This document shows, piece by piece, positions 1 through 61,577 of a stretch of 61,577 bases of DNA. The stretch spans positions 1-61,577 of the IMG/VR virus record IMGVR_UViG_3300043256_000467; one strand, 5' to 3'. Under the pieces are notes generated by a model. The model ran no database searches and was not told where the DNA came from. It saw only the letters and a list, made by a program, of their open reading frames with translations. Both the position numbers and the translations under genes were made by a program. The stretch comes from a virus. Positions within the stretch are counted from its first letter, which is position 1; each line of letters begins with the position of its first letter.

Positions 1-2282
1 ACCTCGAAGAGCGACTCGTCGTGGGAGAAGCCAATGAAGAGTACGCTCGTCTCGAACAGGCCGTTCTCCTCAATCTCGATACAGGCCTGAGCCGTGCCCA
101 TGAGAGAGAGATCAGAAGCTGGCCCCTGGACTTGCGTGTTGATCGCCTTCCTATGAAGAGCGAGATCGTCCTCGTCATCCAAAGGGCGGCGCCGTCCTGT
201 GACTGTGTCGACGTAGCCAAGACGCACCCACTTCCATGAGTCGTCGTGCCAGGTCACAAGGTCGGGGTAGAGTGTAAAGAACCCAGTCCGCGCCGTTGCT
301 GCCTCAGGCAGAGTGAACGTGATACCGTACTCTTTCCTAGCTTGCTCGATGAACGTCTGTTCCTGCATCCCGTAAAGGAAGCCGAAGTTAGTAGCCTTAG
401 CAGCCTGCCGCTCGTCACCTGTAACGCTCGCGATCCAGGCCCCCATCTCCGCTTCCCACTGTTTCAGCGTTAGACTTTGCTTGAGCGCCTTGATCCAGGA
501 CGCAGTGGCTTTATGGATATCGATGCCTTGCTCGAAGAAGCTGAGCATACGCCGCTCGTTCGCTACCCAGGCGGCGAACCTCAGCTCGATTTGCGACTCG
601 TCAGCAGCCACAATCTTCCAGCCGTCCCGAGCCCGCAGCAGGTTGCGGACAGCACGTGGGAATTGCTGGGTTGTGCCTCCGCGCTCTCCTTCCGCAGAAC
701 TCCTTCCAGTCCGCGCATGGGTAAGGCTATAAATAGAGTGAAGCCGGTGATCACCTTGCTCCTCCAGGAGCTCCCTCCAAGGGGTGAGGTACGTCCCCTT
801 GAGTTTCTTCACTTTGGCAACTCTAAGCAAGTCGTTCACGACTGGATGCTTGTCGGCGTATGGAGCTAAGGCCTTCTCAGCGAGCGAGGGCCTATCGGTC
901 TTTGCCGTCCGAGGAAGCGTGATGCCTGCCAGGCGCTCTACTGCAAGGCCGACATCTTCCTGCCTCGTCGCCCCCGTAGTCTCCTTCACCCGAGCGGTAA
1001 CAGCTTGGAGGTCTCCCTCGGCCCGTAGCTCAAGATCCTTGAGAAGTTTCTCATCGAGCGGTACTCCAGCTATCGCAGCCCGAGCGAGATACGGTGTGAC
1101 CTTTAGGAGGATCTCTTGGTAGAGGGGGATAACGCGGTTACCTTCACTCGCGGCTCGCTCAAGGAGGGCGTCATTGAGGAGAAGAGTCGCGACAGCGTCC
1201 CGAGCGTTGTAGATGAGCGTCTCTCTCCACTCCTCCCGAGTCACAGGCATCCTACCAAGACCCTCACCCAGCTCCCACCCTGGCGGGACTCGCGTGAGCA
1301 TGGGCGCAAGGACCTTAAGCTTCAGTGAGGAGTCAATGTTTAGGAGCGAGGCTATAATCAGCGTGTCGCCCGCGAGCTGGGGATTGACGCCATGTGCCAG
1401 GAGCCAGATAAGGTCCGCAGAAGCGTTGTGGTAGGTACTAGAGGTAGATGCAAGGAGACTGGCGACGAGCCCGAAGAGGGTCTCGTCCTCAGCCGGCACA
1501 GCGCACGAGATAATCTCCCCACCCCTCCGGCCAGCGAGCGCAACGCTAATAAGCCGGGGAGCGGAGCCGTTATGGCGGGTCCACGGCCACGCAGACTTAA
1601 GCCCTCCTGGGACCTCCCACTCGCAGTCGCAGGCGAGGAGATCACATCCTTTAAGTAGCCCCAAAACCCTAAGCGACTTTTCTCTATCGAGTGGAGGAGC
1701 GATCTTCGCCTTGAACGTGCCACCAGCAATCGCCTTCTGAGCAAGCTGGATGTCGGCAGCGATCTGTTGCCTCCTCGTCTCCCGCACACTTGGCTGGTGG
1801 AGGATCGAGGCTGGATGGTATGACGGGATAACGGGAATGGTCGAGCGGTACTCAGGGAGGAGAGGGATGAGTTGCCCTCGGTTATCCTTGATCCCCTTCC
1901 GGCCAGTCAGCGCCTCAAGAGCTACTCCACCTAACGTGACGATGACTTTGGGCCTGACGGCTTGGAGTTCTTGGACGGTAAAAATCCTACAGGCCGCGAC
2001 CTCATCCGCCTTCGGATCTCGATTTCCTGGCGGCCGGCAGCGGATGACGTTCCCAATGTGGACAGCAGAGCGGCCGACGCCGGCCATCGAGAGTACCTCG
2101 TCAAGTATACTTCCAGCGTCACCAACGAATGGGCGGTTCTGACTCTCCTCGTTGGCCCCAGGAGCCTCTCCGTAGAATAGGATATCGCACGGTACGGGGC
2201 CCTCGCCCGGCACACATATATGTTTTCCAGCCGAGCGAGGGCCCTCAGAGAGTAGACAACGACGACAGTTAGGATCGAACAC
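1..2282 (-). CDS. Uracil-DNA glycosylase / family A DNA polymerase fusion (3' end outside window)
   Basis: I read this frame directly: about 760 residues are present and the stop lies beyond the left edge. Residues 1-190 resemble a family 4/5 uracil-DNA glycosylase: CRRC at 6-9, GEAPG at 38-42, NRPFVGDAG, a second cysteine pair in RCRPPGNRDP and AACR (a probable 4Fe-4S cluster), and SYHPASIL. A 3'-5' exonuclease follows, with DCE at 219-221, HNASADL and YNARD, so proofreading looks intact. The polymerase has motif A DESQIELR (D561), motif B RQAAKATNFGFLYG (from R625) and motif C SHDE (753-756). The GTG start overlaps the upstream stop by one base (TAGTG), implying coupled translation. It is probably the phage replicative polymerase, paired with the clamp and helicase upstream. 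The fused glycosylase could remove or sense uracil in the template. Confidence 0.93.
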   Translation of the reverse strand, partial: MFDPNCRRCLLSEGPRSAGKHICVPGEGPVPCDILFYGEAPGANEESQNRPFVGDAGSILDEVLSMAGVGRSAVHIGNVIRCRPPGNRDPKADEVAACRIFTVQELQAVRPKVIVTLGGVALEALTGRKGIKDNRGQLIPLLPEYRSTIPVIPSYHPASILHQPSVRETRRQQIAADIQLAQKAIAGGTFKAKIAPPLDREKSLRVLGLLKGCDLLACDCEWEVPGGLKSAWPWTRHNGSAPRLISVALAGRRGGEIISCAVPAEDETLFGLVASLLASTSSTYHNASADLIWLLAHGVNPQLAGDTLIIASLLNIDSSLKLKVLAPMLTRVPPGWELGEGLGRMPVTREEWRETLIYNARDAVATLLLNDALLERAASEGNRVIPLYQEILLKVTPYLARAAIAGVPLDEKLLKDLELRAEGDLQAVTARVKETTGATRQEDVGLAVERLAGITLPRTAKTDRPSLAEKALAPYADKHPVVNDLLRVAKVKKLKGTYLTPWRELLEEQGDHRLHSIYSLTHARTGRSSAEGERGGTTQQFPRAVRNLLRARDGWKIVAADESQIELRFAAWVANERRMLSFFEQGIDIHKATASWIKALKQSLTLKQWEAEMGAWIASVTGDERQAAKATNFGFLYGMQEQTFIEQARKEYGITFTLPEAATARTGFFTLYPDLVTWHDDSWKWVRLGYVDTVTGRRRPLDDEDDLALHRKAINTQVQGPASDLSLMGTAQACIEIEENGLFETSVLFIGFSHDESLFE

Positions 2283-3256
2283 TACTTCAAGGATGGCACC
2301 GCTGTTCCAAGTGCCCTGATCGCCTTCTCCTTGAGCTGCGAGCCAGAGCCCCAATTCTCCGTCAGCGCATAGAACCGACGCTCGGCCCGCTCCTCGCCTG
2401 AGCCCTGGTAACGGCGAGCGTGGTCGACGTAGCCGGTGACGGCCTGGATCAGCGAGTAGGCAGTCGGGCCGTTCAGCTCTTGCTCAGCGGCGTAGATGGC
2501 GCTAAACGTCTCTACAGCCTTCGCACGCTGCCCTTTCGGCTCCTCGTCGAGGCTCCCGAAGACCGCCTCCATGACAGGCGCCAGAACTCTCTCTGTGACC
2601 TTGACCTTGGCTGCCTTCTCGAGCCACTTCGCCAGGCGCCTCGTTGACTCGGTCGTGATCTGCAGCACCTCTTGCGCGGCAGTCAACTTCGCGTGGAGTT
2701 GTAGATTGTGAATCGCTCGGAACCCGCCCCCACTAGCGAGGGCCATCTCGACGGTGTTATTGCACACCGCACGGATCACCGTTGGCAACACCCTGACCGC
2801 TCCAGCGGCAGTGTGGTCGGTGACGAGGAGCATATAAGGGAAGTACTCCTCACCGTTGACGCGCATGTCTTGCTCTAGCCGAGCGAGCATCCACACGCGC
2901 TGTCCATCGAAGAGGCAGCCAGCGGTCTCGTATCGGATGACGCTGTCCTTTGCCAGACTGTCGAGGAACGTGAACGCCTCTCTATTCTGCAGCGGGACGT
3001 ATCGCTTTGAGCAGAAGCCGAAGACCTTACCATCGAGAGTCCGGCTGATCGCGAGCTGCCCTGGAACCCGCCGCCTCGTCTTGCCGGCGAAGACTGGGAC
3101 GAGATCTACCTCCCAATCCTGCCCGGCCTTCTTGATCGCCTCCTTCGATGTCAGGGCCCCATCGACTGGAGTCCCTAAGCCATGCCACGGAGGGCCGCTC
3201 TCCGCAGCATAGAACATTTGCGCTACTCCGCCACGCTTTTCGATCTCTGCAGGCAT
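2282..3256 (-). CDS. DUF932 phage/plasmid-like protein
   Basis: This 324-residue protein has the features of the DUF932 (phage/plasmid-like TIGR03299) family: an early PWHGLGTPV segment, a central CNNTVEMA stretch and the HARRYQG region. The family is common in phages and plasmids and its biochemical role is not established; a role near DNA replication or recombination is often assumed from context. An AAGGAG ribosome site precedes the ATG. It is the first gene behind promoter A (3307-3335) and overlaps the polymerase start by one base, so the two are probably co-transcribed. Confidence 0.85.
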   Translation of the reverse strand: MPAEIEKRGGVAQMFYAAESGPPWHGLGTPVDGALTSKEAIKKAGQDWEVDLVPVFAGKTRRRVPGQLAISRTLDGKVFGFCSKRYVPLQNREAFTFLDSLAKDSVIRYETAGCLFDGQRVWMLARLEQDMRVNGEEYFPYMLLVTDHTAAGAVRVLPTVIRAVCNNTVEMALASGGGFRAIHNLQLHAKLTAAQEVLQITTESTRRLAKWLEKAAKVKVTERVLAPVMEAVFGSLDEEPKGQRAKAVETFSAIYAAEQELNGPTAYSLIQAVTGYVDHARRYQGSGEERAERRFYALTENWGSGSQLKEKAIRALGTAVPSLK

Positions 3257-3306
3257 ATCTATTCTCCTTCCTTTCTGCTAATCTCTATCCAATCATCTGT
3301 AATGAT

Positions 3307-3335
3307 AGTTTACAGTATGATTAATCAGTTGTCAA
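3307..3335 (-). promoter_or_regulatory. Promoter-operator A
   Basis: Read leftward: -35 TTGACA (3330-3335), 17-base spacer, -10 TAAACT (3307-3312). The spacer holds the palindrome TGATTAATCA (3318-3327) shared with sites B, C, D, E and G. It lies in the gap between the helicase stop and the DUF932 gene, about 50 bases before its ATG. Confidence 0.85.
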
Positions 3336-3369
3336 GCCCTGTGCCTGTGACGGAGCTAGGATACAATTC

Positions 3370-4752
3370 TCACGAAAATAGCTCCTTCGCCCGATCCGGG
3401 TCAAGTATCGACTTCGCTAGATTTTCCTTCTTCTGCAGTACCGCGTAGATCTCCTCGTCTATCGTGTACTCGGCGAGCAGATGATAGTACGTTACCTTGT
3501 GTCCCTGTCCATGGCGGTGAAGCCGATCTCGCGATTGCAGATAGTTGGCCAATGAATAGTCAAGCGAGTAGAAAATGGCGGTATGCGAGCATGAGAGATC
3601 GATGCCAAGAGACGCGACGGCAACTTGGGCGAGGAGATATCCGTACTCTACCTCTCTGAACGTCTGCAGCACCTGATCACGGTCCTTGGGAGCGGTTCTC
3701 CCATCTAGAACGAAGGCACGTTCTCTTCCCGCGAGAGCCGCGAGCAGCCGGTCGATGTCGTGGCGGAAGCGGCAGAAGATAACTATCCTCCCGACCTGTT
3801 GGGTCGCGTCAGAGAGGAGATCGATAAGTATGGACTCCTTCTCCCTAGAGAGGTCGGCGATCTGCCCACTAGCAAGCTTTACCCAACCACTCCCGACGGT
3901 CTGGAGCCTAAGGACGTTCGTAAGAACTGTACGAGAGAGAGCGATGCCCGACGCCGGCTGTCCATCGACGACCCCCTGAATCTCAGCGATAGCACGCTTC
4001 TTCAACTCGTCGTAGACCTTGCGAGTCTTCGACTCGAGACTCACTGGCAATATCACGTCGACCTGCTCGGGGAGGTCAAGAGCTTGTTGCTTCGTAACGC
4101 GAACCGAGTGGCTCTTCACCTTCGCTTTGATCTCCTCGATGTTCCGGTAGCCAACGATCTGGTAGTTGAGATATCCGCCTTTCCGGAGGTAGCGAGCCTC
4201 GAAGTCGAGCCACCTCACGCCGAAGAGGTCGGGCTCGATAGCGCGGAAGACGCCGAAGAGATCCTCTGGACCGTTGGGCATGGGCGTGCCCGTGAGAGTT
4301 AATCTCCTGTCAACTATATCTGTCAGCCGGTGGGCGAAGCGCGACTGCCGGGTACCTCGACCTTTGAGCCGATGCCCCTCGTCGTAGATAATGATCTGTG
4401 GCTCCCACTGGATAATGGCCGACCGGAGAGGTTCCCGCCAATAGGTCTCGTATCCTACGATAAAGAGATTAGACCCTCCATTGAGGGCAAGCGCGGCACG
4501 GTCCTTAATCGTCCCAACTGTCCCATCACCAACTTTGAGCTTCGACCAGTAGACGGCCGACTCTCGCTTCCATACTCCCACGGCTGAGAGCGGAGCTACA
4601 ACGAGGATGCGGCGGCATCTCAACTGCCGAGCGATCTCGAGAGCTGTCCGCGTTTTCCCCGTCCCCATATCGAGGAAGAGGCCCCCACGGCCCTCGAGAT
4701 GGACAAGGTCCATAACAGCTCGTCGCTGGTAGGGATATAGTTCGTCGGTCAT
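3370..4752 (-). CDS. SNF2-like superfamily 2 helicase
   Basis: This 460-residue DNA translocase/helicase has Walker A MGTGKT (29-34), motif II DEGH (124-127), motif III LTGTPMPNG (from 152) and a C-terminal helicase domain ending in the SRDRLHRHGQGH motif VI typical of SNF2-type enzymes. I placed the start at MTDELYPYQ, whose ATG overlaps the clamp stop as ATGA; the frame is open for nine more codons upstream but only inside the clamp gene. Single-gene SNF2-like helicases of this size are common in phage replication modules, where they may remodel forks or displace proteins. It is co-transcribed with the clamp, HerA ATPase and probably the polymerase. Confidence 0.92.
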   Translation of the reverse strand: MTDELYPYQRRAVMDLVHLEGRGGLFLDMGTGKTRTALEIARQLRCRRILVVAPLSAVGVWKRESAVYWSKLKVGDGTVGTIKDRAALALNGGSNLFIVGYETYWREPLRSAIIQWEPQIIIYDEGHRLKGRGTRQSRFAHRLTDIVDRRLTLTGTPMPNGPEDLFGVFRAIEPDLFGVRWLDFEARYLRKGGYLNYQIVGYRNIEEIKAKVKSHSVRVTKQQALDLPEQVDVILPVSLESKTRKVYDELKKRAIAEIQGVVDGQPASGIALSRTVLTNVLRLQTVGSGWVKLASGQIADLSREKESILIDLLSDATQQVGRIVIFCRFRHDIDRLLAALAGRERAFVLDGRTAPKDRDQVLQTFREVEYGYLLAQVAVASLGIDLSCSHTAIFYSLDYSLANYLQSRDRLHRHGQGHKVTYYHLLAEYTIDEEIYAVLQKKENLAKSILDPDRAKELFS

Positions 4753-5807
4753 TCTACGAGCGGCGAGAGCCAGTAGCACCAGCCATGTTCGCCTCGGATC
4801 ATTGCTGGGGATACTGCGTCCCGCAAGTGTACAGTCACCTCACTGCCAAGCTTGTCAAGCATCGAGAAGTAATCAGCGTCGAAGAGGACGTCGAAGTCAA
4901 GGTCCTGCTCCTCTCCCCCGATAGCTTGGAAGGAGCCAACCTCAGCAGAGAAGACAGTTAACATGACATGCCCCCCACGTGCCGAGACCTTGAGGACACG
5001 AGACTGGTCGAGGATCGAGGCTGCTCTAACGGCTGTGACCACAGCTTTCGTAGAGATCTTGAACCGTGGAGGAGGATCGCGGGGGAGGACTGACAGATCG
5101 GGGAAGGCTCCTTGCAGTAGCGCAATCCGGACCTTTGTCTGCCCACTCTGGACATCAATACTTCCTGCGGCCCCAGTAGAGGCAGATGCCCTAAGAGTCA
5201 CTGGGCCGTCGGGTAGGGCTGAGACCGCGACCGCCCAATCGACAACGGGCACAACGCCAAGGCTCACATCGGGGCCTTCCACCGGGAGCGTGATTATGGC
5301 TCCCCGCATACTATCAGTCGCCTCGAGAGTCAGGATCCCTCCTTCGACGTTAGCTTGCGTACCAGACAAGATAGGCTTAAGGATCTTCTTCCCCGTCACA
5401 TGGCGAAGGAACTTGAGCGCCCGCCGCAAGAGCGCTTGGTCAGGGACTACGATGGTAGCCCCTCGGCTCGAGCCGATACGCGGAGCTTCTTCCTCCTGGA
5501 CAGTTCTCAGCGACAGACGCGCAGCCCCAGCTTGAAAGACAAGATTCGGAGGTTGGTATGTGACGACGAGATCATCCTCATCGTCTAATAGCGACAAGGT
5601 ATGTGCTAGCCGCTCTGAGACGATTGAGAAAACTCCACTTGCCCCATTGACCTGTACTGCCGGCCCAGCAAGGCTAACGGCCCCACAATGGGTCGCGTAG
5701 TACCAGGTCCGCAACGGGCCGAATGCGAACCCGAGCCTTGGAGTCCCAAGATCGAGGATCGAGAGGCTCATGATCGAGACGAACTCTTTGAACTCGGCGA
5801 CCTTCAT
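4749..5807 (-). CDS. dnaN: DNA polymerase III beta-like sliding clamp
   Basis: This 352-residue protein has the pattern of a beta clamp built of three similar domains, for example VVPDQALLRRALKFLRHVTG in the middle and DVLFDADYFSMLDKL near the C-terminus, ending in CYWLSPLVE like clamp C-termini. The start is the ATG at 5807 (MKVAEFKEF), preceded by AGGTGGTGGAACT; the 65 codons upstream in frame overlap the HerA gene and are not protein-like. A phage-encoded bacterial-type clamp next to a family A polymerase suggests it tethers that polymerase or other replication factors. Its ATG overlaps the stop of a 23-codon frame, and its stop overlaps the helicase ATG. Confidence 0.88.
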   Translation of the reverse strand: MKVAEFKEFVSIMSLSILDLGTPRLGFAFGPLRTWYYATHCGAVSLAGPAVQVNGASGVFSIVSERLAHTLSLLDDEDDLVVTYQPPNLVFQAGAARLSLRTVQEEEAPRIGSSRGATIVVPDQALLRRALKFLRHVTGKKILKPILSGTQANVEGGILTLEATDSMRGAIITLPVEGPDVSLGVVPVVDWAVAVSALPDGPVTLRASASTGAAGSIDVQSGQTKVRIALLQGAFPDLSVLPRDPPPRFKISTKAVVTAVRAASILDQSRVLKVSARGGHVMLTVFSAEVGSFQAIGGEEQDLDFDVLFDADYFSMLDKLGSEVTVHLRDAVSPAMIRGEHGWCYWLSPLVE

Positions 5808-5875
5808 AGTTCCACCACCTGCTGCTGGAAGTCGCGCTCGGCGAGACGAAGGGCGGACTGCTGCACGTTCGTCAT
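5804..5875 (-). CDS. 23-residue linker ORF between HerA and clamp genes
   Basis: ATG at 5875 overlaps the HerA stop and TGA at 5804 overlaps the clamp ATG, so both junctions are ATGA couplings. The peptide contains ALRLAERDFQQQVVEL, which resembles the first helix of phage VRR-NUC nucleases. It may be the leftover start of such a nuclease or just a coupling leader. Too short to assign a function. Confidence 0.4.
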   Translation of the reverse strand: MTNVQQSALRLAERDFQQQVVEL

Positions 5876-7614
5876 GCCAGGTGCTCCGACATGCGAAGTG
5901 GCTGGCCGCGCTCACCCAGCACGAGCTTGCGCGTGCGGAGCCAGCCCAGCATGTTTCCAAAGTGACCGGTGCCTCCTGCGTAATTGGTGGCGTCGGCGAC
6001 ATCTTGTAGCGAGGCGCTCTCGGGGTAGATCGACGCCAGATACTTCAGCATCTCTCGTGCTGCCTTGGGTGCCTTGCCACACCACCAGTCCACCAGCTCA
6101 GGCCCAGTGGGCAGTGGCTCGTAATCGCCGAGGGCTTCGAGGCCAGCGGGGGTGATCCTAATCGGCGAGCCGCGTTCCGGTTCAATGAGGCCTAGCCCGC
6201 GAAGCGAGCCGAGCATGTTTCCAAAGTGACCCGTCCCACCGGAGTAGCCCGAGATGGCCGCGACGTGATCCAGTGCCAAGCCGTTCGGCTCTAGGTGCAT
6301 GTGCTGCGCAAGGGCTGTCAGGATGAGGCGCTCAGCCTTCTTGAGCGGCTGATCGATGCCAGGCACTTCCTGCGACATTTCATGCGACATTTCAGGTGAC
6401 ATGGGTGCCGCTGGCGTAGCTTCGGGCTCGTACCTGGCTGGCGGCGACATTGCGGGCGGCATTCTTGGCGCTATAGGAGGCGGTGGCGTAGGCGCGGGGC
6501 GCTGGCCATTGACCGCGGCAGCCATTCGCTCGGCCAGCTTCGTCAGCGTGTCGGTGGCGTCGCGCACGACCCGCTCCAACCTGCCCCGCTGCCGACTCTC
6601 GCCAGCCAGGGCGCCGTGGTGCTCCTTACGGAGCGTGGCTGTAGCAACTTCGATCCGCCGCTCGATGACAGCCTCATCCGGTGGCGCCTGTTCACGCCGG
6701 GATAGCGTGGCCTCGCGCTTCAGGGTGGCGACTTCCCGCCGCAGCGTCTCGTTGTCCTTGCGCTCCGCCTCGGCCTCGGCCGGTAGATCAGAGAGCTGGG
6801 GTAGCAGTGCCCGCACCTTTTCTGTAGGTGGCGGTGCCGTGAATGCGATGCGAGCGCCAGCCTTGGGGTGTTCCGTCTGGACGCCGCCCACCATGACCTT
6901 CGTGACGGTGCGGCTCAGGCCAGGGCCGAAGGCGAAGAACTCTCCGGGCTCCAACTCCCGGAGCTGGTGCTGCTCCTCACGGCCAGCGAAGCCAAGCTCC
7001 TCTGATGCCCGGCGCATGTCTACGTCGAGGGCGCTCCGCCCAATGAGCTTGTTGTTGCACTCAGCGGCGGCATCCTTGTGAAGCTTCGAGAGCCGCTGAG
7101 TGGCGATCACAGGGCAGAACCCGCGCTTGCGCCCCCGTGTGGCCAGGTCGATCACGGCGTTGGCGCTCTCGGCGTCTCCCTTCTGCGGGCAGTAGACGTG
7201 CGCCTCGTCGATGACGATCAACGCCGGGTGCCAGAGCGCCTTCGGGGCGTCGACTAGGGCCTCTAGGAAGTACCGGACGAAGCGAATCCGGTCGTGCGCC
7301 TTCAGCTCGTAGATGTCCAGGATGGCCGACGCCTTCAGTTCAAGCAACCGGGCAGCCAGGAGCTTCGCCGAGCGCGGGTCCGCAGCGGTATCGCCGCCCC
7401 GCCTCGCCGCTAACACGTAGTCGAAGCGGTCGCGCAGGCTGGCAAACTCGCCCTCCGGGTCGATGACAAGGTGTTGGACATGGCCGAAGGTCTGTTCGAG
7501 CAGCCGCCGGATGCACCAGGACTTGCCGCCCCCGGAGTTGGCTTGGATGAGCAATCGGCTATCGACCAGCGCGTCCAGATCGCATTGCAGCCCCTCGCCG
7601 ATCTCGAACCTCAT
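5872..7614 (-). CDS. HerA/DUF87-like P-loop ATPase with duplicated C-terminal domain
   Basis: The protein has 580 residues from the ATG at 7614 (MRFEIGEG), chosen because GGAGAGATAGCG precedes it. Walker A is NSGGGKS (26-32) and Walker B LIVIDEAHVY, in the arrangement of HerA/FtsK-like DNA-translocating ATPases, with TRGRKRGFCPVIATQR downstream. A charged coiled-coil and a Pro/Met-rich linker (PTPPPPIAPRMPPAM) lead to two similar C-terminal modules, each containing GGTGHFGNMLG, probably winged-helix domains. The gene looks richer in G+C than its neighbours and follows a truncated queC start, suggesting acquisition by insertion. HerA-type ATPases usually partner a nuclease (NurA); none is visible here. 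It may act in end processing, segregation or packaging. Confidence 0.82.
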   Translation of the reverse strand: MRFEIGEGLQCDLDALVDSRLLIQANSGGGKSWCIRRLLEQTFGHVQHLVIDPEGEFASLRDRFDYVLAARRGGDTAADPRSAKLLAARLLELKASAILDIYELKAHDRIRFVRYFLEALVDAPKALWHPALIVIDEAHVYCPQKGDAESANAVIDLATRGRKRGFCPVIATQRLSKLHKDAAAECNNKLIGRSALDVDMRRASEELGFAGREEQHQLRELEPGEFFAFGPGLSRTVTKVMVGGVQTEHPKAGARIAFTAPPPTEKVRALLPQLSDLPAEAEAERKDNETLRREVATLKREATLSRREQAPPDEAVIERRIEVATATLRKEHHGALAGESRQRGRLERVVRDATDTLTKLAERMAAAVNGQRPAPTPPPPIAPRMPPAMSPPARYEPEATPAAPMSPEMSHEMSQEVPGIDQPLKKAERLILTALAQHMHLEPNGLALDHVAAISGYSGGTGHFGNMLGSLRGLGLIEPERGSPIRITPAGLEALGDYEPLPTGPELVDWWCGKAPKAAREMLKYLASIYPESASLQDVADATNYAGGTGHFGNMLGWLRTRKLVLGERGQPLRMSEHLA

Positions 7615-7639
7615 CGCTATCTCTCCGGCCAGCCGTGCA

Positions 7640-7780
7640 TCATGCCGCACCCTGTACGCTGGTGAAGCACGTCCCCCAACCCTCCCACTTCCGCCCAGCG
7701 TCCTCACACTGTCTCACTACCTGGGCAAGGAGCGTCGTCGAATCGAGACCTCCAGATAATAGAACGACTGCTTCCACCAT
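7640..7780 (-). pseudogene. queC: Truncated QueC-like (PP-loop) gene start
   Basis: A 46-codon frame begins with a strong ribosome site (AGGAGGAAATAT-ATG) 27 bases from the predicted start of promoter B. Its peptide contains VVLLSGGLDSTTLLAQ, the PP-loop pyrophosphatase signature (SGGLDSTT) at the extreme N-terminus of QueC (7-cyano-7-deazaguanine synthase) and related enzymes. Full-length QueC is about 220 residues; here a TGA ends the frame 26 bases before the HerA ATG. QueC makes preQ0 for queuosine or for 7-deazaguanine DNA modification in phages. This copy cannot be functional as written and may now serve as a leader for HerA translation. Confidence 0.75.
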
Positions 7781-7812
7781 ATATTTCCTCCTGCAAGAAA
7801 GGTCACGATAGA

Positions 7813-7841
7813 AGTATACAGGGTGATTAATCAGTTGTCAA
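7813..7841 (-). promoter_or_regulatory. Promoter-operator B
   Basis: Read leftward: TTGACA (7836-7841), 17-base spacer, TATACT (7813-7818), the closest to consensus in the window. The palindrome TGATTAATCA is at 7824-7833. It should drive the replication module (queC remnant, HerA, clamp, helicase). Confidence 0.88.
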
Positions 7842-7867
7842 GACCTTATGAGGATAGAAAGTAATAT

Positions 7868-8146
7868 CTACGGACGGACTGCCGCCAGCTCGCCCTCAAT
7901 TTCAACCCTAGCATCTTCCACGTCGTCTAGGTCCTGCTTCGCTCTGATAAACTCGTTCCGTGCCCAGGCCATCTGCGCACGGATGATATCCACCTGCTTC
8001 TCGGTAAACGATACTTCGTCGGCCGACAGGTCTACAGCCCTAAAGTCATCGGCCACGCGCGCATCCTTAAGGACAGCGTGAACTAGCAAGGTATTGAGTA
8101 CCCGTCGTCGGAGGTCATCTAATCGAATCGAGCCAAGTGTTGGCAC
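7868..8146 (-). CDS. Hypothetical coiled-coil protein at end of tail operon
   Basis: About 92 residues from a GTG at 8146, preceded by AGGAGGACTAAA. That site, rather than the upstream in-frame ATG inside the previous gene, fixes the start. The sequence is charged and helical (EKQVDIIRAQMAWARNEFIRA), with a probable coiled coil. It is the last gene of the structural operon before promoter B. No family recognised. Confidence 0.7.
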   Translation of the reverse strand: MPTLGSIRLDDLRRRVLNTLLVHAVLKDARVADDFRAVDLSADEVSFTEKQVDIIRAQMAWARNEFIRAKQDLDDVEDARVEIEGELAAVRP

Positions 8147-8156
8147 TTTAGTCCTC

Positions 8157-9080
8157 CTAGATTTCTTCGTAGTGGACATTGAGAAAAAACGTATACCCTA
8201 CGTCGCTGGCTCCTCTAATCGAGAGACGTTCGCCACGCTTCACCAGGAGTGGCCGCCAGAGGAACCCAGAACCATTGGCCAAAACCGAGAATTCTGCACA
8301 CGGCACAATCGCTCGAACTACTTCTCCACCCCCGCCGGCTGGCCCAGTGCCGAACTGATACTCACGACCGGCCGTAAATATAGGTGTAATTGGCCCAAAA
8401 TCGGATACGCCCCAGACTAGAAGATCAGTGGGGGCTGGATCAATGACCGAAATCCACGCACTGTAGGCTGGCCAGATGCCATGGATGATCGTCTGTGTGC
8501 CAAGTACGGGCCAGATCCGCATGTAAGAATTGGGATAGAGTCCCTGCATCCGCCGCCCATAGTCGTACATCGGGTAGCCGACCGGCGCCGCCGGGCTGTA
8601 GCCTACGGCATATACGGAGGCGGAGACCAGTGCAAATGCGCCAGGGACGCTACTAGCAATTCGATAGGCAAGCCGTCGACCGGAAGCAATGAGGTGAGGT
8701 CCCATCGGGAGCACAAACGAACCGGAGAGGAGGTTTGTGCCGTCTGTCGTCGTAATGAATGAGGACGAAGATAGTGCTGTCTCCATGATGTTGATCTCGC
8801 CTCCCCCACCGGGATTCGCCTCGGCAACTTGAATCTGCATCATTCCACCTGACAAGACCCCCGGTAGGAGAGGTCCGATCACGCCTTTAACACTGAGATG
8901 CGTCACCAGAAAGTCGGCGGCCAGTGGGTCTTTGATCACAGTCCAAGCCGTCAACTGCCAAGGGACAAAAGCTATCTGCGTAGCCACCGTCGGGTTGTTG
9001 GCCTGGAACGGCTCGTAGTGCTCCACGCCGTCGCGCTTAGCAAAGAAGCCGTAGTCAGCAGGGCCAGGTGCGCTCACCAT
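8157..9080 (-). CDS. Putative virion protein with internal duplication
   Basis: 307 residues from the ATG at 9080, which overlaps the preceding stop by one base (TGATG). Two halves of roughly 130 residues resemble each other: LTAWTVIKDPLAADFLV with AEANPGGGGE, and YSAWISVIDPAPTDLLV with GPAGGGGE. Each looks like a beta-sandwich. Position after the fibre gene suggests a tail tip or fibre-associated protein. No named family recognised. Confidence 0.7.
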   Translation of the reverse strand: MVSAPGPADYGFFAKRDGVEHYEPFQANNPTVATQIAFVPWQLTAWTVIKDPLAADFLVTHLSVKGVIGPLLPGVLSGGMMQIQVAEANPGGGGEINIMETALSSSSFITTTDGTNLLSGSFVLPMGPHLIASGRRLAYRIASSVPGAFALVSASVYAVGYSPAAPVGYPMYDYGRRMQGLYPNSYMRIWPVLGTQTIIHGIWPAYSAWISVIDPAPTDLLVWGVSDFGPITPIFTAGREYQFGTGPAGGGGEVVRAIVPCAEFSVLANGSGFLWRPLLVKRGERLSIRGASDVGYTFFLNVHYEEI

Positions 9081-9442
9081 CAGTCCGTCATCTCCCAACC
9101 TGCGATCCTGCCCGCAACAGCGTTGACTATCCCTGCGAGCCACTCGATGGTATCGCCTGGGTCGAGGAGGTAGCCCTCCAGGAAAGCGTAGGGGAACCCG
9201 TCAGCGGGAACAGATAGATCGTTCACCACACGGTTGGCGTTGCCCCTCGCCCCACCCGCCTCTACGACCCAGATCTGGACAAGCACAGCAGCGGTCGTCT
9301 GGTTAGTTAGAGTCAAATCCTGGATGCGCGTCCCACGCTCCGTCGCAACGAACACGGGGGAGGTGTAGGCCACCGCAGCAGCAAGGGGCAGGAGGATGCC
9401 ATCGCGGAGGACCTCTGGGCTATGAGATGCAGGATCGGCCAT
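9080..9442 (-). CDS. Small putative virion protein
   Basis: 120 residues, mostly beta-rich (TRIQDLTLTNQTTAAVLVQIW), with a C-terminal segment YLLDPGDTIEWLAGIV resembling receptor- or trimer-associated beta-sandwich proteins that accompany phage fibres. Starts just after the fibre stop with AGGAGTACGTTAGC before the ATG. Likely a tail-tip accessory protein; function inferred from position only. Confidence 0.65.
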   Translation of the reverse strand: MADPASHSPEVLRDGILLPLAAAVAYTSPVFVATERGTRIQDLTLTNQTTAAVLVQIWVVEAGGARGNANRVVNDLSVPADGFPYAFLEGYLLDPGDTIEWLAGIVNAVAGRIAGWEMTD

Positions 9443-9443
9443 G

Positions 9444-11066
9444 CTAACGTACTCCTATCGCGTGAGCCCACTGCTTCGAGATACTGCCCCCCACACCGGG
9501 CGCTGCAGCTCCTACAGGCCACCCCACGTATATCGTCGCACCATCAGGAGAGAAGCCCCACAGGAAGTCATGCACGTCATCGAGCGTGATATCGGCATTG
9601 CCGATGCAGAGGATATTATCCGTACCGTGTTTGAAAACGACAGTGCGAGCATCATCAGCGGGGTAGAAGAAATAGAGTTGGTTGGCGACCAAGCCGTTGA
9701 TGGTGTTGAGGTCATCCGATGCTATGTCGCCTTCGGTGTCGATTGTGTGGTGTGCCTGCGTAACGGTAACGGCCCCCAGTCCAGCTGCTTCCACAATAGT
9801 CAATTCTATACCAGCCATCAGTGTGAAAGGATGAGTCAATGCACTTCCACTACTCGGTGGCCCCACGTAACAGGCCGACCAGTTACCGTCGCAGGAGATG
9901 AGGCCCAGATTGACCGGCGGAGTGTTGGCGACGTCAGCAATTTCAATCATCGGCACGGGGGTACCGACGGTGGAGAGAGCCCGCCCGTGGAAGCCATCAA
10001 TGACAATCTCATCCGTCCTGAGAAATGCGAAGGCATCGAAGTAGATGAGCCGATTGTCCACGCGATTGGTCTCGACGTAGATATTCTGGAAGATGGCTCC
10101 CTGGCCGACGTACTTACTCGGCCCTTGGTTGAAGAGTTCTCCACCCGACGCTGTGAAGACGATGCTTAGGTCGTGGAACCTGCCCCAAACCGTGTTGCCC
10201 CAAGTGAACCAAGGACCACCAGTAACCCAGTGCATTCCACCACGGATAACCCAATCCTGAGACCAGGCACCCGCGTAATCCCCCAACTGGTTCAGGCGGC
10301 CATCCCATGAGAGATAACAGTCTTCAATTACGACGAGCCCCCCGAAACCCCCGACGTGTGTTGACCGGATAACATTGGTGAGCGAGCCAGAACAGTGCTT
10401 GAGGTTCTTGTTCCCCCAAGCAAGGCCAGCGCCTAGCGCTGTGTTATCTATGGCTCGAACGCGGGTAAAGTCGCAGTAGTCAAAAGTCATCGTCAGGAGA
10501 GAGGCACCGCTTCCTCCAACTATGTCACTGAAGATGTCAAAGGACACCCCAGCGCTCACGTCGAAGCGGATATTCTTAAAGATAATGGTGCAGTCGGTGT
10601 CCTTGTGGTAGGTGAACATCGACGTGGTACTGGCAGCATCCACTGGGAGTAGCGAGCGGTGCTCTGGCGCTCCCCAGATAGTCACGATGTTCGCTGAGGA
10701 TTGAGTACCTAGAGCGTGGGCGGTCTCTAAGGCTGGCTCTGTGTGAGTAGTGCATATCCAAATCGTCTTGCGGCCACCTGCAGCGAGAGCGGCAGCGAAC
10801 GCCCCGCTTGCCCCGAATAGAGTCAGATGCGTACCAAGCCCATTAGAATCCACCACATAGTCGACGTTCACTAGTGGCTGGGCGAATTGAGTCATCATCG
10901 GGTGATCGTGGGGAAGTACTTCTTTAGGAGCCACCGGACCTACTCGACGCTGAAGTTGGTCTACTTCCCTACGGATCGTAGTAAGTGCCCGCCGAGCGCG
11001 TCGTTCCTCTACTGCTAGCGCTAACCGCGAAGCAGCTGTCATCCTTGGACTTGCAAACCTCGTCAT
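9444..11066 (-). CDS. Tail fibre / tailspike-like right-handed beta-helix protein
   Basis: 540 residues. A charged N-terminal helix (RRALTTIRREVDQLQRRV) probably trimerises or attaches the protein. The middle has the short repeating strands of a pectate-lyase-like beta-helix (TIIFKNIRFDV, LTMTFDYCDFTRV, LVVIEDCYLSWDG, FHDLSIVF, IFQNIYVETNR). Such proteins bind and often cleave host surface polysaccharides. The ATG overlaps the upstream stop as ATGA. Whether it is an enzyme or only a binding fibre cannot be told from sequence. Confidence 0.78.
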   Translation of the reverse strand: MTRFASPRMTAASRLALAVEERRARRALTTIRREVDQLQRRVGPVAPKEVLPHDHPMMTQFAQPLVNVDYVVDSNGLGTHLTLFGASGAFAAALAAGGRKTIWICTTHTEPALETAHALGTQSSANIVTIWGAPEHRSLLPVDAASTTSMFTYHKDTDCTIIFKNIRFDVSAGVSFDIFSDIVGGSGASLLTMTFDYCDFTRVRAIDNTALGAGLAWGNKNLKHCSGSLTNVIRSTHVGGFGGLVVIEDCYLSWDGRLNQLGDYAGAWSQDWVIRGGMHWVTGGPWFTWGNTVWGRFHDLSIVFTASGGELFNQGPSKYVGQGAIFQNIYVETNRVDNRLIYFDAFAFLRTDEIVIDGFHGRALSTVGTPVPMIEIADVANTPPVNLGLISCDGNWSACYVGPPSSGSALTHPFTLMAGIELTIVEAAGLGAVTVTQAHHTIDTEGDIASDDLNTINGLVANQLYFFYPADDARTVVFKHGTDNILCIGNADITLDDVHDFLWGFSPDGATIYVGWPVGAAAPGVGGSISKQWAHAIGVR

Positions 11067-12142
11067 GGCACTACCGAGGCAACCACATCACGCTGCCCCA
11101 CTGAGTCCTGAGGCGCGATTTCGCGTATATGCACCTTCACATTTAGATGCAGAGTCTTGAACCAATTTGGTACGTCAACCGTCACTACATCTCCTAGCTG
11201 CACGGCTTGAGCATCAGCCTTCGTTGCGTCTAGAGTGAATGTGACCTCCTCAACGCCTCGCAGAAGTTCTACATGCCGCTCCATCGCAAAGTTGGAGATT
11301 CCTTCTCCTACCCGCTCACTGATCTCTACTGCGTGGCGGGTTGCAGCAGGTCCGATATCACGTTCCCGCAGCAGTTCCGCAACTCGCTCATCTTGAGGGT
11401 GCATAACCCCGTCTACCGGTTGAGCGGCCGATTGGCGTGCCCCGCCTGCGATTGTAACCGCTTGCCGGTCGGCGAATCCTGCGGCTTGGCTCAAAGTAGT
11501 GAGACTCGCCACAGGCCGTCTCCGGGCAGATACTCCAGTCACGATTTCATTCCGTCCTAATACAATACGAGTCTCTCGTTTAAGCAGCCCGAAATCCAAG
11601 AAGAATTGCAGCTCGTTGGAGGCCCTCGCGGTAACTCGTTCTCTCCAATCACAAGAGCAAATCTCGCGTATCGTGTTGATAAATTGACTCGCACTCTCCC
11701 CCCGCACGTCAAGCTCGATTGCGGGACCAATCTCCTCTATATCGCCAGGAAAGATAGCACCGTTGCTGGCCTGCATAGCCTCTAGCGCTGCTCTCACAGC
11801 AGAGCCACTACTGACTCGCGCTGGGAGACGCACAGCAAGTTCCCCTGCGAGGAGACCCAACTTCGGCCCGAGCAGCGGCACTCTCACACTCTCGGAGTCC
11901 ATCGGGAGCTCCTCTATATCGACGAATCCTGCCCACAGAGGTTCACCAATATCGCTCTGGTCGATGGCCCAGCACATCCCACTCCTGATCCAATCCAGCT
12001 CGATATCTTCAGCAGCAACTGCGAGGTCTGCAGTACTGTCTATCGAGAGGCCAGTAGTGCGGCTGATAGTGCTGACTGCAATCGGTCCTCCGATACGGAC
12101 GAACGGTGGAGTCGGGGCATGGATATAGGCCCTAGTCGTCAT
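11063..12142 (-). CDS. Putative baseplate / tail hub protein
   Basis: 359 residues from the ATG at 12142 (MTTRAYIHAP), which overlaps the upstream stop as ATGA. The organisation, beta-rich with short loops, an ELDWIRSGMCWAI segment and a C-terminal QLGDVVTVDVPNWF segment, resembles tail hub proteins that cap the tube below the distal tail protein. Position after the tape measure and distal tail genes supports this. No catalytic motif visible. Confidence 0.65.
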   Translation of the reverse strand: MTTRAYIHAPTPPFVRIGGPIAVSTISRTTGLSIDSTADLAVAAEDIELDWIRSGMCWAIDQSDIGEPLWAGFVDIEELPMDSESVRVPLLGPKLGLLAGELAVRLPARVSSGSAVRAALEAMQASNGAIFPGDIEEIGPAIELDVRGESASQFINTIREICSCDWRERVTARASNELQFFLDFGLLKRETRIVLGRNEIVTGVSARRRPVASLTTLSQAAGFADRQAVTIAGGARQSAAQPVDGVMHPQDERVAELLRERDIGPAATRHAVEISERVGEGISNFAMERHVELLRGVEEVTFTLDATKADAQAVQLGDVVTVDVPNWFKTLHLNVKVHIREIAPQDSVGQRDVVASVVP

Positions 12143-14664
12143 GCCTGCCACCTGCTGCGGAAGGCTCCGACATGCTCTTCACCTTGCGCTCCGTTGACTG
12201 CGTTCACCGAAACATCGTTCGCACCTGCCGGAAGAGAGAGCCAAGGGTCACCGTTGGCTTCGATAGTCTGGCGGATGTTGTCGCCATTCTCATCGTCCAC
12301 AACGGTACGCCCAGCTACATCTATCGTCACCGTCTCATTCTGTGCATCGGCCCACCGCTTGAGGAATCGAAGATGAATCTCATCTGCGCCAAGCGTCCAA
12401 GTCGTGTTGTAGTAGTAAGCGTCCTCGACGCCAACGCTATAGGGGCCAGCGACCGCGGAAGGGGTCACGATGGGTGTCCGATCTGGGTCGAAGATAATGG
12501 TGATGTCGTTGAGGGTAAGCTCCTCGCCTGTGCGCGCGATATCTAGAGTCTCTTCCTGATTGTCGGCGTTGATACTGAGGAGAGCGAACCAGAGATCCTG
12601 ATCGGCTTCTCGCACAAACTCCACGCCGTCAAACTCCCAATGGCTGCCCTTTGCGTAGATGCTCCCATCGCTCCTTACAGTATGGATCACGCCTGCACCA
12701 GGGATAACCTCAGCAATGGAAAGGAAGTAATCCCCTGGAGACAATACGGGCACGGCTGTAGTGAAGGCTGCTAGTGGGCTAGGGAAGAAGCATACTTGAA
12801 TGAACGCGGCTCCCAACGCACCTGCGCCAGCAAATGGCCCCGCGAGGCGAGAGCCAGGACCACCAGCCCCCGGTGTAGCTGCAGAGAAGATAGCCCCTGA
12901 GCCCACCTCGTTGATCTGCAGTTGCAAGCCCGCATTACCGGAGACATCACGTGCTCGTGCCACCATCCCGATAATCTGCGTATCCTCATCTATGTGGAAT
13001 CCTTGAAGATCATGTCCAGTAGTGAGCAGCCCTTCCAGAGTCTCCTCGTGCGTATCTCCAGGACGTGCCGTCGTCACTATGATCTGCCGCGCCCTGATAA
13101 TAACGGCGCTCAAGATACTGGCTGGGGTCTCTTGCTGATTAGCGTAGAGACGTGGAGGGAAGTGCGCAGGAGGAGTCTCATGGCCTAGGCGGTTGAAGAT
13201 CACTTCGTCAAGGCCCAGCAGATCCCGCCCGATAATCTGAAGGCAGAACGGCCATCCAAGGCTGGCATCATATTCGATAGCGCCCAGAACGTCATCTACT
13301 CCACAACAGGCGGTGAACTCCAGGGCATCAAAGTTCGGCCTTGCTGCTGTCGGGTCTATGTCTGTGAATCGAACATCCGGGGCGCCGCCTGCGTCGCTAT
13401 CCAAAGCTACCTTAGCCGACAATCTATTCTTCCGAAGGTCAGGGATGTCCGCTCGACCGTCGTAAAGGATGCGCCTCCAGCCCCCAGGCCTCCGGTTATT
13501 GTCTGGCCAGATTGGAGCGATGAGCCATTCCCATTGTAGGTTCGTACTCGCAGTGGTATCGATCAATGGAGGATCAGGGTCAGCAGGCCTCGTTGGAGCC
13601 GCTGGCCAGCCCCACGCAATTTGAATATGGTGTCCACTCTTGTAGATTGTGATGCCGATGGCGCTTGCGCCCGCTACTGTGTTACGTTCGCTTCGTGTGA
13701 CGGTAACGTCTGCTCCATCCACCGAGGCCACACGAGCTTGCTCAGTGGCTGCTGCATCATTGACCCAGGCGAGGTAATCACCAGCACTGAAGCCGTGGTT
13801 CTCATCCACGAACTCGAACACCGTCGTGCCGGCGATGATGGCAGTAATGAGGTCAGCGTTGACGCTAGGCGCATCCGAAAGTTCGATCCAGATCTTGGTG
13901 AGAGCCGTGTTGATATCGGCAATACGCACCTTCTCAGGCGGCACCTGCACCTCATCTACGAAGACGGCGACGTCGTCTCCCGTGATTAGCATGCGAGCTG
14001 CAGCGATCTCTGTGGCCGTATCCAAGCCGCCGTTCGTAACGTCTATAAGCCAAGTCCCGCTTCCAGGTCCTGTCAGAGAGAACTCGCTGCGGTTAGCGTA
14101 GGCTACCTCCTGGACATAGATATAGCCCTCGGCCGCGAGCTTCAGCACTTGAGCCTCTGCTGTAAATGTCGGCAGGGCATCGTAGTTGCCCTCGTTCCGC
14201 AGGGCCAAGATCACCGGGTTATTGAGAGCGTCGATCAGCTCAGTATCTATCGTCTGCGCGATGTCTTCCAACAGTGGATTCGGAGCGAAGAGGGGCACGA
14301 CAAGAGGACGATGGTGGTTGCGGTCGTGAATGACCCGCTGCGGAACGCAGTCAACCCGCCTCCGGTCGCCGCAGTCGTTTTCCAGCACTAAGGTTTGGAG
14401 ACCATTGCTCGGGTCGAAGATCCTGCCGATCTCTGCGAACTGCCCCTCGCTGTCAGGAGAGAGGACAACGATGTGAAGAGGGAACGTCTTGCCACTAGGC
14501 TGTACCCTGACGTGACTAGGGAACCGTCCGACTCGCCCCAACTCGATGGGGCTGTGCTCTGGTGTATCGAAAGCACCCTCGTCGTACTCGAAGTAAGCAC
14601 GTCTGCCCAGCGTAGTAAGGCCGACGCCTCCGAAGGAGATCGGGACCAACTTCCGATAAGTCAT
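12139..14664 (-). CDS. Distal tail (Dit-like) protein, large
   Basis: 841 residues. The N-terminus (ISFGGVGLTTLGRRAYFEYDEG, then SGKTFPLHIVVL and a NDCGDRRRVDCVPQRV strand pair) follows the pattern of siphophage distal tail proteins, which are usually 250-300 residues. The rest adds beta-sandwich modules (carbohydrate-binding-like folds are plausible, e.g. GGWRRILYDGRADIPDL). The ATG overlaps the tape measure stop. It probably forms the ring joining tail tube and host-binding apparatus. Confidence 0.72.
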   Translation of the reverse strand: MTYRKLVPISFGGVGLTTLGRRAYFEYDEGAFDTPEHSPIELGRVGRFPSHVRVQPSGKTFPLHIVVLSPDSEGQFAEIGRIFDPSNGLQTLVLENDCGDRRRVDCVPQRVIHDRNHHRPLVVPLFAPNPLLEDIAQTIDTELIDALNNPVILALRNEGNYDALPTFTAEAQVLKLAAEGYIYVQEVAYANRSEFSLTGPGSGTWLIDVTNGGLDTATEIAAARMLITGDDVAVFVDEVQVPPEKVRIADINTALTKIWIELSDAPSVNADLITAIIAGTTVFEFVDENHGFSAGDYLAWVNDAAATEQARVASVDGADVTVTRSERNTVAGASAIGITIYKSGHHIQIAWGWPAAPTRPADPDPPLIDTTASTNLQWEWLIAPIWPDNNRRPGGWRRILYDGRADIPDLRKNRLSAKVALDSDAGGAPDVRFTDIDPTAARPNFDALEFTACCGVDDVLGAIEYDASLGWPFCLQIIGRDLLGLDEVIFNRLGHETPPAHFPPRLYANQQETPASILSAVIIRARQIIVTTARPGDTHEETLEGLLTTGHDLQGFHIDEDTQIIGMVARARDVSGNAGLQLQINEVGSGAIFSAATPGAGGPGSRLAGPFAGAGALGAAFIQVCFFPSPLAAFTTAVPVLSPGDYFLSIAEVIPGAGVIHTVRSDGSIYAKGSHWEFDGVEFVREADQDLWFALLSINADNQEETLDIARTGEELTLNDITIIFDPDRTPIVTPSAVAGPYSVGVEDAYYYNTTWTLGADEIHLRFLKRWADAQNETVTIDVAGRTVVDDENGDNIRQTIEANGDPWLSLPAGANDVSVNAVNGAQGEEHVGAFRSRWQA

Positions 14665-17351
14665 GTGACTCCTAACGCCCGCGTCATGCTACGCATGAGT
14701 TGACCATCCTGCCCACTCTCAGCGAATAGATTTACGCTGCCATAGTTCCTGAAAGCCCCTCCACCAGATATACCACTAAGGATTTGCTCCAACCGACTGA
14801 AGTCCATGCCTCGGCCCAATGGCATGACGACTTCTGGGCCGTGAAGTTGGGCTTGAACAGTCCGGCCCGCCGGTATGAAGGCTCCTTGCTGCGCACTCAG
14901 CGTTGGAAAGATGGGAGCCAGAGCCTCCCTCCTTGCCCGCTCAATAACTTCGGCCAACGCGGTTGGCTCCCCCACAAGAGTCTGCAAGACTGCAAGAGCC
15001 GCCTCGGTTGCACCAAGCTCAAAGAGACGAGCTGCATCAGCCAGCGTGACGAAACCTTGGGAGATGATGTCTGCAAGAATCTGCCACTGCTGCTGGATCT
15101 TGACCTGCTCCACAAGCAGAGCGTCGACGATATTGCGAGCTGCATCGAGCATCCCACTCTCAAGAAACTCGATGGCATTAGCGACGTCGAGTGTACCATC
15201 GCGGATGCCCTGCGCCAGCGCCTCCATCCACTCTTCAGCGCCACGCCGCCAGGCTTCTGCCGCCACGTCCACCATTTCCTCTACTGCATCTTCAATACCC
15301 GGAGCAGCAGCAGCAGGAGCAGGAGCAGCAGCAGGAGCAGCAGCACCGCCACCAGGGGGAGGCCCAACGCCAGGGATGGGGACTACGAGCCCCGCGAGTT
15401 GAGCCTGGAGCCCTTCAATTTCAGCGATCATCGTTCGGAGCCTAGCTGCCGGTGCACCAGCAACAAAAGCCGCAACCAGTTCTGCTTCCTTGAGAGAGAT
15501 AATGAGCTTCGTGCCGAAGAGCTCTACCGATTCTCCGGCCTCAGCAGCGGCCAGCGCAATAATCCGATACGCCTGCGCTACCGTTGGAGCAAGACTCCCG
15601 GCCTCTATCATAGCCACATTTGCCCGCAGTATGGCACGTTCCACGAAGGCAAACATGCCGCCCGCATCGGCCGCGGCAGCCTCGCTCTCACTGAATCCCA
15701 AAGCCAGAGCACGAGCCCTTAGGTCAGCATTGGCAGCCTCTCGCTCGAAACCTCTGAGTTGGGCTTTGGTCTCTTCTATCTCCTCGTTGACCTTGTTGAG
15801 GGACTCCTTCATTTTAGAAGTCTTGTCGAGGAAGCTATCAATAATCGGGCCGACCCCAGGGAGGTCACGAGTAAACAAAGTGGAGAGATCGAGGGCAGCA
15901 TCAAGGAAGCCCTGCTTCATCTCCAGAACCTTGAGCTTCACTCGCAGAGCCGTCTCTCCCAATTCCTCTGTGGCCGTGCGAGTCAAGCCCAGAGCTATTA
16001 TCAGGCCGCCCGCGCCGACCAAAGCGGCCGTAATTGGACTCACCCAAAGGAACGCAACGCCGATAGCTACAATGGCCGTCACTAGGGCTCCCTGATTCGC
16101 GATGATCCAGCCGCCAAATCTTATCACCGCATCGGCTACGTTACCGAGAAGCCGAGCACTTTCCTCCAGTGCGGGCTGCCAATCCTGGAAGACGCGCTTA
16201 GCAGCCTCTATCGCTTTCGGCAACTCTTCGCCTAGCTTCTGTGCGGCTCGCGTCAGGGCTGGCAAGATAACCAAGCCCAGTTCCACCAGTGGCACCTTGA
16301 TATTCTCTTTGAGGATAGCGAACTGACGCCCGAAGGTCGCGTTCATCTTCTCGAAAGCGGTCTGAGTCTTCCCGGCCTTGTTAGACATGCCCTCGAAATT
16401 GGCGCTGAGTGCCTCGAACTGCACACCCGCCAACTTACCGATCTCCACGCCTGCCTCCATCGAGCCAAACAAATCGCTGACCGCGACGCCATCTTCCTCG
16501 GCCTTCTGTCGCAGCAGGTCCATAGCTTCAACGACGTTTCCGCCCTCTTGCTCAAACTGTCGGAAGCCCACGCCGGCTATCTCTTGGAATGCTTTGTTCG
16601 CCTTGGTTCCCTCTTTACCTAGCTCAATAAATGCTGCCCGCAGCGCGGTCGTCGCTACGGCGGTAGGCGTGCCCGCTGCCGCCAATGTGGCCAGGGCCGC
16701 CGCCGTCTCTTCTACTGAGACATCAGCGGCTGCGGCCGCACCTGCGACGTTGAACATTGACGCACCCAGTTCAGCGATGGTCGTCTTGCCTTGTACGACG
16801 GCCAGGAACATCGTATCCATAACGCGCGTAAGCTCTTGGCCTTGGAGACCAAAGGCATTGAGGACTGTCGTGGTGAGGTCAACCGCTGTAGCGAGATCAG
16901 TGACGCCGCCAACCGCCAGCTTAACATTCTCTCGAAGGAAGGTTAGGGCATTCTCTGGCGCCACCCCAGCAGAGATCGCCTGGTAGAGTGCCCGGGTGGC
17001 CTCAGTTGCGTCGATACCCATGTCCTTAGAGAGCTGAAGAACGCCCTTCTGTAAGGAAGCGATCTGCTCCTCAGAGGCATCGAAGAGAGTAGTGACTTCG
17101 GTGAAAGCGGTCTGGAAGTCAGTCCCCATCTTGACTGCCGCCACACCCATCGCCGCCACTGCCGCCCCAGCAATAAGGGCTCCACGCCTGATAGCCTTTC
17201 CTGCAGTGTCTCTGAAACGATTTGCGGCACCCACCGCCCTGTCCAGCGATCCAGTGATGGCTTTATTGGCCGCCACCATCTTACTAGCGTCGCCAACGTA
17301 GCCACCGACGTTGCGGAGGACGGCCTCTAGACCGATCTCTTCAAACGCCAT
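14661..17351 (-). CDS. Tape measure protein
   Basis: 896 residues, the longest gene of the tail block, directly after the chaperone pair. The N-terminal region (GTDFQTAFTEVTTLFDASEE, ALYQAISAGV, GKTTIAELGASMFNVAG) is the TP901-type tape measure domain. A hydrophobic stretch ALVTAIVAIGVAFLWVSPIT follows, then an Ala/Pro-rich linker (about residues 640-690) coded by GCA/GCT-type repeats near 15300-15350, and a C-terminal VQAQLHGPEVVMPLGRG typical of the family. It sets tail length and helps DNA ejection. At about 1.5 angstrom per residue it would specify a tail of roughly 130 nm (inference). Confidence 0.93.
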   Translation of the reverse strand: MAFEEIGLEAVLRNVGGYVGDASKMVAANKAITGSLDRAVGAANRFRDTAGKAIRRGALIAGAAVAAMGVAAVKMGTDFQTAFTEVTTLFDASEEQIASLQKGVLQLSKDMGIDATEATRALYQAISAGVAPENALTFLRENVKLAVGGVTDLATAVDLTTTVLNAFGLQGQELTRVMDTMFLAVVQGKTTIAELGASMFNVAGAAAAADVSVEETAAALATLAAAGTPTAVATTALRAAFIELGKEGTKANKAFQEIAGVGFRQFEQEGGNVVEAMDLLRQKAEEDGVAVSDLFGSMEAGVEIGKLAGVQFEALSANFEGMSNKAGKTQTAFEKMNATFGRQFAILKENIKVPLVELGLVILPALTRAAQKLGEELPKAIEAAKRVFQDWQPALEESARLLGNVADAVIRFGGWIIANQGALVTAIVAIGVAFLWVSPITAALVGAGGLIIALGLTRTATEELGETALRVKLKVLEMKQGFLDAALDLSTLFTRDLPGVGPIIDSFLDKTSKMKESLNKVNEEIEETKAQLRGFEREAANADLRARALALGFSESEAAAADAGGMFAFVERAILRANVAMIEAGSLAPTVAQAYRIIALAAAEAGESVELFGTKLIISLKEAELVAAFVAGAPAARLRTMIAEIEGLQAQLAGLVVPIPGVGPPPGGGAAAPAAAPAPAAAAPGIEDAVEEMVDVAAEAWRRGAEEWMEALAQGIRDGTLDVANAIEFLESGMLDAARNIVDALLVEQVKIQQQWQILADIISQGFVTLADAARLFELGATEAALAVLQTLVGEPTALAEVIERARREALAPIFPTLSAQQGAFIPAGRTVQAQLHGPEVVMPLGRGMDFSRLEQILSGISGGGAFRNYGSVNLFAESGQDGQLMRSMTRALGVT

Positions 17352-17354
17352 CTA

Positions 17355-17642
17355 CTACTTCCTCGACCTCTTCATGGGACGGGCCTTAGACTTCATCTCA
17401 CTAGATACTGCTTCCTGCTGGTGCATCTCGACCAGTCGGGATACTCGGTGGTAAGCGACCCCATCTACTCGCTCCTGGTACGGCAGCTCCAGCCAATCCA
17501 TCCATGTATAGTGGCCGAACCGAGCCGCATCACGCTCTTCGATTTCCGCGACGAGCCCGTCTAGGACTGGGGTGTACGTCACGCCCGTCCCGACCGCTTG
17601 ATGCAACTGTAGGTTGACTATCGGCTCCCCGTGCCTCTTCAC
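17355..17642 (-). CDS. Tail assembly chaperone, downstream frame
   Basis: 95 codons beginning at a GTG, lying between the tail tube and tape measure genes and overlapping the preceding frame by 113 bases. This position and overlap match the G/GT tail chaperone pair of lambda-like phages. The peptide (ARFGHYTWMDWLELPYQERV) looks protein-like throughout. It may start at the GTG (GGAG ten bases upstream) or be reached by frameshift from the upstream gene; the shift needed is +1 or -2. Confidence 0.72.
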   Translation of the reverse strand: MKRHGEPIVNLQLHQAVGTGVTYTPVLDGLVAEIEERDAARFGHYTWMDWLELPYQERVDGVAYHRVSRLVEMHQQEAVSSEMKSKARPMKRSRK

Positions 17643-18204
17643 CTGGAAAGGACTCCGCCGCGAGCGCGACGTCCTCCTCCTTCACGGAAGCCGTCTCCCC
17701 CACCGCCCGCGTAAGTGAGTTGAGATCCTCAGTCGTGGCGACAGCGTACATCCTGAGCCATGAGATATACCGCGCTTTGGGCGTTGCGTGCTCGACCGAG
17801 ATCCCTGCACTCTTAAGCGTATCGATCCAGTCGTCGTCCTCCGGCTTCGATACGCCATCAGGGATATGCTCAATGCTCGTCCCCACCGCGAGCATAATGT
17901 TCATTGCCGCATCCCCGACGCGAAGTCGATGGTCTAGAAGCGCTCGCTTGTAGTCTGGATCCTCGGGGTTCTCCTCCTCCCGGCCCTTTGCCTCGTTGAG
18001 GAAAGTGGGGACTGCAGGAGCCTCGATTTCACTGCCAGCCAGCCGAAGCAGGAGGGGCGGGATGGGGCTACACTTCAAGACAACCCCATTCGAGAGAGTG
18101 ACAAGCCCCCGCTCCCCCGCGTCCCCTCTTGCTTCAGCAACCTTAGCAGCAGCTCTAATAGCCTCTGTCGATGCCGTGCCTTTGCCCTTGCCAACCGCTG
18201 CCAT
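17530..18204 (-). CDS. Tail assembly chaperone, upstream frame
   Basis: 224 residues from the ATG at 18204 (MAAVGKGKG), eight bases after GGAGGG. Located after the tail tube gene as expected for a gpG-like chaperone that coats the tape measure protein. The last 35 residues, in the overlap with the next frame, become Arg/Ser-rich (SGRDGRDVHPSPRRARRG), as if this part is mainly constrained by the other frame. Confidence 0.75.
   Translation of the reverse strand: MAAVGKGKGTASTEAIRAAAKVAEARGDAGERGLVTLSNGVVLKCSPIPPLLLRLAGSEIEAPAVPTFLNEAKGREEENPEDPDYKRALLDHRLRVGDAAMNIMLAVGTSIEHIPDGVSKPEDDDWIDTLKSAGISVEHATPKARYISWLRMYAVATTEDLNSLTRAVGETASVKEEDVALAAESFPGEEARGADSQPTVASSGRDGRDVHPSPRRARRGNRRA
17642..17682 (-). 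promoter_or_regulatory. Possible recoding region for tail chaperones
   Basis: An internal Shine-Dalgarno-like AAGGAGGAGGAC (17671-17682) and a pyrimidine-rich TCC-TTT-CCA (17644-17652) lie just before the downstream GTG. The downstream frame is open from about codon 170 of the upstream gene. Could mediate a +1/-2 shift or simply initiation at the GTG. Confidence 0.4.
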
Positions 18205-18238
18205 TGTATACACCCTCCATTTTTCTGCGCCGCAGCTG

Positions 18239-19738
18239 TTACGCTGAGGCCTTCACAAAGAACCCGTCTGTCCCATCGTCTGCGAGACCCCCACCGAAGA
18301 CGACGTTCGGGTCCTCTTCACACACCGCCAAAGAGCTAACGTAATCGTTTGCAGGGAATGTAGTCGTGGCCTCTGGTAGCACGTACCACGAGTAGCCGCC
18401 GTCAATCGTCCGCAGGATGCGGCCAGCGGGGCCCACTATACTGTGAGCTAGGTAGCCCACAGTAGGAGTGGAGAACTTAATGTCGCGCACGACGCCCGCG
18501 CCGGATCCCGGAAACGCCTTCGCGGTCCAGGTTGCACCTGCGTCTCTGGTGTACCAGAGCGAGCCTTGGATATCGCCAACGAACCACTCTAGCTCACTCC
18601 GCATCCAGACGGCGGTCAGGTCAACAGCAGGGATCGGCCCGACGACCAACGTCCACGTCTCCCCACCATTCTCCGTCACGACGACTGCGTTACTCTCACC
18701 GACCGCGACGACGTTCCGCTCGTCGATACCATGCACGGCGGCCAGGTTCTGCGCGGTAACAACCCCTGCATCCTGCACGGTCACGGACGCTGTGGGGTCA
18801 GCGGTGAAGTAGATGTACCCACCATCACCGACGATGAAGGTATGCAGCGCTCCCGCACTCCAGATGGCGTTCGGGGCCCCAGCCGGACACTGGAACCCTA
18901 CTGCCATCTCGACCCACGCCTCTGTCCCAGCGAGGATGTTGGCAATGGTCGCGTAGTGCAACGAACAGGAAGCGTTCGATACGATGATAAGTCGTGTACC
19001 TACGCAATCCATTGCGCTGGGATCATCAGCGATCCCGAGTGTGGTGACGTTCGTTTCGCCAAGCGTCGTCCCGCCATCCTGCGAGAAGATCAGCTCGCCA
19101 GGGAGTCCAGGCGAACCGCCAGCCGTGAGCGTCAGGGCGAACACGACCTGGCACCCATCCGACGGGAGCCCGCACTCACCACACTGTCGCGAGTCGCAGA
19201 TCTCTACGTCGACGATCTCCTGGACGATCTCGGCCGCGCCCAACTCCGCTGGAAGTAGACGGCCGATCTCGTAATAGTTGAGGCCAGTAAGAGGGATGTT
19301 TTCGTTGATTACCGCGTCCTCGCCAGAGACGAGAGCGCCTAGCTCATCCGCCCCATAGCTTGTGAGGATAGCGCCTTCGAGAACGGCCACCTTATGCCAA
19401 CCGCCATTGAAGTCCGTGGGGTTGCGACACTCCCCCATGTGCACTTGCGCGTCAATCGGGCACCGCTTTCGGAAGAGCCGCAGCATCTCCGAAAGGTCCT
19501 GCGTGTACCGGACCTGAATGGGAAGCTGCGGGAGCCCCTGCGCTCCCCTAATCGTGTCTATGATGTCGAAGAGCCCGTACTGATCTTCACTCGGCGCCTC
19601 GATAGACGTGAGGTCGCCGCCGTCCCAACTCGGCGACTGCGCCCGCCCAAAGCCCTGGTAGACAGGAGCATTGGCGGGGCCGGCTCGATCTTCAATGGTA
19701 AACAGCCTAGAGAATGGTGTACGTTGCAGATTAGGCAA
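18239..19738 (-). CDS. Major tail tube protein with C-terminal beta-propeller
   Basis: 499 residues starting at TTG, with a very strong GGAGGTGA seven bases upstream. The first ~170 residues fit a tail tube protein (QLPIQVRYTQDLSEMLRLF). The rest consists of repeats with SQDGGTT, TENGGETWT, TRDAGATWT and TIDGGYSW, the BNR/Ycf48-like beta-propeller signature found in sialidases and photosystem assembly factors. Such a domain on the tail shaft would be exposed and could bind glycans. The gene lies directly upstream of the chaperone genes, as tail tube genes usually do. Confidence 0.78.
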   Translation of the reverse strand: MPNLQRTPFSRLFTIEDRAGPANAPVYQGFGRAQSPSWDGGDLTSIEAPSEDQYGLFDIIDTIRGAQGLPQLPIQVRYTQDLSEMLRLFRKRCPIDAQVHMGECRNPTDFNGGWHKVAVLEGAILTSYGADELGALVSGEDAVINENIPLTGLNYYEIGRLLPAELGAAEIVQEIVDVEICDSRQCGECGLPSDGCQVVFALTLTAGGSPGLPGELIFSQDGGTTLGETNVTTLGIADDPSAMDCVGTRLIIVSNASCSLHYATIANILAGTEAWVEMAVGFQCPAGAPNAIWSAGALHTFIVGDGGYIYFTADPTASVTVQDAGVVTAQNLAAVHGIDERNVVAVGESNAVVVTENGGETWTLVVGPIPAVDLTAVWMRSELEWFVGDIQGSLWYTRDAGATWTAKAFPGSGAGVVRDIKFSTPTVGYLAHSIVGPAGRILRTIDGGYSWYVLPEATTTFPANDYVSSLAVCEEDPNVVFGGGLADDGTDGFFVKASA

Positions 19739-19744
19739 GCTACG

Positions 19745-20059
19745 TCACCTCCCTTTCGCTCTGTGTGCCTCTGGCGCACCAAGATATACATCGATAATCC
19801 TGCCTACATCGACCTTAAGCGCACCTATCAGCGCTCCTCGAATCTCCTGACGTCTCCGCTGCGCGTCTCGCTGCGTCAGGATCCCCCGAGAATACAACTG
19901 ATTGTGTAGGCGCACCTCGATCTCAAGTGGAAGACCAAGCGACACGAGCGATGGGGGGCCGATTGGGATACCTATCCTCGCGTCCCCGTCTGGAGCATCG
20001 CTTGGCAACGAGACTTTCCAATACCTCCCCTCCTCATCCTCCCAGTGAGCTTCACGCAA
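19745..20059 (-). CDS. Putative head-tail joining / tail completion protein
   Basis: About 104 residues. No in-frame ATG lies after the upstream stop, so I place the start at a TTG (20059) preceded by GGAGGCCGTCC; the longer reading overlaps the previous gene by 180 bases and is low-complexity. The sequence has a helical stretch LTQRDAQRRRQEIRGALIGA. Assignment rests on position between connector and tail tube genes. Confidence 0.6.
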   Translation of the reverse strand: MREAHWEDEEGRYWKVSLPSDAPDGDARIGIPIGPPSLVSLGLPLEIEVRLHNQLYSRGILTQRDAQRRRQEIRGALIGALKVDVGRIIDVYLGAPEAHRAKGR

Positions 20060-21323
20060 GGACGGCCTCCGCAACTCCTCCCTCTTGGCGGACGCGCCTC
20101 CACGCGAAGATTGCTCCCCTCCGCGTCCCGAAGGGGTTGTTGAGGTCTTCTGGCGAGACTTGGAACGAGACGTTTTCGAGGTTGGCTGCAAGGTCCTGCC
20201 TCCAATGCTCAATCCATGCGTGTACATTATTACATTCACACACAGGTCTATCCAAGAGCGATGCCGCGTAGTATGCTACGATCTGCGCCCACTCTGGGTC
20301 CATCGTCCGAGTGGGACAAGCGAGGCTACGGTTTCTGAGCCCCGCTCGGTACCATAATCGAGTGAGGTCGGGCTGCCGGCCAAGTGCCCAAACTGCACTA
20401 TCGAATGACTCGTCGTCGGCATTCCATGCTCCTGGTCGGTACGACACGGCTCCAATTCTAGGGTCTTCCCTTTGCATCAAACAGCCAGTCTGCGCGGTGA
20501 AGGCGCACAGCTCACATCCCGTCCCGCAACCACAGGCGCTGAACGGCTCCCATAAAAAGGTCGCTTGCTGCTGAGGATCGTTATAGACACGATAGACGTC
20601 GACCGTGTTTAGGAAATTGCTATCTCCAGCCGGGCTGCCTTCTAGACCACGCAGATGGCTGTCGTCAGCTGGCGGCACTAGATCAAGCTGAAGTTCTGGC
20701 TTGACTGCCTGTTCGCGTCGGAACAGAATCGTTGCTGTCGTGCCAGTTATCGCAACGTTGATCGGCCGGATCTCCCACTGGTCCTCACCGCCTGTCTGCA
20801 CCATGGCATTGGAAACAGGTACATAGATACGCAATTCGCACGGATCTTGCCCTGCTGCGACTGTCACTGTTACCGTCGTCGTTTCCCAGTAGCCATCATT
20901 GTCGACGTCGCTGTATGCTATCGCCGCACCAGCCTCGATCAACGTCTGTGCACGCACACCCCCAGAGATAAAGTGCTTCCAGTTGGTGAAAACGATCTGT
21001 TGCATCCCTCGTATATCGAGTGATCTAAGATTGAACAGCTCCTTACGCCAAGGCCGTACTGTCGGACGCCACTCATCTACCTCCCAGGTCGGCAAGAGTC
21101 GGTAATGAAGCTGCCGCTCAATGTCTGCCTCTGCCTTTGCAACAGCGAGAGCAATATCCTCACGCCCCACGCGATTTACCGCTTGGTGCGCGAACTGCAT
21201 CCACGGCTGCTCGCAGATCGTTACCGGCGCAACGTAGAGTTGATTGAAGTGAAGCGGGCTGATCCCGATAATTCTGGCCCATTCGTCAAGGGGCAACTTA
21301 GTCAGTGTCTGCGCTCTAGCCAT
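20052..21323 (-). CDS. Putative head-tail connector protein
   Basis: 423 residues, in the slot between portal/capsid functions and the tail tube. The N-terminal part is helical (DIALAVAKAEADIERQLHY), followed by a beta-rich region and a Cys-rich patch CGCGTGCELCAF that may bind metal. The C-terminus (AQIVAYYAASLLDRPVC) resembles phage connector or neck proteins. Function inferred from position; no named family recognised with confidence. Confidence 0.65.
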   Translation of the reverse strand: MARAQTLTKLPLDEWARIIGISPLHFNQLYVAPVTICEQPWMQFAHQAVNRVGREDIALAVAKAEADIERQLHYRLLPTWEVDEWRPTVRPWRKELFNLRSLDIRGMQQIVFTNWKHFISGGVRAQTLIEAGAAIAYSDVDNDGYWETTTVTVTVAAGQDPCELRIYVPVSNAMVQTGGEDQWEIRPINVAITGTTATILFRREQAVKPELQLDLVPPADDSHLRGLEGSPAGDSNFLNTVDVYRVYNDPQQQATFLWEPFSACGCGTGCELCAFTAQTGCLMQREDPRIGAVSYRPGAWNADDESFDSAVWALGRQPDLTRLWYRAGLRNRSLACPTRTMDPEWAQIVAYYAASLLDRPVCECNNVHAWIEHWRQDLAANLENVSFQVSPEDLNNPFGTRRGAIFAWRRVRQEGGVAEAVLA

Positions 21324-21609
21324 CGCGCACCCACCTCTCTACTACAATCGCTCCAGCAGCGGCTGCAAGAACGATCACAGGCTCCGGCCGCCAGTACTCC
21401 CATACTCCCCAGAGCAACGCGGCTGTCCAGAGCGAAACGCACCAGATACAGGTAATGAGAACCGGCAGGAGTCCTCTTATCTCACCCTCCTTAGGCACAC
21501 CAATGAAGCGCCGCGCTCGCTCGAAGATGCCCCCAGGGCCTTCCTCGACTGCGATAAGTGAAGCGAGGCGCCAGGAGGCGAAAGCTACGAGGACAGCCTG
21601 TTCTATCAT
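21316..21609 (-). CDS. DUF1360-like membrane protein
   Basis: 97 residues with two hydrophobic segments (GLLPVLITCIWCVSLWTAAL and PVIVLAAAAGAIVVE) and the CIWCVSLW motif of DUF1360 proteins, known from Bacillus spores and many phages. Function unknown. Starts overlap the glycosyltransferase stop and its stop overlaps the connector start, so it is embedded in the structural operon. Confidence 0.72.
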   Translation of the reverse strand: MIEQAVLVAFASWRLASLIAVEEGPGGIFERARRFIGVPKEGEIRGLLPVLITCIWCVSLWTAALLWGVWEYWRPEPVIVLAAAAGAIVVERWVRDG

Positions 21610-24332
21610 CTCGGCGGCCCTTCCGCAACGAGCTCAGGTGTAGCAGCCACCTCTTGCGGGGCCACTTGCCTAAAGTCTCGCATATTAGCAAAGTGCGCAG
21701 CATCCTCCGCTCGCACGTACTTCTTGTTGTTCCGTCCAGCCCCGAAGGAATACGCTTGACCAGAAGGTGCTCTAAAGTGCCTGGTGGATTGCTCGCCTGT
21801 GTACTCGATAAGTACTGCCTCACCATTGGTGCTAACCTGTGCTGCGGGCGACTTCTTCGTCAACGCCTGGGCGACAGGTACCCGCTGCCTCTTCGTGCAT
21901 CCACTACATGCCATAAGCTCCTGCTCTCCTCCAAAGAACCGCTTCCACTTCCTTAAGATCCCCTGCTTGCTCTCCTCGTGCTCGGCGTAGTTCTCCTCCC
22001 GCCGGTAACCCGTACTCTTCCGATACACCCAGAGAGGGTGCGGTATACGAGTGCTGCACTCGCCGATGTTCGCCGCAGCAAGCTGGAAGTCCCAGTCTTC
22101 CCAAGCAGGGAGCTCCTCGTCGAAGCCACCCACCTCTTCCCATATCCGCTTAGGATAGAGTGCAGTGACGGCGTGGAGGCACCCTTTCGTTCGCAGATGA
22201 GTCATATATGTGCTGGGATCAAAGTCTTCAGCCTCGAAGATCTGCTGCTGCCCACCCTCCGCCTCGTCGTACCAGTCCGAGTAGACGATGCCTCCAACCT
22301 CACTCCACGCCTCAAACATCTCCTGCAAACACTGCGGCTGCAAATAGTCATCTGCGTCAAGGGGGAGGAAGAGCCGTGCTCGACTTCTGGCTATCCCCTT
22401 GTTCCTCGCAGCAGCTACACCAAGGCTCCTCCGTCCAGCATCGATGACCGTAACCCACGAGGGGAGTTGTCGAGGGAGCGTTTTGCCCGTATCGTTGACG
22501 ACAATGCACTCCCACTGCCGGAAAGTCTGCGCGTCAACACTGTCAACCGCATCCCAGATCAACTCCTCGTGCCCAGGACCCACCGGGATTACGACAGCGA
22601 TGATAGGAGGATCGCACGAGTGCATGGGGGGCTGTTCAGCAGCCACTGCGCCGGCCGGACGCACATCTGGAAACGTGCTCCAGGGGAACCATGCGCTCCA
22701 TTCCCGCTGCCCGACCTCTCGACTCATAGACCCTTCGCGGTTGCGGTAGATGAGCGTGTCGGCAGTTGATACCATCTTTGGCCTGAATCCGTAGCTCGCG
22801 GCTCTAGTCCAGAATTCTGCATCTTCCGCCGTACGGCAGCGAGCCCTATATCCACCCGTCCGCTCCCAGACTTCCCTGCGGAACATCGAGCAATACGGCA
22901 GCAAGTTACGCTGCACCTCCTGCCACTCATACTTGAATACCATAGGCCAGCCTGAGTGCCCGGGATTGACACCCTGCACGTTGTACTCTGTCGGCGTTTC
23001 CCCATCCTCGTCGACGAACAGGACGTTGCCGTAGGTGATATGTAGCCCGCGATCCTCGTCGAGCGCGTCAGCGAGCAGCCCAACAGTCCTAGGCGTGAGC
23101 ATATCGTCAGCATCGAGCGGCAAGATATATCGCCCCCGAGCCTGAGCAATGCCTGTATTCCTCGCCATTGCCAGGTACTGGTTCTTCTTGTTGTGGATGA
23201 CCCGAACGCGCTCGTCCTTCTTGGCATACTCATCGGCGATGGCTCCGCACCGGTCTGGCGAAGCGTCGTCGACAACGATGCACTCGAAGTCATCATCCTT
23301 CTGAGCGAGTACAGAGTCGAGGCAATCAGGGAGGTAGTCAGCTAAGTTGTACGCCGTGACTATAATGGATACTCGTGGGCCACTACGTCGCTCCTTCCAT
23401 TCAGAGACGACGCTCTGCAGAAAGGTGGCGTACATCTTCCCGACCTCTCCATATGAGAACGCTCCCGCAACTTCACGCGAGCGTCGGGAGAGTCTGTCGT
23501 GGTTCTCGAACGCCCAGCGGACGCCCTCGATCAAGCCATCATGGTCGCCAGGAGCCGCTAGCCAGGCAGTGTCTTTATGCTTGAGGAACTCCCGTTGACC
23601 TCCCCACGCCCACCCGACGATGGGCACCCCAGCAGCCATCGCTTCCAAAGTGCCAACGCCGAAAGTCTCTCGTGCGGTGCAGAGATAGATCCCCGCAGCC
23701 TGGACCAACTGCTTCGCTTCCACAAACGGGAGGCGCCCAGTGACCTGAAGATTAGGGGGGCTTTCTCCATGCAAGTCAAACGTCGTGACGAACTTGATAT
23801 CTGGCATCGCCTCCGCAAGCTTGACTATCGGTGTCGGGTCGCAGATCGGATCTGGTCGCGTCTTATTCCACAACACGTAACCTGAGCCGTACTCCGACCT
23901 GTCGCTAGCAGGCCACTCGGCAGCATCAATCCCGTGTGGGATGACGCCGACTTTCCTCATCGTGTGCCGGCGGATAGCCTGGGCGACCCAGAATGAGTGA
24001 GCGATGACTGCGTCAGAGTGCCGGATGCTCTCCATCACCTGCGCGTTCGCCTTGATCGCCCACGCAGGCCATTCGTATGGCCTACCAGTTGCAGGATCTA
24101 TATCCGCCCAATAGAGCCCATGGCAATCGAGGATGAGTGGGAGGTCCTTGTACTGCCTAAGATACTTCGACGCTCGCTCGATATGGACAATGACGGCATC
24201 CGCCTCCTCGTGCGAAGGCACGATCTCGATACCGTGCTCTGGCAGGACGCTGCGCTGCATCTCGACGACACGGCGAACGCCCCCATCACCATCATCCTCG
24301 CCCTTGAAGTCGGGGTAGATATATACCCGCAT
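21606..24332 (-). CDS. Three-domain glycosyltransferase (GT4 + GT2 + GT2)
   Basis: 908 residues. Residues 1-300 form a GT-B, GT4-type domain (IPHGIDAAEWP, and FGVGTLEAMAAGVPIVG with the EX7E-like patch). A GT-A domain follows (SIIVTAYNLADYLPDCLDSV, VVDDASPD, PLDADD), then a second GT-A domain (AVVIPVGPGHEEL, GVAAARNKGIARSRA, PLDADDYLQ). The last ~75 residues (AVLIEYTG, RHFRAPSGQAYSFG) resemble a small beta domain seen on other phage glycosyltransferases. Such an enzyme could add three successive sugars. It closes the glycan cassette and abuts connector genes, so virion proteins are likely acceptors (inference). Confidence 0.9.
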   Translation of the reverse strand: MRVYIYPDFKGEDDGDGGVRRVVEMQRSVLPEHGIEIVPSHEEADAVIVHIERASKYLRQYKDLPLILDCHGLYWADIDPATGRPYEWPAWAIKANAQVMESIRHSDAVIAHSFWVAQAIRRHTMRKVGVIPHGIDAAEWPASDRSEYGSGYVLWNKTRPDPICDPTPIVKLAEAMPDIKFVTTFDLHGESPPNLQVTGRLPFVEAKQLVQAAGIYLCTARETFGVGTLEAMAAGVPIVGWAWGGQREFLKHKDTAWLAAPGDHDGLIEGVRWAFENHDRLSRRSREVAGAFSYGEVGKMYATFLQSVVSEWKERRSGPRVSIIVTAYNLADYLPDCLDSVLAQKDDDFECIVVDDASPDRCGAIADEYAKKDERVRVIHNKKNQYLAMARNTGIAQARGRYILPLDADDMLTPRTVGLLADALDEDRGLHITYGNVLFVDEDGETPTEYNVQGVNPGHSGWPMVFKYEWQEVQRNLLPYCSMFRREVWERTGGYRARCRTAEDAEFWTRAASYGFRPKMVSTADTLIYRNREGSMSREVGQREWSAWFPWSTFPDVRPAGAVAAEQPPMHSCDPPIIAVVIPVGPGHEELIWDAVDSVDAQTFRQWECIVVNDTGKTLPRQLPSWVTVIDAGRRSLGVAAARNKGIARSRARLFLPLDADDYLQPQCLQEMFEAWSEVGGIVYSDWYDEAEGGQQQIFEAEDFDPSTYMTHLRTKGCLHAVTALYPKRIWEEVGGFDEELPAWEDWDFQLAAANIGECSTRIPHPLWVYRKSTGYRREENYAEHEESKQGILRKWKRFFGGEQELMACSGCTKRQRVPVAQALTKKSPAAQVSTNGEAVLIEYTGEQSTRHFRAPSGQAYSFGAGRNNKKYVRAEDAAHFANMRDFRQVAPQEVAATPELVAEGPPR

Positions 24333-24337
24333 AGTAA

Positions 24338-24967
24338 CTATCTCACTCCAACTCTATGCGTTCTGTGCGATGGAATGCAATTTGCTACGACGACAGCAAG
24401 CTGGGCTGCTACCCCTCCGGTAACTGTGCCAACACTCACCACGGTGCCCACACTCGGAGGACCATTTACTAGCATCAAGCGATAGGAAGTCCGCCCCTGT
24501 ACCTCAATCTTTCCTCGGCGCGGAGTAAACTCGACCTGTTCTCCAACATTGGGCAAGTCCCCGAAGGGGATTAGCCCATCTTCTCCAGGTTGTTCAGAAG
24601 TAGCGTAATCCTCAACCCCAACATCTCCAGGTACATCTCCCCAAGGAAACGCATCGCAAGCTAGCGCCATCGAAAGGTCAGGGGTGGGACTCTTCCCGTT
24701 GATGCGCAAAGTGAGAGATGCGCGGATGACCGATCTGATCTCCCCGATCTGCGAGGTATCAAAACTCAGCAGATATTGCTGAACGATGAATATACCAACA
24801 AACGGCACCGCTCGGATTGCCGTCGTTATAGGAGATGCCGCCGCAAAGAAGAAGGGAGGATACCATATACCACCTCCACCAGTCTCCGCATCAATATCTG
24901 CGTCGAACGTCAAGAGCCGAAACGTTGTCCCCCACGTTCCCACCAAGATGTCTTTTGGTACAATCAC
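24338..24967 (-). CDS. Putative virion protein, DNRLRE-like beta-sandwich
   Basis: 209 residues. The central part (YLLSFDTSQIGE..RSVIRASLTLRING) matches the strand pattern of DNRLRE/CBM-like beta-sandwich domains, found on surface proteins. It sits between glycosyltransferase genes. It could be a surface decoration that is itself glycosylated, or a glycan-binding protein. Family assignment is tentative. Confidence 0.5.
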   Translation of the reverse strand: MIVPKDILVGTWGTTFRLLTFDADIDAETGGGGIWYPPFFFAAASPITTAIRAVPFVGIFIVQQYLLSFDTSQIGEIRSVIRASLTLRINGKSPTPDLSMALACDAFPWGDVPGDVGVEDYATSEQPGEDGLIPFGDLPNVGEQVEFTPRRGKIEVQGRTSYRLMLVNGPPSVGTVVSVGTVTGGVAAQLAVVVANCIPSHRTHRVGVR

Positions 24968-25665
24968 GACACTACGGCCTCCAACTCATCTACTGGAGCT
25001 GGATAGGTTCCAATGTGAGCAAACAGGTCCCCCCAAGGATGAATAAGATCAAGCGGCCAGACTACTCCTCGTCTAGCTTCCGGCCGGTGAGCTATCTCAA
25101 ACTCGGTGGTGCCTGGATCAAGTCCCTCCTGCCAAGGGCCGACACGTCTCTGCCGTTCCGCTGTTTCCAGCCGGGGATGTCCCGCCCACACGTGTGGCTC
25201 AGGAGAGTCAGGATCAAGAAGGAGGTAATGATTGCCGGACATATCATGGCGGAACTCCCCCTTTAACGGCTGCGTGTAGCCGATGTATCCTAGGCGGAGG
25301 CAGTCGAACCAACCTTCCTGAAGCGCTGCTACCAGCGGGTCGAGGTCGAGCGGCTTGGTTAGGCTCCAGTCGTCTTCGAGAGGCAGGACGACCTCAGCCC
25401 AAGCATGAACTGTCTGGAGTGCTAAGTTGTAGTTCGCCCCGTAGCCCCTACGTTCTGAGTTCGTCACGGTATGAGTGAGTGGAGGATGCTCAGCGAGTAT
25501 CCCCGCTAGGTGCTCACGATATTCTGGCGGGCTCCCGTCGTCAGCGATATGCACAGCGAGGCTCCCAGAGTAATGGATATTCTGGAGCGCAGAGCGGAGC
25601 GTCTGCTCGGCGTACTCCTGGCGGTTGTAGGTCAGGAGTAAGATGCAGAGATTAGGCCAGTCCAT
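24964..25665 (-). CDS. GT2 glycosyltransferase
   Basis: 233 residues with a GT-A fold signature: CILLLTYNRQEYAEQTLRSA at the N-terminus, HIADDGSPPEY (nucleotide-binding aspartates), GYGANYNLALQ and the metal-binding LPLEDDW. It overlaps both neighbours by a few bases. Part of the glycan cassette; donor sugar and acceptor unknown. Confidence 0.82.
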   Translation of the reverse strand: MDWPNLCILLLTYNRQEYAEQTLRSALQNIHYSGSLAVHIADDGSPPEYREHLAGILAEHPPLTHTVTNSERRGYGANYNLALQTVHAWAEVVLPLEDDWSLTKPLDLDPLVAALQEGWFDCLRLGYIGYTQPLKGEFRHDMSGNHYLLLDPDSPEPHVWAGHPRLETAERQRRVGPWQEGLDPGTTEFEIAHRPEARRGVVWPLDLIHPWGDLFAHIGTYPAPVDELEAVVS

Positions 25666-25867
25666 CTACCTCTTCCCTGCTACGTACTCTTGCCAAGATC
25701 GCTGCCGCAAAAGCTCGTGCAGCCCCGGCCCCAGCAGCGATAACGTAAGCCTTCCAATCTTGTAGTACCACTTCCGGATCCAATTCCGCCACTAGTTGCA
25801 GCACAAACACCACGGCTGCGACACCGCCGAACCACAATAACTCTTCTAGTCTCTTGAAGTTGTACAT
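25652..25867 (-). CDS. Small two-TM holin-like protein
   Basis: 71 residues from the ATG at 25867, right after the upstream TAG. Two hydrophobic segments (LLWFGGVAAVVFVLQLVAEL and YVIAAGAGAARAFAAAILA) separated by a short acidic loop, then a charged tail RVRSREEVD: the layout of a small holin. No enzyme motif. The next gene upstream is also a small membrane protein. Confidence 0.55.
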   Translation of the reverse strand: MYNFKRLEELLWFGGVAAVVFVLQLVAELDPEVVLQDWKAYVIAAGAGAARAFAAAILARVRSREEVDGLA

Positions 25868-25868
25868 C

Positions 25869-26135
25869 CTACCCTCCCCCACTCCGCTGGACGACGGGAC
25901 AGTTCCCGATTTTCGCGTCCATCCGTATCAGGGTCTTGTGCATCTCTTGCACTTCTTTGTTCCCTTCGTCCTGCAGCTTTATCATCTGTTGAAACTGTAG
26001 TTCCAGCGTGGCGGCGTTAGGATTTCTACCGTTCCTGCCGTTCCGTCGGAAGCTCAGCCCGACGAAGCCTAGCAGCCCCACGATTATGGTGGCGGCTGTG
26101 CCTAGAAGTCCTGCGAGAACTGGTACTGGCTCCAC
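25869..26135 (-). CDS. Small single-TM membrane protein
   Basis: 88 residues: an N-terminal membrane helix (VLAGLLGTAATIIVGLLGFV), a basic patch RRNGRNGRN, then an amphipathic helix LELQFQQMIKLQDEGNKEVQ. The topology resembles BhlA/XhlA-type holin accessory proteins. Together with the next gene it may form a lysis pair, although endolysin genes lie elsewhere. Confidence 0.55.
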   Translation of the reverse strand: MEPVPVLAGLLGTAATIIVGLLGFVGLSFRRNGRNGRNPNAATLELQFQQMIKLQDEGNKEVQEMHKTLIRMDAKIGNCPVVQRSGGG

Positions 26136-26145
26136 TCCTATCTCC

Positions 26146-26979
26146 CTAGTTGTCCACCACTAACAGCGTGAAGTCGCAGGATACCTCAACAACCCCACCG
26201 TCTCCAAAAGCCTCGAACCATATATCGGACTTTTCATTAATCAGCTTCCCAGTCCCTGGTGGATCGTAGTGGAACTCGCCAGAGACGCCGTCAAAGAACA
26301 GCCTGATCCTTTTAGAACTCACCGGCGCTGAGACGACATCTATATTCTCTCTAGTGAACATCCTGATATTGGCCGATTTGTTTGAGTCCACACGCATCTC
26401 TGCCGCAAGCAAATAGGCCGTCTTCCCTACAGGCACTGTCCAGCCACCGAATTGCGTCTGTCCTTCCCCTGCGGCGATCTCGATCAAGTCTGTCCCACCA
26501 CCACTATTCTCTACTACGATGTCGTCTGTATTAGCCGCTCCGTAAGTACCCGCAGACGAGACCCATGCTCTATGAATCCGCCAAAAAGATATGGTAGTAG
26601 CCAAACTCGCAGCAGCTCCCGCTGTGGCCACTGCTTCGCTGACTTCGTTGAAGTCACTGTCGATGCCCTGGACGGTTACTTCCCTAGCCCCCGCGCCAGC
26701 CGCAGTGTCAGCGGCGTTCCCTCCCGCTTTGATCCTGACTGCGGTGGGGGCCGACAGCGGCCACGAGGTAAGTCCGAGCAGGCTGACAAACTCCCACGAG
26801 CCGTTCGGCACAGCGTCGTTCCTGCCGAACTTATTTACTACGGCGAGCCCAGCCAGGTTGCCTTCCTGCACTTCGATTAGAAAGTCTCGCGCCGACGTTG
26901 GAGATTGAGTCGCGGCAAGAAGTGCTTGGGTTAGGTTTGCCAGTCTGTTGAGGCTTAATTCTGCCGAAGGCGCTACCAT
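26146..26979 (-). CDS. Putative virion protein (KFGRN-type)
   Basis: 277 residues. The sequence DFLIEVQEGNLAGLAVVNKF with KFGRN, IKAGGNAADTAAGAGAREVT and VQGIDSDFNEVSE is the pattern of a widespread phage structural protein, found especially in environmental podo- and siphophages. The exact virion location of that family is unclear. It lies within the glycan cassette, so it could be a glycosylated surface protein (inference). Confidence 0.7.
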   Translation of the reverse strand: MVAPSAELSLNRLANLTQALLAATQSPTSARDFLIEVQEGNLAGLAVVNKFGRNDAVPNGSWEFVSLLGLTSWPLSAPTAVRIKAGGNAADTAAGAGAREVTVQGIDSDFNEVSEAVATAGAAASLATTISFWRIHRAWVSSAGTYGAANTDDIVVENSGGGTDLIEIAAGEGQTQFGGWTVPVGKTAYLLAAEMRVDSNKSANIRMFTRENIDVVSAPVSSKRIRLFFDGVSGEFHYDPPGTGKLINEKSDIWFEAFGDGGVVEVSCDFTLLVVDN

Positions 26980-27021
26980 TACTACACGTCCTTTACGATT
27001 AGATCAAACTCCGCACTCACG

Positions 27022-27999
27022 TCACTGATCCTTCTTGATCTTCCAGACCGTTCGGCTCGCTGGCCTACCTGTCACAGGTAGCGTCACGAGGGCCTTAGCC
27101 TTACCAAATCGCCCCAACAGCTCTGCTACATCGTCGTCGGTGGCTAGGAAATCCGGCCCAGGACCATCGCCAGCAAGTTGTGTCTCGAAGTAGAGAACAC
27201 CAGCCTCCTTGATAATCTTCTCCAGGAGAGCCTCGGCCTCTTCTCTACTCCTCTGCTGGATAATGTAGGGCCATACCGACAGCAGTAGTACGATGGGGAA
27301 GTCCCAGGACTTCCAATCGACGAGGTTCCTCCTCTCGAATATGCAGCCGGCGCTACCCCAGTACACCTGGGCCTGCTCAGCGATTGGGCTGTCCTCTATA
27401 CCTACTGCAGTTGCTCCCTCAGCCTGCGCCATCGCACAGAAGTACCCCGCACCAGCACCTGCATCCAGAAGCCGCAGGCCTTTGAGACGGTCCTGACTCC
27501 AACCTAGATCAGCATGGATGGCTAGCCATCGACGTACTAGGCGAGAGCCATCAGGGGTGAAGTCAGCGACGCTCTTCCACAGATAGAAGGCATCGGGCTT
27601 CTTCCGCTTGTCACTTCCCGTCTCCTGTTCCAAGCGGGACTCGCGCCAATCCAGTACCACAGGGTAGTCATTCCGCACCAGGATATTGGGCGAGGTTAGA
27701 TCGCCGTGGTGGATGCCTCTGTTATTCAGGGTGAGGAGGAGCCAGATGCAGTTCCGGTAGAACCGTTCCTCGTCCTGCACGGGCGACTCTGGAGCATCGA
27801 GCCGCGCCGCATCCCCCAGATCCTCCATGTCCAGAGTAGAATTATCGTAACCATAGAGACGAGGCACGAGAGGAGTATCATGTAGCAGGCCGAGAAAGCG
27901 AGCTTGGTTAGCCAACTGCTTCTCGCCCGCAGCGTTGGTAGCCGTCTCGATGATGTGTCCCCCCTGCCGTTGTCGTTCTATCTGAGGAGCGTCAGTCAT
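27022..27999 (-). CDS. Kinase-like / SAM methyltransferase fusion
   Basis: 325 residues from the ATG at 27999 (ATGA overlap with the upstream stop). The first half has a protein-kinase-fold catalytic loop, HHGDLTSPNIL (D100, N105), and a VLDWRES metal motif (D117), as in lipopolysaccharide and aminoglycoside kinases. No clear glycine loop is visible; the N-lobe is short. The second half is a class I methyltransferase with LLDAGAGAGYF (from 178). E. coli WbdD, which ends O9 polysaccharide chains by phosphorylation and methylation, has both activities but in the opposite order. A glycan-capping role is plausible here. Confidence 0.8.
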   Translation of the reverse strand: MTDAPQIERQRQGGHIIETATNAAGEKQLANQARFLGLLHDTPLVPRLYGYDNSTLDMEDLGDAARLDAPESPVQDEERFYRNCIWLLLTLNNRGIHHGDLTSPNILVRNDYPVVLDWRESRLEQETGSDKRKKPDAFYLWKSVADFTPDGSRLVRRWLAIHADLGWSQDRLKGLRLLDAGAGAGYFCAMAQAEGATAVGIEDSPIAEQAQVYWGSAGCIFERRNLVDWKSWDFPIVLLLSVWPYIIQQRSREEAEALLEKIIKEAGVLYFETQLAGDGPGPDFLATDDDVAELLGRFGKAKALVTLPVTGRPASRTVWKIKKDQ

Positions 28000-28724
28000 G
28001 TCCCCTCCCATCCTGCCGGCTTATCGCCCAGCCGTACCGTCCAAATGTGGAGCCAAGGGTCATGGATAGCCTGAAGGGCTTCTGGGCCATCTGGGCTCTC
28101 TACGTACCGCTCAGCATAGATACGCTCCCACTCGTAGCCCGAGACCCCTTCAGGGAAGACTCCGTAGTGCTCTACGAACCTCCGATGGTAAAGGAAAGGT
28201 CTGCCGTTCCACGTGTAGCCTTGCCGCTCAAACCGGATAGCTCTTACGCTCTCCGTCTCCACCCCGAACTCTATCACCTGCCCGCCTCGCTGCTCTGGCC
28301 GAGGAGGCATCAGAGAGATCGCGCCGATGCCCTTCTGCCCATTCACCGGCTCGCCGAACTCCGTCAGGATACGAGCCCAGGAGGTAAGGTTCAGAGGGTC
28401 GCGTAGCGAGTAGCTGTCGTCAGCGTAGATGAACAGGGGACTGACCTCCAGGGCCTGCCGTGCGCCCTCATTCAGAGCACCCCCCAGTCCCTTACCTTGA
28501 GTGTGACTGATAGAGGTAGGCCAGGGGCTGAATTGGAGGAGCTCCTCAGTGCACTCGAAGCCACGCACGGTATCGTCCGCAATATGCAGACGCAGCTCGC
28601 CGGCGTAGTTGAGGTAGCGCCCCCACGACATGATGGTCTGCTTCGCCACTTGGAGTCTGCCGAAGCCTCCCTCTATGGGCGGTATGTAGAGTGTCATTAC
28701 CATCGTCACGGGCGGGAGTATCAT
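27996..28724 (-). CDS. GT-A family glycosyltransferase
   Basis: 242 residues. GELRLHIADDTVRGF, GKGLGGALNEGARQAL and the LFIYADDSY metal-binding motif identify a GT-A fold glycosyltransferase of the GT2-like type; the C-terminal WERIYAERY and DPWLHIW segments fit an acceptor domain. Flanked by another GT2 and the kinase-methyltransferase. Confidence 0.72.
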   Translation of the reverse strand: MILPPVTMVMTLYIPPIEGGFGRLQVAKQTIMSWGRYLNYAGELRLHIADDTVRGFECTEELLQFSPWPTSISHTQGKGLGGALNEGARQALEVSPLFIYADDSYSLRDPLNLTSWARILTEFGEPVNGQKGIGAISLMPPRPEQRGGQVIEFGVETESVRAIRFERQGYTWNGRPFLYHRRFVEHYGVFPEGVSGYEWERIYAERYVESPDGPEALQAIHDPWLHIWTVRLGDKPAGWEGT

Positions 28725-28728
28725 CTCC

Positions 28729-29442
28729 CTATCTCACCCTCCCCCACTTCTCTGGAGACGACCATCGACGAATAGCATATTTGCGTAACTGACGTGTCAG
28801 ACTCCTACCGCTAAATTCTCGTCGCAGTTCGCTGCGCACTCTCATCGAGTGGGCTGTCTCGGTCCCGTCGTGGATACGAATGTGGTACAGGGGAGGACCC
28901 GCCACGGGAATCACTTTGTCTTGGAGGCCAAGTCTGTCACACAATTGGAGGAAGATAAAGTCGGGGGCGATCACAGCCTCTACGGGAAAGCCCCCTGTTT
29001 CCCGCCAGAAGCCTTTCGTGACCATAGCGTAGTTGCAGGGAGTCTCGAATCTCCCGTTCACCGATACCCCGCCTAGCTCGCCCCCATATTCGGCCACTAC
29101 CCAATAGAACCCGTCCATCCGGGCGTTGGCCTCATAGGAGGCAAGACATTCCTCAAGACAAGTAGGCTCAAGCCAGTCGTCGTCGCAGAGGAGGAATACC
29201 AAGTCGTTAGCAGCCAACGAGACGCCGCAATTGAACGCTGTCCCTACACCAAGCCTCCAAGGAGCATGCCATACCGTGACACCCTCACCCATCAGCGGGA
29301 GCCCCACCATATCATCAATGAGGAGAATTTCATCGGCATGACGCGTCTGCATCCGCACACTAGCTAGACATTCTTCAAGGTACGGTTGGTCTCGGGGCAC
29401 AGGGCCGACAGGTATAACGACTGTTATCTTCAGATCATTCAT
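28729..29442 (-). CDS. GT2 glycosyltransferase
   Basis: 237 residues. ITVVIPVGPVPRDQPYLEEC with SVRMQTR at the N-terminus, LLIDDMVG, GVGTAFNCGVSLAANDLV and LLCDDDW give a complete GT2 catalytic domain. The C-terminus is basic (SLTRQLRKYAIRRWSS). The start overlaps the upstream methyltransferase stop by eight bases. Confidence 0.85.
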   Translation of the reverse strand: MNDLKITVVIPVGPVPRDQPYLEECLASVRMQTRHADEILLIDDMVGLPLMGEGVTVWHAPWRLGVGTAFNCGVSLAANDLVFLLCDDDWLEPTCLEECLASYEANARMDGFYWVVAEYGGELGGVSVNGRFETPCNYAMVTKGFWRETGGFPVEAVIAPDFIFLQLCDRLGLQDKVIPVAGPPLYHIRIHDGTETAHSMRVRSELRREFSGRSLTRQLRKYAIRRWSSPEKWGRVR

Positions 29443-29974
29443 ACGCCACTACCTGCGTCAGCAACGACCAACCGTACCGCTCTATCCCCTTCAGGAGCCC
29501 CTGCTCAATGACTGGGTCGACGGCCCTCTTGACCCCGAGGGCGATGCACTCGGCTGGCGGAGGGGCTGGGGAGTTGCCCGCATCATAGTCGTGGAACCAG
29601 AAGAATCCCTCTAGCCGTACCTTGGGCAGCCAGGCAGCTATCTCTTGAACCGTATCTTCGTACTCGTGCGAGGTGTCGAGCAGCACGAGAGGCAAGCTAG
29701 CATCTTCGAACCGCTCTGGGGCTTCAAGGGAGAGCATCTCCAGTCCCTCCCACCGGTCGAGGAACCCTGCTTGCTCCAAGGCAGCGCGGGTATGGGCTAG
29801 CATGTCTGGGTTCCTGTCAACCGACACTACCTTGACTGTCGGATTCGAGGATAGCACAGCCAAGGCGGTTCCCCCGTAACCCGCACCAAGGTCTACAACG
29901 GTAGAACCTTCCGGTAGGTCGGTAGCGACCCTACGGATCAGGTCGGCGTCCTCGTCAGTTATCAGTCCTGGCAT
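29435..29974 (-). CDS. Class I SAM-dependent methyltransferase
   Basis: 179 residues. Motif I VVDLGAGYGG and an acidic end to strand 2 (VVSVDRNPDM) define a Rossmann methyltransferase; LVLLDTSHEYEDTVQEI resembles the Methyltransf_24 class that acts on sugars and other small substrates. Lies between a glycosyltransferase and a second methyltransferase, suggesting O-methylation of a glycan. Confidence 0.8.
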   Translation of the reverse strand: MPGLITDEDADLIRRVATDLPEGSTVVDLGAGYGGTALAVLSSNPTVKVVSVDRNPDMLAHTRAALEQAGFLDRWEGLEMLSLEAPERFEDASLPLVLLDTSHEYEDTVQEIAAWLPKVRLEGFFWFHDYDAGNSPAPPPAECIALGVKRAVDPVIEQGLLKGIERYGWSLLTQVVAYE

Positions 29975-30465
29975 GACTGTTTCCTAGCTGTAGCGAAGAC
30001 CCCAACAGGGGTGGTCGCCGATTTACCTCCCTGACCTTCGACTTCGATGTCCTTGAAGCCCGCCCGCTGGAGCACATAGTAGAACCCTTCAGGAGTCACC
30101 CTCCAGTAGTCATGAGGATGCTCGTGGATCGCGAACATAAAGACCCACGTCCCGATAAACAGGCCACCTGGTTTGAGCGCATCGTACATCATCTCGAGCG
30201 CTCGCCAGGGCTCTTCTATATGTTCCAGCGTCTCCGTCGTTACGACGGTATTGAACTCGCCCCGCAACTCCTCATTGACTCCCAGAATATCCGCCACCAG
30301 ATCGACCCCATCACCCTCCCTCATATCGAGACCAACGTAGCCCTCTTGGGGGAACAGGTCTCGGATAGAGCCGTTGACGTTCAAGGCCCCAACCTCCAGC
30401 ACGGGCGCCTCTGGTTGGTGGTTCTCCACCATCCGCCCTACCCAATCCATTACTTCCGGGCGCAT
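29962..30465 (-). CDS. Class I SAM-dependent methyltransferase (type 11)
   Basis: 167 residues from the ATG at 30465, preceded by GGGAGGCAGGCCTC. VLEVGALNVNGS is motif I, GLDMREG binds the cofactor ribose, and VVTTETLEHIEEP with LKPGGLF is typical of the Methyltransf_11 family. HDYWRVTPEGF near the end is common in glycan methyltransferases. It follows the sugar dehydratase gene. Confidence 0.82.
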   Translation of the reverse strand: MRPEVMDWVGRMVENHQPEAPVLEVGALNVNGSIRDLFPQEGYVGLDMREGDGVDLVADILGVNEELRGEFNTVVTTETLEHIEEPWRALEMMYDALKPGGLFIGTWVFMFAIHEHPHDYWRVTPEGFYYVLQRAGFKDIEVEGQGGKSATTPVGVFATARKQSCQD

Positions 30466-30478
30466 GAGGCCTGCCTCC

Positions 30479-31540
30479 CTATACCCCCTCCGCATCTTTG
30501 AGCATAGCAGCCATCTCCTGCATCGTGATCCAGTGAGCTGGATTGTGACTGCGGTACGTCCAGCCCTCTTTCCCCTCCGGTAGCAACGAGGCTCCGGCAG
30601 ATCCGCCTACTCCCTTACCCGTTGGGTGCCGAGCAACGAAGTAGTCCCCTTTATCAATTGTCTGCGGAGATTCTTGGAAGTTAACCAGCTCCTCGTGCAA
30701 CTTTTCCCCCGGCCTGATTCCGATGATGTCGATTGGAGCCTCTCCAGCGATAAGTCGGGCGAGGTCCATGATCTTCATGGCCCCACACTTTGGAACGAAC
30801 GATGCCCCAGGGTACTGCTTAGCATTCGCTACAGCGAGGAGGATCGCGTCGACTGCCTCGTCGGGGGAGAGCCAGAACCGCGTCATGCGCTCGTCTGTCA
30901 CAGACAATCGCTGCTTCGTCTTCAGTTGCTGGCGAAAGACCGGCACGATGGAGCCAGTGCTTCCGACAACGTTGCCATACCGCACAGTGACGCAGTTTAT
31001 CCTCTCCGACCAGCGGCAAGCCTCTGCATACAGGCGCTCCATGAGGGCCTTCGTCATGCCGTAGACATTCGCCGGCAGCACCGCCTTGTCTGTCGATATG
31101 CCAACGACCGTAGGGACGTGGCACCAGGCAGCAGCCCGAACGACGTTCCTAGAGCCGTCAAGATTGATATGGACAGCCTCCCAGACATTGCGCTCAGCCT
31201 CAGGGATAAACTTGACGGCACCTAGATGGATGACTAGATCGTGCCCTGGCATGAGTGTCGTTAAGGTGTGGTGATCTCTGACGCTCCCAAGATAGCACGT
31301 GACTGATTTGCCGTACTTCTCCCTTAGCTGCCACTGCTTCTCTTCATCGCGCGAGAACACGGTGAAAGTGCAAGGCCAGTCCTCGCGCTGGGCTCGTCTG
31401 ATGATTGCTCTTCCAAGGAATCCCGCTCCGCCCGTGAGGAAGACTTTACCTGATAGCTGCTGCCGCGCCCCATCCTCCACAATATACTCCTGACTGTATC
31501 TGATGGCGGTGGCCCAGCTCAACCGGACCACCGCCACCAT
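30479..31540 (-). CDS. UDP-GlcNAc 4,6-dehydratase-like (CapD/PseB type) SDR enzyme
   Basis: 353 residues. TGGAGFLG (36-43) binds NAD(P). VIHLGAVKFIPEAERN, GISTDKAVLP (T150-D151-K152) and Y160xxxK164 match inverting NDP-sugar 4,6-dehydratases such as PseB, FlaA1 and CapD, which convert UDP-GlcNAc to a 4-keto-6-deoxy sugar. IRPGEKLHEELV is another family hallmark. It is the first gene of the glycan cassette, immediately after the capsid gene, and could supply a deoxysugar donor. Confidence 0.88.
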   Translation of the reverse strand: MVAVVRLSWATAIRYSQEYIVEDGARQQLSGKVFLTGGAGFLGRAIIRRAQREDWPCTFTVFSRDEEKQWQLREKYGKSVTCYLGSVRDHHTLTTLMPGHDLVIHLGAVKFIPEAERNVWEAVHINLDGSRNVVRAAAWCHVPTVVGISTDKAVLPANVYGMTKALMERLYAEACRWSERINCVTVRYGNVVGSTGSIVPVFRQQLKTKQRLSVTDERMTRFWLSPDEAVDAILLAVANAKQYPGASFVPKCGAMKIMDLARLIAGEAPIDIIGIRPGEKLHEELVNFQESPQTIDKGDYFVARHPTGKGVGGSAGASLLPEGKEGWTYRSHNPAHWITMQEMAAMLKDAEGV

Positions 31541-31572
31541 GCATGCTTGCCTACCTACCTAACCTCCAACAC

Positions 31573-33021
31573 CTAGGCGGAAGCCCATGCGGTGTAGTAG
31601 CTAGGGCCTGGGCGACTCGTGCGACCACCATCCTCGAAGTACGGGTCGTCCGGGAACATATCCCTAACGTGCTGGGCCGGGCAATAGTTCACGTCTTCGA
31701 GACGAGCTGCCAACCACGGGGTCCGCAATACCAGCCGAGGTTCGATCTTCGACTCCCATTGGAAGCACTCACGCGTCTGCACTGGCCAGGTGATGAACGC
31801 GCCCTCGACCCTTCCAAGTACCATGTTCCCAAGCGCATCCGTGATAGCTGGGTTACTGTACTGGAAGTACTCAAGGAACGTCACCGAACGACCACCGACA
31901 ACGCTCATCGGGATAAGGAAGATGTCGGTGCCGAAGCACCCCGCAGGCACATTCGCGTTCTCTGCATCGGTATCTTCGGAGATGCCATCGTCGACGATGA
32001 CTGGGATCCGCTCGCCGTCGATGAGGAGGTACCTGCCGGTCCTCATCGCGTCCCGGAACTCGGTCTGAGCAGTCCCCTCGATGGTCACACGCTCGTTGCC
32101 CTGCGTCTGGCACCTGTACGTCAGGTACGAACAGGGCCATACAGCCGTCAACTCGTAGAAGAGCTGCGGGCGCATGGCGAAGACCCAGCGTACGGGCATC
32201 ACGCCCGTCCTGGTCGCCCTGTCCTTGACCTGATAGTACATATCAGTCAGGGCAGCGACGATATTGGCAGCGCCTGGGGCAACGTCGATGCGCACGTTAC
32301 CAAAACTCCGGACGTAGGAGTCGATGGCAGGGCACGACTGATTGTTCTGAGCATCGACGTGTCCAGTCGTGACTAGCGTCTCGAAACCAGCAAACTCTCG
32401 ATAGCCCCCACCGACGTTGTTGTTGTTGGGGGTGCCGACCCAGAGCTGCCGCGAGAGCAGCCGCCAGATGGCCACGTTGCGCTCCCAAAAACGCTTCGAG
32501 ATCTCATTCGTCAGGAGGTCCGCGGGCATCGGATCGACCCCCCCAGGACCAGAGAAGATGCCGGCGTCCTCCAGCGGAGACCCGACGAGCGTGAGGTCCA
32601 TCGGGTCAGCGCGGTCTACACGCTGTCCGATGCGGTCCAGGTCGATCTCTTGCGTCTGTCGCTTATACCGACCGAAAGGCGCGGTCAAGAGGCACGACTT
32701 CAGGAGACCGGCGATGGGGCCGGCGTCGCACACCTCATCCGGCTCCGTCCCGGACTCGTCGGTGACGCCAGTCAGTGTTTGGTAGGTTGGATTCGTATAC
32801 AGACTCGGGGTGGCCGGGAGCTGCCCCAGGATGGTTTGAGCCCCCATGATGGTATGGAACGCTACGGGGTCGACGCCTGGAAAGGACAGGATACCGCCTG
32901 GGCCGTGCGCGTAGCCAATAGTAGCGCCAGCGTTACCCGGCGCATCGTGCTTATACCCAGGGCGGAGGCGCGTCTCAAGCTCCTTAACCAAAGCGTCAAG
33001 AACAGATGGTTGTGTCGTCAC
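31573..33021 (-). CDS. Major capsid protein
   Basis: 482 residues from a GTG at 33021, nine bases after AAAGGAG. It follows the protease/scaffold gene, the normal position of the major capsid protein. Features include FWERNVAIWRLLSRQLWVG, PVRWVFAMRPQLFYELTAVW and a long segment AMRTGRYLLIDGERIPVIVD typical of HK97-fold capsid proteins of larger siphophages. The fold is inferred from synteny and these segments, not from a full domain match. Confidence 0.82.
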   Translation of the reverse strand: MTTQPSVLDALVKELETRLRPGYKHDAPGNAGATIGYAHGPGGILSFPGVDPVAFHTIMGAQTILGQLPATPSLYTNPTYQTLTGVTDESGTEPDEVCDAGPIAGLLKSCLLTAPFGRYKRQTQEIDLDRIGQRVDRADPMDLTLVGSPLEDAGIFSGPGGVDPMPADLLTNEISKRFWERNVAIWRLLSRQLWVGTPNNNNVGGGYREFAGFETLVTTGHVDAQNNQSCPAIDSYVRSFGNVRIDVAPGAANIVAALTDMYYQVKDRATRTGVMPVRWVFAMRPQLFYELTAVWPCSYLTYRCQTQGNERVTIEGTAQTEFRDAMRTGRYLLIDGERIPVIVDDGISEDTDAENANVPAGCFGTDIFLIPMSVVGGRSVTFLEYFQYSNPAITDALGNMVLGRVEGAFITWPVQTRECFQWESKIEPRLVLRTPWLAARLEDVNYCPAQHVRDMFPDDPYFEDGGRTSRPGPSYYTAWASA

Positions 33022-33088
33022 GTGGCACAACTCCTTTCTTACGCTGCGAACGGGAGCTCATTGTATACACCGACTAGCACCCTAGGTT

Positions 33089-35161
33089 CTAGGTGCGGCC
33101 TCTCAGCACCCTCGCCATATCTTCGACGTAGGGTGTCGCTGGGTTGACAGGGAGCTCGTCGCCCCCTTCAGTCGCCTTGTTGAGAGCGGCCTTGATATCC
33201 TCGGCAGCCTTGCCATCGAGAGCGGTGTCGTCTGACTGCGAAGGGCGGTTGGCTGGGCCCTTGGGGGCCATCGCCGCAGCCACCTTCTCGTCAAACGACT
33301 TCTCGACCTCCACAAGGCGGTCTTCGATAGCCTTCAGGCGACCATCGACAGTCTCAGCAAGGACTGCGCGGACGCCGGCGACGACCTGCTCCTCGACGCG
33401 CTTGGCCAGACTACCTTCCTCACCGGCCGCCGACTCGTCCTCGTTGTCGTCACCATCGTTGCCGTCGCCTGCCTTAGGCTCGTCGCCCGCAGCAGAAGTA
33501 GCGGCTCCTGACTCCGAGGAGTCCGCGTCTTCGCCCGCCGCGTCAGCGAGGCTATCATCGCTGGCTAGGCTATCGGCGAAGTCCTTGAACGCGACGCCAG
33601 ACTCCTCCAGCTCCTTCTCGAACTTGGGTAGGGCAGCTTCGATGCTGTCCGCCCGCTCCTGTCCAACAACTTTTACCAGATACTCCTTCTTGCTTGGGTC
33701 TAGCGACATGCTAACCTCCTTCACTCGGTCGATGTGCGCAGCGGAGAACTCGGTCCAGAGATTAGCTGCATGCTCCTGCGGGAGTGGGCTAATCTCGAAC
33801 GTCCTGTACCATTGATAGAAGCCATCTTGCAAGCTATCTTCGGGATAATAGAACCCATGTGATACACCCAACCCGCCCTGCATCTCAGCGAGAGCCTTTG
33901 CGGCCTCCTCGCAGCCGGGATCGAATACGCCCGACGAAAGGACGAAGCCGTCAGCGTAGGTGACGAGATCGGCTACTCCGATGCGTGAGCCCTTGACATG
34001 CCACAAGCGCAGCTCCGGGTAGTTCCCAGTCTCATCTATCCATGCTTCGTACTCCTTGTGTGCCTCCTCAGCGAAGCCCTCCCCCTCCTCGTCTTCAAAC
34101 TTGTTCGTATGGATCGCAAGCCAGCGCCAGGCACCAGCGAGATCCTTAGTGACGACGAAGGAGGATTCCCGGAAGCCAAACTGCTCCCGGTGAGGCTGGA
34201 GATGCCTGATCGCGTCGGCTGCGTTCTGCTGTCGCGCACGCTGGAAGGCTGCCCTCACACCCCCACGGACTGCGACCATCCTCCCACCTTCGACGTCGTG
34301 GTGCGGATAGCCATAGCCGCCGAAACTCTCGCGATTGGCGGGGTCGACCGTCGCGAAGAACCTCGCGTACGTTGCCCAGTTCATGTCCTCCTTCTTGCCC
34401 GTATTCCCACTAGATGAGAACCTCCGCGCACGCCTGATGGCCGCAGCTCCGTCCCAAGTAGCTTGCTGGCTGATGGCGCCTTTGTGTGAAGGCACAGCAG
34501 CTTTCGCCTCAGACTCTAGCTCGGGGAAGTCATCGTCGTCCTTTTGGGTAAAGAACCCCTTCACCTTGTCAATGAGGCTGCGCCGGCCCTCTGGCGGGTT
34601 GGTGATGCGAGAAGCGAGGTCAACGAGAGCCTGGCCGACCTTCTGACGCTTATCCAAAATAGACAGCTCCAGATCAGCCCAGACATTGTCCCAGATGCTG
34701 TCGAAGATGCGCTTCTGGTCCTGGACATTGGCGTCGAGGTCAAGCGACTCTCTCCATGTATCAACGTCGCTGAACGACTGTGCACCACCATACGGCCTGA
34801 CGGCCTCGATGACGGCACATGGCATCTCGTCGTGCATCTTCTCGCCTTCGGGCCAGCCAAGGGTCAGCACAGAGTTGCACTTCTCGCACTTCACTTCCTC
34901 TGTCTTGGCCTCGACCTCTAGCCACTCTTTGCACGTGCACTGGACTGGAACGAGCATCTCAAGCTCCTTTACTGCTCCGTTAGCGAACTTGAAGGCCATT
35001 GACTCGCACTTACTGACTGAGCCGCGCCCGCCCCCGCGCGATGGAGAACGACAGTTGGAGAAAACGCTGTTGAAGATGTGGACCCAGCGCTTCCGCTTCC
35101 CCACAGGGAGCTTCTTAACGTTGGGTGGGAGCTTCGGATCAGCAGCGCCTGAATAGGGCAC
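33089..35161 (-). CDS. Capsid maturation protease and scaffold with ChaB-like N-terminus
   Basis: 690 residues from a GTG (35161) eight bases after TAGGAG. The N-terminus MPYSGAADPKLPPNVKKLPV resembles ChaB domains, which occur on phage head proteases, but is short. A zinc-ribbon-like CTCKEW..CEKC follows at about 74-96. The middle (GSRIGVADLVTYADGFVLSS, VSHGFYYPED) fits an XkdF/prohead-type protease. The last ~180 residues are acidic, then coiled (VEEQVVAGVRAVLAETVDGR), as in scaffolds. Position directly before the capsid gene supports a fused protease-scaffold. Confidence 0.75.
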   Translation of the reverse strand: MPYSGAADPKLPPNVKKLPVGKRKRWVHIFNSVFSNCRSPSRGGGRGSVSKCESMAFKFANGAVKELEMLVPVQCTCKEWLEVEAKTEEVKCEKCNSVLTLGWPEGEKMHDEMPCAVIEAVRPYGGAQSFSDVDTWRESLDLDANVQDQKRIFDSIWDNVWADLELSILDKRQKVGQALVDLASRITNPPEGRRSLIDKVKGFFTQKDDDDFPELESEAKAAVPSHKGAISQQATWDGAAAIRRARRFSSSGNTGKKEDMNWATYARFFATVDPANRESFGGYGYPHHDVEGGRMVAVRGGVRAAFQRARQQNAADAIRHLQPHREQFGFRESSFVVTKDLAGAWRWLAIHTNKFEDEEGEGFAEEAHKEYEAWIDETGNYPELRLWHVKGSRIGVADLVTYADGFVLSSGVFDPGCEEAAKALAEMQGGLGVSHGFYYPEDSLQDGFYQWYRTFEISPLPQEHAANLWTEFSAAHIDRVKEVSMSLDPSKKEYLVKVVGQERADSIEAALPKFEKELEESGVAFKDFADSLASDDSLADAAGEDADSSESGAATSAAGDEPKAGDGNDGDDNEDESAAGEEGSLAKRVEEQVVAGVRAVLAETVDGRLKAIEDRLVEVEKSFDEKVAAAMAPKGPANRPSQSDDTALDGKAAEDIKAALNKATEGGDELPVNPATPYVEDMARVLRGRT

Positions 35162-35183
35162 ACTCGCGTCTCCTACACTTTAG

Positions 35184-35212
35184 GTATTGCATACTTCACA
35201 GTTTCTTGTCAA
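35184..35212 (-). promoter_or_regulatory. Possible promoter before the protease/capsid genes
   Basis: A perfect TTGACA (35207-35212, leftward) lies in the 66-base gap upstream of the protease gene, in the same CTTGACA context as the operator sites but without TGATTAATCA. The -10 box is weak (AATACC with an 18-base spacer). Possibly a late promoter needing an activator. Confidence 0.45.
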
Positions 35213-35227
35213 GCACACGCGCATCAC

Positions 35228-35602
35228 TCACGCACCTTTGAGCGCGGCCTGGAGACGGGGCTTATGTTCCTTCACGATGGCCTTCCCAACATCTGTCGTC
35301 TTGGGCCAGTTATATCCAGCAAAGACCTTCGTCTGCCTCTTGCCTTGGACAGGCGGCCCGTACTTCGTCTTGTTCCCGATGCGTCCCACGAAGTCTTTCC
35401 CGCGTAAGGACGGACCTTCAACCGTCCATCTACGTCCGAGTGTGCCTGTGCGTCGGTAGCTAGTCTGGGAGGGGGGATATGTCGAGAGTTGGCGCTGCCC
35501 AGCTCTAAGCATGTTACTCATCGCCTGCCTAATGCGAGCTAGGTTAGCGAGCGCTGCAAACGGGTCCTTCTTCGGGGTAATGGCGCGGAAGCCTCGGGCC
35601 AT
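35228..35602 (-). CDS. Head completion / HK97 gp10-like protein
   Basis: 124 residues. RRTGTLGRRWTVEGPSL and VGRIGNKTKYGPPVQGKRQT resemble small neck or minor head proteins of the HK97 gp10-like and related groups. It lies between portal and protease genes. Good structural-gene context, modest family certainty. Confidence 0.65.
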   Translation of the reverse strand: MARGFRAITPKKDPFAALANLARIRQAMSNMLRAGQRQLSTYPPSQTSYRRTGTLGRRWTVEGPSLRGKDFVGRIGNKTKYGPPVQGKRQTKVFAGYNWPKTTDVGKAIVKEHKPRLQAALKGA

Positions 35603-35605
35603 CAG

Positions 35606-35710
35606 CTATTTCCCCTTGCGTATATCACTTAACCTCTTCCCTATCCTAACTGCAATCTGGAGCAGGCTCTCTTGAAAATCCCGGGGTATTTCTTCAGGTT
35701 TAGCGGGCAT
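35606..35710 (-). CDS. 34-residue small protein after the portal gene
   Basis: Starts four bases after the portal stop with GAGGAG seven bases before the ATG, and ends just before the head completion gene. Charged helix (RDFQESLLQIAVRIGKRLSD). Fills the only gap in this stretch and has good coding character. Function unknown. Confidence 0.6.
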   Translation of the reverse strand: MPAKPEEIPRDFQESLLQIAVRIGKRLSDIRKGK

Positions 35711-35712
35711 AC

Positions 35713-38559
35713 TCAAGCTCCTCGCAAAACCACATGCACAACACCTTCTTCGATCCTCGACGAGATAACTCTATACTTTCCACTAATGAGAACCTCAGAC
35801 AACGACCAGGTTTCTGGCGAGAGTGCAGAGATAGGAAGGCCTGATACATTCTGGAACTCAAACAGGACTGGCACTCCTTTACCTTCGAGGAGCTCAATAG
35901 CTTTGGCTCGACTAGAAGAAGTTGAGGCAATCGGCAAATCTACAGCGCTTCCCTTAGCATACCGAGCTACAAGCTCCTCAGGAGTCCCCTGCAATGGAGC
36001 TCCGCGATAGAGTACCCTATCCACTCTGCTTGCCCGTATTGCTGTTAGAAGCTCTCGCGCTTCAGCAGAAGAGCTAGTACCACCCCCTACTATAGCCTCA
36101 ATCTCTCGGTTGAGGGCATTGTATATAGGACGATCCGTTCCGGTGCGCTCAAGAATAGCCCGATGTAGGATACCAAACTGCGGATCGCTTCCATACTTGG
36201 CTTGCATATCCGCGGTGATCTTTTTTGCCTGACCAAATGAATCGACGGAAGGAAACTGCTCCAGTTCAGAGACATATTCTGGCCCTGGGGCGGACACATC
36301 AGCTCTCAACGGCTTCTCATCGACAACTGGTGCTAGCCAACACCGACACCTTGGATGGATAGGTGGAGTGTTCTCTACCTGGTCAACAGGCCAGCGCTCC
36401 CCTTGCAGCACCTCGCAGTCTGGGTCGACGGCGGCATCCTTAACTGTCTGAAACTCTACTATCTCGATGCCAGCCGACTTGTAGGCAGCCTTGTTCCCCT
36501 CAGCATAGAGCCTCGTCACCTCAGTTGAGGAGATGACTTCAGCCCTGACTGGGCCGAACAGCGGCTCTAGCTTCTTGGTGAGAGCGGGCAGCGGGTCGCC
36601 AGCTTGAATATGAGCCTGTATCGCTGTCTGCATCGAGTTGCGCGTGCGGCGCTGCAAACCGTTCCACCACTCGTTCATAAAGCGAGCGGAGAGGTCGAGC
36701 ACCTGTTGGTTGACTAGCTCAAAGTCGATGGCGAGACCGAGCTTAGCTGCCTGATCTACGCCTTGGAGGAGCAGCTCCTGCAGTTGGTTGCCGATGGCCT
36801 TCGCCATCTCCTCCCGCTGCGTGACCCAAAACTGCTCGTCGTTTGGGATGTCTTGGAGGGCTTTGAAGGTTAGCTCTTTCCGTGACTCCTGGCGGAGCCT
36901 ACGGTTGACGTTGCGCTGGATGGCCTGGAGCCCCTTGAGGACTGATCTCCTAAAGCGCCCCTCCGCCCTGAGGCGCTCACGGTCAAAAGGGCCGGCCCGA
37001 GCGGCCTTGTCCTCCTCTAACTCTGGGATAGGGACTGCGGCATCTAGTTGAGGAAAGCCACAAGAAGCACATCGTCTAGCAACGACCCGCCCGCGCTGCC
37101 GATAAGCTTCGCCCTCCGTAATGCCCCCGCAAGATGGGCACGAGAACTCTCGTGTACCCGCCTCTTCCGCCGGCGCTGGGGGACTACCCTGCCCCCTGGG
37201 CTGAGTCGCCTCGATGCGAGCCTCATCCTCAGCGGTGACCTTAGGTGTCAGGTCCTCCTCAAGGAACTCCTGGGGGATGTCGCCCTCGTCGGCAGCCATC
37301 TGGCGGGCTTCCTCAGCCGAGATCTCGCCAGTGTCTACCTGTACCTGCCGTGTCTTGGCTCGCCGCTCCTTGATTTCAGCTTCGATCTGCTCAGCCTCGA
37401 TATCTTGCTCCTCGAACCGGAAGGTGACGAGGCTCGGGAGGACTCGGAAGTTCATCGCCTTAGAAATGATGCCTCTGAAAAGCGCTGGCCCCTTGCCCCT
37501 CGTCTTCATGTGGAGTACCTGACTCTGAGCCGAAGTGCCAAGGTTGCCTCCAGGTAAGGGAGCGAAGTCCTGGTAGTCGCCGTTGAAGGCCATAGCAATC
37601 TGGTTGATATAGTGCTTGAACGACGTCTCCTCGTCGAAGTTATCTGGTAGGGACGCCAGTTCAAGCGTCTTCAGGTCGAGCCTGATGTTCGGGTCGGCGG
37701 AGGCGATGATAAGGGGGTTCTGATATCGCTGCAGCCCAGCCGCGTCCGCCCATATCCTATGCTGGGCGAGCGCGTCGTTGATCTGCTTGGTCGACATACC
37801 GGCCACGAGGTGGATGGCTCGGTTATGCCTCCCCCCAGTTTTTTCATACTTATAGACGGCAATGTTCTTGAGGAGCTGCGCCGCCAGGAGCATCCTCGTC
37901 AGGGCACAGTACTGGAGGCCATACAGCCCTTCGATGGGCGTCGGCATCTCAGCGAGCGTAATGACTTGGTGTCCCTTCAGAAGATGGTACTTGCCTTTGC
38001 GGTCTTGGTAGATGACCGGCGCCTCAGGGGCTCCTGTGTGGTAGCAGCGCATCGCATCGAGGTGGTTGAGGCCGATCACAGGCGAGTCTGGGGCATCTGT
38101 GGCCCTGACGATCTCAATGAAGGCCCCAGCATCCTGAGTGTAAAGGTCGATACTGATCTTGATAATGAAGTCTTCCCAACCCTCGCCCAGGTTCGCGGAC
38201 TCCAGCAACTCCTGCGACCGCGCCACTGTACGAGGTGGCCCCTCAAGCTTCCAAGAGAAACCAGCGTTCCGCGAGCAGACGACCCCGAGAGCTGAGGCGA
38301 AGACAGACTCCGTCATGAGGAACTCGCGGAGCTGCCTGTCGCGCGTCTTGGTATTGACCGTCCTCCCCCACGGATCAACTTCATCTGCATACTGACCCGC
38401 AAGGAAGAGGAGGTTGGCTTGGATCGAGGGGATGACTGCTGCTGGAGCGTCGGGGACGTCTACGACCGAGCGGTCGAGGACTTGAGGACTGACCTCCTTC
38501 TCGCTGGCCCCGTTGCCACGAGCAGGGTCGCCATTGGGCAGAACGAGTTCGTCTGCCAT
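35713..38559 (-). CDS. Portal - zinc ribbon - MuF - ADP-ribosyltransferase fusion
   Basis: 948 residues. The N-terminal ~400 are an SPP1/Mu-type portal (NAGFSWKLEGPP, IGLNHLDAMRC, YINQIAMAFNGDYQDFAP). A zinc ribbon CPSCGG..CASCGF follows, then a MuF head-morphogenesis domain (VISSTEVTRLYAEGNKAAYK, HPRCRCW). The last 100 residues carry an ART-like R-S-E pattern: LYRG (R852), STS (879-881), SEVLIS (E922). No ExE pair is seen, so the arginine-specific type is less likely. Because MuF sits inside the head, the enzyme could be ejected with the DNA, as proposed for other MuF-toxin fusions. It heads the structural operon. Confidence 0.87.
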   Translation of the reverse strand: MADELVLPNGDPARGNGASEKEVSPQVLDRSVVDVPDAPAAVIPSIQANLLFLAGQYADEVDPWGRTVNTKTRDRQLREFLMTESVFASALGVVCSRNAGFSWKLEGPPRTVARSQELLESANLGEGWEDFIIKISIDLYTQDAGAFIEIVRATDAPDSPVIGLNHLDAMRCYHTGAPEAPVIYQDRKGKYHLLKGHQVITLAEMPTPIEGLYGLQYCALTRMLLAAQLLKNIAVYKYEKTGGRHNRAIHLVAGMSTKQINDALAQHRIWADAAGLQRYQNPLIIASADPNIRLDLKTLELASLPDNFDEETSFKHYINQIAMAFNGDYQDFAPLPGGNLGTSAQSQVLHMKTRGKGPALFRGIISKAMNFRVLPSLVTFRFEEQDIEAEQIEAEIKERRAKTRQVQVDTGEISAEEARQMAADEGDIPQEFLEEDLTPKVTAEDEARIEATQPRGQGSPPAPAEEAGTREFSCPSCGGITEGEAYRQRGRVVARRCASCGFPQLDAAVPIPELEEDKAARAGPFDRERLRAEGRFRRSVLKGLQAIQRNVNRRLRQESRKELTFKALQDIPNDEQFWVTQREEMAKAIGNQLQELLLQGVDQAAKLGLAIDFELVNQQVLDLSARFMNEWWNGLQRRTRNSMQTAIQAHIQAGDPLPALTKKLEPLFGPVRAEVISSTEVTRLYAEGNKAAYKSAGIEIVEFQTVKDAAVDPDCEVLQGERWPVDQVENTPPIHPRCRCWLAPVVDEKPLRADVSAPGPEYVSELEQFPSVDSFGQAKKITADMQAKYGSDPQFGILHRAILERTGTDRPIYNALNREIEAIVGGGTSSSAEARELLTAIRASRVDRVLYRGAPLQGTPEELVARYAKGSAVDLPIASTSSSRAKAIELLEGKGVPVLFEFQNVSGLPISALSPETWSLSEVLISGKYRVISSRIEEGVVHVVLRGA

Positions 38560-38569
38560 CTCACTGTGA

Positions 38570-38599
38570 ATTGTGCAGGAATCAGGGAGTAATTGTCAA
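38570..38599 (-). promoter_or_regulatory. Candidate promoter for the structural operon
   Basis: TTGACA at 38594-38599, 18-base spacer, CACAAT at 38570-38575, reading leftward into the portal gene (ATG at 38559). The predicted start would leave almost no leader. It lacks the TGATTAATCA palindrome of sites A-E and G. Confidence 0.55.
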
Positions 38600-38611
38600 G
38601 TGGCACTATAG

Positions 38612-38824
38612 TCACGAAGCATGGCGCAAGACGTTGAGTTCGACGTCAGCGTCCAATACCACTACCTTATTGCCAGGGAATAGTAGCTCTAGCTGCTCTC
38701 GGGTCATCTCTCGCATATCTTGACCGAGCCTTCGCTTCGTCTGAAATACCACGACATCGCTAGCCTTGAGCGAGAGCACCTGTCCCTCTGCGATCACCTT
38801 ACCATCGTCATCGATAATCTTCAT
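38612..38824 (-). CDS. Hypothetical protein, 70 aa
   Basis: Beta-rich start (MKIIDDDGKVIAEGQVLSLK) and a C-terminal NKVVVLDADVELN strand. Ends just before the candidate structural promoter. No family recognised. Confidence 0.65.
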   Translation of the reverse strand: MKIIDDDGKVIAEGQVLSLKASDVVVFQTKRRLGQDMREMTREQLELLFPGNKVVVLDADVELNVLRHAS

Positions 38825-38851
38825 GTCAACTGGGGCCTCCCGCTATCACTC

Positions 38852-39175
38852 TTATGCACAGTGCTTCGGCACTACGGCGTAGCCCCCCTGCGTTGTAGGG
38901 TAATCGTGATCGCCAAGATACCCCTCGTCAGCACGTTCGCCACACTCCTTGCAGACGTAGGTGTAGCAGACGTGCCCATCCTCGATGCGGTAGAGGTAAG
39001 TCGTAGCGGAGGGCCGGATAGACTCGTCGTCCACGTCGAACTCTTCGGTCTCGTGCTGATCGTCCTCGCACCGGGTTCCTTCCGGTGGGGGAAGGGGGAT
39101 ACGCGCAGCGATCCATTCTTCCAAATCGTCGAATTCTTCCTGCGCTTTCTTGCCGATGTAGAAGCGTTTGGTCAT
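38852..39175 (-). CDS. Hypothetical protein with CxxC pair, 107 aa
   Basis: Start at ATG 39175 (MTKRFYIGKKA), preceded by GGGGAGGAGAT; the longer reading lies in the upstream gene. Helical N-terminus, acidic middle and CKECGERADEG near the end, suggesting half of a metal site. Function unknown. Confidence 0.7.
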   Translation of the reverse strand: MTKRFYIGKKAQEEFDDLEEWIAARIPLPPPEGTRCEDDQHETEEFDVDDESIRPSATTYLYRIEDGHVCYTYVCKECGERADEGYLGDHDYPTTQGGYAVVPKHCA

Positions 39176-39188
39176 ATCTCCTCCCCTA

Positions 39189-39479
39189 CTATCCAGCCTG
39201 ACAAAGGTGACGCGGGCACCTACTAGTGCAAGCATGAGGTGCCAAGTGCTCCTCGGGCAGCGCAGCATATGCGCAGCCTCCCTTTGCCTTAGGATGCTCC
39301 ACGCTAACTACCCACCAACCCAGGTGGATAGGAGGGATCTCGCGGTGTCTAGGAAAGTGGAGGATATCGAAGTCCACTTCGTGTGCCGGATGTAAGACGA
39401 CGCCTACAGCACCTACCGTCCAAGCATACCCATCCAGGTGATGCGCCAAGACCGTCACTAGATCGCCTGAGCTAATCAC
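39189..39479 (-). CDS. Hypothetical protein, 96 aa
   Basis: Starts at a GTG with GAGGGAG upstream. The first half (MISSGDLVTVLAHHLDGYAW, GAVGVVLHPAHEVDF) looks like an SH3-like barrel; the last 30 residues are His/Cys-rich. No family assigned. Confidence 0.6.
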   Translation of the reverse strand: MISSGDLVTVLAHHLDGYAWTVGAVGVVLHPAHEVDFDILHFPRHREIPPIHLGWWVVSVEHPKAKGGCAYAALPEEHLAPHACTSRCPRHLCQAG

Positions 39480-39530
39480 TCAGTTGCTCCCTCGCCGTTC
39501 GCCCCGCGCACTGGAACGCGGGTGCTTGGC

Positions 39531-39827
39531 TTAGCTTTGAGTGACGTACCCATCTGGTACTCTCTCTCGCGCATACCAGTGTCCCCAGGCAGCGAGCTTC
39601 GGCCCCGCTCGCACCAAACCTAGGGCCTTCGCCGCTCGTCGTTCCCAGTCGGCTGCTACCCAATGAGCGGGCAAGCTGCCCGTCGTAATTGCCCTTCCCT
39701 CTTCATTCCCAGCACAGGTAGTGCAGTAGAAGTACTCATCTGGCGGCTCGACATCGTAGCTATTGCCAAAGTCGGTTGCGGAATCAGAACCGTATGGGAC
39801 GAAACGCCCACAGATTGTACATCTCAT
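39531..39827 (-). CDS. Zinc-ribbon protein, 98 aa
   Basis: MRCTICGRF at the N-terminus and YFYCTTCAG at about 33-39 form a four-cysteine zinc ribbon. AGGGGGGAGG before the ATG. One of about twenty small CxxC proteins in this window; role unknown. Confidence 0.7.
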   Translation of the reverse strand: MRCTICGRFVPYGSDSATDFGNSYDVEPPDEYFYCTTCAGNEEGRAITTGSLPAHWVAADWERRAAKALGLVRAGPKLAAWGHWYARERVPDGYVTQS

Positions 39828-39882
39828 TGCTTCCTCCCCCCTACCTCCTTGCTTCCTGTCCCAACCGGGATATCTGGGCTAA

Positions 39883-40299
39883 TCATCGCCCTCCTTCGTT
39901 CGGCCCCAGGATAGCGTCGGTTAGGTCTGTAAGAACCTCGCAAGGGACGCAACGTACGTCGATACCACTATCCCGCCAGAGTTGGTGGGTAGCAGCACAC
40001 ACCTCAGACTCTTCGTGCGTCTCCGTATCGTCAAGTAATAGCGCCCCCATCAGCCGCAGCAGGTGGCCTTTGGAGAGGGAAGCGAGGCGAGCGTTGCCCT
40101 CTGTGCGTATCCACCCCACGCCATACCCTTTGCCTGCCGGCAGCGCTGGAGCAGTTAGCGGTATCACAGAGAGAGATGGGGAGATTTCGGCGAGGCGTTC
40201 CAACGTGGTGCTAAAGTCAAGTGCTGCTTCCCACGATCCAGGACTTACCGCCTCGTCCCATTCCCTCAGCTTGGCTAAGGCATCATCTGTGCGGGTCAT
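39883..40299 (-). CDS. Hypothetical protein, 138 aa
   Basis: Soluble alpha/beta protein with an N-terminal helix TRTDDALAKLREWDEAVS and VCAATHQLWRDSGIDVRCVP near the end. Stop side overlaps nothing; start overlaps the upstream stop by four bases. No family recognised. Confidence 0.65.
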   Translation of the reverse strand: MTRTDDALAKLREWDEAVSPGSWEAALDFSTTLERLAEISPSLSVIPLTAPALPAGKGYGVGWIRTEGNARLASLSKGHLLRLMGALLLDDTETHEESEVCAATHQLWRDSGIDVRCVPCEVLTDLTDAILGPNEGGR

Positions 40300-40559
40300 C
40301 CCCGTACTCCTTGGAGCCGCTCCACATCAGCAACCCGCTCCCGAAAGACGTTGCAAATTAGTGGCCCCTTTTTGTCGAATAGCTGCATCATCGTTACACT
40401 GAAGAGAGATTGCTGGAAGCCATCGCTAGCATGAAAGAATGTGAACTCCGGAACAAGCGGCTCGCCTGGTCTTCCACAGAAAGTTACGCTCACGCCATAC
40501 CCAGTCTCCCCCAAAGGCCAGATAGCGTGCCCGTACATATCAGTTCTTCGAAGGTTCAT
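40296..40559 (-). CDS. Hypothetical protein, 87 aa
   Basis: Compact beta-rich protein (YGHAIWPLGETGYGVSVTFC). Overlaps both neighbours by four bases, so translation is coupled. No family recognised. Confidence 0.65.
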   Translation of the reverse strand: MNLRRTDMYGHAIWPLGETGYGVSVTFCGRPGEPLVPEFTFFHASDGFQQSLFSVTMMQLFDKKGPLICNVFRERVADVERLQGVRG

Positions 40560-40942
40560 CCCGATGGCCTCGTCCTTAGTGCCGAGATCTCGTTCACACC
40601 CCAGCGTGCACCAGGAGCTGTCCTAGGCACTGGCCTCCCCTTGTCGTCCTCATGGATCACGTTGAGGGCGAGCGTCACCCGCACACCTTTGACCGTCGCC
40701 AGGGCAGTCATCGTCGACATCGCAGATCCTACATCCTTACCGACCGTGATAGTGAACGACTCTAGAGGACGAGCCTGGAACAGATTCTCGAGGTGCTGCA
40801 GGATAAGGAGGTTGCCGATACGCCGTGAGGTCTGTATGTGCGCGGCCATCTTCTGCCAGTCCTCATCGCGCCAGGCTTCGAGGAATGAGCGCGCTGCTTC
40901 GGTTGGGGAGTCTGGGTTCATCTGCTTATGGCTACCAAGCAT
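40556..40942 (-). CDS. NTF2-like hypothetical protein
   Basis: 128 residues. PTEAARSFLEAWRDEDWQKM is the usual opening of NTF2/DUF4878-like cone-shaped domains, and the following strands fit (LESFTITVGKD, VKGVRVTLALNVIH). The start may be the ATG at 40942 or at 40921. Such domains bind small ligands or partner proteins; no catalytic residues can be inferred. Confidence 0.6.
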   Translation of the reverse strand: MLGSHKQMNPDSPTEAARSFLEAWRDEDWQKMAAHIQTSRRIGNLLILQHLENLFQARPLESFTITVGKDVGSAMSTMTALATVKGVRVTLALNVIHEDDKGRPVPRTAPGARWGVNEISALRTRPSG

Positions 40943-41213
40943 CCCCCTCGAAGAGATGCCAGACGAACGGCCCCTGAAAGCAGGAGCCGATATACTTCAG
41001 TCCATTCTCCGAGATAGGATGCCCCGTACCAGCAAGACGGAGGTGCCGGGGTTCTGGCGGCTTCTGAGGGTCTACTAGCGCCCAAAGCATTGGCTGTTCG
41101 CCCTGTGCGTCGAACCTCAGGATCTCAGCTCCTTCAGGCATAGGGATACTCTGCCGTTCCCGTAGCTCTACTGGATACTTCCAGATCACCTTGGTCGGCG
41201 GGTTCTCACTCAT
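40932..41213 (-). CDS. DUF7352-like phage protein
   Basis: 93 residues. KVIWKYPVELRERQSIPMPE, GEQPMLWALVD, GTGHPI and GPFVWHLFEG match a small conserved protein common in phage early regions. Function unknown. First gene behind promoter C. Confidence 0.7.
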   Translation of the reverse strand: MSENPPTKVIWKYPVELRERQSIPMPEGAEILRFDAQGEQPMLWALVDPQKPPEPRHLRLAGTGHPISENGLKYIGSCFQGPFVWHLFEGDAW

Positions 41214-41239
41214 ATACTACCTCCGTTCCTCATGACTCA

Positions 41240-41268
41240 ATAGTATCAATGATTAATCAGTTTGTCAA
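41240..41268 (-). promoter_or_regulatory. Promoter-operator C
   Basis: TTGACA at 41263-41268, 17-base spacer, TACTAT at 41240-41245, leftward. The palindrome TGATTAATCA is at 41250-41259, with one extra base between it and the -35 compared with the other sites. Drives the small genes from 41213 down to about 38612. Confidence 0.82.
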
Positions 41269-41288
41269 GCCCTAGAGCGAGCAGCGCC

Positions 41289-41498
41289 TCAACTGCCTGC
41301 CCGTTCCTTGGCTGCCTTACGTGCGAACTGCCAGTTCGCCGGAGGGCTGGCTCCACTGTCGCTGTCTGAGAGGAAGGCCACGATGGAGTGGTCCGTGGAC
41401 TTAAGCGAAGGCCTCACCTGGATGCGGATCGACTCACCACCGTGCCTAATAGTAATGTAGTCCTCGAATCCCTTGGCCACTGTCAGAACTAATGCCAT
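41289..41498 (-). CDS. Possible CsrA-like RNA-binding protein
   Basis: 69 residues. MALVLTVAKGFEDYITIRHG followed by GESIRIQVR recalls CsrA (start LxLTRKxGExIxI, then a strand of IxVxV), which binds GGA motifs in mRNA leaders. The later signature is not clear, so this is only a suggestion. Overlaps the upstream gene by ten bases. Confidence 0.4.
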   Translation of the reverse strand: MALVLTVAKGFEDYITIRHGGESIRIQVRPSLKSTDHSIVAFLSDSDSGASPPANWQFARKAAKERAGS

Positions 41499-41659
41499 CT
41501 CCTTGCCTCCTCCAGAACTTCAGCGCAGGGCGCGGGGCAGTGGATGTAAGCGGCTGCCTTCTGGCCACGCCCATCGAAGCAGGCATACTTCGGAGGCTCT
41601 GTCCGCTGCTCCGCGCTCCACGCTGTAGTCCCCACGGTCGCGCACCTAAGCTGGCGCAT
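41489..41659 (-). CDS. Small cysteine-containing protein, 56 aa
   Basis: Read from sequence: ATG at 41659 after GCGCAGGG, ending inside the next gene start (ATGGCATTAG overlap). Cysteines at RCATVG, YACFDG and HCPAPCAEV may bind zinc. Good coding pattern and coupling; function unknown. Confidence 0.6.
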   Translation of the reverse strand: MRQLRCATVGTTAWSAEQRTEPPKYACFDGRGQKAAAYIHCPAPCAEVLEEARRWH

Positions 41660-41730
41660 CCCTGCGCCTATCCGGTTGCTGGTGGGATGCCCTAGAACGG
41701 GCAGAGGGCTTAGGTGCGCGACGGTAGGGG

Positions 41731-42036
41731 CTAGGCATGGCGGGCTTCTTCGGGCAACTCCTTGGTGCCCGGCACATCACCAGGCTGGCGGATGTCCTTC
41801 GAGCAGTAAGAGCAATGCGGCTCCGCCATGCCGTACATGAGCCACAGCTCTCGTAGCAGCCCTGAGTGCCCGTAGCGCCAGCAGAGAAGACGATTGAGCG
41901 GCCGCACCAACCAATCGTATAGCCAGTGAGGGAATCGGCTCGGCTCGTCTCGGAGAAGGTAGCTGATCGCCCAGCCCTTCTTTCCGTGACTGCGACGATG
42001 GAGGATTGGCACGAGACGTCCAAGTATGTCAGGCAT
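41731..42036 (-). CDS. Hypothetical protein with CxxC, 101 aa
   Basis: Trp/Leu-rich with a basic N-terminus (LVPILHRRSHGKKGW) and HCSYCSKD near the end. Its ATG overlaps the upstream stop by eight bases, which favours this frame over a longer antiphase frame here. No family recognised. Confidence 0.62.
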   Translation of the reverse strand: MPDILGRLVPILHRRSHGKKGWAISYLLRDEPSRFPHWLYDWLVRPLNRLLCWRYGHSGLLRELWLMYGMAEPHCSYCSKDIRQPGDVPGTKELPEEARHA

Positions 42037-42424
42037 CTTCTCTCTCTAGCATCTGGCGTTCTCGGCGCGAGAACTCGGCCTCGGCGGCATTCAACCTGTG
42101 ATAAGGGAAGCCGTGCCCCCAATCACTGATAACCGGCAGGGCGACATGCCCAGGCTGACCGCAATTGTGAGCGATAAAGCGTTCTCCGACCCAGACGCCA
42201 AAGTTGCCAGATGGCTCAAGGGTGCAGGCCGGGAGGCCGTGATACCCAGTCTCTCCAAGCACAAGTATCCGCCCCTCCCAATGAGCGCACCGCAGCACGA
42301 ACGGTGGGCAGCCGCAGCCGCAGCCGCAGCCGTCCCGCTCGGCCATGCGGATCACCTCTGCTGGGCTGACGCCTTCTGCTAGGGGCGGGCGGTGCATCCG
42401 AGTTAGCGGTGGCGTATCACTCAT
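42029..42424 (-). CDS. Hypothetical protein with CGCGCGC run, 131 aa
   Basis: The distinctive CGCGCGCPPF run comes from near-repeated codons (42305-42335) and could bind metal or be a slippage product. The rest is alpha/beta with EFSRRERQMLERED at the C-terminus. Starts after TAGGAGCGAACT. Function unknown. Confidence 0.62.
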   Translation of the reverse strand: MSDTPPLTRMHRPPLAEGVSPAEVIRMAERDGCGCGCGCPPFVLRCAHWEGRILVLGETGYHGLPACTLEPSGNFGVWVGERFIAHNCGQPGHVALPVISDWGHGFPYHRLNAAEAEFSRRERQMLEREDA

Positions 42425-42459
42425 AGTTCGCTCCTAGTTCTGCAGCGCAGGCGCCAGGG

Positions 42460-42586
42460 CGGGAGGAGGACACCCCTTCGGCGCTCCTCCCGTGATCCCT
42501 GGTGGCTGAGTTGCGGCCCAACTCTCAGCGCCCCGGCTGAGCAGGGGGCGGGGGAAGAACCCCGCCCAACCGAGGTACTGAGAGTT
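42460..42586 (-). repeat. Structured intergenic region with nested inverted repeats
   Basis: The gap of about 160 bases between two genes carries three hairpins: CGGGAGGAG/CTCCTCCCG (42460-42468, 42484-42492), CTCAGC/GCTGAG (42524-42541) and GGGCGGGG/CCCCGCCC with a six-base loop (42546-42567). Outer arms AACTCTCAG/CTGAGAGTT (42520-42528, 42578-42586) enclose the last two. No T-run follows on the transcribed strand. Possibly a structured RNA or attenuator. Confidence 0.6.
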
Positions 42587-42974
42587 AGGGCGCATTGGGG
42601 ACTTTCTGCCCCAGAGCTTTGCGGAAGCGGCGGAAGAGGGTGTGGGCCTTCTCAGCCTTGACAACCTTGTGCATCCAATGGCTCTCGTTGGTTGCCGCAC
42701 CCATAAAGTCAGCCACAATCCATCCACCTTCGGCTTCGGTATATCTCGCCTTGAGTTCCTTTAGGCCGTCGAGGGCATCCCCCAGCGCCTCTACCAACTC
42801 CCCGACCACTGAGGCCTCTACGAACGGCCCGAGCTGCCAGAAGCCGTCAGCCCGCTTTGTCCACTTGCCAGCCTTGACGCCTCCACCTCGCCCATCCTCC
42901 ACCTCTACAAAGCGGCCAGCTTCGTGCTCGGATGGACCGTCGAGGATGATGTAGAACTCTTTCGGCTCAGCCAT
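42585..42974 (-). CDS. Hypothetical protein, 129 aa
   Basis: ATG at 42974 after GGAGGATAGAC. N-terminal strands EFYIILDGPSEHEAGRFVEV and a helical C-terminus KAEKAHTLFRRFRKALGQKV. Lies next to the coiled-coil protein gene; no family recognised. Confidence 0.68.
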   Translation of the reverse strand: MAEPKEFYIILDGPSEHEAGRFVEVEDGRGGGVKAGKWTKRADGFWQLGPFVEASVVGELVEALGDALDGLKELKARYTEAEGGWIVADFMGAATNESHWMHKVVKAEKAHTLFRRFRKALGQKVPNAP

Positions 42975-42989
42975 GTCTATCCTCCTCAC

Positions 42990-43676
42990 TCACGCCCTTA
43001 CAGCAGTGCTCGTAGTACTCACCGCACGAACACCCGGGATGTCGAGCTTATCCTTGAACTCGCGGGCGAGAGCGTTGAGTGCCGGCATGTTCGGCTCGAC
43101 CAAGCGTGGACCTCCAGGGGTTTTGCCATCGGCACAGGCCTGGATCAGAGCCTGGATATCCGTGACCTCCGCACTCCACGTCGTCACCGTGTGGACACCA
43201 GCGACCTTCGTGGGCTCTGCGGCTTCTGCTGCGGTGACCTGCTCGGCTGTCGCTTCCAGCGCCTCTGCCTCTTCCTCGTTGCCGCGCTCACGCTGCTTGG
43301 CTGCTCGGGTTTCGAGACGCTCGCGGTCCTTGCGCGCCAGTTCGTCGAGTCGCTCCTGTATCTCAGCCTGCTTCCCTGCTTCCGCCTGGCTGAACGTCGC
43401 CATGGCGGCTCGCAGCGTTGCCTCGGCGCTCTCGAACCGTTCGGCGACCGGCTTGAAGAGCTCCATTACCGCCTTCTTGGCCGCGTCCATCGGCTGCGTG
43501 ACGTCCGTGCGCGTCTTCAGCAGGGCCTTCTTCGCAGTGACGATCTGCTTCAGCACAGCTCCGCTAGCCTGGAACCCGGCCGGCGAGGTGATGATGAGCG
43601 CCTGCGCAGACTGCAGGAGTGCCACCGCCTCCGTGTCAGCGTCTTTCGCCTTCTGCTCTATCTTGGCTAGTTCCAT
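42990..43676 (-). CDS. Phage coiled-coil protein of the recombination-module type
   Basis: 228 residues: a long charged coiled coil (ATFSQAEAGKQAEIQERLDE and following) and a conserved C-terminal domain (VHTVTTWSAEVTDIQALIQA, NMPALNALAREFKDKLDIPG). Proteins of this design occur in many phages next to single-strand annealing proteins (ERF, Rad52-like, RecT). No annealing protein is visible in this window. Role in recombination or virion is uncertain. Confidence 0.72.
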   Translation of the reverse strand: MELAKIEQKAKDADTEAVALLQSAQALIITSPAGFQASGAVLKQIVTAKKALLKTRTDVTQPMDAAKKAVMELFKPVAERFESAEATLRAAMATFSQAEAGKQAEIQERLDELARKDRERLETRAAKQRERGNEEEAEALEATAEQVTAAEAAEPTKVAGVHTVTTWSAEVTDIQALIQACADGKTPGGPRLVEPNMPALNALAREFKDKLDIPGVRAVSTTSTAVRA

Positions 43677-44005
43677 AGGTATGCTCCCTTCATTGCCCTA
43701 CGACGGTGAATCTCTGCAGCAAGCTCGTCCTCTGCCCGCTCAGCAGCAGCGATCTCCATCTCATAATAGTCCTGCGCCATCTCTCCCTGCGGCCCTGGCC
43801 CTAGGCAGAGGGCGCTCACGATCCTGCCCATCATCCGGTGAGCATTCTGCAAGTGGCTATCCGTCATATCGACCAGACGCCACTCCTTGCCAGAGCGATC
43901 CATCCAAGTAGGCTGGTCCGCGTCGAACTCCTCGGAGAGATCCGGCTTATCAGTATCGCATTCGCCACAGCATACGGGGCCATTTACTCTGAGTGTCACT
44001 TCCAT
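43667..44005 (-). CDS. Hypothetical protein, 112 aa
   Basis: CCGECDTDKPD at the N-terminus may bind metal; then DRSGKEWRLVDMTDSHLQNA, a motif common in small phage proteins, and a long helix AAAERAEDELAAEIHRRR. Overlaps the coiled-coil gene by ten bases. Function unknown. Confidence 0.65.
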   Translation of the reverse strand: MEVTLRVNGPVCCGECDTDKPDLSEEFDADQPTWMDRSGKEWRLVDMTDSHLQNAHRMMGRIVSALCLGPGPQGEMAQDYYEMEIAAAERAEDELAAEIHRRRAMKGAYLWN

Positions 44006-44054
44006 ATCCTCTCTACCAGAAAGTCTAGTACTCCGGCAAGTAGACTATCGCCCC

Positions 44055-44333
44055 TCACGATGACCCCCCGTTCTTCGCCGCCTCGAAGATCGATTGTCCA
44101 TAGACAAAGCCAGGAAACGGCTGCGTAAAGCTACGATGCACTTCTTCTATTCGTTCTCTTGTCGCGCGCTCGGCACCATAAGTAATCAGGAACGCCCTGA
44201 TGCCATTATCCTTACCGCTGCCGCTCCCAATGAAATCTGCAAAGCCATCCATCTGCCACCCAGATATCTCTTCGCCCTCAACAGCATCCGCCAGCTTCCG
44301 TAGTGAGCTTACGAAGTCCTTTGTATCCACCAT
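44055..44333 (-). CDS. Hypothetical protein, 92 aa
   Basis: Start set at ATG 44333 after AAAGGAGG; the longer frame runs back into promoter D and cannot be translated from it. Helical N-terminus TKDFVSSLRKLADAVEGEEI with a Gly/Ser-rich middle. First gene behind promoter D. No family recognised. Confidence 0.68.
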   Translation of the reverse strand: MVDTKDFVSSLRKLADAVEGEEISGWQMDGFADFIGSGSGKDNGIRAFLITYGAERATRERIEEVHRSFTQPFPGFVYGQSIFEAAKNGGSS

Positions 44334-44424
44334 CACGCGCCTCCTTTCTCTGTAGAGGACGCTCCCACCTCCAACACAGGAGTAAGTTCCCACAGACCCC
44401 CATGAGGAGCGCCCTCTATACATC

Positions 44425-44453
44425 AGTGTATCAGATGATTAATCAGTTGTCAA
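44425..44453 (-). promoter_or_regulatory. Promoter-operator D
   Basis: TTGACA at 44448-44453, 17-base spacer, TACACT at 44425-44430, leftward, with TGATTAATCA at 44436-44445. The -35 box starts four bases after the stop codon of the zinc-ribbon gene upstream. Leader of about 85 bases before the next ATG. Confidence 0.85.
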
Positions 44454-44457
44454 GTGG

Positions 44458-44703
44458 TCAAGGAGTCCAGCGGCGAAAGGTTGGAGGGAGCATCTTACGC
44501 TCTACCACCTTCGTCTTCCTGCCTTGCTTCGGCCCAGGAACGTCGACACTTGGCAGACGATACCTAATGCCAGCAGCTTCGAGACCCTCTGAAGGTGACA
44601 GAGCAGGCCGACCGCAGTTGATGCACTTGAGCTCCAGGTCAGGGAGATACTCGTCAGGTTCCAGGAAGAGGCGGCCCCCACAATGCTTGCACTTCAAGTC
44701 CAT
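44458..44703 (-). CDS. Zinc-ribbon protein, 81 aa
   Basis: LKCKHCGGRLFLEP and LKCINCGRPA form a classical four-cysteine zinc ribbon in the first 34 residues; the tail is basic (PKQGRKTKVVERK). Last gene before promoter D, in the terminase operon. Could bind nucleic acid; not shown. Confidence 0.72.
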   Translation of the reverse strand: MDLKCKHCGGRLFLEPDEYLPDLELKCINCGRPALSPSEGLEAAGIRYRLPSVDVPGPKQGRKTKVVERKMLPPTFRRWTP

Positions 44704-44787
44704 AACCCCACACGGTCCCGAAGTCTATTACCTCGACCTCATTCAACATAGCGGAGAAAATACGATGTCCCCTTCCACCTCTTTCGA

Positions 44788-45015
44788 TCACAGACTGTCG
44801 TCATTGGGATCGGGGGGTGGCGGTAACTCTTCGTCTATTGCAACTTCGACCATGAGCCTATCCCCATCCATCCATATTCTCGTAAGTCCTCCGCCTCCGC
44901 GTGCAAGGAAGCTTCCGAATAGCGCCGTGCTGGCCGCCATCTTTGTAAGAGTAGCACGAGTGAAGACTTCCCCATTCTCATCCGGTACACCAGCAACCTT
45001 TATTACCAGCTTCAT
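44788..45015 (-). CDS. Hypothetical protein, 75 aa
   Basis: Beta-rich N-terminus (MKLVIKVAGVPDENGEVFTR), Gly-rich middle and a Pro-rich end EELPPPPDPNDD. Follows the large terminase with AGGGATAGAAAAGA before the ATG. No family recognised. Confidence 0.62.
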   Translation of the reverse strand: MKLVIKVAGVPDENGEVFTRATLTKMAASTALFGSFLARGGGGLTRIWMDGDRLMVEVAIDEELPPPPDPNDDSL

Positions 45016-45033
45016 TCTTTTCTATCCCTCCTA

Positions 45034-46641
45034 CTAGAGCAAGAGATACAGACACTTCCTCGCCATCATCGAGGTTGCCACTGCAAGGTCTACCTTCCGC
45101 TCAGGTGCCTTCTTGACGATCCGGATCTTCCTGTCCTCCTTGGGGTCTAGCTTAGCAGCCGAGTTCTCGATGTGCTCTCGCAGGTAAGGATTACCGTCGT
45201 GGACGATGCGTCTATTAATGATAAGGTCACGGAGCTCTGAGTCAGCGATGAGCCGCTCCGCCTGCTGAGAGAAGGGATAGACGGGTGCAAGCCCTTCCTT
45301 GCGGAACGCCTGCATCATCGACTCTAGTTGGTATGGGTCGTAGGTCACGCAGACGACGTTGTGCGCTCCGACGGTAATGCCAGAGGCACAGGCATCGCAC
45401 GAGTCACGCTTATCGTCCCTGGCGTGCCCCGACGGACACCCACCAAGACACAGGAAGCGGAGGAACGACTCAGGCTCCGAGAGGTCGATCTGGCCGCCTC
45501 TTGGTGGCTTCCACTCCCTCACCCCGCGTATGACCACGGTGTTCTCGTGGCGCTCAGCGTCTGGATGCCGGCTACCAGATACGATGCCGAAGGAGTCGTT
45601 GGTCACAGCAGCGTCAAGGGCGACGACGATGGGCGTCTGGTCTACTCTGAGGTTGCCCGCCCCGTCGTACTCTACGAGCGCCGGCAAGTCCTCCTTACAG
45701 CGGTCCCACAGCTCTATCGGTACGAATGACATCTCGTCGTCTCCTGCTAGCGCGTCCTCCCAAGTCTCCGGTGCGAAATGCTTGAGCGCTTGGCGTGTGA
45801 GGGAGCCCTCCTGTATCGCATACCACTCAAGCGTGCGGCCTGGACGCTCAGCCCAAGGGACGAACAGAGGATATAGTGGCGATATCCCAGCCTGTGCCAT
45901 CTTCCAGAGCTTGGCTGCGAAGACGTGCTCGCCTTTGCCTCGGGTGACGACGTGACAAGAGCCCCCAGGCGCGACCGTCGAGTAAACTGCCGACCAGGTC
46001 TGCTCAGCGAACTGCATGATCGCCAGCTCGTCGACGTGAGCGTGCTGGCAGGTGTCGTCGACTGAGACGTTGGGGCCGGCAGCATAGGACACGACCGCTC
46101 GTAGGTCGTCTATGCCCAGGGAGAACTTGAGGCTGTGCGCCGACCTCCCCCCAGCCTCGTCAACGAGGAAGGTGGGGCGGAGCCACTGGGGGAGGTGGGA
46201 TAGGCCAAACTCGACGTAGCCAAGGAGCCTCTGAGAAGCCCTATCGTCACGAGAGAAGAGGTGGACACGGGCGTTGGGCGGGCCGCAGAGCGCGATCCAC
46301 CCATCGTAGGCACACCCAAGCTCTGTGAACCCCAGCTTACCAGCCTTGAGCGCGTAGAGGAATGGGTGCTCGATAGCTGCCTTCGCAAACTCCTCTTGCC
46401 CCGACCATAGTCCTCCTGGATGTTCGTCACCGTGTTCCGGGCAAGGACCGAACGTAAGCACCTCGCCGGTCTCTCGAGAGACGAAGTGCCAGTAGGAGAG
46501 GAAGGTCAGGAAGGACTGCTCGACTGATCGACGCTTGCGGAGTAGCTGTACTTGCTCAAGGAGCAGCCCCCGCGACCCAGCATCGAGAGCCTCAACCCGC
46601 TGGGTCTTGGTCTTTGTCTTGGTGTCAACCTTCGCCACCAT
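45034..46641 (-). CDS. terL: Terminase large subunit
   Basis: 535 residues from ATG 46641 after GGAGGAATTGACG. The ATPase has the relaxed Walker A KAGKLGFTELG seen in many terminases and Walker B HAHVDELAIM. The RNase H-like nuclease has IVVALDAAVTNDSFGIVSG (first aspartate), VTYDPYQLESMM and a final DLAVATSMMARKC. Inside the nuclease lies a four-cysteine insert (CLGGCPSGH to CDACASG) that could bind zinc. It packages DNA into the prohead through the portal. The small subunit gene is 2.8 kb upstream rather than adjacent. Confidence 0.9.
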   Translation of the reverse strand: MVAKVDTKTKTKTQRVEALDAGSRGLLLEQVQLLRKRRSVEQSFLTFLSYWHFVSRETGEVLTFGPCPEHGDEHPGGLWSGQEEFAKAAIEHPFLYALKAGKLGFTELGCAYDGWIALCGPPNARVHLFSRDDRASQRLLGYVEFGLSHLPQWLRPTFLVDEAGGRSAHSLKFSLGIDDLRAVVSYAAGPNVSVDDTCQHAHVDELAIMQFAEQTWSAVYSTVAPGGSCHVVTRGKGEHVFAAKLWKMAQAGISPLYPLFVPWAERPGRTLEWYAIQEGSLTRQALKHFAPETWEDALAGDDEMSFVPIELWDRCKEDLPALVEYDGAGNLRVDQTPIVVALDAAVTNDSFGIVSGSRHPDAERHENTVVIRGVREWKPPRGGQIDLSEPESFLRFLCLGGCPSGHARDDKRDSCDACASGITVGAHNVVCVTYDPYQLESMMQAFRKEGLAPVYPFSQQAERLIADSELRDLIINRRIVHDGNPYLREHIENSAAKLDPKEDRKIRIVKKAPERKVDLAVATSMMARKCLYLLL

Positions 46642-46643
46642 CG

Positions 46644-47159
46644 TCAATTCCTCCGCTTCGGCGGTAGCCCACCTTCCTTGATAATATACCCAGGATCTCG
46701 GCGCGAGGGGGCAGGTGGTGGCGGAGGTGGCGCTTGGCTCCGTGTTGGGCCAGGCTTCGTGCCAGACTTCAGTACACTCTCGGGTGCCGGAGGTAGCGGC
46801 TCTGGTGGCCTTCGCCCACCACCCTCAGATTGCCCTTTAGTGATCGGCCCCAGACCTGGAGGTGATCCAGCCTCCAGCAGGGCATCGATATGTGCCCAAG
46901 GACGGTAAGACAACCAGAGCAGCGGCCCCCTAATCGGCCACGGCGCCTTCCACCACCACGCCCAGCGTTTTCGTTCACCCTTCCCGTTAAGAATGCGGAC
47001 CCAGTTATAGCCACATTCCAAGCATTCGTTGTACCAAGGTGGAGGTGAATTGGAAGGGCAGTCCTGCCAGTGGCGGTGGATGCTTAGCCGACAGAAAAGT
47101 GGCCTGTGGACGTAGCGATCACGGCTCGTATGGTGGCGACATCCTTCGTATTTGCACAC
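46644..47159 (-). CDS. Proline-rich protein with Cys/His N-terminus, 171 aa
   Basis: Start set at GTG 47159 (CKYEGCRHHTSRDRYVH) after GGAGGAGGG; a TTG start further upstream is possible. Several Cys/His pairs (CKYEGCRHH, FCRLSIHRHWQDC, CLECGYNW) suggest one or two zinc sites. The C-terminal half is Pro-rich (PLPPAPESV, APPPPPPAP). Ends three bases after the terL start. Function unknown. Confidence 0.6.
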   Translation of the reverse strand: MCKYEGCRHHTSRDRYVHRPLFCRLSIHRHWQDCPSNSPPPWYNECLECGYNWVRILNGKGERKRWAWWWKAPWPIRGPLLWLSYRPWAHIDALLEAGSPPGLGPITKGQSEGGGRRPPEPLPPAPESVLKSGTKPGPTRSQAPPPPPPAPSRRDPGYIIKEGGLPPKRRN

Positions 47160-47175
47160 CGCTTTACCCTCCTCC

Positions 47176-47430
47176 TCACTCGCCAAGAGCTTCTACCTTC
47201 TCTGTGAACGCACGCAGGACTTCTGGCACAGGCGTGTATTCCCCGTTGTACTCAGGCGAGTTGTAGAATAGCTCCCACAGCGCCTTCGCCAGCGCCACCT
47301 CGGTGCGCGTAATCCACCCATGCGGCGGTGCTCCCACTACAACGGTCATAGCTCCAAAGCGCCCCTCCGCCTTCTCTATCGCCTGAGGGATGCGCTCGAC
47401 CCAGGGCTTCATCGTCTTAGTGCTAGCCAT
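47176..47430 (-). CDS. Hypothetical protein, 84 aa
   Basis: Starts at the second of two ATGs behind GGAGGT, overlapping the previous stop. Contains GWITRTEVALAKALWELFYN and PEVLRAFTEKVEAL helices. No family recognised. Confidence 0.6.
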   Translation of the reverse strand: MASTKTMKPWVERIPQAIEKAEGRFGAMTVVVGAPPHGWITRTEVALAKALWELFYNSPEYNGEYTPVPEVLRAFTEKVEALGE

Positions 47431-47744
47431 CATACCTCCTCGCCTCGAAGTTCCCGCGCTAGTGCTGCGAACGCTTCTATCGCTCCCACGGAGGTCATGC
47501 CGAGCTGCGCGATGGCCGTAAGGTTCTTCCCGATGCGTTGGGCCTCATCTGGATGGCGCTCAGCCCAGCGAGCAAGGGCAGCTTCAGCCTCTTTGCGATG
47601 ACGGCGGGCAGCCCATCGACGGACCTTCCGTGTCCATGGCCAGCCGTAGGCACTCCAGTATCCGATTAGGGCGCCAAGCTGCCAGCCAAGGAAGAGTGCT
47701 GCGGCTATCCAGACATAGAGTAGAAGTATTTCTGCTGCGGTCAT
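47430..47744 (-). CDS. Single-TM membrane protein, 104 aa
   Basis: An N-terminal membrane helix (EILLLYVWIAAALFLGWQLG) is followed by a very basic segment RKVRRWAARRHRKEAEAA and a second helical stretch. N-out/C-in topology is expected. ATGA overlap with the gene upstream. Role unknown; could be a membrane anchor or lysis accessory. Confidence 0.62.
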   Translation of the reverse strand: MTAAEILLLYVWIAAALFLGWQLGALIGYWSAYGWPWTRKVRRWAARRHRKEAEAALARWAERHPDEAQRIGKNLTAIAQLGMTSVGAIEAFAALARELRGEEV

Positions 47745-47914
47745 GACTGCACTCCTAACTTATCGCGCTCACGCGTAGGCCTGCCGGCGCGCCAATGTGT
47801 CCTCATCCCACCACTCCTGCAGGCGCAATGCTGCCCGCCGCAGCTCGAGCATACCTGCAGATGCCAGCGGCACTCGACGCAGCGCCCGTCGTCGGTTAGC
47901 TCACTCCGCTTCAC
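47741..47914 (-). CDS. Zinc-finger protein, 57 aa
   Basis: Read from sequence: GTG at 47914 overlaps the upstream stop (GTGA), and the TGA overlaps the next ATG. RCVECRW, VCSSCGGQHCAC give six cysteines and a histidine in 20 residues, a zinc site. C-terminus is basic. Function unknown. Confidence 0.65.
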   Translation of the reverse strand: MKRSELTDDGRCVECRWHLQVCSSCGGQHCACRSGGMRTHWRAGRPTRERDKLGVQS

Positions 47915-48168
47915 AGTTGCTGTTCCAGCTTGAGAAGGCGTTGCGCTTCCTCAACTCCTCGCATTACACGATTCGCGAGTTTGGTTAGCCGCTCGTCGGC
48001 AGGAATTGAACATACCTGTTCTTCCGTGAGATCAGTACGCTCGACCAAGAACTTGACGAAAGCCTCTATATCACCAGCCTTGGCACGACCAGCCAGGGCA
48101 ACTTCACCTAATGTAATCTTAACATTGGAGATCTTCACCTTCTCCGGATCAAAGTCTTCCCACATCAT
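47911..48168 (-). CDS. Hypothetical protein, 85 aa
   Basis: Acidic helical protein with LVERTDLTEEQVCSIPADE and a coiled C-terminus RGVEEAQRLLKLEQQL. Overlaps the methylase stop by four bases. The pattern of one regular helical domain recalls small phage adaptor proteins, but no family is recognised. Confidence 0.65.
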   Translation of the reverse strand: MMWEDFDPEKVKISNVKITLGEVALAGRAKAGDIEAFVKFLVERTDLTEEQVCSIPADERLTKLANRVMRGVEEAQRLLKLEQQL

Positions 48169-49427
48169 GTATCATCTCCTCCTTCGTGCCCGTCTCCACT
48201 TAGGCTCTCCCCCAAAAGTCGCTGCTCTGCAATTGCGCAATACTCACGGTCGATATCAATGCCGACGAAACTATGACCCTCCCTCACCGCAGCTATGAGC
48301 GTCGAGCCGCTGCCACAAAAGGGGTCAAGAACGACCCCGTTTGGAGGCGTGACTAGGCGGACGAGCCACTGCATAAGAGCTAGAGGCTTGACAGTCGGGT
48401 GCTTGTTGCCCTTGCCCCTCTCGGCCTTCGGTGCCTTCGGGCAGTAGAAGAATCGGGAGGCGCCGCCGGAGTCGCCGTAGCCTGGGGACATAGACGCATC
48501 ATCGGGAGCAACCCCGATTCCGTAGCCCTTCGGAGCGTCTCCGCGCCGCTTTGTTGTGCGGGGCATCCCTGGCCGGTCGCCACTCTGCTCATCCAGCATC
48601 CCAGCCGCTTCCTCATCCAACAGAACATTCGCTGGCCAGCGACCAAGTTCTGATGGCTGGGACACTTGTTGCCCCTCTGGAGCGAAACCGTGTCCCCCGC
48701 CATAAATGTGCGAGGATTTACCCTGCGTCGTGGTAGGTGGCATCCCAGGAATCCTACACCCATCAATGTTCAGCCCCCCAGTCCCCCACTTGAGAACATT
48801 GGCCGCAACGTTTGACTCCGCCAGCGGCTTGCGCGCCAGCAGGATCGGTTCACAGGCGGGCTTGAGCGCGGTGCCCCAGCCTTCCCGTCGTTTGGCAGCA
48901 TCAGTAGCAGGGGCAGTAATGCTCAGCACAGCGTGCTCTTGTCCCGAATCCAAGGCTTTGTCGAATGCTCTGCCACCTCTAACCTGGGAATGAGGACGAT
49001 CATTCGGGCTAACCCCGATCACCTTCCGCTTAGCTCCAGCCTCCTTGTCGATGGCCTTCGACACGTCCAGCGACTTCGGGAAGCCCTGCCCATACAACCA
49101 GAGCAGCATCTCGCGCACCTCGAAGCCCGCGTCCTCGATGGCGCACCACATCCGATGGTGCGTGCGGGTGCCGCCGAACACAACCATGTGGCCGCCGGGC
49201 TTGAGGACACGCAGGCACGCCTCCCAGGTCTCGACCTGAAAGGACACACCAGCCTTGTCCCAACCCTTCCCCATAAAGCCCAACTCATAGGGCGGATCAG
49301 TGACGATGGCAGCGATGCAGGAATCTGGCAACCTAGCTAGGCCTTCTAGGATATCTCCGACAATGAGCCTCCCTTTAACGAAGAGGCCACTCAACCGGAT
49401 GACCTCACTCGCCGTGCCCGTCTCCAC
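48165..49427 (-). CDS. N4/N6 DNA methyltransferase
   Basis: 420 residues, GTG start after AGAGGAGAGACTAA. Catalytic motif IV is DPPYELGFMGKGWD, motif X/I region HPTVKPLALMQWLVRL and DPFCGSGSTLIAAVR binds S-adenosylmethionine: the beta-class order (DPPY first). Between them lies a long variable region likely to recognise the target. It methylates exocyclic amino groups of adenine or cytosine, perhaps protecting phage DNA from host restriction. No endonuclease partner is visible. The gene starts inside the end of terS and is flanked by 34-base direct repeats. Confidence 0.9.
   Translation of the reverse strand: METGTASEVIRLSGLFVKGRLIVGDILEGLARLPDSCIAAIVTDPPYELGFMGKGWDKAGVSFQVETWEACLRVLKPGGHMVVFGGTRTHHRMWCAIEDAGFEVREMLLWLYGQGFPKSLDVSKAIDKEAGAKRKVIGVSPNDRPHSQVRGGRAFDKALDSGQEHAVLSITAPATDAAKRREGWGTALKPACEPILLARKPLAESNVAANVLKWGTGGLNIDGCRIPGMPPTTTQGKSSHIYGGGHGFAPEGQQVSQPSELGRWPANVLLDEEAAGMLDEQSGDRPGMPRTTKRRGDAPKGYGIGVAPDDASMSPGYGDSGGASRFFYCPKAPKAERGKGNKHPTVKPLALMQWLVRLVTPPNGVVLDPFCGSGSTLIAAVREGHSFVGIDIDREYCAIAEQRLLGESLSGDGHEGGDDT
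48185..48218. repeat. Direct repeat copy 1 flanking the methylase gene
   Basis: The 19 bases CGTGCCCGTCTCCACTTAG and, ten bases later, AAAAG recur 1228 bases downstream at 49413-49446, with only a few mismatches over 34 bases. This copy codes for the methylase C-terminus (SLSGDGH). Confidence 0.85.
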
Positions 49428-49905
49428 TTAGTCTCTCCTCTAAAAGCTTGAGCTCATCGTCCGTCATATCCTCGATCTGCTTCGCCGGCCCACCACCCAT
49501 CTGGATCAGCGTCACCGACGTCTGCGGGGCGGCATCCTTACGGCGGAGGTCGTACAGCTCCTCAACACGATCTTGGTTGTCTCCCACGACCCTCAGAAGA
49601 CCCGCCCTACCAGATGCGTCGTTGCCGTCAGCAGCGTCACGGTCCTCGAACGCCGCACGCTGGGTGTGCCGCCGCTGCCCGACTGCGTCCTCTCTAACAT
49701 TGAGGACTCCAACAGCGGCTTCAGCTTCTGCTAATTCTCTGGCTCGCCTCATGTCCCGCCAGGTCGTCGTGTAGTCAACTTTAAGCTCCGCAGCAATCTC
49801 TACGAACTGATATCCCTGCTGGTAGAGCTCGTAGGTCTTCTTGACTCGTTCCAGAATCTCGGGACGTCTAGTCCAGGGAAGCTTCCTCGGATTAACTCTT
49901 GCCAT
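49405..49905 (-). CDS. terS: Terminase small subunit-like protein
   Basis: 166 residues. The N-terminus has a homeodomain-like helix-turn-helix (GYQFVEIAAELKVDYTTTWR), followed by a helical oligomerisation region (RRARELAEAEAAVG) and a C-terminal LLEERLSGDGHGE tail. This is the usual design of small terminases that mark the packaging site. terL lies 2.8 kb downstream with the methylase and five small genes in between. Confidence 0.72.
   Translation of the reverse strand: MARVNPRKLPWTRRPEILERVKKTYELYQQGYQFVEIAAELKVDYTTTWRDMRRARELAEAEAAVGVLNVREDAVGQRRHTQRAAFEDRDAADGNDASGRAGLLRVVGDNQDRVEELYDLRRKDAAPQTSVTLIQMGGGPAKQIEDMTDDELKLLEERLSGDGHGE
49413..49446. repeat. Direct repeat copy 2 at the terS/methylase junction
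   Basis: Partner of the repeat at 48185-48218. This copy codes for the TerS C-terminus (RLSGDGHGE) and the methylase start. The pair suggests the methylase arrived by recombination or tandem duplication at the end of terS. Confidence 0.85.
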
Positions 49906-49950
49906 CTATGTCACCCAATGGTGTCCTCGACTCCGACCTTGCATACAGGA

Positions 49951-49981
49951 ATTGTATCATATGCTCAATCATCTGTGTCAG
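49951..49981 (-). promoter_or_regulatory. Degenerate promoter-operator before terS
   Basis: CTGACA at 49976-49981 and TACAAT at 49951-49956 (spacer 19), leftward. The spacer contains TGATTGAGCAT, a partial match to TGATTAATCA. The only gap upstream of terS, 93 bases long. Weaker member of the promoter family. Confidence 0.5.
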
Positions 49982-49998
49982 CTACCAGAGAGTCTGAG

Positions 49999-50463
49999 TC
50001 AGCAACCATACGGGGCCAGTGGATCTGTCGCCATCACACCTTCGGAGTCTATGACATAGGCACCTGGATCTCCTGTTCCACCACGAGGATGGTGTTCTCT
50101 GTTCCAGGCGGCGCATTCTGTTAGGGCGTCGGTGCCTGTCTCACACTCGATCTTCTCCCCTGATGGTAGGATGACCTTCGGTGCCGGTGTTCCCGCACGT
50201 AGGAGTTCGAGGCCAAAGGGGCTATTGAGATGAAGAGACCCACACTTCCGACAGACGGCATTCTGTCCTCCTCCTCCCTCCGCTGTGATTCTAAACCCGC
50301 CATGCCCACAGACGAGGCACTCCTTGGAGTGGGTCTTCTTCTGAGATTTCCGGTGTGGCCACTCCGGTAAGGTGAGCCAGCCCATCGTGTACGCCATGTA
50401 GAGCACGAAGACTGCTCCCGCGGCAAAGCCAACGAGTTGATTCGTTAGTTCGTGCCAAGGCAT
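49999..50463 (-). CDS. Membrane-anchored zinc-ribbon protein, 154 aa
   Basis: ATG 50463 (MPWHELTN) follows GGAGGAGATG and overlaps the dam stop. A membrane helix (QLVGFAAGAVFVLYMAYTMG) is followed by ECLVCGHGGF and CRKCGSL, a zinc ribbon, and an acidic C-terminal part. Function unknown. Confidence 0.65.
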   Translation of the reverse strand: MPWHELTNQLVGFAAGAVFVLYMAYTMGWLTLPEWPHRKSQKKTHSKECLVCGHGGFRITAEGGGGQNAVCRKCGSLHLNSPFGLELLRAGTPAPKVILPSGEKIECETGTDALTECAAWNREHHPRGGTGDPGAYVIDSEGVMATDPLAPYGC

Positions 50464-51173
50464 CATCTCCTCCAAACTACGATTGCTGAAGCATGACCCG
50501 CTGGGCCAGTCTCTCCCCTGAACGTCAGGCGCCCTTTGAGGAAGCGCACGTCTGTCGTCTGCGTATGGGCGTCGACGTGCCAGTCCCACTCGAACCGCGC
50601 ACGGGTAAGCACGTATTCCTGCCACCACTGAGTATCCGTCTTCGCTGGTACCAGTGCCACTACCAGCTCGGCGTTGCCGCACTCCACCTCATGCACGGCC
50701 TTAGGTACCCACTTGCGGAGCGCGAGGCCGTAGGGCGAGTTCATGAAGACCTTGCCGTGCCAGGGTTGGGCCAGACCGTCGATCAGGATCCTACTAGCGA
50801 CGGCGTCGCTGCTCATTTGGTAGCGTTCGTGCTCTGCTGGCGGCGGGATGCAGATGCGGCCACGGTAGTCCACACCATCCCTCACTGGCGTCCCGTGGTT
50901 CAGAACACGCTGAGCCGTGTACTGATCCGGCGTGCAGCAGGGGTCGAAAGTGAAGCCGCCAACCTCCTCCCATAAGGCATCGAAGAGATCGGTGGGAGTT
51001 TCGTAATCGGTCCGGATGGCTGGCTGGATGTAAGGCGTCCCCTTCACAACGTCGGTAGCTCCTTTCGGGTGGCACCAGGGGCACAGCGTCGGCGTGAGGT
51101 CTGGCCCCAGGTACACGACTTGTAGATTTTCGCACGAGCTACAGCCACCGATGTCCACGAGGGGGCTAGGCAC
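50463..51173 (-). CDS. dam: Phage Dam-type N6-adenine methyltransferase
   Basis: 236 residues. DYETPTDLFDALWEEVG, FTFDPCCTPDQYTA, NSPYGLALRKWVPKA and VVALVPAKTDTQWWQEYVL follow the phage Dam family (pfam05869). The catalytic motif reads NSPY rather than the common NPPY. An N-terminal extension adds a zinc ribbon (CSSCEN..CPWCHP). It probably methylates adenine in a short site, altering restriction sensitivity or marking DNA. Starts with GTG overlapping the MazG-like stop. Confidence 0.87.
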   Translation of the reverse strand: MPSPLVDIGGCSSCENLQVVYLGPDLTPTLCPWCHPKGATDVVKGTPYIQPAIRTDYETPTDLFDALWEEVGGFTFDPCCTPDQYTAQRVLNHGTPVRDGVDYRGRICIPPPAEHERYQMSSDAVASRILIDGLAQPWHGKVFMNSPYGLALRKWVPKAVHEVECGNAELVVALVPAKTDTQWWQEYVLTRARFEWDWHVDAHTQTTDVRFLKGRLTFRGETGPAGHASAIVVWRR

Positions 51174-51408
51174 GGGGCGACCTCCGTGGCACTACATCAA
51201 CGAGGAAGCGCAGGGCCATCGCCGCTACCTGGATGGCCTCCCTTCGCATCGCGACTCGGCTCCCGACCTTGACTTCCTTCCACAGCTCATCCACCTCTTC
51301 CAGAAGCACGGCGTATCCTTCGTGTGCGTTATGAAACGGTGGGAACTTCCGCTGGGCAGAAATCAGCTCCGCCGCTATCTCTTCAACTATGGTGGTAGGC
51401 TCATTCAT
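51166..51408 (-). CDS. MazG-like protein
   Basis: About 80 residues from ATG 51408 (eight-base overlap with the upstream gene). HEGYAVLLEEVDELWKEVK and REAIQVAAMALRFLVDV follow the EExxE / ExxD-like helices of MazG-type nucleoside triphosphate pyrophosphohydrolases. Phage MazG proteins may alter nucleotide or alarmone pools. Short but close to the minimal domain. Confidence 0.7.
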   Translation of the reverse strand: MNEPTTIVEEIAAELISAQRKFPPFHNAHEGYAVLLEEVDELWKEVKVGSRVAMRREAIQVAAMALRFLVDVVPRRSPRA

Positions 51409-51739
51409 GGCGGCCTTCCAGGGCGACATCAGTGCGCTCTATCCGCTCTGCTGCCGGGCCAATCCTCATGTGCCAGCGGGACTTGCACTTACACGTTGTT
51501 GCTTCGCATGGGTAGCAGTCCCGCCGCCATTCCTCCAGCGCCTTCCGCAGCCCCTTCACCTCCACCGCCCGCAGAGCGTCCTGCTCCTCGGTACGCTGTA
51601 GGCAGGCGGAGAGGCGGTCGCGCTCGTCAAGAAGGCGAAGAATCACCGTATTCGTATGGTTACGCTTGGTACCTAGAAACTCGCCAAACGTAGCCCAAAT
51701 GCGCCAGCGCGTAAGCTCCTCCCTCGTCGGCTCAGCCAT
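51401..51739 (-). CDS. Hypothetical coiled-coil protein with CxxC motifs, 112 aa
   Basis: ATG 51739 after GGGAGAGTGTG. A helical N-terminus (RLLDERDRLSACLQRTEEQD) leads to CYPCEATTCKCKSRW, a four-cysteine patch. Role unknown. Confidence 0.62.
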   Translation of the reverse strand: MAEPTREELTRWRIWATFGEFLGTKRNHTNTVILRLLDERDRLSACLQRTEEQDALRAVEVKGLRKALEEWRRDCYPCEATTCKCKSRWHMRIGPAAERIERTDVALEGRHE

Positions 51740-51751
51740 CACACTCTCCCT

Positions 51752-52171
51752 CTAGCTGAAGTCAATCCCAATGCTGTGCGTAAATTGAATAGGGCACTCT
51801 TCGAGCAGCGCTATGAACTCCGCCCGTGTGAAGTGATCACCATACTCATTCTCAATCTCAGCCACTCCCTCTAGGTAGCCCGGCTTAACAGCCCAAGAGA
51901 ACGAACTGCATGAAGCTACGCCGGTCTTACGTTGCGGTGGGGCTCTGTTGAATCCCAACTCGCGTCCGGCAGCAGAGTTTTCCACCGACTCCTTCGTAGG
52001 CTCCTGGCCACACTTGGGGCAGCGGTCAAGCATCCCCGATTCGTCATGCGGAGTGCCAGACCTCGCCAGCGTGACGCCACAGTCCCAACAGTAGCGGCCC
52101 GCCGCCGATCGTTTGCCTATATGCTGCCCACGATGCTCACAACTAGACACCACGTAGTAGTTAGTTCCCAT
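51752..52171 (-). CDS. MGTNYY-type phage protein with zinc motifs, 139 aa
   Basis: Begins MGTNYYVVSSCEHRGQHIGK, an opening shared by many small phage proteins of unknown function. YCWDCG and RCPKCG form a zinc site. The end is acidic (TRAEFIALLEECP). Overlaps the upstream gene by eleven bases. Confidence 0.68.
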   Translation of the reverse strand: MGTNYYVVSSCEHRGQHIGKRSAAGRYCWDCGVTLARSGTPHDESGMLDRCPKCGQEPTKESVENSAAGRELGFNRAPPQRKTGVASCSSFSWAVKPGYLEGVAEIENEYGDHFTRAEFIALLEECPIQFTHSIGIDFS

Positions 52172-52514
52172 CGCGCTCTCTCTCTAGCAGCGCCGCGTCC
52201 AGGGCGAGTTCGGCTGCACGGGCCTTATCAGCCAGTCGGGGTAGTAGCCGCTCCGCCGCATCGCGCAGCTTGGCATCTGTCAAGTCTTCATCCAATATCA
52301 AGGCGTCGAGGCCCTCACGGACGGCTTCCGCCATGCCCCGCAGCGGGCCTAGGTACTTAGCGAGGGCGGCGAGGCGGCGGCGATCCTTCCGCGCCTGCCA
52401 CTGGCGCTTCGATCCTTCTACTGTGGCCCAATCAGAACCCTCCTCTAGCGGGCTGTGCTCCTTCGTGCTGGCCGCTGCTATCAGGGTGCGCAGGATGTCG
52501 CCGGGGTCTTTCAT
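52161..52514 (-). CDS. Hypothetical helical protein, 117 aa
   Basis: Almost wholly helical and charged (KARAAELALDAALLERERD). ATGA overlap with its upstream neighbour. Belongs to a run of five coupled small genes. No family recognised. Confidence 0.6.
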   Translation of the reverse strand: MKDPGDILRTLIAAASTKEHSPLEEGSDWATVEGSKRQWQARKDRRRLAALAKYLGPLRGMAEAVREGLDALILDEDLTDAKLRDAAERLLPRLADKARAAELALDAALLERERDGN

Positions 52515-52942
52515 GGTGCCTTCCCCTGGGCCTCGCGGACGCGGAGGAGGAGGGCACGTTCGCTATCCGTTAGTCGGCACGAACTGTAAACGCCCCCACT
52601 CTCCGCGGTTCCTCCCTCCCGATGATTCCAGCCCACAAGAGGGAAGTGAGCATCGCCTTGTGGCTCATATTCAATAGGCAGCGAATGCTCCGGACAACGT
52701 GCCTCCAGCGCCCCCACCAGCTCCTCCACCAGCGAGGCCTGGTTCGCGGCGGCGACGAGATCGTTCATGGCCGCACCAAGATCGAGATACGCGTGGGGTA
52801 GTTCCGCTCGGCAAAAGCCGCAGTAGTTGGATGTGGGATCATTCGTCGCCTTGCAGTCAGGACGAGGACACGGCAGAAGGAAATCGCCCGTGTGCGGATT
52901 CCTGCCCCATGGCCACGGTATCGGGCTGTGTTCCTCCCTCAT
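52511..52942 (-). CDS. Zinc-ribbon protein, 143 aa
   Basis: LLPCPRPDCKATNDP and YCGFCRAEL form a zinc ribbon near the N-terminus; the C-terminus is helical (DSERALLLRVREAQ). ATGA overlaps at the start, and its stop overlaps the next gene. Function unknown. Confidence 0.65.
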   Translation of the reverse strand: MREEHSPIPWPWGRNPHTGDFLLPCPRPDCKATNDPTSNYCGFCRAELPHAYLDLGAAMNDLVAAANQASLVEELVGALEARCPEHSLPIEYEPQGDAHFPLVGWNHREGGTAESGGVYSSCRLTDSERALLLRVREAQGKAP

Positions 52943-53250
52943 GGCATCTTCCTCTCTAGCTCGGCCCAGGCGGCGAGGGCCCTAGTACGTTCCTGTTGGG
53001 AACACTTACACGGCAGCTTCGAGAAGCCAGCAGAACAGCCTCCGTCATGCTCACTGTCCGGCCGCTCCAGGTGTGCCTGTGCTAGCTGGATGGCGACGGC
53101 GAGGATGTCGGGGGCGAGGGTGGCAATCTTGCACACGGCCTCATGTTCCAGCGCACCCGCCAACTGCGGGGAATTGAGGATCACCTTTCTCACATCCCAG
53201 GGACGGGGCGGAGTCGCAGCCAGCAGCGCCTTAGCCTTCTTGGTGATCAT
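52939..53250 (-). CDS. Hypothetical protein, 103 aa
   Basis: ATG 53250 (MITKKAKALL) after GAGGAGGAAGCC; the longer frame overlaps the membrane protein gene. Helical, with CSAGFSKLPCKCSQ that may bind metal. Function unknown. Confidence 0.62.
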   Translation of the reverse strand: MITKKAKALLAATPPRPWDVRKVILNSPQLAGALEHEAVCKIATLAPDILAVAIQLAQAHLERPDSEHDGGCSAGFSKLPCKCSQQERTRALAAWAELERKMP

Positions 53251-53281
53251 GGCTTCCTCCTCTACGGCCTGCAGGCCAGGG

Positions 53282-53506
53282 CTAATCACAGCAGCCAAGC
53301 CAGGTAATTGCCACAGCCATAATGATTGCGACAGCAAGGACAGTAGCCAGGATTGTCCCTCCCACGAAGATAACCACTCCGCTACTGCGGGGGACGGTAT
53401 CGGGCGGTAGGCGATCCAACAGAAGTCCTCCTATCATGGTTACCACGACTACCGCAGCCATCAGCATGGGAACTATCAGCCACCCGTATTCGTCGTTGTT
53501 ATTCAC
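53282..53506 (-). CDS. Two-TM small membrane protein, possible holin
   Basis: About 74 residues from GTG 53506, overlapping the endolysin stop. Two membrane helices (LIVPMLMAAVVVVTMIGGLL and VVIFVGGTILATVLAVAII) with a short polar loop. Directly downstream of a transglycosylase-like gene, a typical holin position. Confidence 0.6.
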   Translation of the reverse strand: MNNNDEYGWLIVPMLMAAVVVVTMIGGLLLDRLPPDTVPRSSGVVIFVGGTILATVLAVAIIMAVAITWLGCCD

Positions 53507-53949
53507 GGGCAACCCGGCCACGGCCTACCCCGCTCTCCCCGCTGCCACTGGACGTACTGGATGTGGGCCTCGACGGTATTCTGGTAGGGATCAAGCGGTC
53601 CGTTCCAGACCTGCCAAAGCCCATAGAAGTAGACGAGTCGCCCTGTATACCATTCCTCCCCTATGACATTCGGGTCGCCGTCGGACTCGCACATCACCGT
53701 GGCCTCGGCCCACGCGCAGGGCCAGGTGAACTCCGCTCCGCAGATGAGGTAGCGCCAGTCGGTGCCGGCGGGCGGCACAGGGAGCACTCTGCCAGCCCGT
53801 ATGGACTGTGGGGTTTGTGGTTCGTCTCCCCGCGCCAGTGTCCCTTCCTCTTGTGTGTCCCCGCTGTCGTCATCACCCAGGGGTGTCGCCTCCGGCACCA
53901 AGCGCTCCCAGCGAGCCTGCCAAGCTTGTCCCGTAGCATCTAGAACCAC
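53503..53949 (-). CDS. Lytic transglycosylase-like endolysin
   Basis: About 148 residues from a GTG at 53949 (the frame is open further upstream, but that part overlaps another gene). The C-terminal half has AWAEATVMCESDGDPNVIG (candidate catalytic Glu), YGLWQVWNG and DPYQNTVEAHIQYVQW, the pattern of goose-type/SLT lysozyme domains. The first half is a low-complexity linker. It would cut peptidoglycan. Flanked by two small membrane protein genes, forming a probable lysis cassette. The start is uncertain. Confidence 0.68.
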   Translation of the reverse strand: MVLDATGQAWQARWERLVPEATPLGDDDSGDTQEEGTLARGDEPQTPQSIRAGRVLPVPPAGTDWRYLICGAEFTWPCAWAEATVMCESDGDPNVIGEEWYTGRLVYFYGLWQVWNGPLDPYQNTVEAHIQYVQWQRGERGRPWPGCP

Positions 53950-54056
53950 GCCCCGGTGGCATTGTGGTGGGCCGCCGCTACGATAGCCAAAAGCCCTACC
54001 GCGAGGAGTATCCCGCACACAAGGGCGATGATCGGCTCCCATTCCTGATGTCTCAT
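53940..54056 (-). CDS. 38-residue single-TM protein
   Basis: Read from sequence: perfect GAAGGAGGAGATC before the ATG, then IIALVCGILLAVGLLAIVAA, one membrane helix, ending in HHNATGAWF. Overlaps the endolysin start by ten bases. A candidate holin or pinholin. Confidence 0.6.
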   Translation of the reverse strand: MRHQEWEPIIALVCGILLAVGLLAIVAAAHHNATGAWF

Positions 54057-54119
54057 GATCTCCTCCTTCGTAGCCCCCTGAGCCCACTAGCACGATCAGC
54101 AGGGCGAGGGCGTAGCGCG

Positions 54120-54419
54120 TCAGCGGTGTTTGTCCTTGCTAGCCGGGGCCGCCGAGGGGCTGGGCTCCACAAGCTGTTCACGGATGCGGAGCAGGACGGC
54201 GATGAGCTGGTCGCACTCCACCAGGGCCTCGCCGCGACCCTCCTTCCCGATGAGCTGTCCGAGCAGGGCTGCGGCCAATTCGCCTAGCTCCTCCTGCGCT
54301 TTGAGGCACCAGACGTATACTGCCTCTGCGTCGGGTAGTGTTGGCATGGGGTAGCGCCACCGAATATCCTGCTGGGTCGCCGCGTCGAGAATGTCAGCCC
54401 AGCTCTCACGGCCGTCCAT
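54120..54419 (-). CDS. MazG-like helical protein
   Basis: 99 residues from ATG 54419 after GGAGGAGTG. VWCLKAQEELGELAAALLGQ and GEALVECDQLIAVLLRIREQ give the EExxE and ExxD helices of MazG-like pyrophosphohydrolases. Second such protein in the window. First protein gene behind the tRNA-like structure. Confidence 0.65.
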   Translation of the reverse strand: MDGRESWADILDAATQQDIRWRYPMPTLPDAEAVYVWCLKAQEELGELAAALLGQLIGKEGRGEALVECDQLIAVLLRIREQLVEPSPSAAPASKDKHR

Positions 54420-54467
54420 CACTCCTCCTCTCGGCGCGGGCTAGCCGCATCTTCTCGGAATGGGTAG

Positions 54468-54590
54468 GGGCCGGTGCGGTATCGAACCGCGCCCAATTCT
54501 GCTGTGGCCGCCCATGGGACGCCGAAAGACTCTGACGAGGCTGGAACACACCCCGGCCACTTCTAGCGTGACTCCTGTCACTGCCGGCCC
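54468..54590 (-). ncRNA. tRNA-like four-way-junction structure
   Basis: On the transcribed strand, GGGCCGG and CCGGCCC pair perfectly as an acceptor-like stem 123 nucleotides apart. Inside are GTGA-CAGGAG-TCAC (D-arm-like), a long central arm closed by GTGGCC/GGCCAC, and GCGG-TTCGATA-CCGC, a canonical T-arm with GGTTCGATACC. No standard anticodon arm is seen and no encoded CCA end. It lies just behind a TTGACA promoter. It may be a degenerate tRNA, a tRNA-like RNA, or chance; a 50-codon frame also crosses it but is Arg/Pro-rich and poor. Confidence 0.42.
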
Positions 54591-54594
54591 CATG

Positions 54595-54622
54595 TTACTA
54601 GTTCTCCCAAATCGTCTGTCAA
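54595..54622 (-). promoter_or_regulatory. Candidate promoter before the tRNA-like structure
   Basis: TTGACA (54617-54622), 16-base spacer, TAGTAA (54595-54600), leftward. Begins right after the stop of the ADP-ribosyltransferase gene. Lacks the TGATTAATCA palindrome. The predicted start falls at about the first base of the tRNA-like acceptor stem. Confidence 0.55.
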
Positions 54623-54624
54623 GG

Positions 54625-55323
54625 TCACTCTATTCTCCTCACACTCTTGACCTTGTGAGGATCAACTACTACCTCCTCTTCGCCGCGCCCGAGGAAGATT
54701 CCGAGAATCTCTTGCGGCCCAACTTCCCCAACCCAAACCTGACCCTTTTCTTGGTTGAAGCGGCGAGCGAACCATGCCGCACGCCCCGGACTCTTCGTCC
54801 ATGAGATGCCAAACTGATAGCCTAGGCCGCAGCCACGATAGATCGTCACCGTCTGCTTAGGGAGGAGAAAGTCCTTGACCTCGCTCTTATCTTCAACGTC
54901 GGTGACGAAGCCAGCAGCACGAAACATTTGGAGTGGCAAGGTCCCGAACTGTGACGGCATCTCGCAGTCAATCCAGACATGAGGGAGCATCTCCACCATC
55001 TGTTCTTCCGTGATCTCCTCATCCTTCCACCACTGGCAAAATGTCGTTATCCGCCAAGGCCGCTCGTAGAACCAAAGGGCGCTTTCATGCTTCCCCTCGA
55101 GCAGCAACTCGGCGACGCGCTTCGTCTTGATCTCATACTGCTGGTTCGCCAGTTTCCAAGACGTGAAGAAGACCTCGTTCACGAATGGGTGCTTTATCAT
55201 CGGCCCGCCAAGCGGCCCATCCTCGACAACGCAGGCCCTGAGCTCGGGGTGGAGCTTGTCAAGGTTCTGAGGGTCTTCACCAAAGAACTCAATATGCTTG
55301 GCCATCTGCTGCTTAGACGTCAC
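54625..55323 (-). CDS. Free ADP-ribosyltransferase-like protein
   Basis: 232 residues, GTG start overlapping the upstream stop. The C-terminal ~80 residues have the ART order: IYRG (R163), SWT (174-176) followed by SPGRAAWFARR, and RGEEEVVVDP (E215-217). This corresponds to the NAD-binding Arg, the Ser-Thr-type strand and the catalytic Glu. The N-terminal part is helical and may choose targets. By analogy with T4 Alt and ModA it could modify host proteins or RNA early in infection. It is the second gene behind promoter E, fitting early expression. Confidence 0.75.
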   Translation of the reverse strand: MTSKQQMAKHIEFFGEDPQNLDKLHPELRACVVEDGPLGGPMIKHPFVNEVFFTSWKLANQQYEIKTKRVAELLLEGKHESALWFYERPWRITTFCQWWKDEEITEEQMVEMLPHVWIDCEMPSQFGTLPLQMFRAAGFVTDVEDKSEVKDFLLPKQTVTIYRGCGLGYQFGISWTKSPGRAAWFARRFNQEKGQVWVGEVGPQEILGIFLGRGEEEVVVDPHKVKSVRRIE

Positions 55324-55469
55324 GGGGACTTCTCCTCAAACCCAGGGCATCCGCACCAGTGGACCCCCATTAGACCCCACTTGCGCGCCGCGCAGCCTGC
55401 GTTACGCCGGCCATCTGACCCGATGTAGGCATAGTGCACCGACTCGCCATCTCCACAGTGCTTGCACAT
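55320..55469 (-). CDS. Zinc-binding protein, 49 aa
   Basis: Read from sequence: ATG 55469, AAGGAGAGGG upstream, stop overlapping the next GTG. MCKHCGDGESVHYAYIG then AGCAARKWG and HWCGCPG give the cysteines of a zinc ribbon. First gene behind promoter E, so likely an early protein. Confidence 0.7.
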   Translation of the reverse strand: MCKHCGDGESVHYAYIGSDGRRNAGCAARKWGLMGVHWCGCPGFEEKSP

Positions 55470-55518
55470 CTCAGTCTTTCCCTCTCCTTGAGCCTAATCC
55501 GACCTGGTTCCTCTATCA

Positions 55519-55547
55519 ATGTAACATGATGATTAATCAGTTGTCAA
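55519..55547 (-). promoter_or_regulatory. Promoter-operator E
   Basis: TTGACA at 55542-55547, 17-base spacer, TTACAT at 55519-55524, leftward, with TGATTAATCA at 55530-55539. Two hairpins lie just upstream. Drives the zinc protein and ADP-ribosyltransferase genes. Confidence 0.82.
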
Positions 55548-55578
55548 GTCCTTCCCTACTATCAGCCTGCCTCATCGG

Positions 55579-55619
55579 TGCCAGGAGGCTATCCCTGGCA
55601 GACCGGCCCGAAGGCCGGT
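55579..55619 (-). terminator. Tandem hairpins upstream of promoter E
   Basis: ACCGGCC-TTCG-GGCCGGT (55602-55619, UUCG tetraloop) and TGCCAGG/CCTGGCA (55579-55585, 55594-55600) follow the stop of the preceding gene. Both stems are perfect. No T-run follows, so if they terminate transcription they are not classical intrinsic terminators. Confidence 0.5.
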
Positions 55620-55624
55620 TTCGG

Positions 55625-55759
55625 CTACTTCACTCCATGCGCCACGAGGCGCAGTCGGTACGCTTCCATACAGCGGGCGCAGAGCACCGATGCGGCGCTT
55701 GCCAAACGATTGCAGCCGCATATGCAAGCACAGTAGTCGGTCTCTATCATCAGCGTCAT
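55625..55759 (-). CDS. Zinc-finger peptide, 44 aa
   Basis: ATG 55759 overlaps the upstream stop (ATGA). DYCACICGCNR and LCARCMEAYR give five cysteines in the pattern of a small zinc knuckle. Last gene before the tandem hairpins. Function unknown. Confidence 0.62.
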   Translation of the reverse strand: MTLMIETDYCACICGCNRLASAASVLCARCMEAYRLRLVAHGVK

Positions 55760-56070
55760 GCCTTCTCCACCTCCTCGATGATGGCGCGGGCCTTGACCTT
55801 CGCTTGGCAATGTCTACAGTCCTTCTCTCTCATTTCTGTGGCGCAGCGCCATTGCTCATGTAGTGCGCCAAGCCATTGTAGGGATTCCTTCAGCGCCTCT
55901 AGGAGCTTGGCGTTCTGGGCGCGGAGCTGGCCCTTCTCCGTCGTCTCATAGAAGGCTAACTCCTTGCGGAGCCGTAGGTTATCCTTGGCTACGTGCCCCA
56001 ACACTTCCCTCGCGTCTACCCCTGTCTCCGTCCCGTCCGCCCCTGGCTCCCCTGGTAGTGCGTGTCCCAT
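55756..56070 (-). CDS. Coiled-coil protein with CRHC motif, 104 aa
   Basis: AAAGGAGGAGAC precedes the ATG. A long helix (NLRLRKELAFYETTEKGQLR) forms a probable coiled coil, with KDCRHCQAK near the end. Role unknown. Confidence 0.62.
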   Translation of the reverse strand: MGHALPGEPGADGTETGVDAREVLGHVAKDNLRLRKELAFYETTEKGQLRAQNAKLLEALKESLQWLGALHEQWRCATEMREKDCRHCQAKVKARAIIEEVEKA

Positions 56071-56085
56071 GTCTCCTCCTTTGGG

Positions 56086-56283
56086 CTAGGCGTATACTTG
56101 GCTCTCAGCCCTAGCGAGCCGCTGCTTGGCGTCAGCAAGGTTCTTCTCTGCGTCTGCGAGTCGCTGGCGAATGAGAGGTAGGCATTCACTCTTTGGATGT
56201 GGGATGGGTGGCCCATGCCGACCAGGGATATCCCTGTACAGCGTGCCGCAGTTGGAGCACTGGTATGAGTGTGTCCCCGTCAT
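56086..56283 (-). CDS. Zinc/coiled-coil protein, 65 aa
   Basis: ATG 56283 overlaps the upstream stop. YQCSNCGTLYRD is half of a zinc ribbon; HPKSECLPL may complete it. The C-terminus is a short coiled coil (RLADAEKNLADAKQRLARAE). Function unknown. Confidence 0.65.
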   Translation of the reverse strand: MTGTHSYQCSNCGTLYRDIPGRHGPPIPHPKSECLPLIRQRLADAEKNLADAKQRLARAESQVYA

Positions 56284-56516
56284 GTCTCCTCCTCTCTTGG
56301 CTGTGCGCCCGGGGACTTGAAGCGTGCGAAGGCCAGGGACATGGGCAGCCTTGGGTACTGCGTTAGGGCGTTCTTGGCACAAGAACTGCATAGACCTTGT
56401 ATATCACCGCTGAAGGTCGTCCCTGCTGAAATGGCGAGGTCGCAGTGCTCACAGTGTACGTGCCCAGCCCCAAAGCATGTGTCTCGGATTCTTCGGTTGT
56501 GGTATGTCAGGGCCAT
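56280..56516 (-). CDS. Zinc-finger protein, 78 aa
   Basis: HVHCEHCDLAISAG and GLCSSCAKNAL form a two-CxxC zinc site in the middle. AGGAGGAGCCCA precedes the ATG. Function unknown. Confidence 0.65.
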   Translation of the reverse strand: MALTYHNRRIRDTCFGAGHVHCEHCDLAISAGTTFSGDIQGLCSSCAKNALTQYPRLPMSLAFARFKSPGAQPREEET

Positions 56517-56559
56517 TGGGCTCCTCCTCTCTTGGCCAACGTTGTTCGAATTGCGCGGG

Positions 56560-56751
56560 CTAGGCGCTCTTGACTACCGTAACCTGAAACTCTGTGCCAT
56601 CGGACATTTCAACCACCAGCCCCGCATCGGTTGTTAGGACGCCCTTAGCTTCAAAGCTAGAGGTGCGTTTGACGCGGCCATACAGCACATCTTCCGTAGG
56701 CAGGTCGTCTAGGATGTCCTCAAGTGCCGCTGCTAGTTCTTCTGCATCCAT
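56560..56751 (-). CDS. Hypothetical protein, 63 aa
   Basis: Acidic helix (EELAAALEDILDDLP) followed by beta strands (GLVVEMSDGTEFQVTVV). AGAGAGGAGTCATCAGT before the ATG. No family recognised. Confidence 0.6.
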   Translation of the reverse strand: MDAEELAAALEDILDDLPTEDVLYGRVKRTSSFEAKGVLTTDAGLVVEMSDGTEFQVTVVKSA

Positions 56752-56799
56752 ACTGATGACTCCTCTCTTTCCGCCGTGGCGGAATGCTCCCCGTGGGGG

Positions 56800-57078
56800 C
56801 TAGGCGGCACCGTACTCATCATTCACAGCATCCATCAATTCGGACAGCGTAGGCGCTGAGAATGTTCCTCGGTAGGTGTGATACGTGCGGACTTCCTCAT
56901 GGAACTGTCCATCAGCAAACCACACATCACCATGAAAGTCCCAAGCCGAATGTTCTGAGCGTGTTCCGCCTTCACGGAGTCTCTTTCCCATGCCAGCGTC
57001 AATGGAGTGGTCGAAGTTGCTCATGTGCTCGTCTATCTTAGTGAGGCTGTCTGGCATTCTCAGCATTCTCGTTGTCAT
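56800..57078 (-). CDS. Hypothetical protein, 92 aa
   Basis: His/Asp-rich protein (HMSNFDHSIDAGMGKR, SAWDFHGDVWFADG) with a helical end LSELMDAVNDEYG. AGGAGGAG adjoins the ATG; a start at the fifth codon (ATG) would give better spacing. No family recognised. Confidence 0.58.
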   Translation of the reverse strand: MTTRMLRMPDSLTKIDEHMSNFDHSIDAGMGKRLREGGTRSEHSAWDFHGDVWFADGQFHEEVRTYHTYRGTFSAPTLSELMDAVNDEYGAA

Positions 57079-57162
57079 CTCCTCCTCCTAATAGAACAGG
57101 CCCCTTCGGGCTTAGGGCCGCTTGCGCGGCTCGTCCCAATAGTCGTCTCCCTTGCATTGACC
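57079..57162 (-). other. 84-base intergenic gap with GNRA-like hairpin
   Basis: Contains GCCGC-GCAA-GCGGC (57117-57130) and a weaker GCCC-GAAG-GGGC stem beside it. No promoter-like sequence recognised. The frame of the preceding gene continues beyond its TGA for 14 plausible codons (QCKGDDYWDEPRKRP), then stops. Confidence 0.4.
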
Positions 57163-57465
57163 TCACAAACTTTTTCCCGTCGTATGATCCCTGGCCGCAG
57201 GACCCCAGCACTGCTTGCAACCAGAGCCACACCAGCAAGTAAGACTCTTCACAGGCATCCCGCACCCGAGGCATCTCTCAAACCCGGCATTGAGCATCAA
57301 GTCATCGTGGATGTAAGTGAGTCCCTCCTCCGTGTCAACGTCGACTCCGCTCATGCTGCTCAGCGGCCCCTCAGAGCCACCACCCGTGAGCATCGCCTTG
57401 ACCTCCTCCGGACTCCGCACCACTCGTTGTTTGTTGGGGTCATTTCCCCCGAATGCGTAGGTCAC
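57163..57465 (-). CDS. Zinc-ribbon protein, 100 aa
   Basis: GTG start overlaps the upstream stop. The C-terminal part has CLGCGMPVKSLTCWCGSGCK and QCWG: seven cysteines, probably one or two zinc sites. The N-terminal half is helical (RSPEEVKAMLTGG). Function unknown. Confidence 0.65.
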   Translation of the reverse strand: MTYAFGGNDPNKQRVVRSPEEVKAMLTGGGSEGPLSSMSGVDVDTEEGLTYIHDDLMLNAGFERCLGCGMPVKSLTCWCGSGCKQCWGPAARDHTTGKSL

Positions 57466-57611
57466 GAGCCTCTCCTGTCTGGCGTGCAGGTTGCACAGCC
57501 AACTATCATCGTTCCGACCTTACCCCGGATGGGGTTGAGCTTCCCGACCGGCCGGTGGCAGACCTGGCAGTGCGGGAAGTCCGACCGCGTGAATAGTGAT
57601 AGGATCCTCAT
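57462..57611 (-). CDS. Zinc-ribbon protein, 49 aa
   Basis: Read from sequence: ATG 57611 after GAGGAGAGCGAT; stop overlaps the next GTG. PHCQVCHRPVG and VGCATCTPD form a compact four-cysteine zinc ribbon. Function unknown. Confidence 0.7.
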   Translation of the reverse strand: MRILSLFTRSDFPHCQVCHRPVGKLNPIRGKVGTMIVGCATCTPDRRGS

Positions 57612-57636
57612 ATCGCTCTCCTCGCCCTGGCTCAAG

Positions 57637-57813
57637 CTACTTGTAGCAGTATCGGCAACCCAAGACGTGGTGCGCCGAACGAACGAGCTCGTTAAGTTTC
57701 ACCGCCTCGCCGCAGTGTGGGCACATCGTCCCGCTAGTCGTCGGCGCCGGCTCGATCATGTCCAGCTCCTGAGCTCCATTCCTTCTTCTCGACAGTCTGT
57801 CCAGTAGTGTCAT
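57637..57813 (-). CDS. Zinc-ribbon protein, 58 aa
   Basis: Read from sequence: ATG 57813 after AAAGGAGAAAGAG. A basic start (TLLDRLSRRRNG), then MCPHCGEAVKL and LGCRYCYK as a zinc ribbon ending the protein. A second in-frame ATG at 57759 has a weaker site. Function unknown. Confidence 0.7.
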   Translation of the reverse strand: MTLLDRLSRRRNGAQELDMIEPAPTTSGTMCPHCGEAVKLNELVRSAHHVLGCRYCYK

Positions 57814-57867
57814 CTCTTTCTCCTTTCCTAGTTGCGAAGATTCTTGGGTCGACTCCCGCGCCTCGGC

Positions 57868-58176
57868 TTAGCTCCGCTGTTCGTACGACTTCTTCCACAA
57901 GAAGATCCGCACTTCCGGCTCGTTGTCTGAGTCCTCCAGAAGCAGATTGGTACCGCACTCTGCACACTCCATCCGCTCCCAGTTACGAGTCCCTTCCTTG
58001 TGGGTGTAGCCAATCTCGAAGAACCTTGCGCTCTCACGCATATCCATCCGCCGTGCGGCGACCGCGCTACTGCACCTCGCGCATCGCTTGGTCCGTTTGT
58101 TCCGCTGTGCCTTCTGTGCCTCCTTCGCCTCCTCACCCCGACAATAGACTCTGTACAGGAAATTCCGGTCTGCCAT
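57868..58176 (-). CDS. Zinc-binding protein, 102 aa
   Basis: ATG 58176 after GAAGGAGAGACGAAA. KRCARCSSAVAA and MECAECGTNLL form a zinc ribbon; the N-terminus is a basic helix (RGEEAKEAQKAQRNKRTKR). Could bind nucleic acid. No family recognised. Confidence 0.68.
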   Translation of the reverse strand: MADRNFLYRVYCRGEEAKEAQKAQRNKRTKRCARCSSAVAARRMDMRESARFFEIGYTHKEGTRNWERMECAECGTNLLLEDSDNEPEVRIFLWKKSYEQRS

Positions 58177-58195
58177 TTTCGTCTCTCCTTCTTTA

Positions 58196-58435
58196 TCAGG
58201 CCAGTTCACGATAGAAGAACTGGCTGGATATATTCGGGTTAAAGGGCTCGCCGGTGAAGGTACGATCCCACCTAACAGAACAGTCCCGACAACGCGCATC
58301 CCAGAAGAACGAGAGTACCTTGTGGGCAGTAACCCGCTCGTGCTTGTCTATTGCGCTACCCATGCTTGGTCCGCCGATAGGAGCTTCCTTCGTGAAGCCC
58401 ATTGCTTCCACTTGTGCATCCGTCATTCGTGCCAT
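58196..58435 (-). CDS. Hypothetical protein with CRDC, 79 aa
   Basis: GAAGGAGAGGCGAGA precedes the ATG. A single RCRDCSVRW motif in the middle and an aromatic C-terminus NPNISSQFFYREL. Function unknown. Confidence 0.65.
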   Translation of the reverse strand: MARMTDAQVEAMGFTKEAPIGGPSMGSAIDKHERVTAHKVLSFFWDARCRDCSVRWDRTFTGEPFNPNISSQFFYRELA

Positions 58436-58468
58436 TCTCGCCTCTCCTTCTGCATGAGCTTACCGTCA

Positions 58469-58705
58469 TCAGGCCACGACGCTCATCTTCGCGACGAGCG
58501 ACGAAGCTATCTCCTCCTCCACCGCTTTCTGTTCACCTATCCGCTTGGGCTTCTGCCCTGCCGCTCCATGCCCCGCCTGATAAGTTGGCTTCCCGTGTAT
58601 CACCCTTGCCACTGGGTGCCGCCTTGAGGTTTGTGTTACCAGGCCGTTGGGCTGGGGGCTGTGCCGCTTGTTGTGCCTGCGGCCTGCATCTTTTTTACCC
58701 TTCAT
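58469..58705 (-). CDS. Basic small protein, possibly leaderless
   Basis: 78 residues, strongly basic at the start (MKGKKDAGRRHNKRH). There is no ribosome site; the ATG follows TATAT immediately behind palindrome F (58717-58728). Helical end (EQKAVEEEIASSLVAKMSV). Could be an early DNA- or RNA-binding protein, or not expressed. Confidence 0.45.
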   Translation of the reverse strand: MKGKKDAGRRHNKRHSPQPNGLVTQTSRRHPVARVIHGKPTYQAGHGAAGQKPKRIGEQKAVEEEIASSLVAKMSVVA

Positions 58706-58716
58706 ATATATTATCG

Positions 58717-58728
58717 ATGATTAATCAT
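58717..58728. promoter_or_regulatory. Operator-like palindrome F
   Basis: ATGATTAATCAT, a perfect 12-base palindrome containing the TGATTAATCA core. The expected -35 place reads CAGAAA instead of TTGACA, so promoter function is doubtful, although TATA-like bases lie at 58701-58712. Confidence 0.6.
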
Positions 58729-58860
58729 GTTTCTGAAGGGGTTTTGGGAGGAGATTTGTAAAAACTTTGAGAAACTTTAGGTATGCTCCTAGGCTGCTAG
58801 GGGTGCCAGAGTGAAGAACTCCCGCCTAAGCCACTTCCACTTGGAAAGGGCGAGGAGGTC
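58729..58860 (-). other. Intergenic stretch of about 130 bases
   Basis: Contains CCTAG-CAGC-CTAGG (5-bp stem) followed on the transcribed strand by AAAGTTT-CTC-AAAGTTT and a T-rich tail, which could terminate transcription. The first part continues the frame of the upstream 41-codon gene past its TAA. No supported gene. Confidence 0.4.
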
Positions 58861-58986
58861 TTAGGCACACCACTGCCCGGCTTCCCGGCAACCGTGCCGC
58901 CCGCAGACCCAGAGGGTCGCGCCCTCCGTCTGCAATACTACGACGTAAGCGTGTAGGTTGAGCTTGCAAAACAATCTACCGATCAT
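58861..58986 (-). CDS. Zinc-knuckle peptide, 41 aa
   Basis: Read from sequence: ATG 58986 lies inside the end of the previous gene (11-base overlap), with GGAGCG six bases upstream. A strand pair (LHAYVVVLQTEGATLW) and CGRHGCREAGQWC suggest a small zinc knuckle. Short, so moderate confidence. Confidence 0.5.
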   Translation of the reverse strand: MIGRLFCKLNLHAYVVVLQTEGATLWVCGRHGCREAGQWCA

Positions 58987-59443
58987 CGAAGCGCTCCGCT
59001 CGCTCCTGCGCCTCAGCCTCTAGCTGCTGCTGGAGCCTGTCCACGGGCTCGTCCTTGCGGTGCCTCCACAGCGGCCAGGCCACAAGGCCCATGACGCCCA
59101 CCACCAGGAGCAAGTTACCGAAGGCACCGCCCCACCAAATAGTCACGTTGCAACTATTGATCCAGCTACCACCACCGCACGCAGAACAGATGCTAGACAT
59201 GGGCCGAAAGGTCGGTGTGGCGCAGCCCTCGGGGTCAGGGATACAAGTTGCTGGCAGCGGATCAGATAATGATATCGGTGTCGGCTCAGGAGTCGGGTTA
59301 TCACAAGGGGCCTTCCCCTTCGGGCCAATCGGCACCCCCACGCAGTCGTCACCGTCGGCCCCGGCTTGAGGCACCGAGACAACCAGGGTGGAGAACGTCA
59401 GCAGCACAACAAGTACAGCTACGATGGCTAGCAGATGCTTCAT
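58976..59443 (-). CDS. Secreted Cys-rich protein with C-terminal membrane anchor
   Basis: 155 residues. A clear signal peptide (LLAIVAVLVVLLTFSTLVVS, then AGADG) is followed by a Pro/Cys-rich region with about eight cysteines (DDCVG, ATCIPDPEGCATP, SICSACGG), then a membrane helix LLLVVGVMGLVAWPLW and a basic cytoplasmic tail RHRKDEPVDRLQQQ. Type I membrane topology with an extracytoplasmic disulfide-bonded domain is expected. Phages rarely encode such proteins except for superinfection exclusion or envelope changes. Confidence 0.65.
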   Translation of the reverse strand: MKHLLAIVAVLVVLLTFSTLVVSVPQAGADGDDCVGVPIGPKGKAPCDNPTPEPTPISLSDPLPATCIPDPEGCATPTFRPMSSICSACGGGSWINSCNVTIWWGGAFGNLLLVVGVMGLVAWPLWRHRKDEPVDRLQQQLEAEAQERAERFDDR

Positions 59444-59598
59444 GGTAAACCTCCTCCCATGCGATTTTCAATGAGGAGCAGATCGCGCGTCTCCTCCGAG
59501 ACCACGATGCCGTTGGGGAGGGTGAGGTTGTAGATAACAGGGCGGCCCCATAGGACGTGCCAGAGGACTTTCAGTCTGTTAGGTATTATACGGATCAT
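59440..59598 (-). CDS. Hypothetical protein, 52 aa
   Basis: ATG 59598 (MIRIIPNRLKVL) after GAAAGGAGACACAGC. Basic helix followed by strands NLTLPNGIVVSEET. ATGA overlap with a small frame upstream. Function unknown. Confidence 0.6.
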   Translation of the reverse strand: MIRIIPNRLKVLWHVLWGRPVIYNLTLPNGIVVSEETRDLLLIENRMGGGLP

Positions 59599-59684
59599 GC
59601 TGTGTCTCCTTTCTTCGGCCTGCTCCGCAGGCACCGCTTGCAGGTCACCGACCGCCACCTCGAGTATAGACACAAGAGTGTCAG
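59595..59684 (-). CDS. Possible short CxxC peptide
   Basis: Frame ending in a TGA that overlaps the next ATG; it contains SRWRSVTCKRCLRSRPKKG, which looks like the tail of many small phage zinc proteins. The only starts are CTG or TTG without a ribosome site. Low confidence; may be a remnant. Confidence 0.28.
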   Translation of the reverse strand: MTLLCLYSRWRSVTCKRCLRSRPKKGDTA

Positions 59685-60436
59685 GCTAGCATTCGCTGAC
59701 CGTTGCGGATCGACTCGATAGTCGACTTGTGAAGCACTATCTTCACCTCCCCATGGCGCTCCTTCAGCGCCTCGACATCGCTGGCGTCGGTGATCCACGA
59801 CGCGCCCCACGGCCCGATATAGTAGATGCGTTGGCGGTCTAGGTCCCATGCTAAGTAAGGCTGCATCTCAACGTCCTCCCGCTCTATCTGTTCCCATAAG
59901 TTTTGCATCCGTCCGCTAGGGCAGGCTGTAGGATGACCGCCCCACCATAGCACGGCTTCGTTGTGCTCTAGCAGCGTCGTCGCTGGATCACGGTCGAAGT
60001 CTGGCCGGTGCGGTTCCCAGTCGAAATGCATGGCCATCTCATTGATGATCCGCACATTCGACTGCACCTGCGGGTCGGTGAGCGGCTTGCCCTCATCCGG
60101 TGCGCCGGCGGTATACTGCGATTCATTCTCGAAGGAGTTGCCTCGCGTGTTCGCTTCATCATTGCCACTGGCCCAGCAAGAGACGTGGAATGGGTAGTGC
60201 TGGATAACGCAGCCATCTAGCAAGATGGAGCCCGTGACTGAGGCGGCAGCGTTTTTGGTGAACTCCCCGTTGGGGAGCCGGCTCATGTCGAAGAGGCGCG
60301 AGTACCAGCCCACCAGCTTGCCGACCATGCTGTGCGGAATGTAGATTTCCGAGGTACATGGCTGCGTGTACTGCTTCTCGACAGGACCGGGCTCGCGCTC
60401 TGCCCAGGACAGCCAGCCGTCGGGCGTGATGCTCAC
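59681..60436 (-). CDS. N-acetylmuramoyl-L-alanine amidase endolysin (Amidase_2-like)
   Basis: 251 residues. IYIPHSMVG gives the first zinc histidine (H35); QHYPFHVSCWASGNDEANTR and LTDPQVQSNVRIINEM are standard Amidase_2/PGRP segments; LLEHNEAV (H158) and HPTACPSGR (C172) supply the other ligands, as in T7 lysozyme. It would cleave the bond between muramic acid and the stem peptide. The last 55 residues (QPYLAWDLDRQRIYYIGPW) may bind the cell wall. It lies in the early-looking gene block rather than beside a holin. Confidence 0.82.
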   Translation of the reverse strand: MSITPDGWLSWAEREPGPVEKQYTQPCTSEIYIPHSMVGKLVGWYSRLFDMSRLPNGEFTKNAAASVTGSILLDGCVIQHYPFHVSCWASGNDEANTRGNSFENESQYTAGAPDEGKPLTDPQVQSNVRIINEMAMHFDWEPHRPDFDRDPATTLLEHNEAVLWWGGHPTACPSGRMQNLWEQIEREDVEMQPYLAWDLDRQRIYYIGPWGASWITDASDVEALKERHGEVKIVLHKSTIESIRNGQRMLA

Positions 60437-60460
60437 TAGCCCGGTACCTCAGGGGATATA

Positions 60461-60670
60461 CTACTGCCGCCCATCAGTCCTACGCTTTAGCCCTTGTAGC
60501 TCCTCACAAGCCTTCTTCGAGGGAATCACAGTCCCCCGCTCCCAACGAGAGACGGCCATAATCCCGAATCCAAGCTGCTCCGAGAACGCCTGTTGAGAGA
60601 GTCCCAGACTCTTCCTGAAAGCCTTAATCTCCTCAGGCGACCATGTTCTTTCTACTGCTGCAAGGATCAC
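60461..60670 (-). CDS. XRE-family helix-turn-helix regulator
   Basis: 69 residues, GTG start overlapping the upstream stop. FRKSLGLSQQAFSEQLGFGI with MAVSRWERGTVIPS is a classic Cro/cI-type HTH. With no separate oligomerisation domain it resembles Cro or small antirepressor-type regulators. It sits two genes behind promoter G, so it is a candidate binder of the TGATTAATCA operators, possibly repressing its own operon. Confidence 0.82.
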   Translation of the reverse strand: MILAAVERTWSPEEIKAFRKSLGLSQQAFSEQLGFGIMAVSRWERGTVIPSKKACEELQGLKRRTDGRQ

Positions 60671-61077
60671 TTAGGCACAAGCTCCCAGATCATCTTGCTC
60701 GTCTGCTTGAATAGTACAGGGTTCTCACGGAGATGCCGGCGCACCTCAAACCAGTCGATCTGAGTCTTCCGCCATAGAGCTTGTATCGTAAAGCGCCCCC
60801 CGAGGCGCCTAGCTTCTGCTTCGAGTGCACCGATAAGTGACTCTTCCTCTTGCTCCTCGTGCCGAGGTAGGGGGGCAGCGTGCCTTGGAGTAGTAGCTCG
60901 TACTCGGCAAGAGCCCTCCCCGCGGACTTGCCCCGCGCAGGGGTGACAGATCGGCTCCGCTGGTAGGCCGAGTGTATGGTAGTGCCCAGCAATATCGAGT
61001 TGCCCTCCACACTCAGCGCAGATGTTCGCCCGCTCGTAGCCGTGCCCCTCCAACTTCTTCTCAAGTGCTACTACCAT
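60667..61077 (-). CDS. Zinc-ribbon plus winged-helix-like protein
   Basis: 136 residues. ICAECGGQLDIAG and PICHPCAGQV form a zinc ribbon; the C-terminal FTIQALWRKTQIDWFEVRRH and KMIWELVPK look like a winged helix. First gene behind promoter G, coupled to the XRE gene. Could be a DNA-binding regulator; not a recognised family. Confidence 0.68.
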   Translation of the reverse strand: MVVALEKKLEGHGYERANICAECGGQLDIAGHYHTLGLPAEPICHPCAGQVRGEGSCRVRATTPRHAAPLPRHEEQEEESLIGALEAEARRLGGRFTIQALWRKTQIDWFEVRRHLRENPVLFKQTSKMIWELVPK

Positions 61078-61111
61078 TGGTCATATCCCTTTCTTGAGCC
61101 CTTCACCCACA

Positions 61112-61141
61112 AGTGTACATGATTGATTAATCAGTTGTCAA
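61112..61141 (-). promoter_or_regulatory. Promoter-operator G
   Basis: TTGACA at 61136-61141, 18-base spacer, TACACT at 61112-61117, leftward, with TGATTAATCA at 61124-61133. The stop codon of the upstream gene is inside the palindrome. Drives the two candidate regulators. Confidence 0.83.
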
Positions 61142-61244
61142 GTGGGGGCAATCCGAGCTCCCATCCTCGTCGCTCTAAGGCGTCCCGAAACTGAGAGTGC
61201 TGCCCCCGAAGCATTGTCTCGAGGAGGCACTCGGAACAGATCAC
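61131..61244 (-). CDS. Small protein ending in promoter G, 37 aa
   Basis: Read from sequence: a GTG at 61244 with GGAGAG upstream begins MICSECLLETMLRGQHSQFR and ends LGLPPLDN. The frame is open ten codons further (PVQCLHLGEAVICSEC), with two more cysteines, but no start codon is seen there. The TGA lies in the operator palindrome. May be a start-lost zinc protein. Confidence 0.5.
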   Translation of the reverse strand: MICSECLLETMLRGQHSQFRDALERRGWELGLPPLDN

Positions 61245-61297
61245 CGCCTCTCCAAGATGAAGGCACTGAACGGGTTTACGGGCCTAGCGCCATGAAT

Positions 61298-61337
61298 AAC
61301 CCCTGTAGGTTACAATGGGTTGTAGCCTACAGGGGTT
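61298..61337. repeat. Long near-perfect hairpin in divergent region
   Basis: AACCCCTGTAGGTTACAA and TTGTAGCCTACAGGGGTT pair over 18 bases (one T-G mismatch) around a four-base TGGG loop. TTTTAGG follows on the plus strand. It lies between a leftward gene and a rightward gene, so a terminator role for them is unlikely; it may be a regulatory or replication structure, or end upstream transcription. Confidence 0.7.
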
Positions 61338-61343
61338 TTAGGT

Positions 61344-61449
61344 GCACATCGTCTACCCCTTGCGCACATCTAACTCCTACCTTCACGTCAAGGTATGAAA
61401 TAGCCCCCAACTTCACCACGTTTACCCCTTCAGAACCCCTCAGATGTGC
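61344..61449. repeat. Short repeats in the divergent intergenic region
   Basis: GCACATC at 61344-61350 and 61364-61370, its complement GATGTGC at 61443-61449, and TACCCCTT at 61354-61361 and 61423-61430. No supported gene in 61245-61476. Could be protein-binding sites for divergent transcription or an origin. Confidence 0.45.
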
Positions 61450-61476
61450 CGATACTGAAGCTAGAAGGATAGGAAC

Positions 61477-61577
61477 ATGAATCAAGTCCCCATTATGTGC
61501 AATGACTTATCATGCCGTGACTGTGAATATAGGCGACGAGCCTACCTGACGAAAGCCGCTATCCACCACTACGCGGG
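61477..61577 (+). CDS. Start of a rightward zinc-type gene (partial)
   Basis: AGAAGGATAGGAAC precedes the ATG, and the frame is open to the window end. It begins MNQVPIMCNDLSCRDCEYRR, with CxxxxCxxC, like the small zinc proteins elsewhere. It is the only plus-strand gene I can support and implies a divergent operon to the right. Confidence 0.6.
   Translation, partial: MNQVPIMCNDLSCRDCEYRRRAYLTKAAIHHYA

Follow-up and report, generated by a model that had tools for sequence, protein, structure and literature searches.

A gene block on the minus strand of a viral genome (positions 21606–31540 of a 61,577-nt IMG/VR record, hereafter the window) is probably a late-expressed glycan-assembly locus that decorates the phage's own virion. 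This reading, already proposed in an earlier note on the same DNA, is the best supported, as the cassette has a fixed capsid–neck slot, contains no flippase or polymerase, occurs without a thymidylate synthase-type gene in the window and in a second carrier (G001), and includes a glycosyltransferase fused to a late-operon domain; it is a prediction from genes. We infer from them the sugar substrate, the acceptor, the chemistry and the use of an internal start. The carriers are a large uncultured bacteriophage group. If the reading is correct, a variable, methylated, phage-made virion glycan would be a lasting feature of a large uncultured lineage, beyond mycobacteriophages, and serotype-like variation of the phage particle would affect adsorption, predation, immune recognition and phage ecology.

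Gene content and borders of the cassette

The cassette lies between the presumed capsid gene and the connector genes and encodes one PseB/FlaA1-like dehydratase, two methyltransferases, six glycosyltransferase domains and one kinase–methyltransferase. It begins 32 nt beyond the stop codon of the presumed capsid gene, and intergenic gaps within the block range from −17 to +42 nt; no terminator-like site was found on the coding strand of the capsid-to-dehydratase stretch. All the genes that had been named for this block are present at their coordinates on the minus strand, and the count of six glycosyltransferase domains likewise stands, supported by Pfam and, for the protein at 27996–28724, by 51% identity to a glycosyltransferase of G001.

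The presumed major capsid protein (485 aa; 31573–33030, minus strand) is assigned by gene order (terminase, portal/minor head, presumed protease–scaffold, presumed capsid gene) and by conservation, its gene being the most conserved in the lineage (59–70% identity in near relatives). Searches of Pfam, PHROGs and PDB with the single sequence, and of PHROGs and PDB with the family profile, gave no convincing match; because the profile found no support in either of the latter two, the capsid label remains positional. The slot is closed by a presumed head–tail connector (20052–21323, minus strand), which has homologues at the same place in 34 loci and no convincing match in Pfam, PHROGs or PDB. Both identities are thus presumed from gene order, synteny and conservation. 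Beside the connector gene is one for a small membrane protein of the DUF1360 family (21316–21609, minus strand; PF07098, E = 1.1e-5; phrog_781).

Nearest to the presumed capsid gene, a predicted UDP-GlcNAc 4,6-dehydratase of the PseB/FlaA1/CapD type (353 aa; 30479–31540, minus strand) contains both the Polysacc_synt_2 domain (E = 2.6e-71) and the SDR catalytic stretch; its top PDB match is FlaA1 (2gn4, E = 1.6e-56), with which the stretch STDKA..P.N.YG.TK aligns. The enzyme thus shares family and catalytic stretch with PseB and FlaA1, the copy in the window being phage-borne, and would convert UDP-GlcNAc to a 6-deoxy amino-sugar precursor. No PseC-type aminotransferase was found in the window; 22 related loci have aminotransferases of the DegT family.

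Two putative SAM-dependent methyltransferases follow on the minus strand, one at 29962–30495 (Methyltransf_23, E = 1.1e-7; a 36% identical relative in G001) and one at 29435–29974 (Methyltransf_24, E = 4.4e-12; relatives in 19 loci), and would methylate the glycan. The three single-domain glycosyltransferases, which would lengthen the core glycan, are two GT2 enzymes at 28729–29442 (E = 4.7e-13) and 24964–25665 (E = 1.8e-11; 50–63% identity in near relatives) and the GT-A-like protein at 27996–28724, which has no Pfam match; about 25 loci have a homologue of it in their cassettes. All three enzymes lie on the minus strand.

The kinase–methyltransferase fusion (329 aa; 27022–28011, minus strand) has an APH/RIO-like kinase domain (APH, E = 2.8e-7) followed by a Methyltransf_23 domain. 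Its AlphaFold model has a pLDDT of 90.6, and the top PDB fold match is WbdD (E = 8e-9, about 180 columns). WbdD of E. coli O9a is a kinase–methyltransferase that caps the O-antigen with methyl-phosphate (PMC3482155). As in WbdD, both activities are predicted in one polypeptide encoded beside glycosyltransferases, but the WbdD order of methyltransferase, kinase and coiled coil is reversed in the window enzyme, which has a small kinase lobe, no long C-terminal coiled coil and no evident beta-3 lysine. The kinase residues H102/D104/N109 and D121 are kept in nine relatives. The enzyme may add a methyl-phosphate cap in the manner of WbdD; capping by this particular kinase is uncertain because its domain has no obvious beta-3 lysine. 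Isolate phage records contain no match to the fusion, and none was found in bacterial genomes using two peptide patterns.

The triple glycosyltransferase and its C-terminal domain

The glycosyltransferase at 21606–24332 (minus strand) has the domain order GT4–GT2–GT2 (Pfam Glycos_transf_1/GT4 and two stretches of GT2) and ends in a further C-terminal domain. All three active sites are kept in 30 relatives at 32–57% identity, including residues E222/E230, D407/D409, E503/D504, D659/D661 and E745/D746, and only partial glycosyltransferase matches were obtained in isolate phage records. The protein would assemble the shared core of the glycan, at most three sugars long. The acceptor would be a virion protein: the product of the adjoining presumed capsid gene or the small protein specified by the 3′ end of the triple-glycosyltransferase gene.

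The C-terminal domain (about 100 aa; 21606–21914, minus strand) is separable: it is encoded as a stand-alone ORF at the same place in five related contigs (L104, L105, L118, L121 and L090), one of which (L104) carries this gene and no cassette. In the window, an internal ATG (21914–21912) stands at the domain junction, directly preceded by the Shine–Dalgarno-like stretch ttggaggagagcaggagctt (21915–21934, minus strand). An in-frame start codon and a strong Shine–Dalgarno sequence are kept at this junction, also in held-out genes. The anti-SD energy averages −8.9 kcal/mol at the internal start and −2.2 kcal/mol at the remaining in-frame ATGs, and the Shine–Dalgarno sequence is stronger than under synonymous recoding. 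Energies of −6 or below were found at the internal start in 13 of the 17 held-out genes of a first set and in 25 of the 37 of a second, versus 4% of matched control windows.

The C-terminal domain is therefore possibly also translated alone. Having its own start codon and Shine–Dalgarno sequence at the 3′ end, the triple-glycosyltransferase gene would give two products, a glycosyltransferase carrying the domain as a tether and the domain by itself, and the tether would bring the enzyme to the assembling particle. In a more specific form of this proposal, the domain would be a small virion or assembly protein made either alone or fused to the three glycosyltransferase domains. The enzyme would then form part of its target particle or dock to it, and the small protein would serve as its anchor or as the acceptor. 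We put this forward tentatively and would sooner expect it to fail than to hold. Fold searches with the domain gave weak matches, mostly to uncharacterised phage proteins, and no virion fold is claimed for this reason. The predicted fusion of a main glycosyltransferase to a separable late-operon domain is new, and together with the internal start it would offer a concrete route by which a glycosyltransferase finds the virus particle.

Spread of the cassette and the likely acceptor

Among contigs chosen solely by capsid homology, the triple glycosyltransferase is present in 26 of 27 complete capsid-to-neck intervals (25 counted, plus L087, in which it overlaps the capsid ORF). A locus-level count gives 41 of 44 and misses two loci (L088 and L047) in which it overlaps the next ORF, and searches with the protein reach up to 128 contigs. 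The arrangement is far beyond chance, being repeated in dozens of contigs at 32–57% protein identity. The accessory genes vary and include aminotransferases, RmlD-like reductases, sulfotransferases, a formyltransferase and other methyltransferases; these sugar genes are exchangeable within one slot, and their variation is like that of a surface-glycan serotype locus. In one lineage member (G002), the 6.3 kb that follow the capsid gene contain no cassette, and so the cassette is not essential to every member. No relatives of the capsid protein were found in 50,697 isolate phage records, two further capsids of the lineage gave nothing in such records, and the portal as query found no relatives. 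Host assignment from MAGs was dropped: the capsid matches fall in bins of unrelated phyla, and two of them have equal match values on similarly long contigs.

Genes of this kind could instead alter the surface polysaccharide of the infected host, be it O-antigen or capsule, with superinfection block or progeny release as possible purposes. Bacterial surface polysaccharide loci typically contain PseB/CapD dehydratases, GT2 and GT4 enzymes and WbdD-like kinase–methyltransferases, and the PHROGs matches of the triple glycosyltransferase include GtrB-like O-antigen conversion proteins. In addition, the DUF1360 protein has homologues in 35 loci and nearly always adjoins the triple glycosyltransferase, so that a membrane-linked role still has room. 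Yet among 485 cassette proteins of at least 120 aa, not one has four hydrophobic segments, and thus nothing flippase-, polymerase- or GtrA-like is seen among them; moreover, the cassette genes lie within the late structural block in the relatives mapped, and the triple glycosyltransferase bears a late-operon domain for which other members have a separate gene. These features make action on the host surface unlikely. Temperate-phage O-antigen conversion loci of the gtrA–gtrB–gtr type depend on a membrane flippase and membrane glycosyltransferases. The cassette resembles them in its phage-borne glycosyltransferases, but a hydropathy scan shows neither a membrane flippase nor a membrane-anchored glycosyltransferase, and O-antigen conversion was rejected as the main reading.

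Slightly less probable still is a partial system, in which only the triple glycosyltransferase and its C-terminal domain act on the virion and the other genes are passengers acting on host metabolites or polysaccharide. This would explain why the triple glycosyltransferase is near-universal and the rest variable, the dehydratase occurring in 24 and the kinase–methyltransferase in 8 of the 44 intervals; however, the variable genes keep the same slot, mostly overlap each other in the window and make up coherent sugar pathways. Glycosylation of hypermodified bases in the phage DNA is very improbable and was rejected as the main reading: virus glycosyltransferases can glycosylate modified DNA, according to the title of Pyle et al. 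(2024; listed in PMC12619734), and the window has two DNA methyltransferases, but the base-hydroxymethylase (thymidylate synthase-type) gene, PF00303, is absent from both cassette carriers, the window and G001 (contigs that may be incomplete), and present in G002, whose capsid gene has no cassette behind it, while the late structural position and the sugar-synthesis, sulfation and formylation genes of relatives suit a protein glycan better.

Known systems and further genes in the slot

The earlier note knew of no described bacteriophage system of this kind, which is too strong, as mycobacteriophages, Che8 among them, encode glycosyltransferases that modify their capsid and tail-tube proteins with glycans (Freeman et al., 2023, as cited in PMC11256854 and PMC12619734). 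Che8, like the phage in the window with its six glycosyltransferase domains (known from genes), encodes its own glycosyltransferases. In Che8, however, no gene separates the capsid gene from that of the head-to-tail adaptor, and the three annotated glycosyltransferases (genes 108–110) are encoded about 50 kb from there, at the right end, whereas in the window the cassette stands between the presumed capsid and connector genes. In a six-protein search, Che8 gp108 weakly matches GT2 profiles (E about 1e-9 to 1e-7); gp109 and gp110 match none of the glycosyltransferase profiles tried. Beyond Che8, the window has genes for sugar synthesis, methylation, a kinase–methyltransferase and a main glycosyltransferase fused to a separable domain. 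What is new is the extent of the set, from sugar synthesis and six glycosyltransferase domains to methylation and the kinase–methyltransferase, and its fixed place.

Autonomous virion glycosylation is known in chloroviruses and mimiviruses (PMC4691112), which likewise encode nucleotide-sugar enzymes, glycosyltransferases and methyltransferases and differ in gene content among relatives. The likeness is one of gene content: these are giant viruses of eukaryotes, whereas in the window the genes stand together in one block that follows the presumed capsid gene.

The slot also holds two putative virion proteins, both on the minus strand. The protein at 26146–26979 belongs to the phrog_8198 family (E = 4.5e-31) and, within the slot, is unique to this phage; its 62% identical relative is encoded in the structural operon of another phage contig (L005). 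The protein at 24338–24967, beta-rich by eye, is an orphan without a Pfam or PHROGs family match; its one relative (30% identity) occupies the corresponding position in L045. Two small ORFs on the minus strand, with no relatives among the loci, appear membrane-like from their sequence: 25869–26135 has an N-terminal hydrophobic stretch, and 25652–25882 has hydrophobic stretches. Both lie inside the block and are additional to the genes listed for it earlier.

Composition of the cassette and its enzymes

Behind the presumed capsid gene (31573-33030; this label and that of the connector are by position), the IMG/VR virus record carries on its minus strand genes for a dehydratase (30479-31540), two methyltransferases (29962-30495 and 29435-29974), two glycosyltransferases (GTs; 28729-29442 and 27996-28724), a kinase-methyltransferase (27022-28011), a further GT (24964-25665) and a triple GT composed of GT4, GT2 and GT2 domains (21606-24332). 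The earlier note had listed these genes, and their types are borne out by Pfam, or, for 27996-28724, which has no Pfam match, through relatives. Consecutive cassette genes are spaced by -17 to +42 nt, and no terminator-like site was found on the coding strand between the capsid and dehydratase genes. Two small ORFs with hydrophobic stretches lie within the cassette (25652-26135, minus strand); no relatives were found in other loci, and they could stem from an insertion of lysis or holin genes.

The closest match of the dehydratase is FlaA1/PseB (2gn4, E 1.6e-56), and the alignment covers the catalytic stretch. The predicted structure of the kinase-methyltransferase (pLDDT 90.6) has as its best PDB fold match WbdD, an enzyme that adds a phosphate and then a methyl group to the end of O9a polymannose (PMC3482155), and His102, Asp104, Asn109 and Asp121 are kept in 9/9 relatives. 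The domain order is reversed relative to WbdD and this copy has no obvious beta-3 lysine; the protein may work like WbdD but is not classed as one. The triple GT keeps all three of its active sites across 30 relatives: the GT4 domain has EX7E (with Gln at the second position in two relatives), and each GT2 domain has DxD and ED.

A fixed slot with variable content

No relatives of the capsid protein were found among 50,697 phage records, and metagenomic contigs contain relatives at 63%. In one related contig (G001, 65.9 kb), the same slot holds a dehydratase, two GTs, two methyltransferases, a kinase-methyltransferase, the triple GT and a gene for a small DUF1360 membrane protein (21316-21609, minus strand, in the window), followed beyond an insertion by the connector. 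This insertion (46500-54000) includes a transposase-like ORF identified by eye (51198-52091). The triple GT as query retrieved 34 loci; a deeper alignment retrieved 128 relatives, and 80 of them were retained. The order shared in the gene maps is capsid, variable cassette, triple GT, DUF1360, connector (20052-21323, minus strand), beta-propeller protein and tape measure. The beta-propeller protein (18239-19738, minus strand) has BNR/YCF48-like repeats, is conserved in 30 loci and may be a tail protein to which a propeller is fused. Block variants include a GT that retains a single domain besides the C-terminal one (L106), a GT in broken pieces (L046) and a dehydratase adjoining the triple GT (L031).

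As these loci were found through the GT itself, a separate sample was taken with a capsid alignment (the best 80 of 139 relatives; contigs may be incomplete). The triple GT is present in 26 of the 27 distinct contigs with a complete interval (25 by script, plus L087, whose triple GT overlaps the capsid ORF), although some bias to that clade remains because the alignment was built mostly from GT-bearing contigs; the sole complete interval lacking it is L104. Among 49 incomplete intervals, 39 already show a cassette gene, nine stop within 2.3 kb, and the last is G002 (also L003), where presumed virion proteins downstream of the capsid gene take the place of the cassette. G002 is a close capsid relative (63%) with a thymidylate synthase-family gene. 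L130 and L135, two phage contigs of ~83 kb whose capsid matches have equal values, were binned into MAGs with conflicting labels, Proteobacteria and Gemmatimonadetes.

Across the family, accessory genes were typed by Pfam of cluster representatives, and loci were counted by ORF similarity clusters, so that the counts are threshold-dependent and include some duplicate contigs. They encode DegT/DnrJ aminotransferase (22 loci), RmlD-like reductase (13), GHMP kinase (8), GT10-like proteins (7, below the Pfam cut-off), sulfotransferases (5 and 3), formyltransferase, PIG-L deacetylase-like protein and hexapeptide acyltransferase (3 each), and further methyltransferases, including the FkbM type. This predicted content matches the look of a locus for variable, modified glycans. 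In a simple, crude hydropathy scan, no cassette protein of at least 120 aa had four hydrophobic segments; thus, flippases and polymerases were not seen.

The C-terminal domain and a putative internal start

The last ~100 residues of the triple GT (21606-21914, minus strand) have a Cys-containing start and form a small predicted beta-rich domain. This domain is a separate ORF between the GT and DUF1360/connector genes in four loci (L105, L118, L121 and L090), and is present in L104 without any GT cassette. In fused genes, an in-frame start codon lies at the junction (26 ATG, 2 GTG and 2 TTG in the first 30; only these codons were admitted). The preceding Shine-Dalgarno sequence averages -8.9 kcal/mol, versus -2.2 for 492 in-frame ATGs elsewhere (p 6.6e-19), and is stronger than in synonymous recoding of the same peptides (expected -6.3, p 2e-9), p-values that overstate the case because related sequences are not independent. 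Genes held out from pattern finding agree in 13/17 cases, and in a second held-out set the energy is <= -6 in 25/37, versus 4% of matched control windows. Start and Shine-Dalgarno persist from 57% to ~32% identity while the surrounding peptide changes. This suggests that the gene would yield a free small protein plus the same protein carrying the GTs, if the putative internal start is used.

Target of the cassette and other genes of the window

Virion glycosylation is the favoured reading, given the late position of the genes, their fixed slot, the soluble enzymes and a GT that is fused to a separable domain of the late operon; the acceptor and the sugar are putative. Modification of host polysaccharide is possible, the more so as a DUF1360 membrane protein is encoded behind almost every triple GT. 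The reading that the GTs act on phage DNA is weakened, since a thymidylate synthase-type gene was not found in the window or G001, contigs that may be incomplete.

Virion glycosylation would not be a new category, as glycosylation of virions by phage-encoded enzymes is already established in mycobacteriophages (Freeman et al., 2023, cited in PMC11256854 and PMC12619734) and chloroviruses are a wider analogue (PMC4691112). In mycobacteriophage Che8, however, the annotated GT genes are ~50 kb away from the capsid gene, which is directly followed by an adaptor gene.

Elsewhere in the window, the presumed portal and minor-head domains form one 948-aa protein (35713-38559, minus strand), whereas in G001 they are two genes ~9 kb apart (18419-20827 and 29954-31411). 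Two DNA methyltransferases, of N6/N4 type (48165-49427) and Dam type (50463-51173; both minus strand), are probably anti-restriction. Replication-type genes (2282-7707, minus strand) encode DUF932, an SNF2 helicase, a weak sliding-clamp-like match and a HerA-like ATPase.
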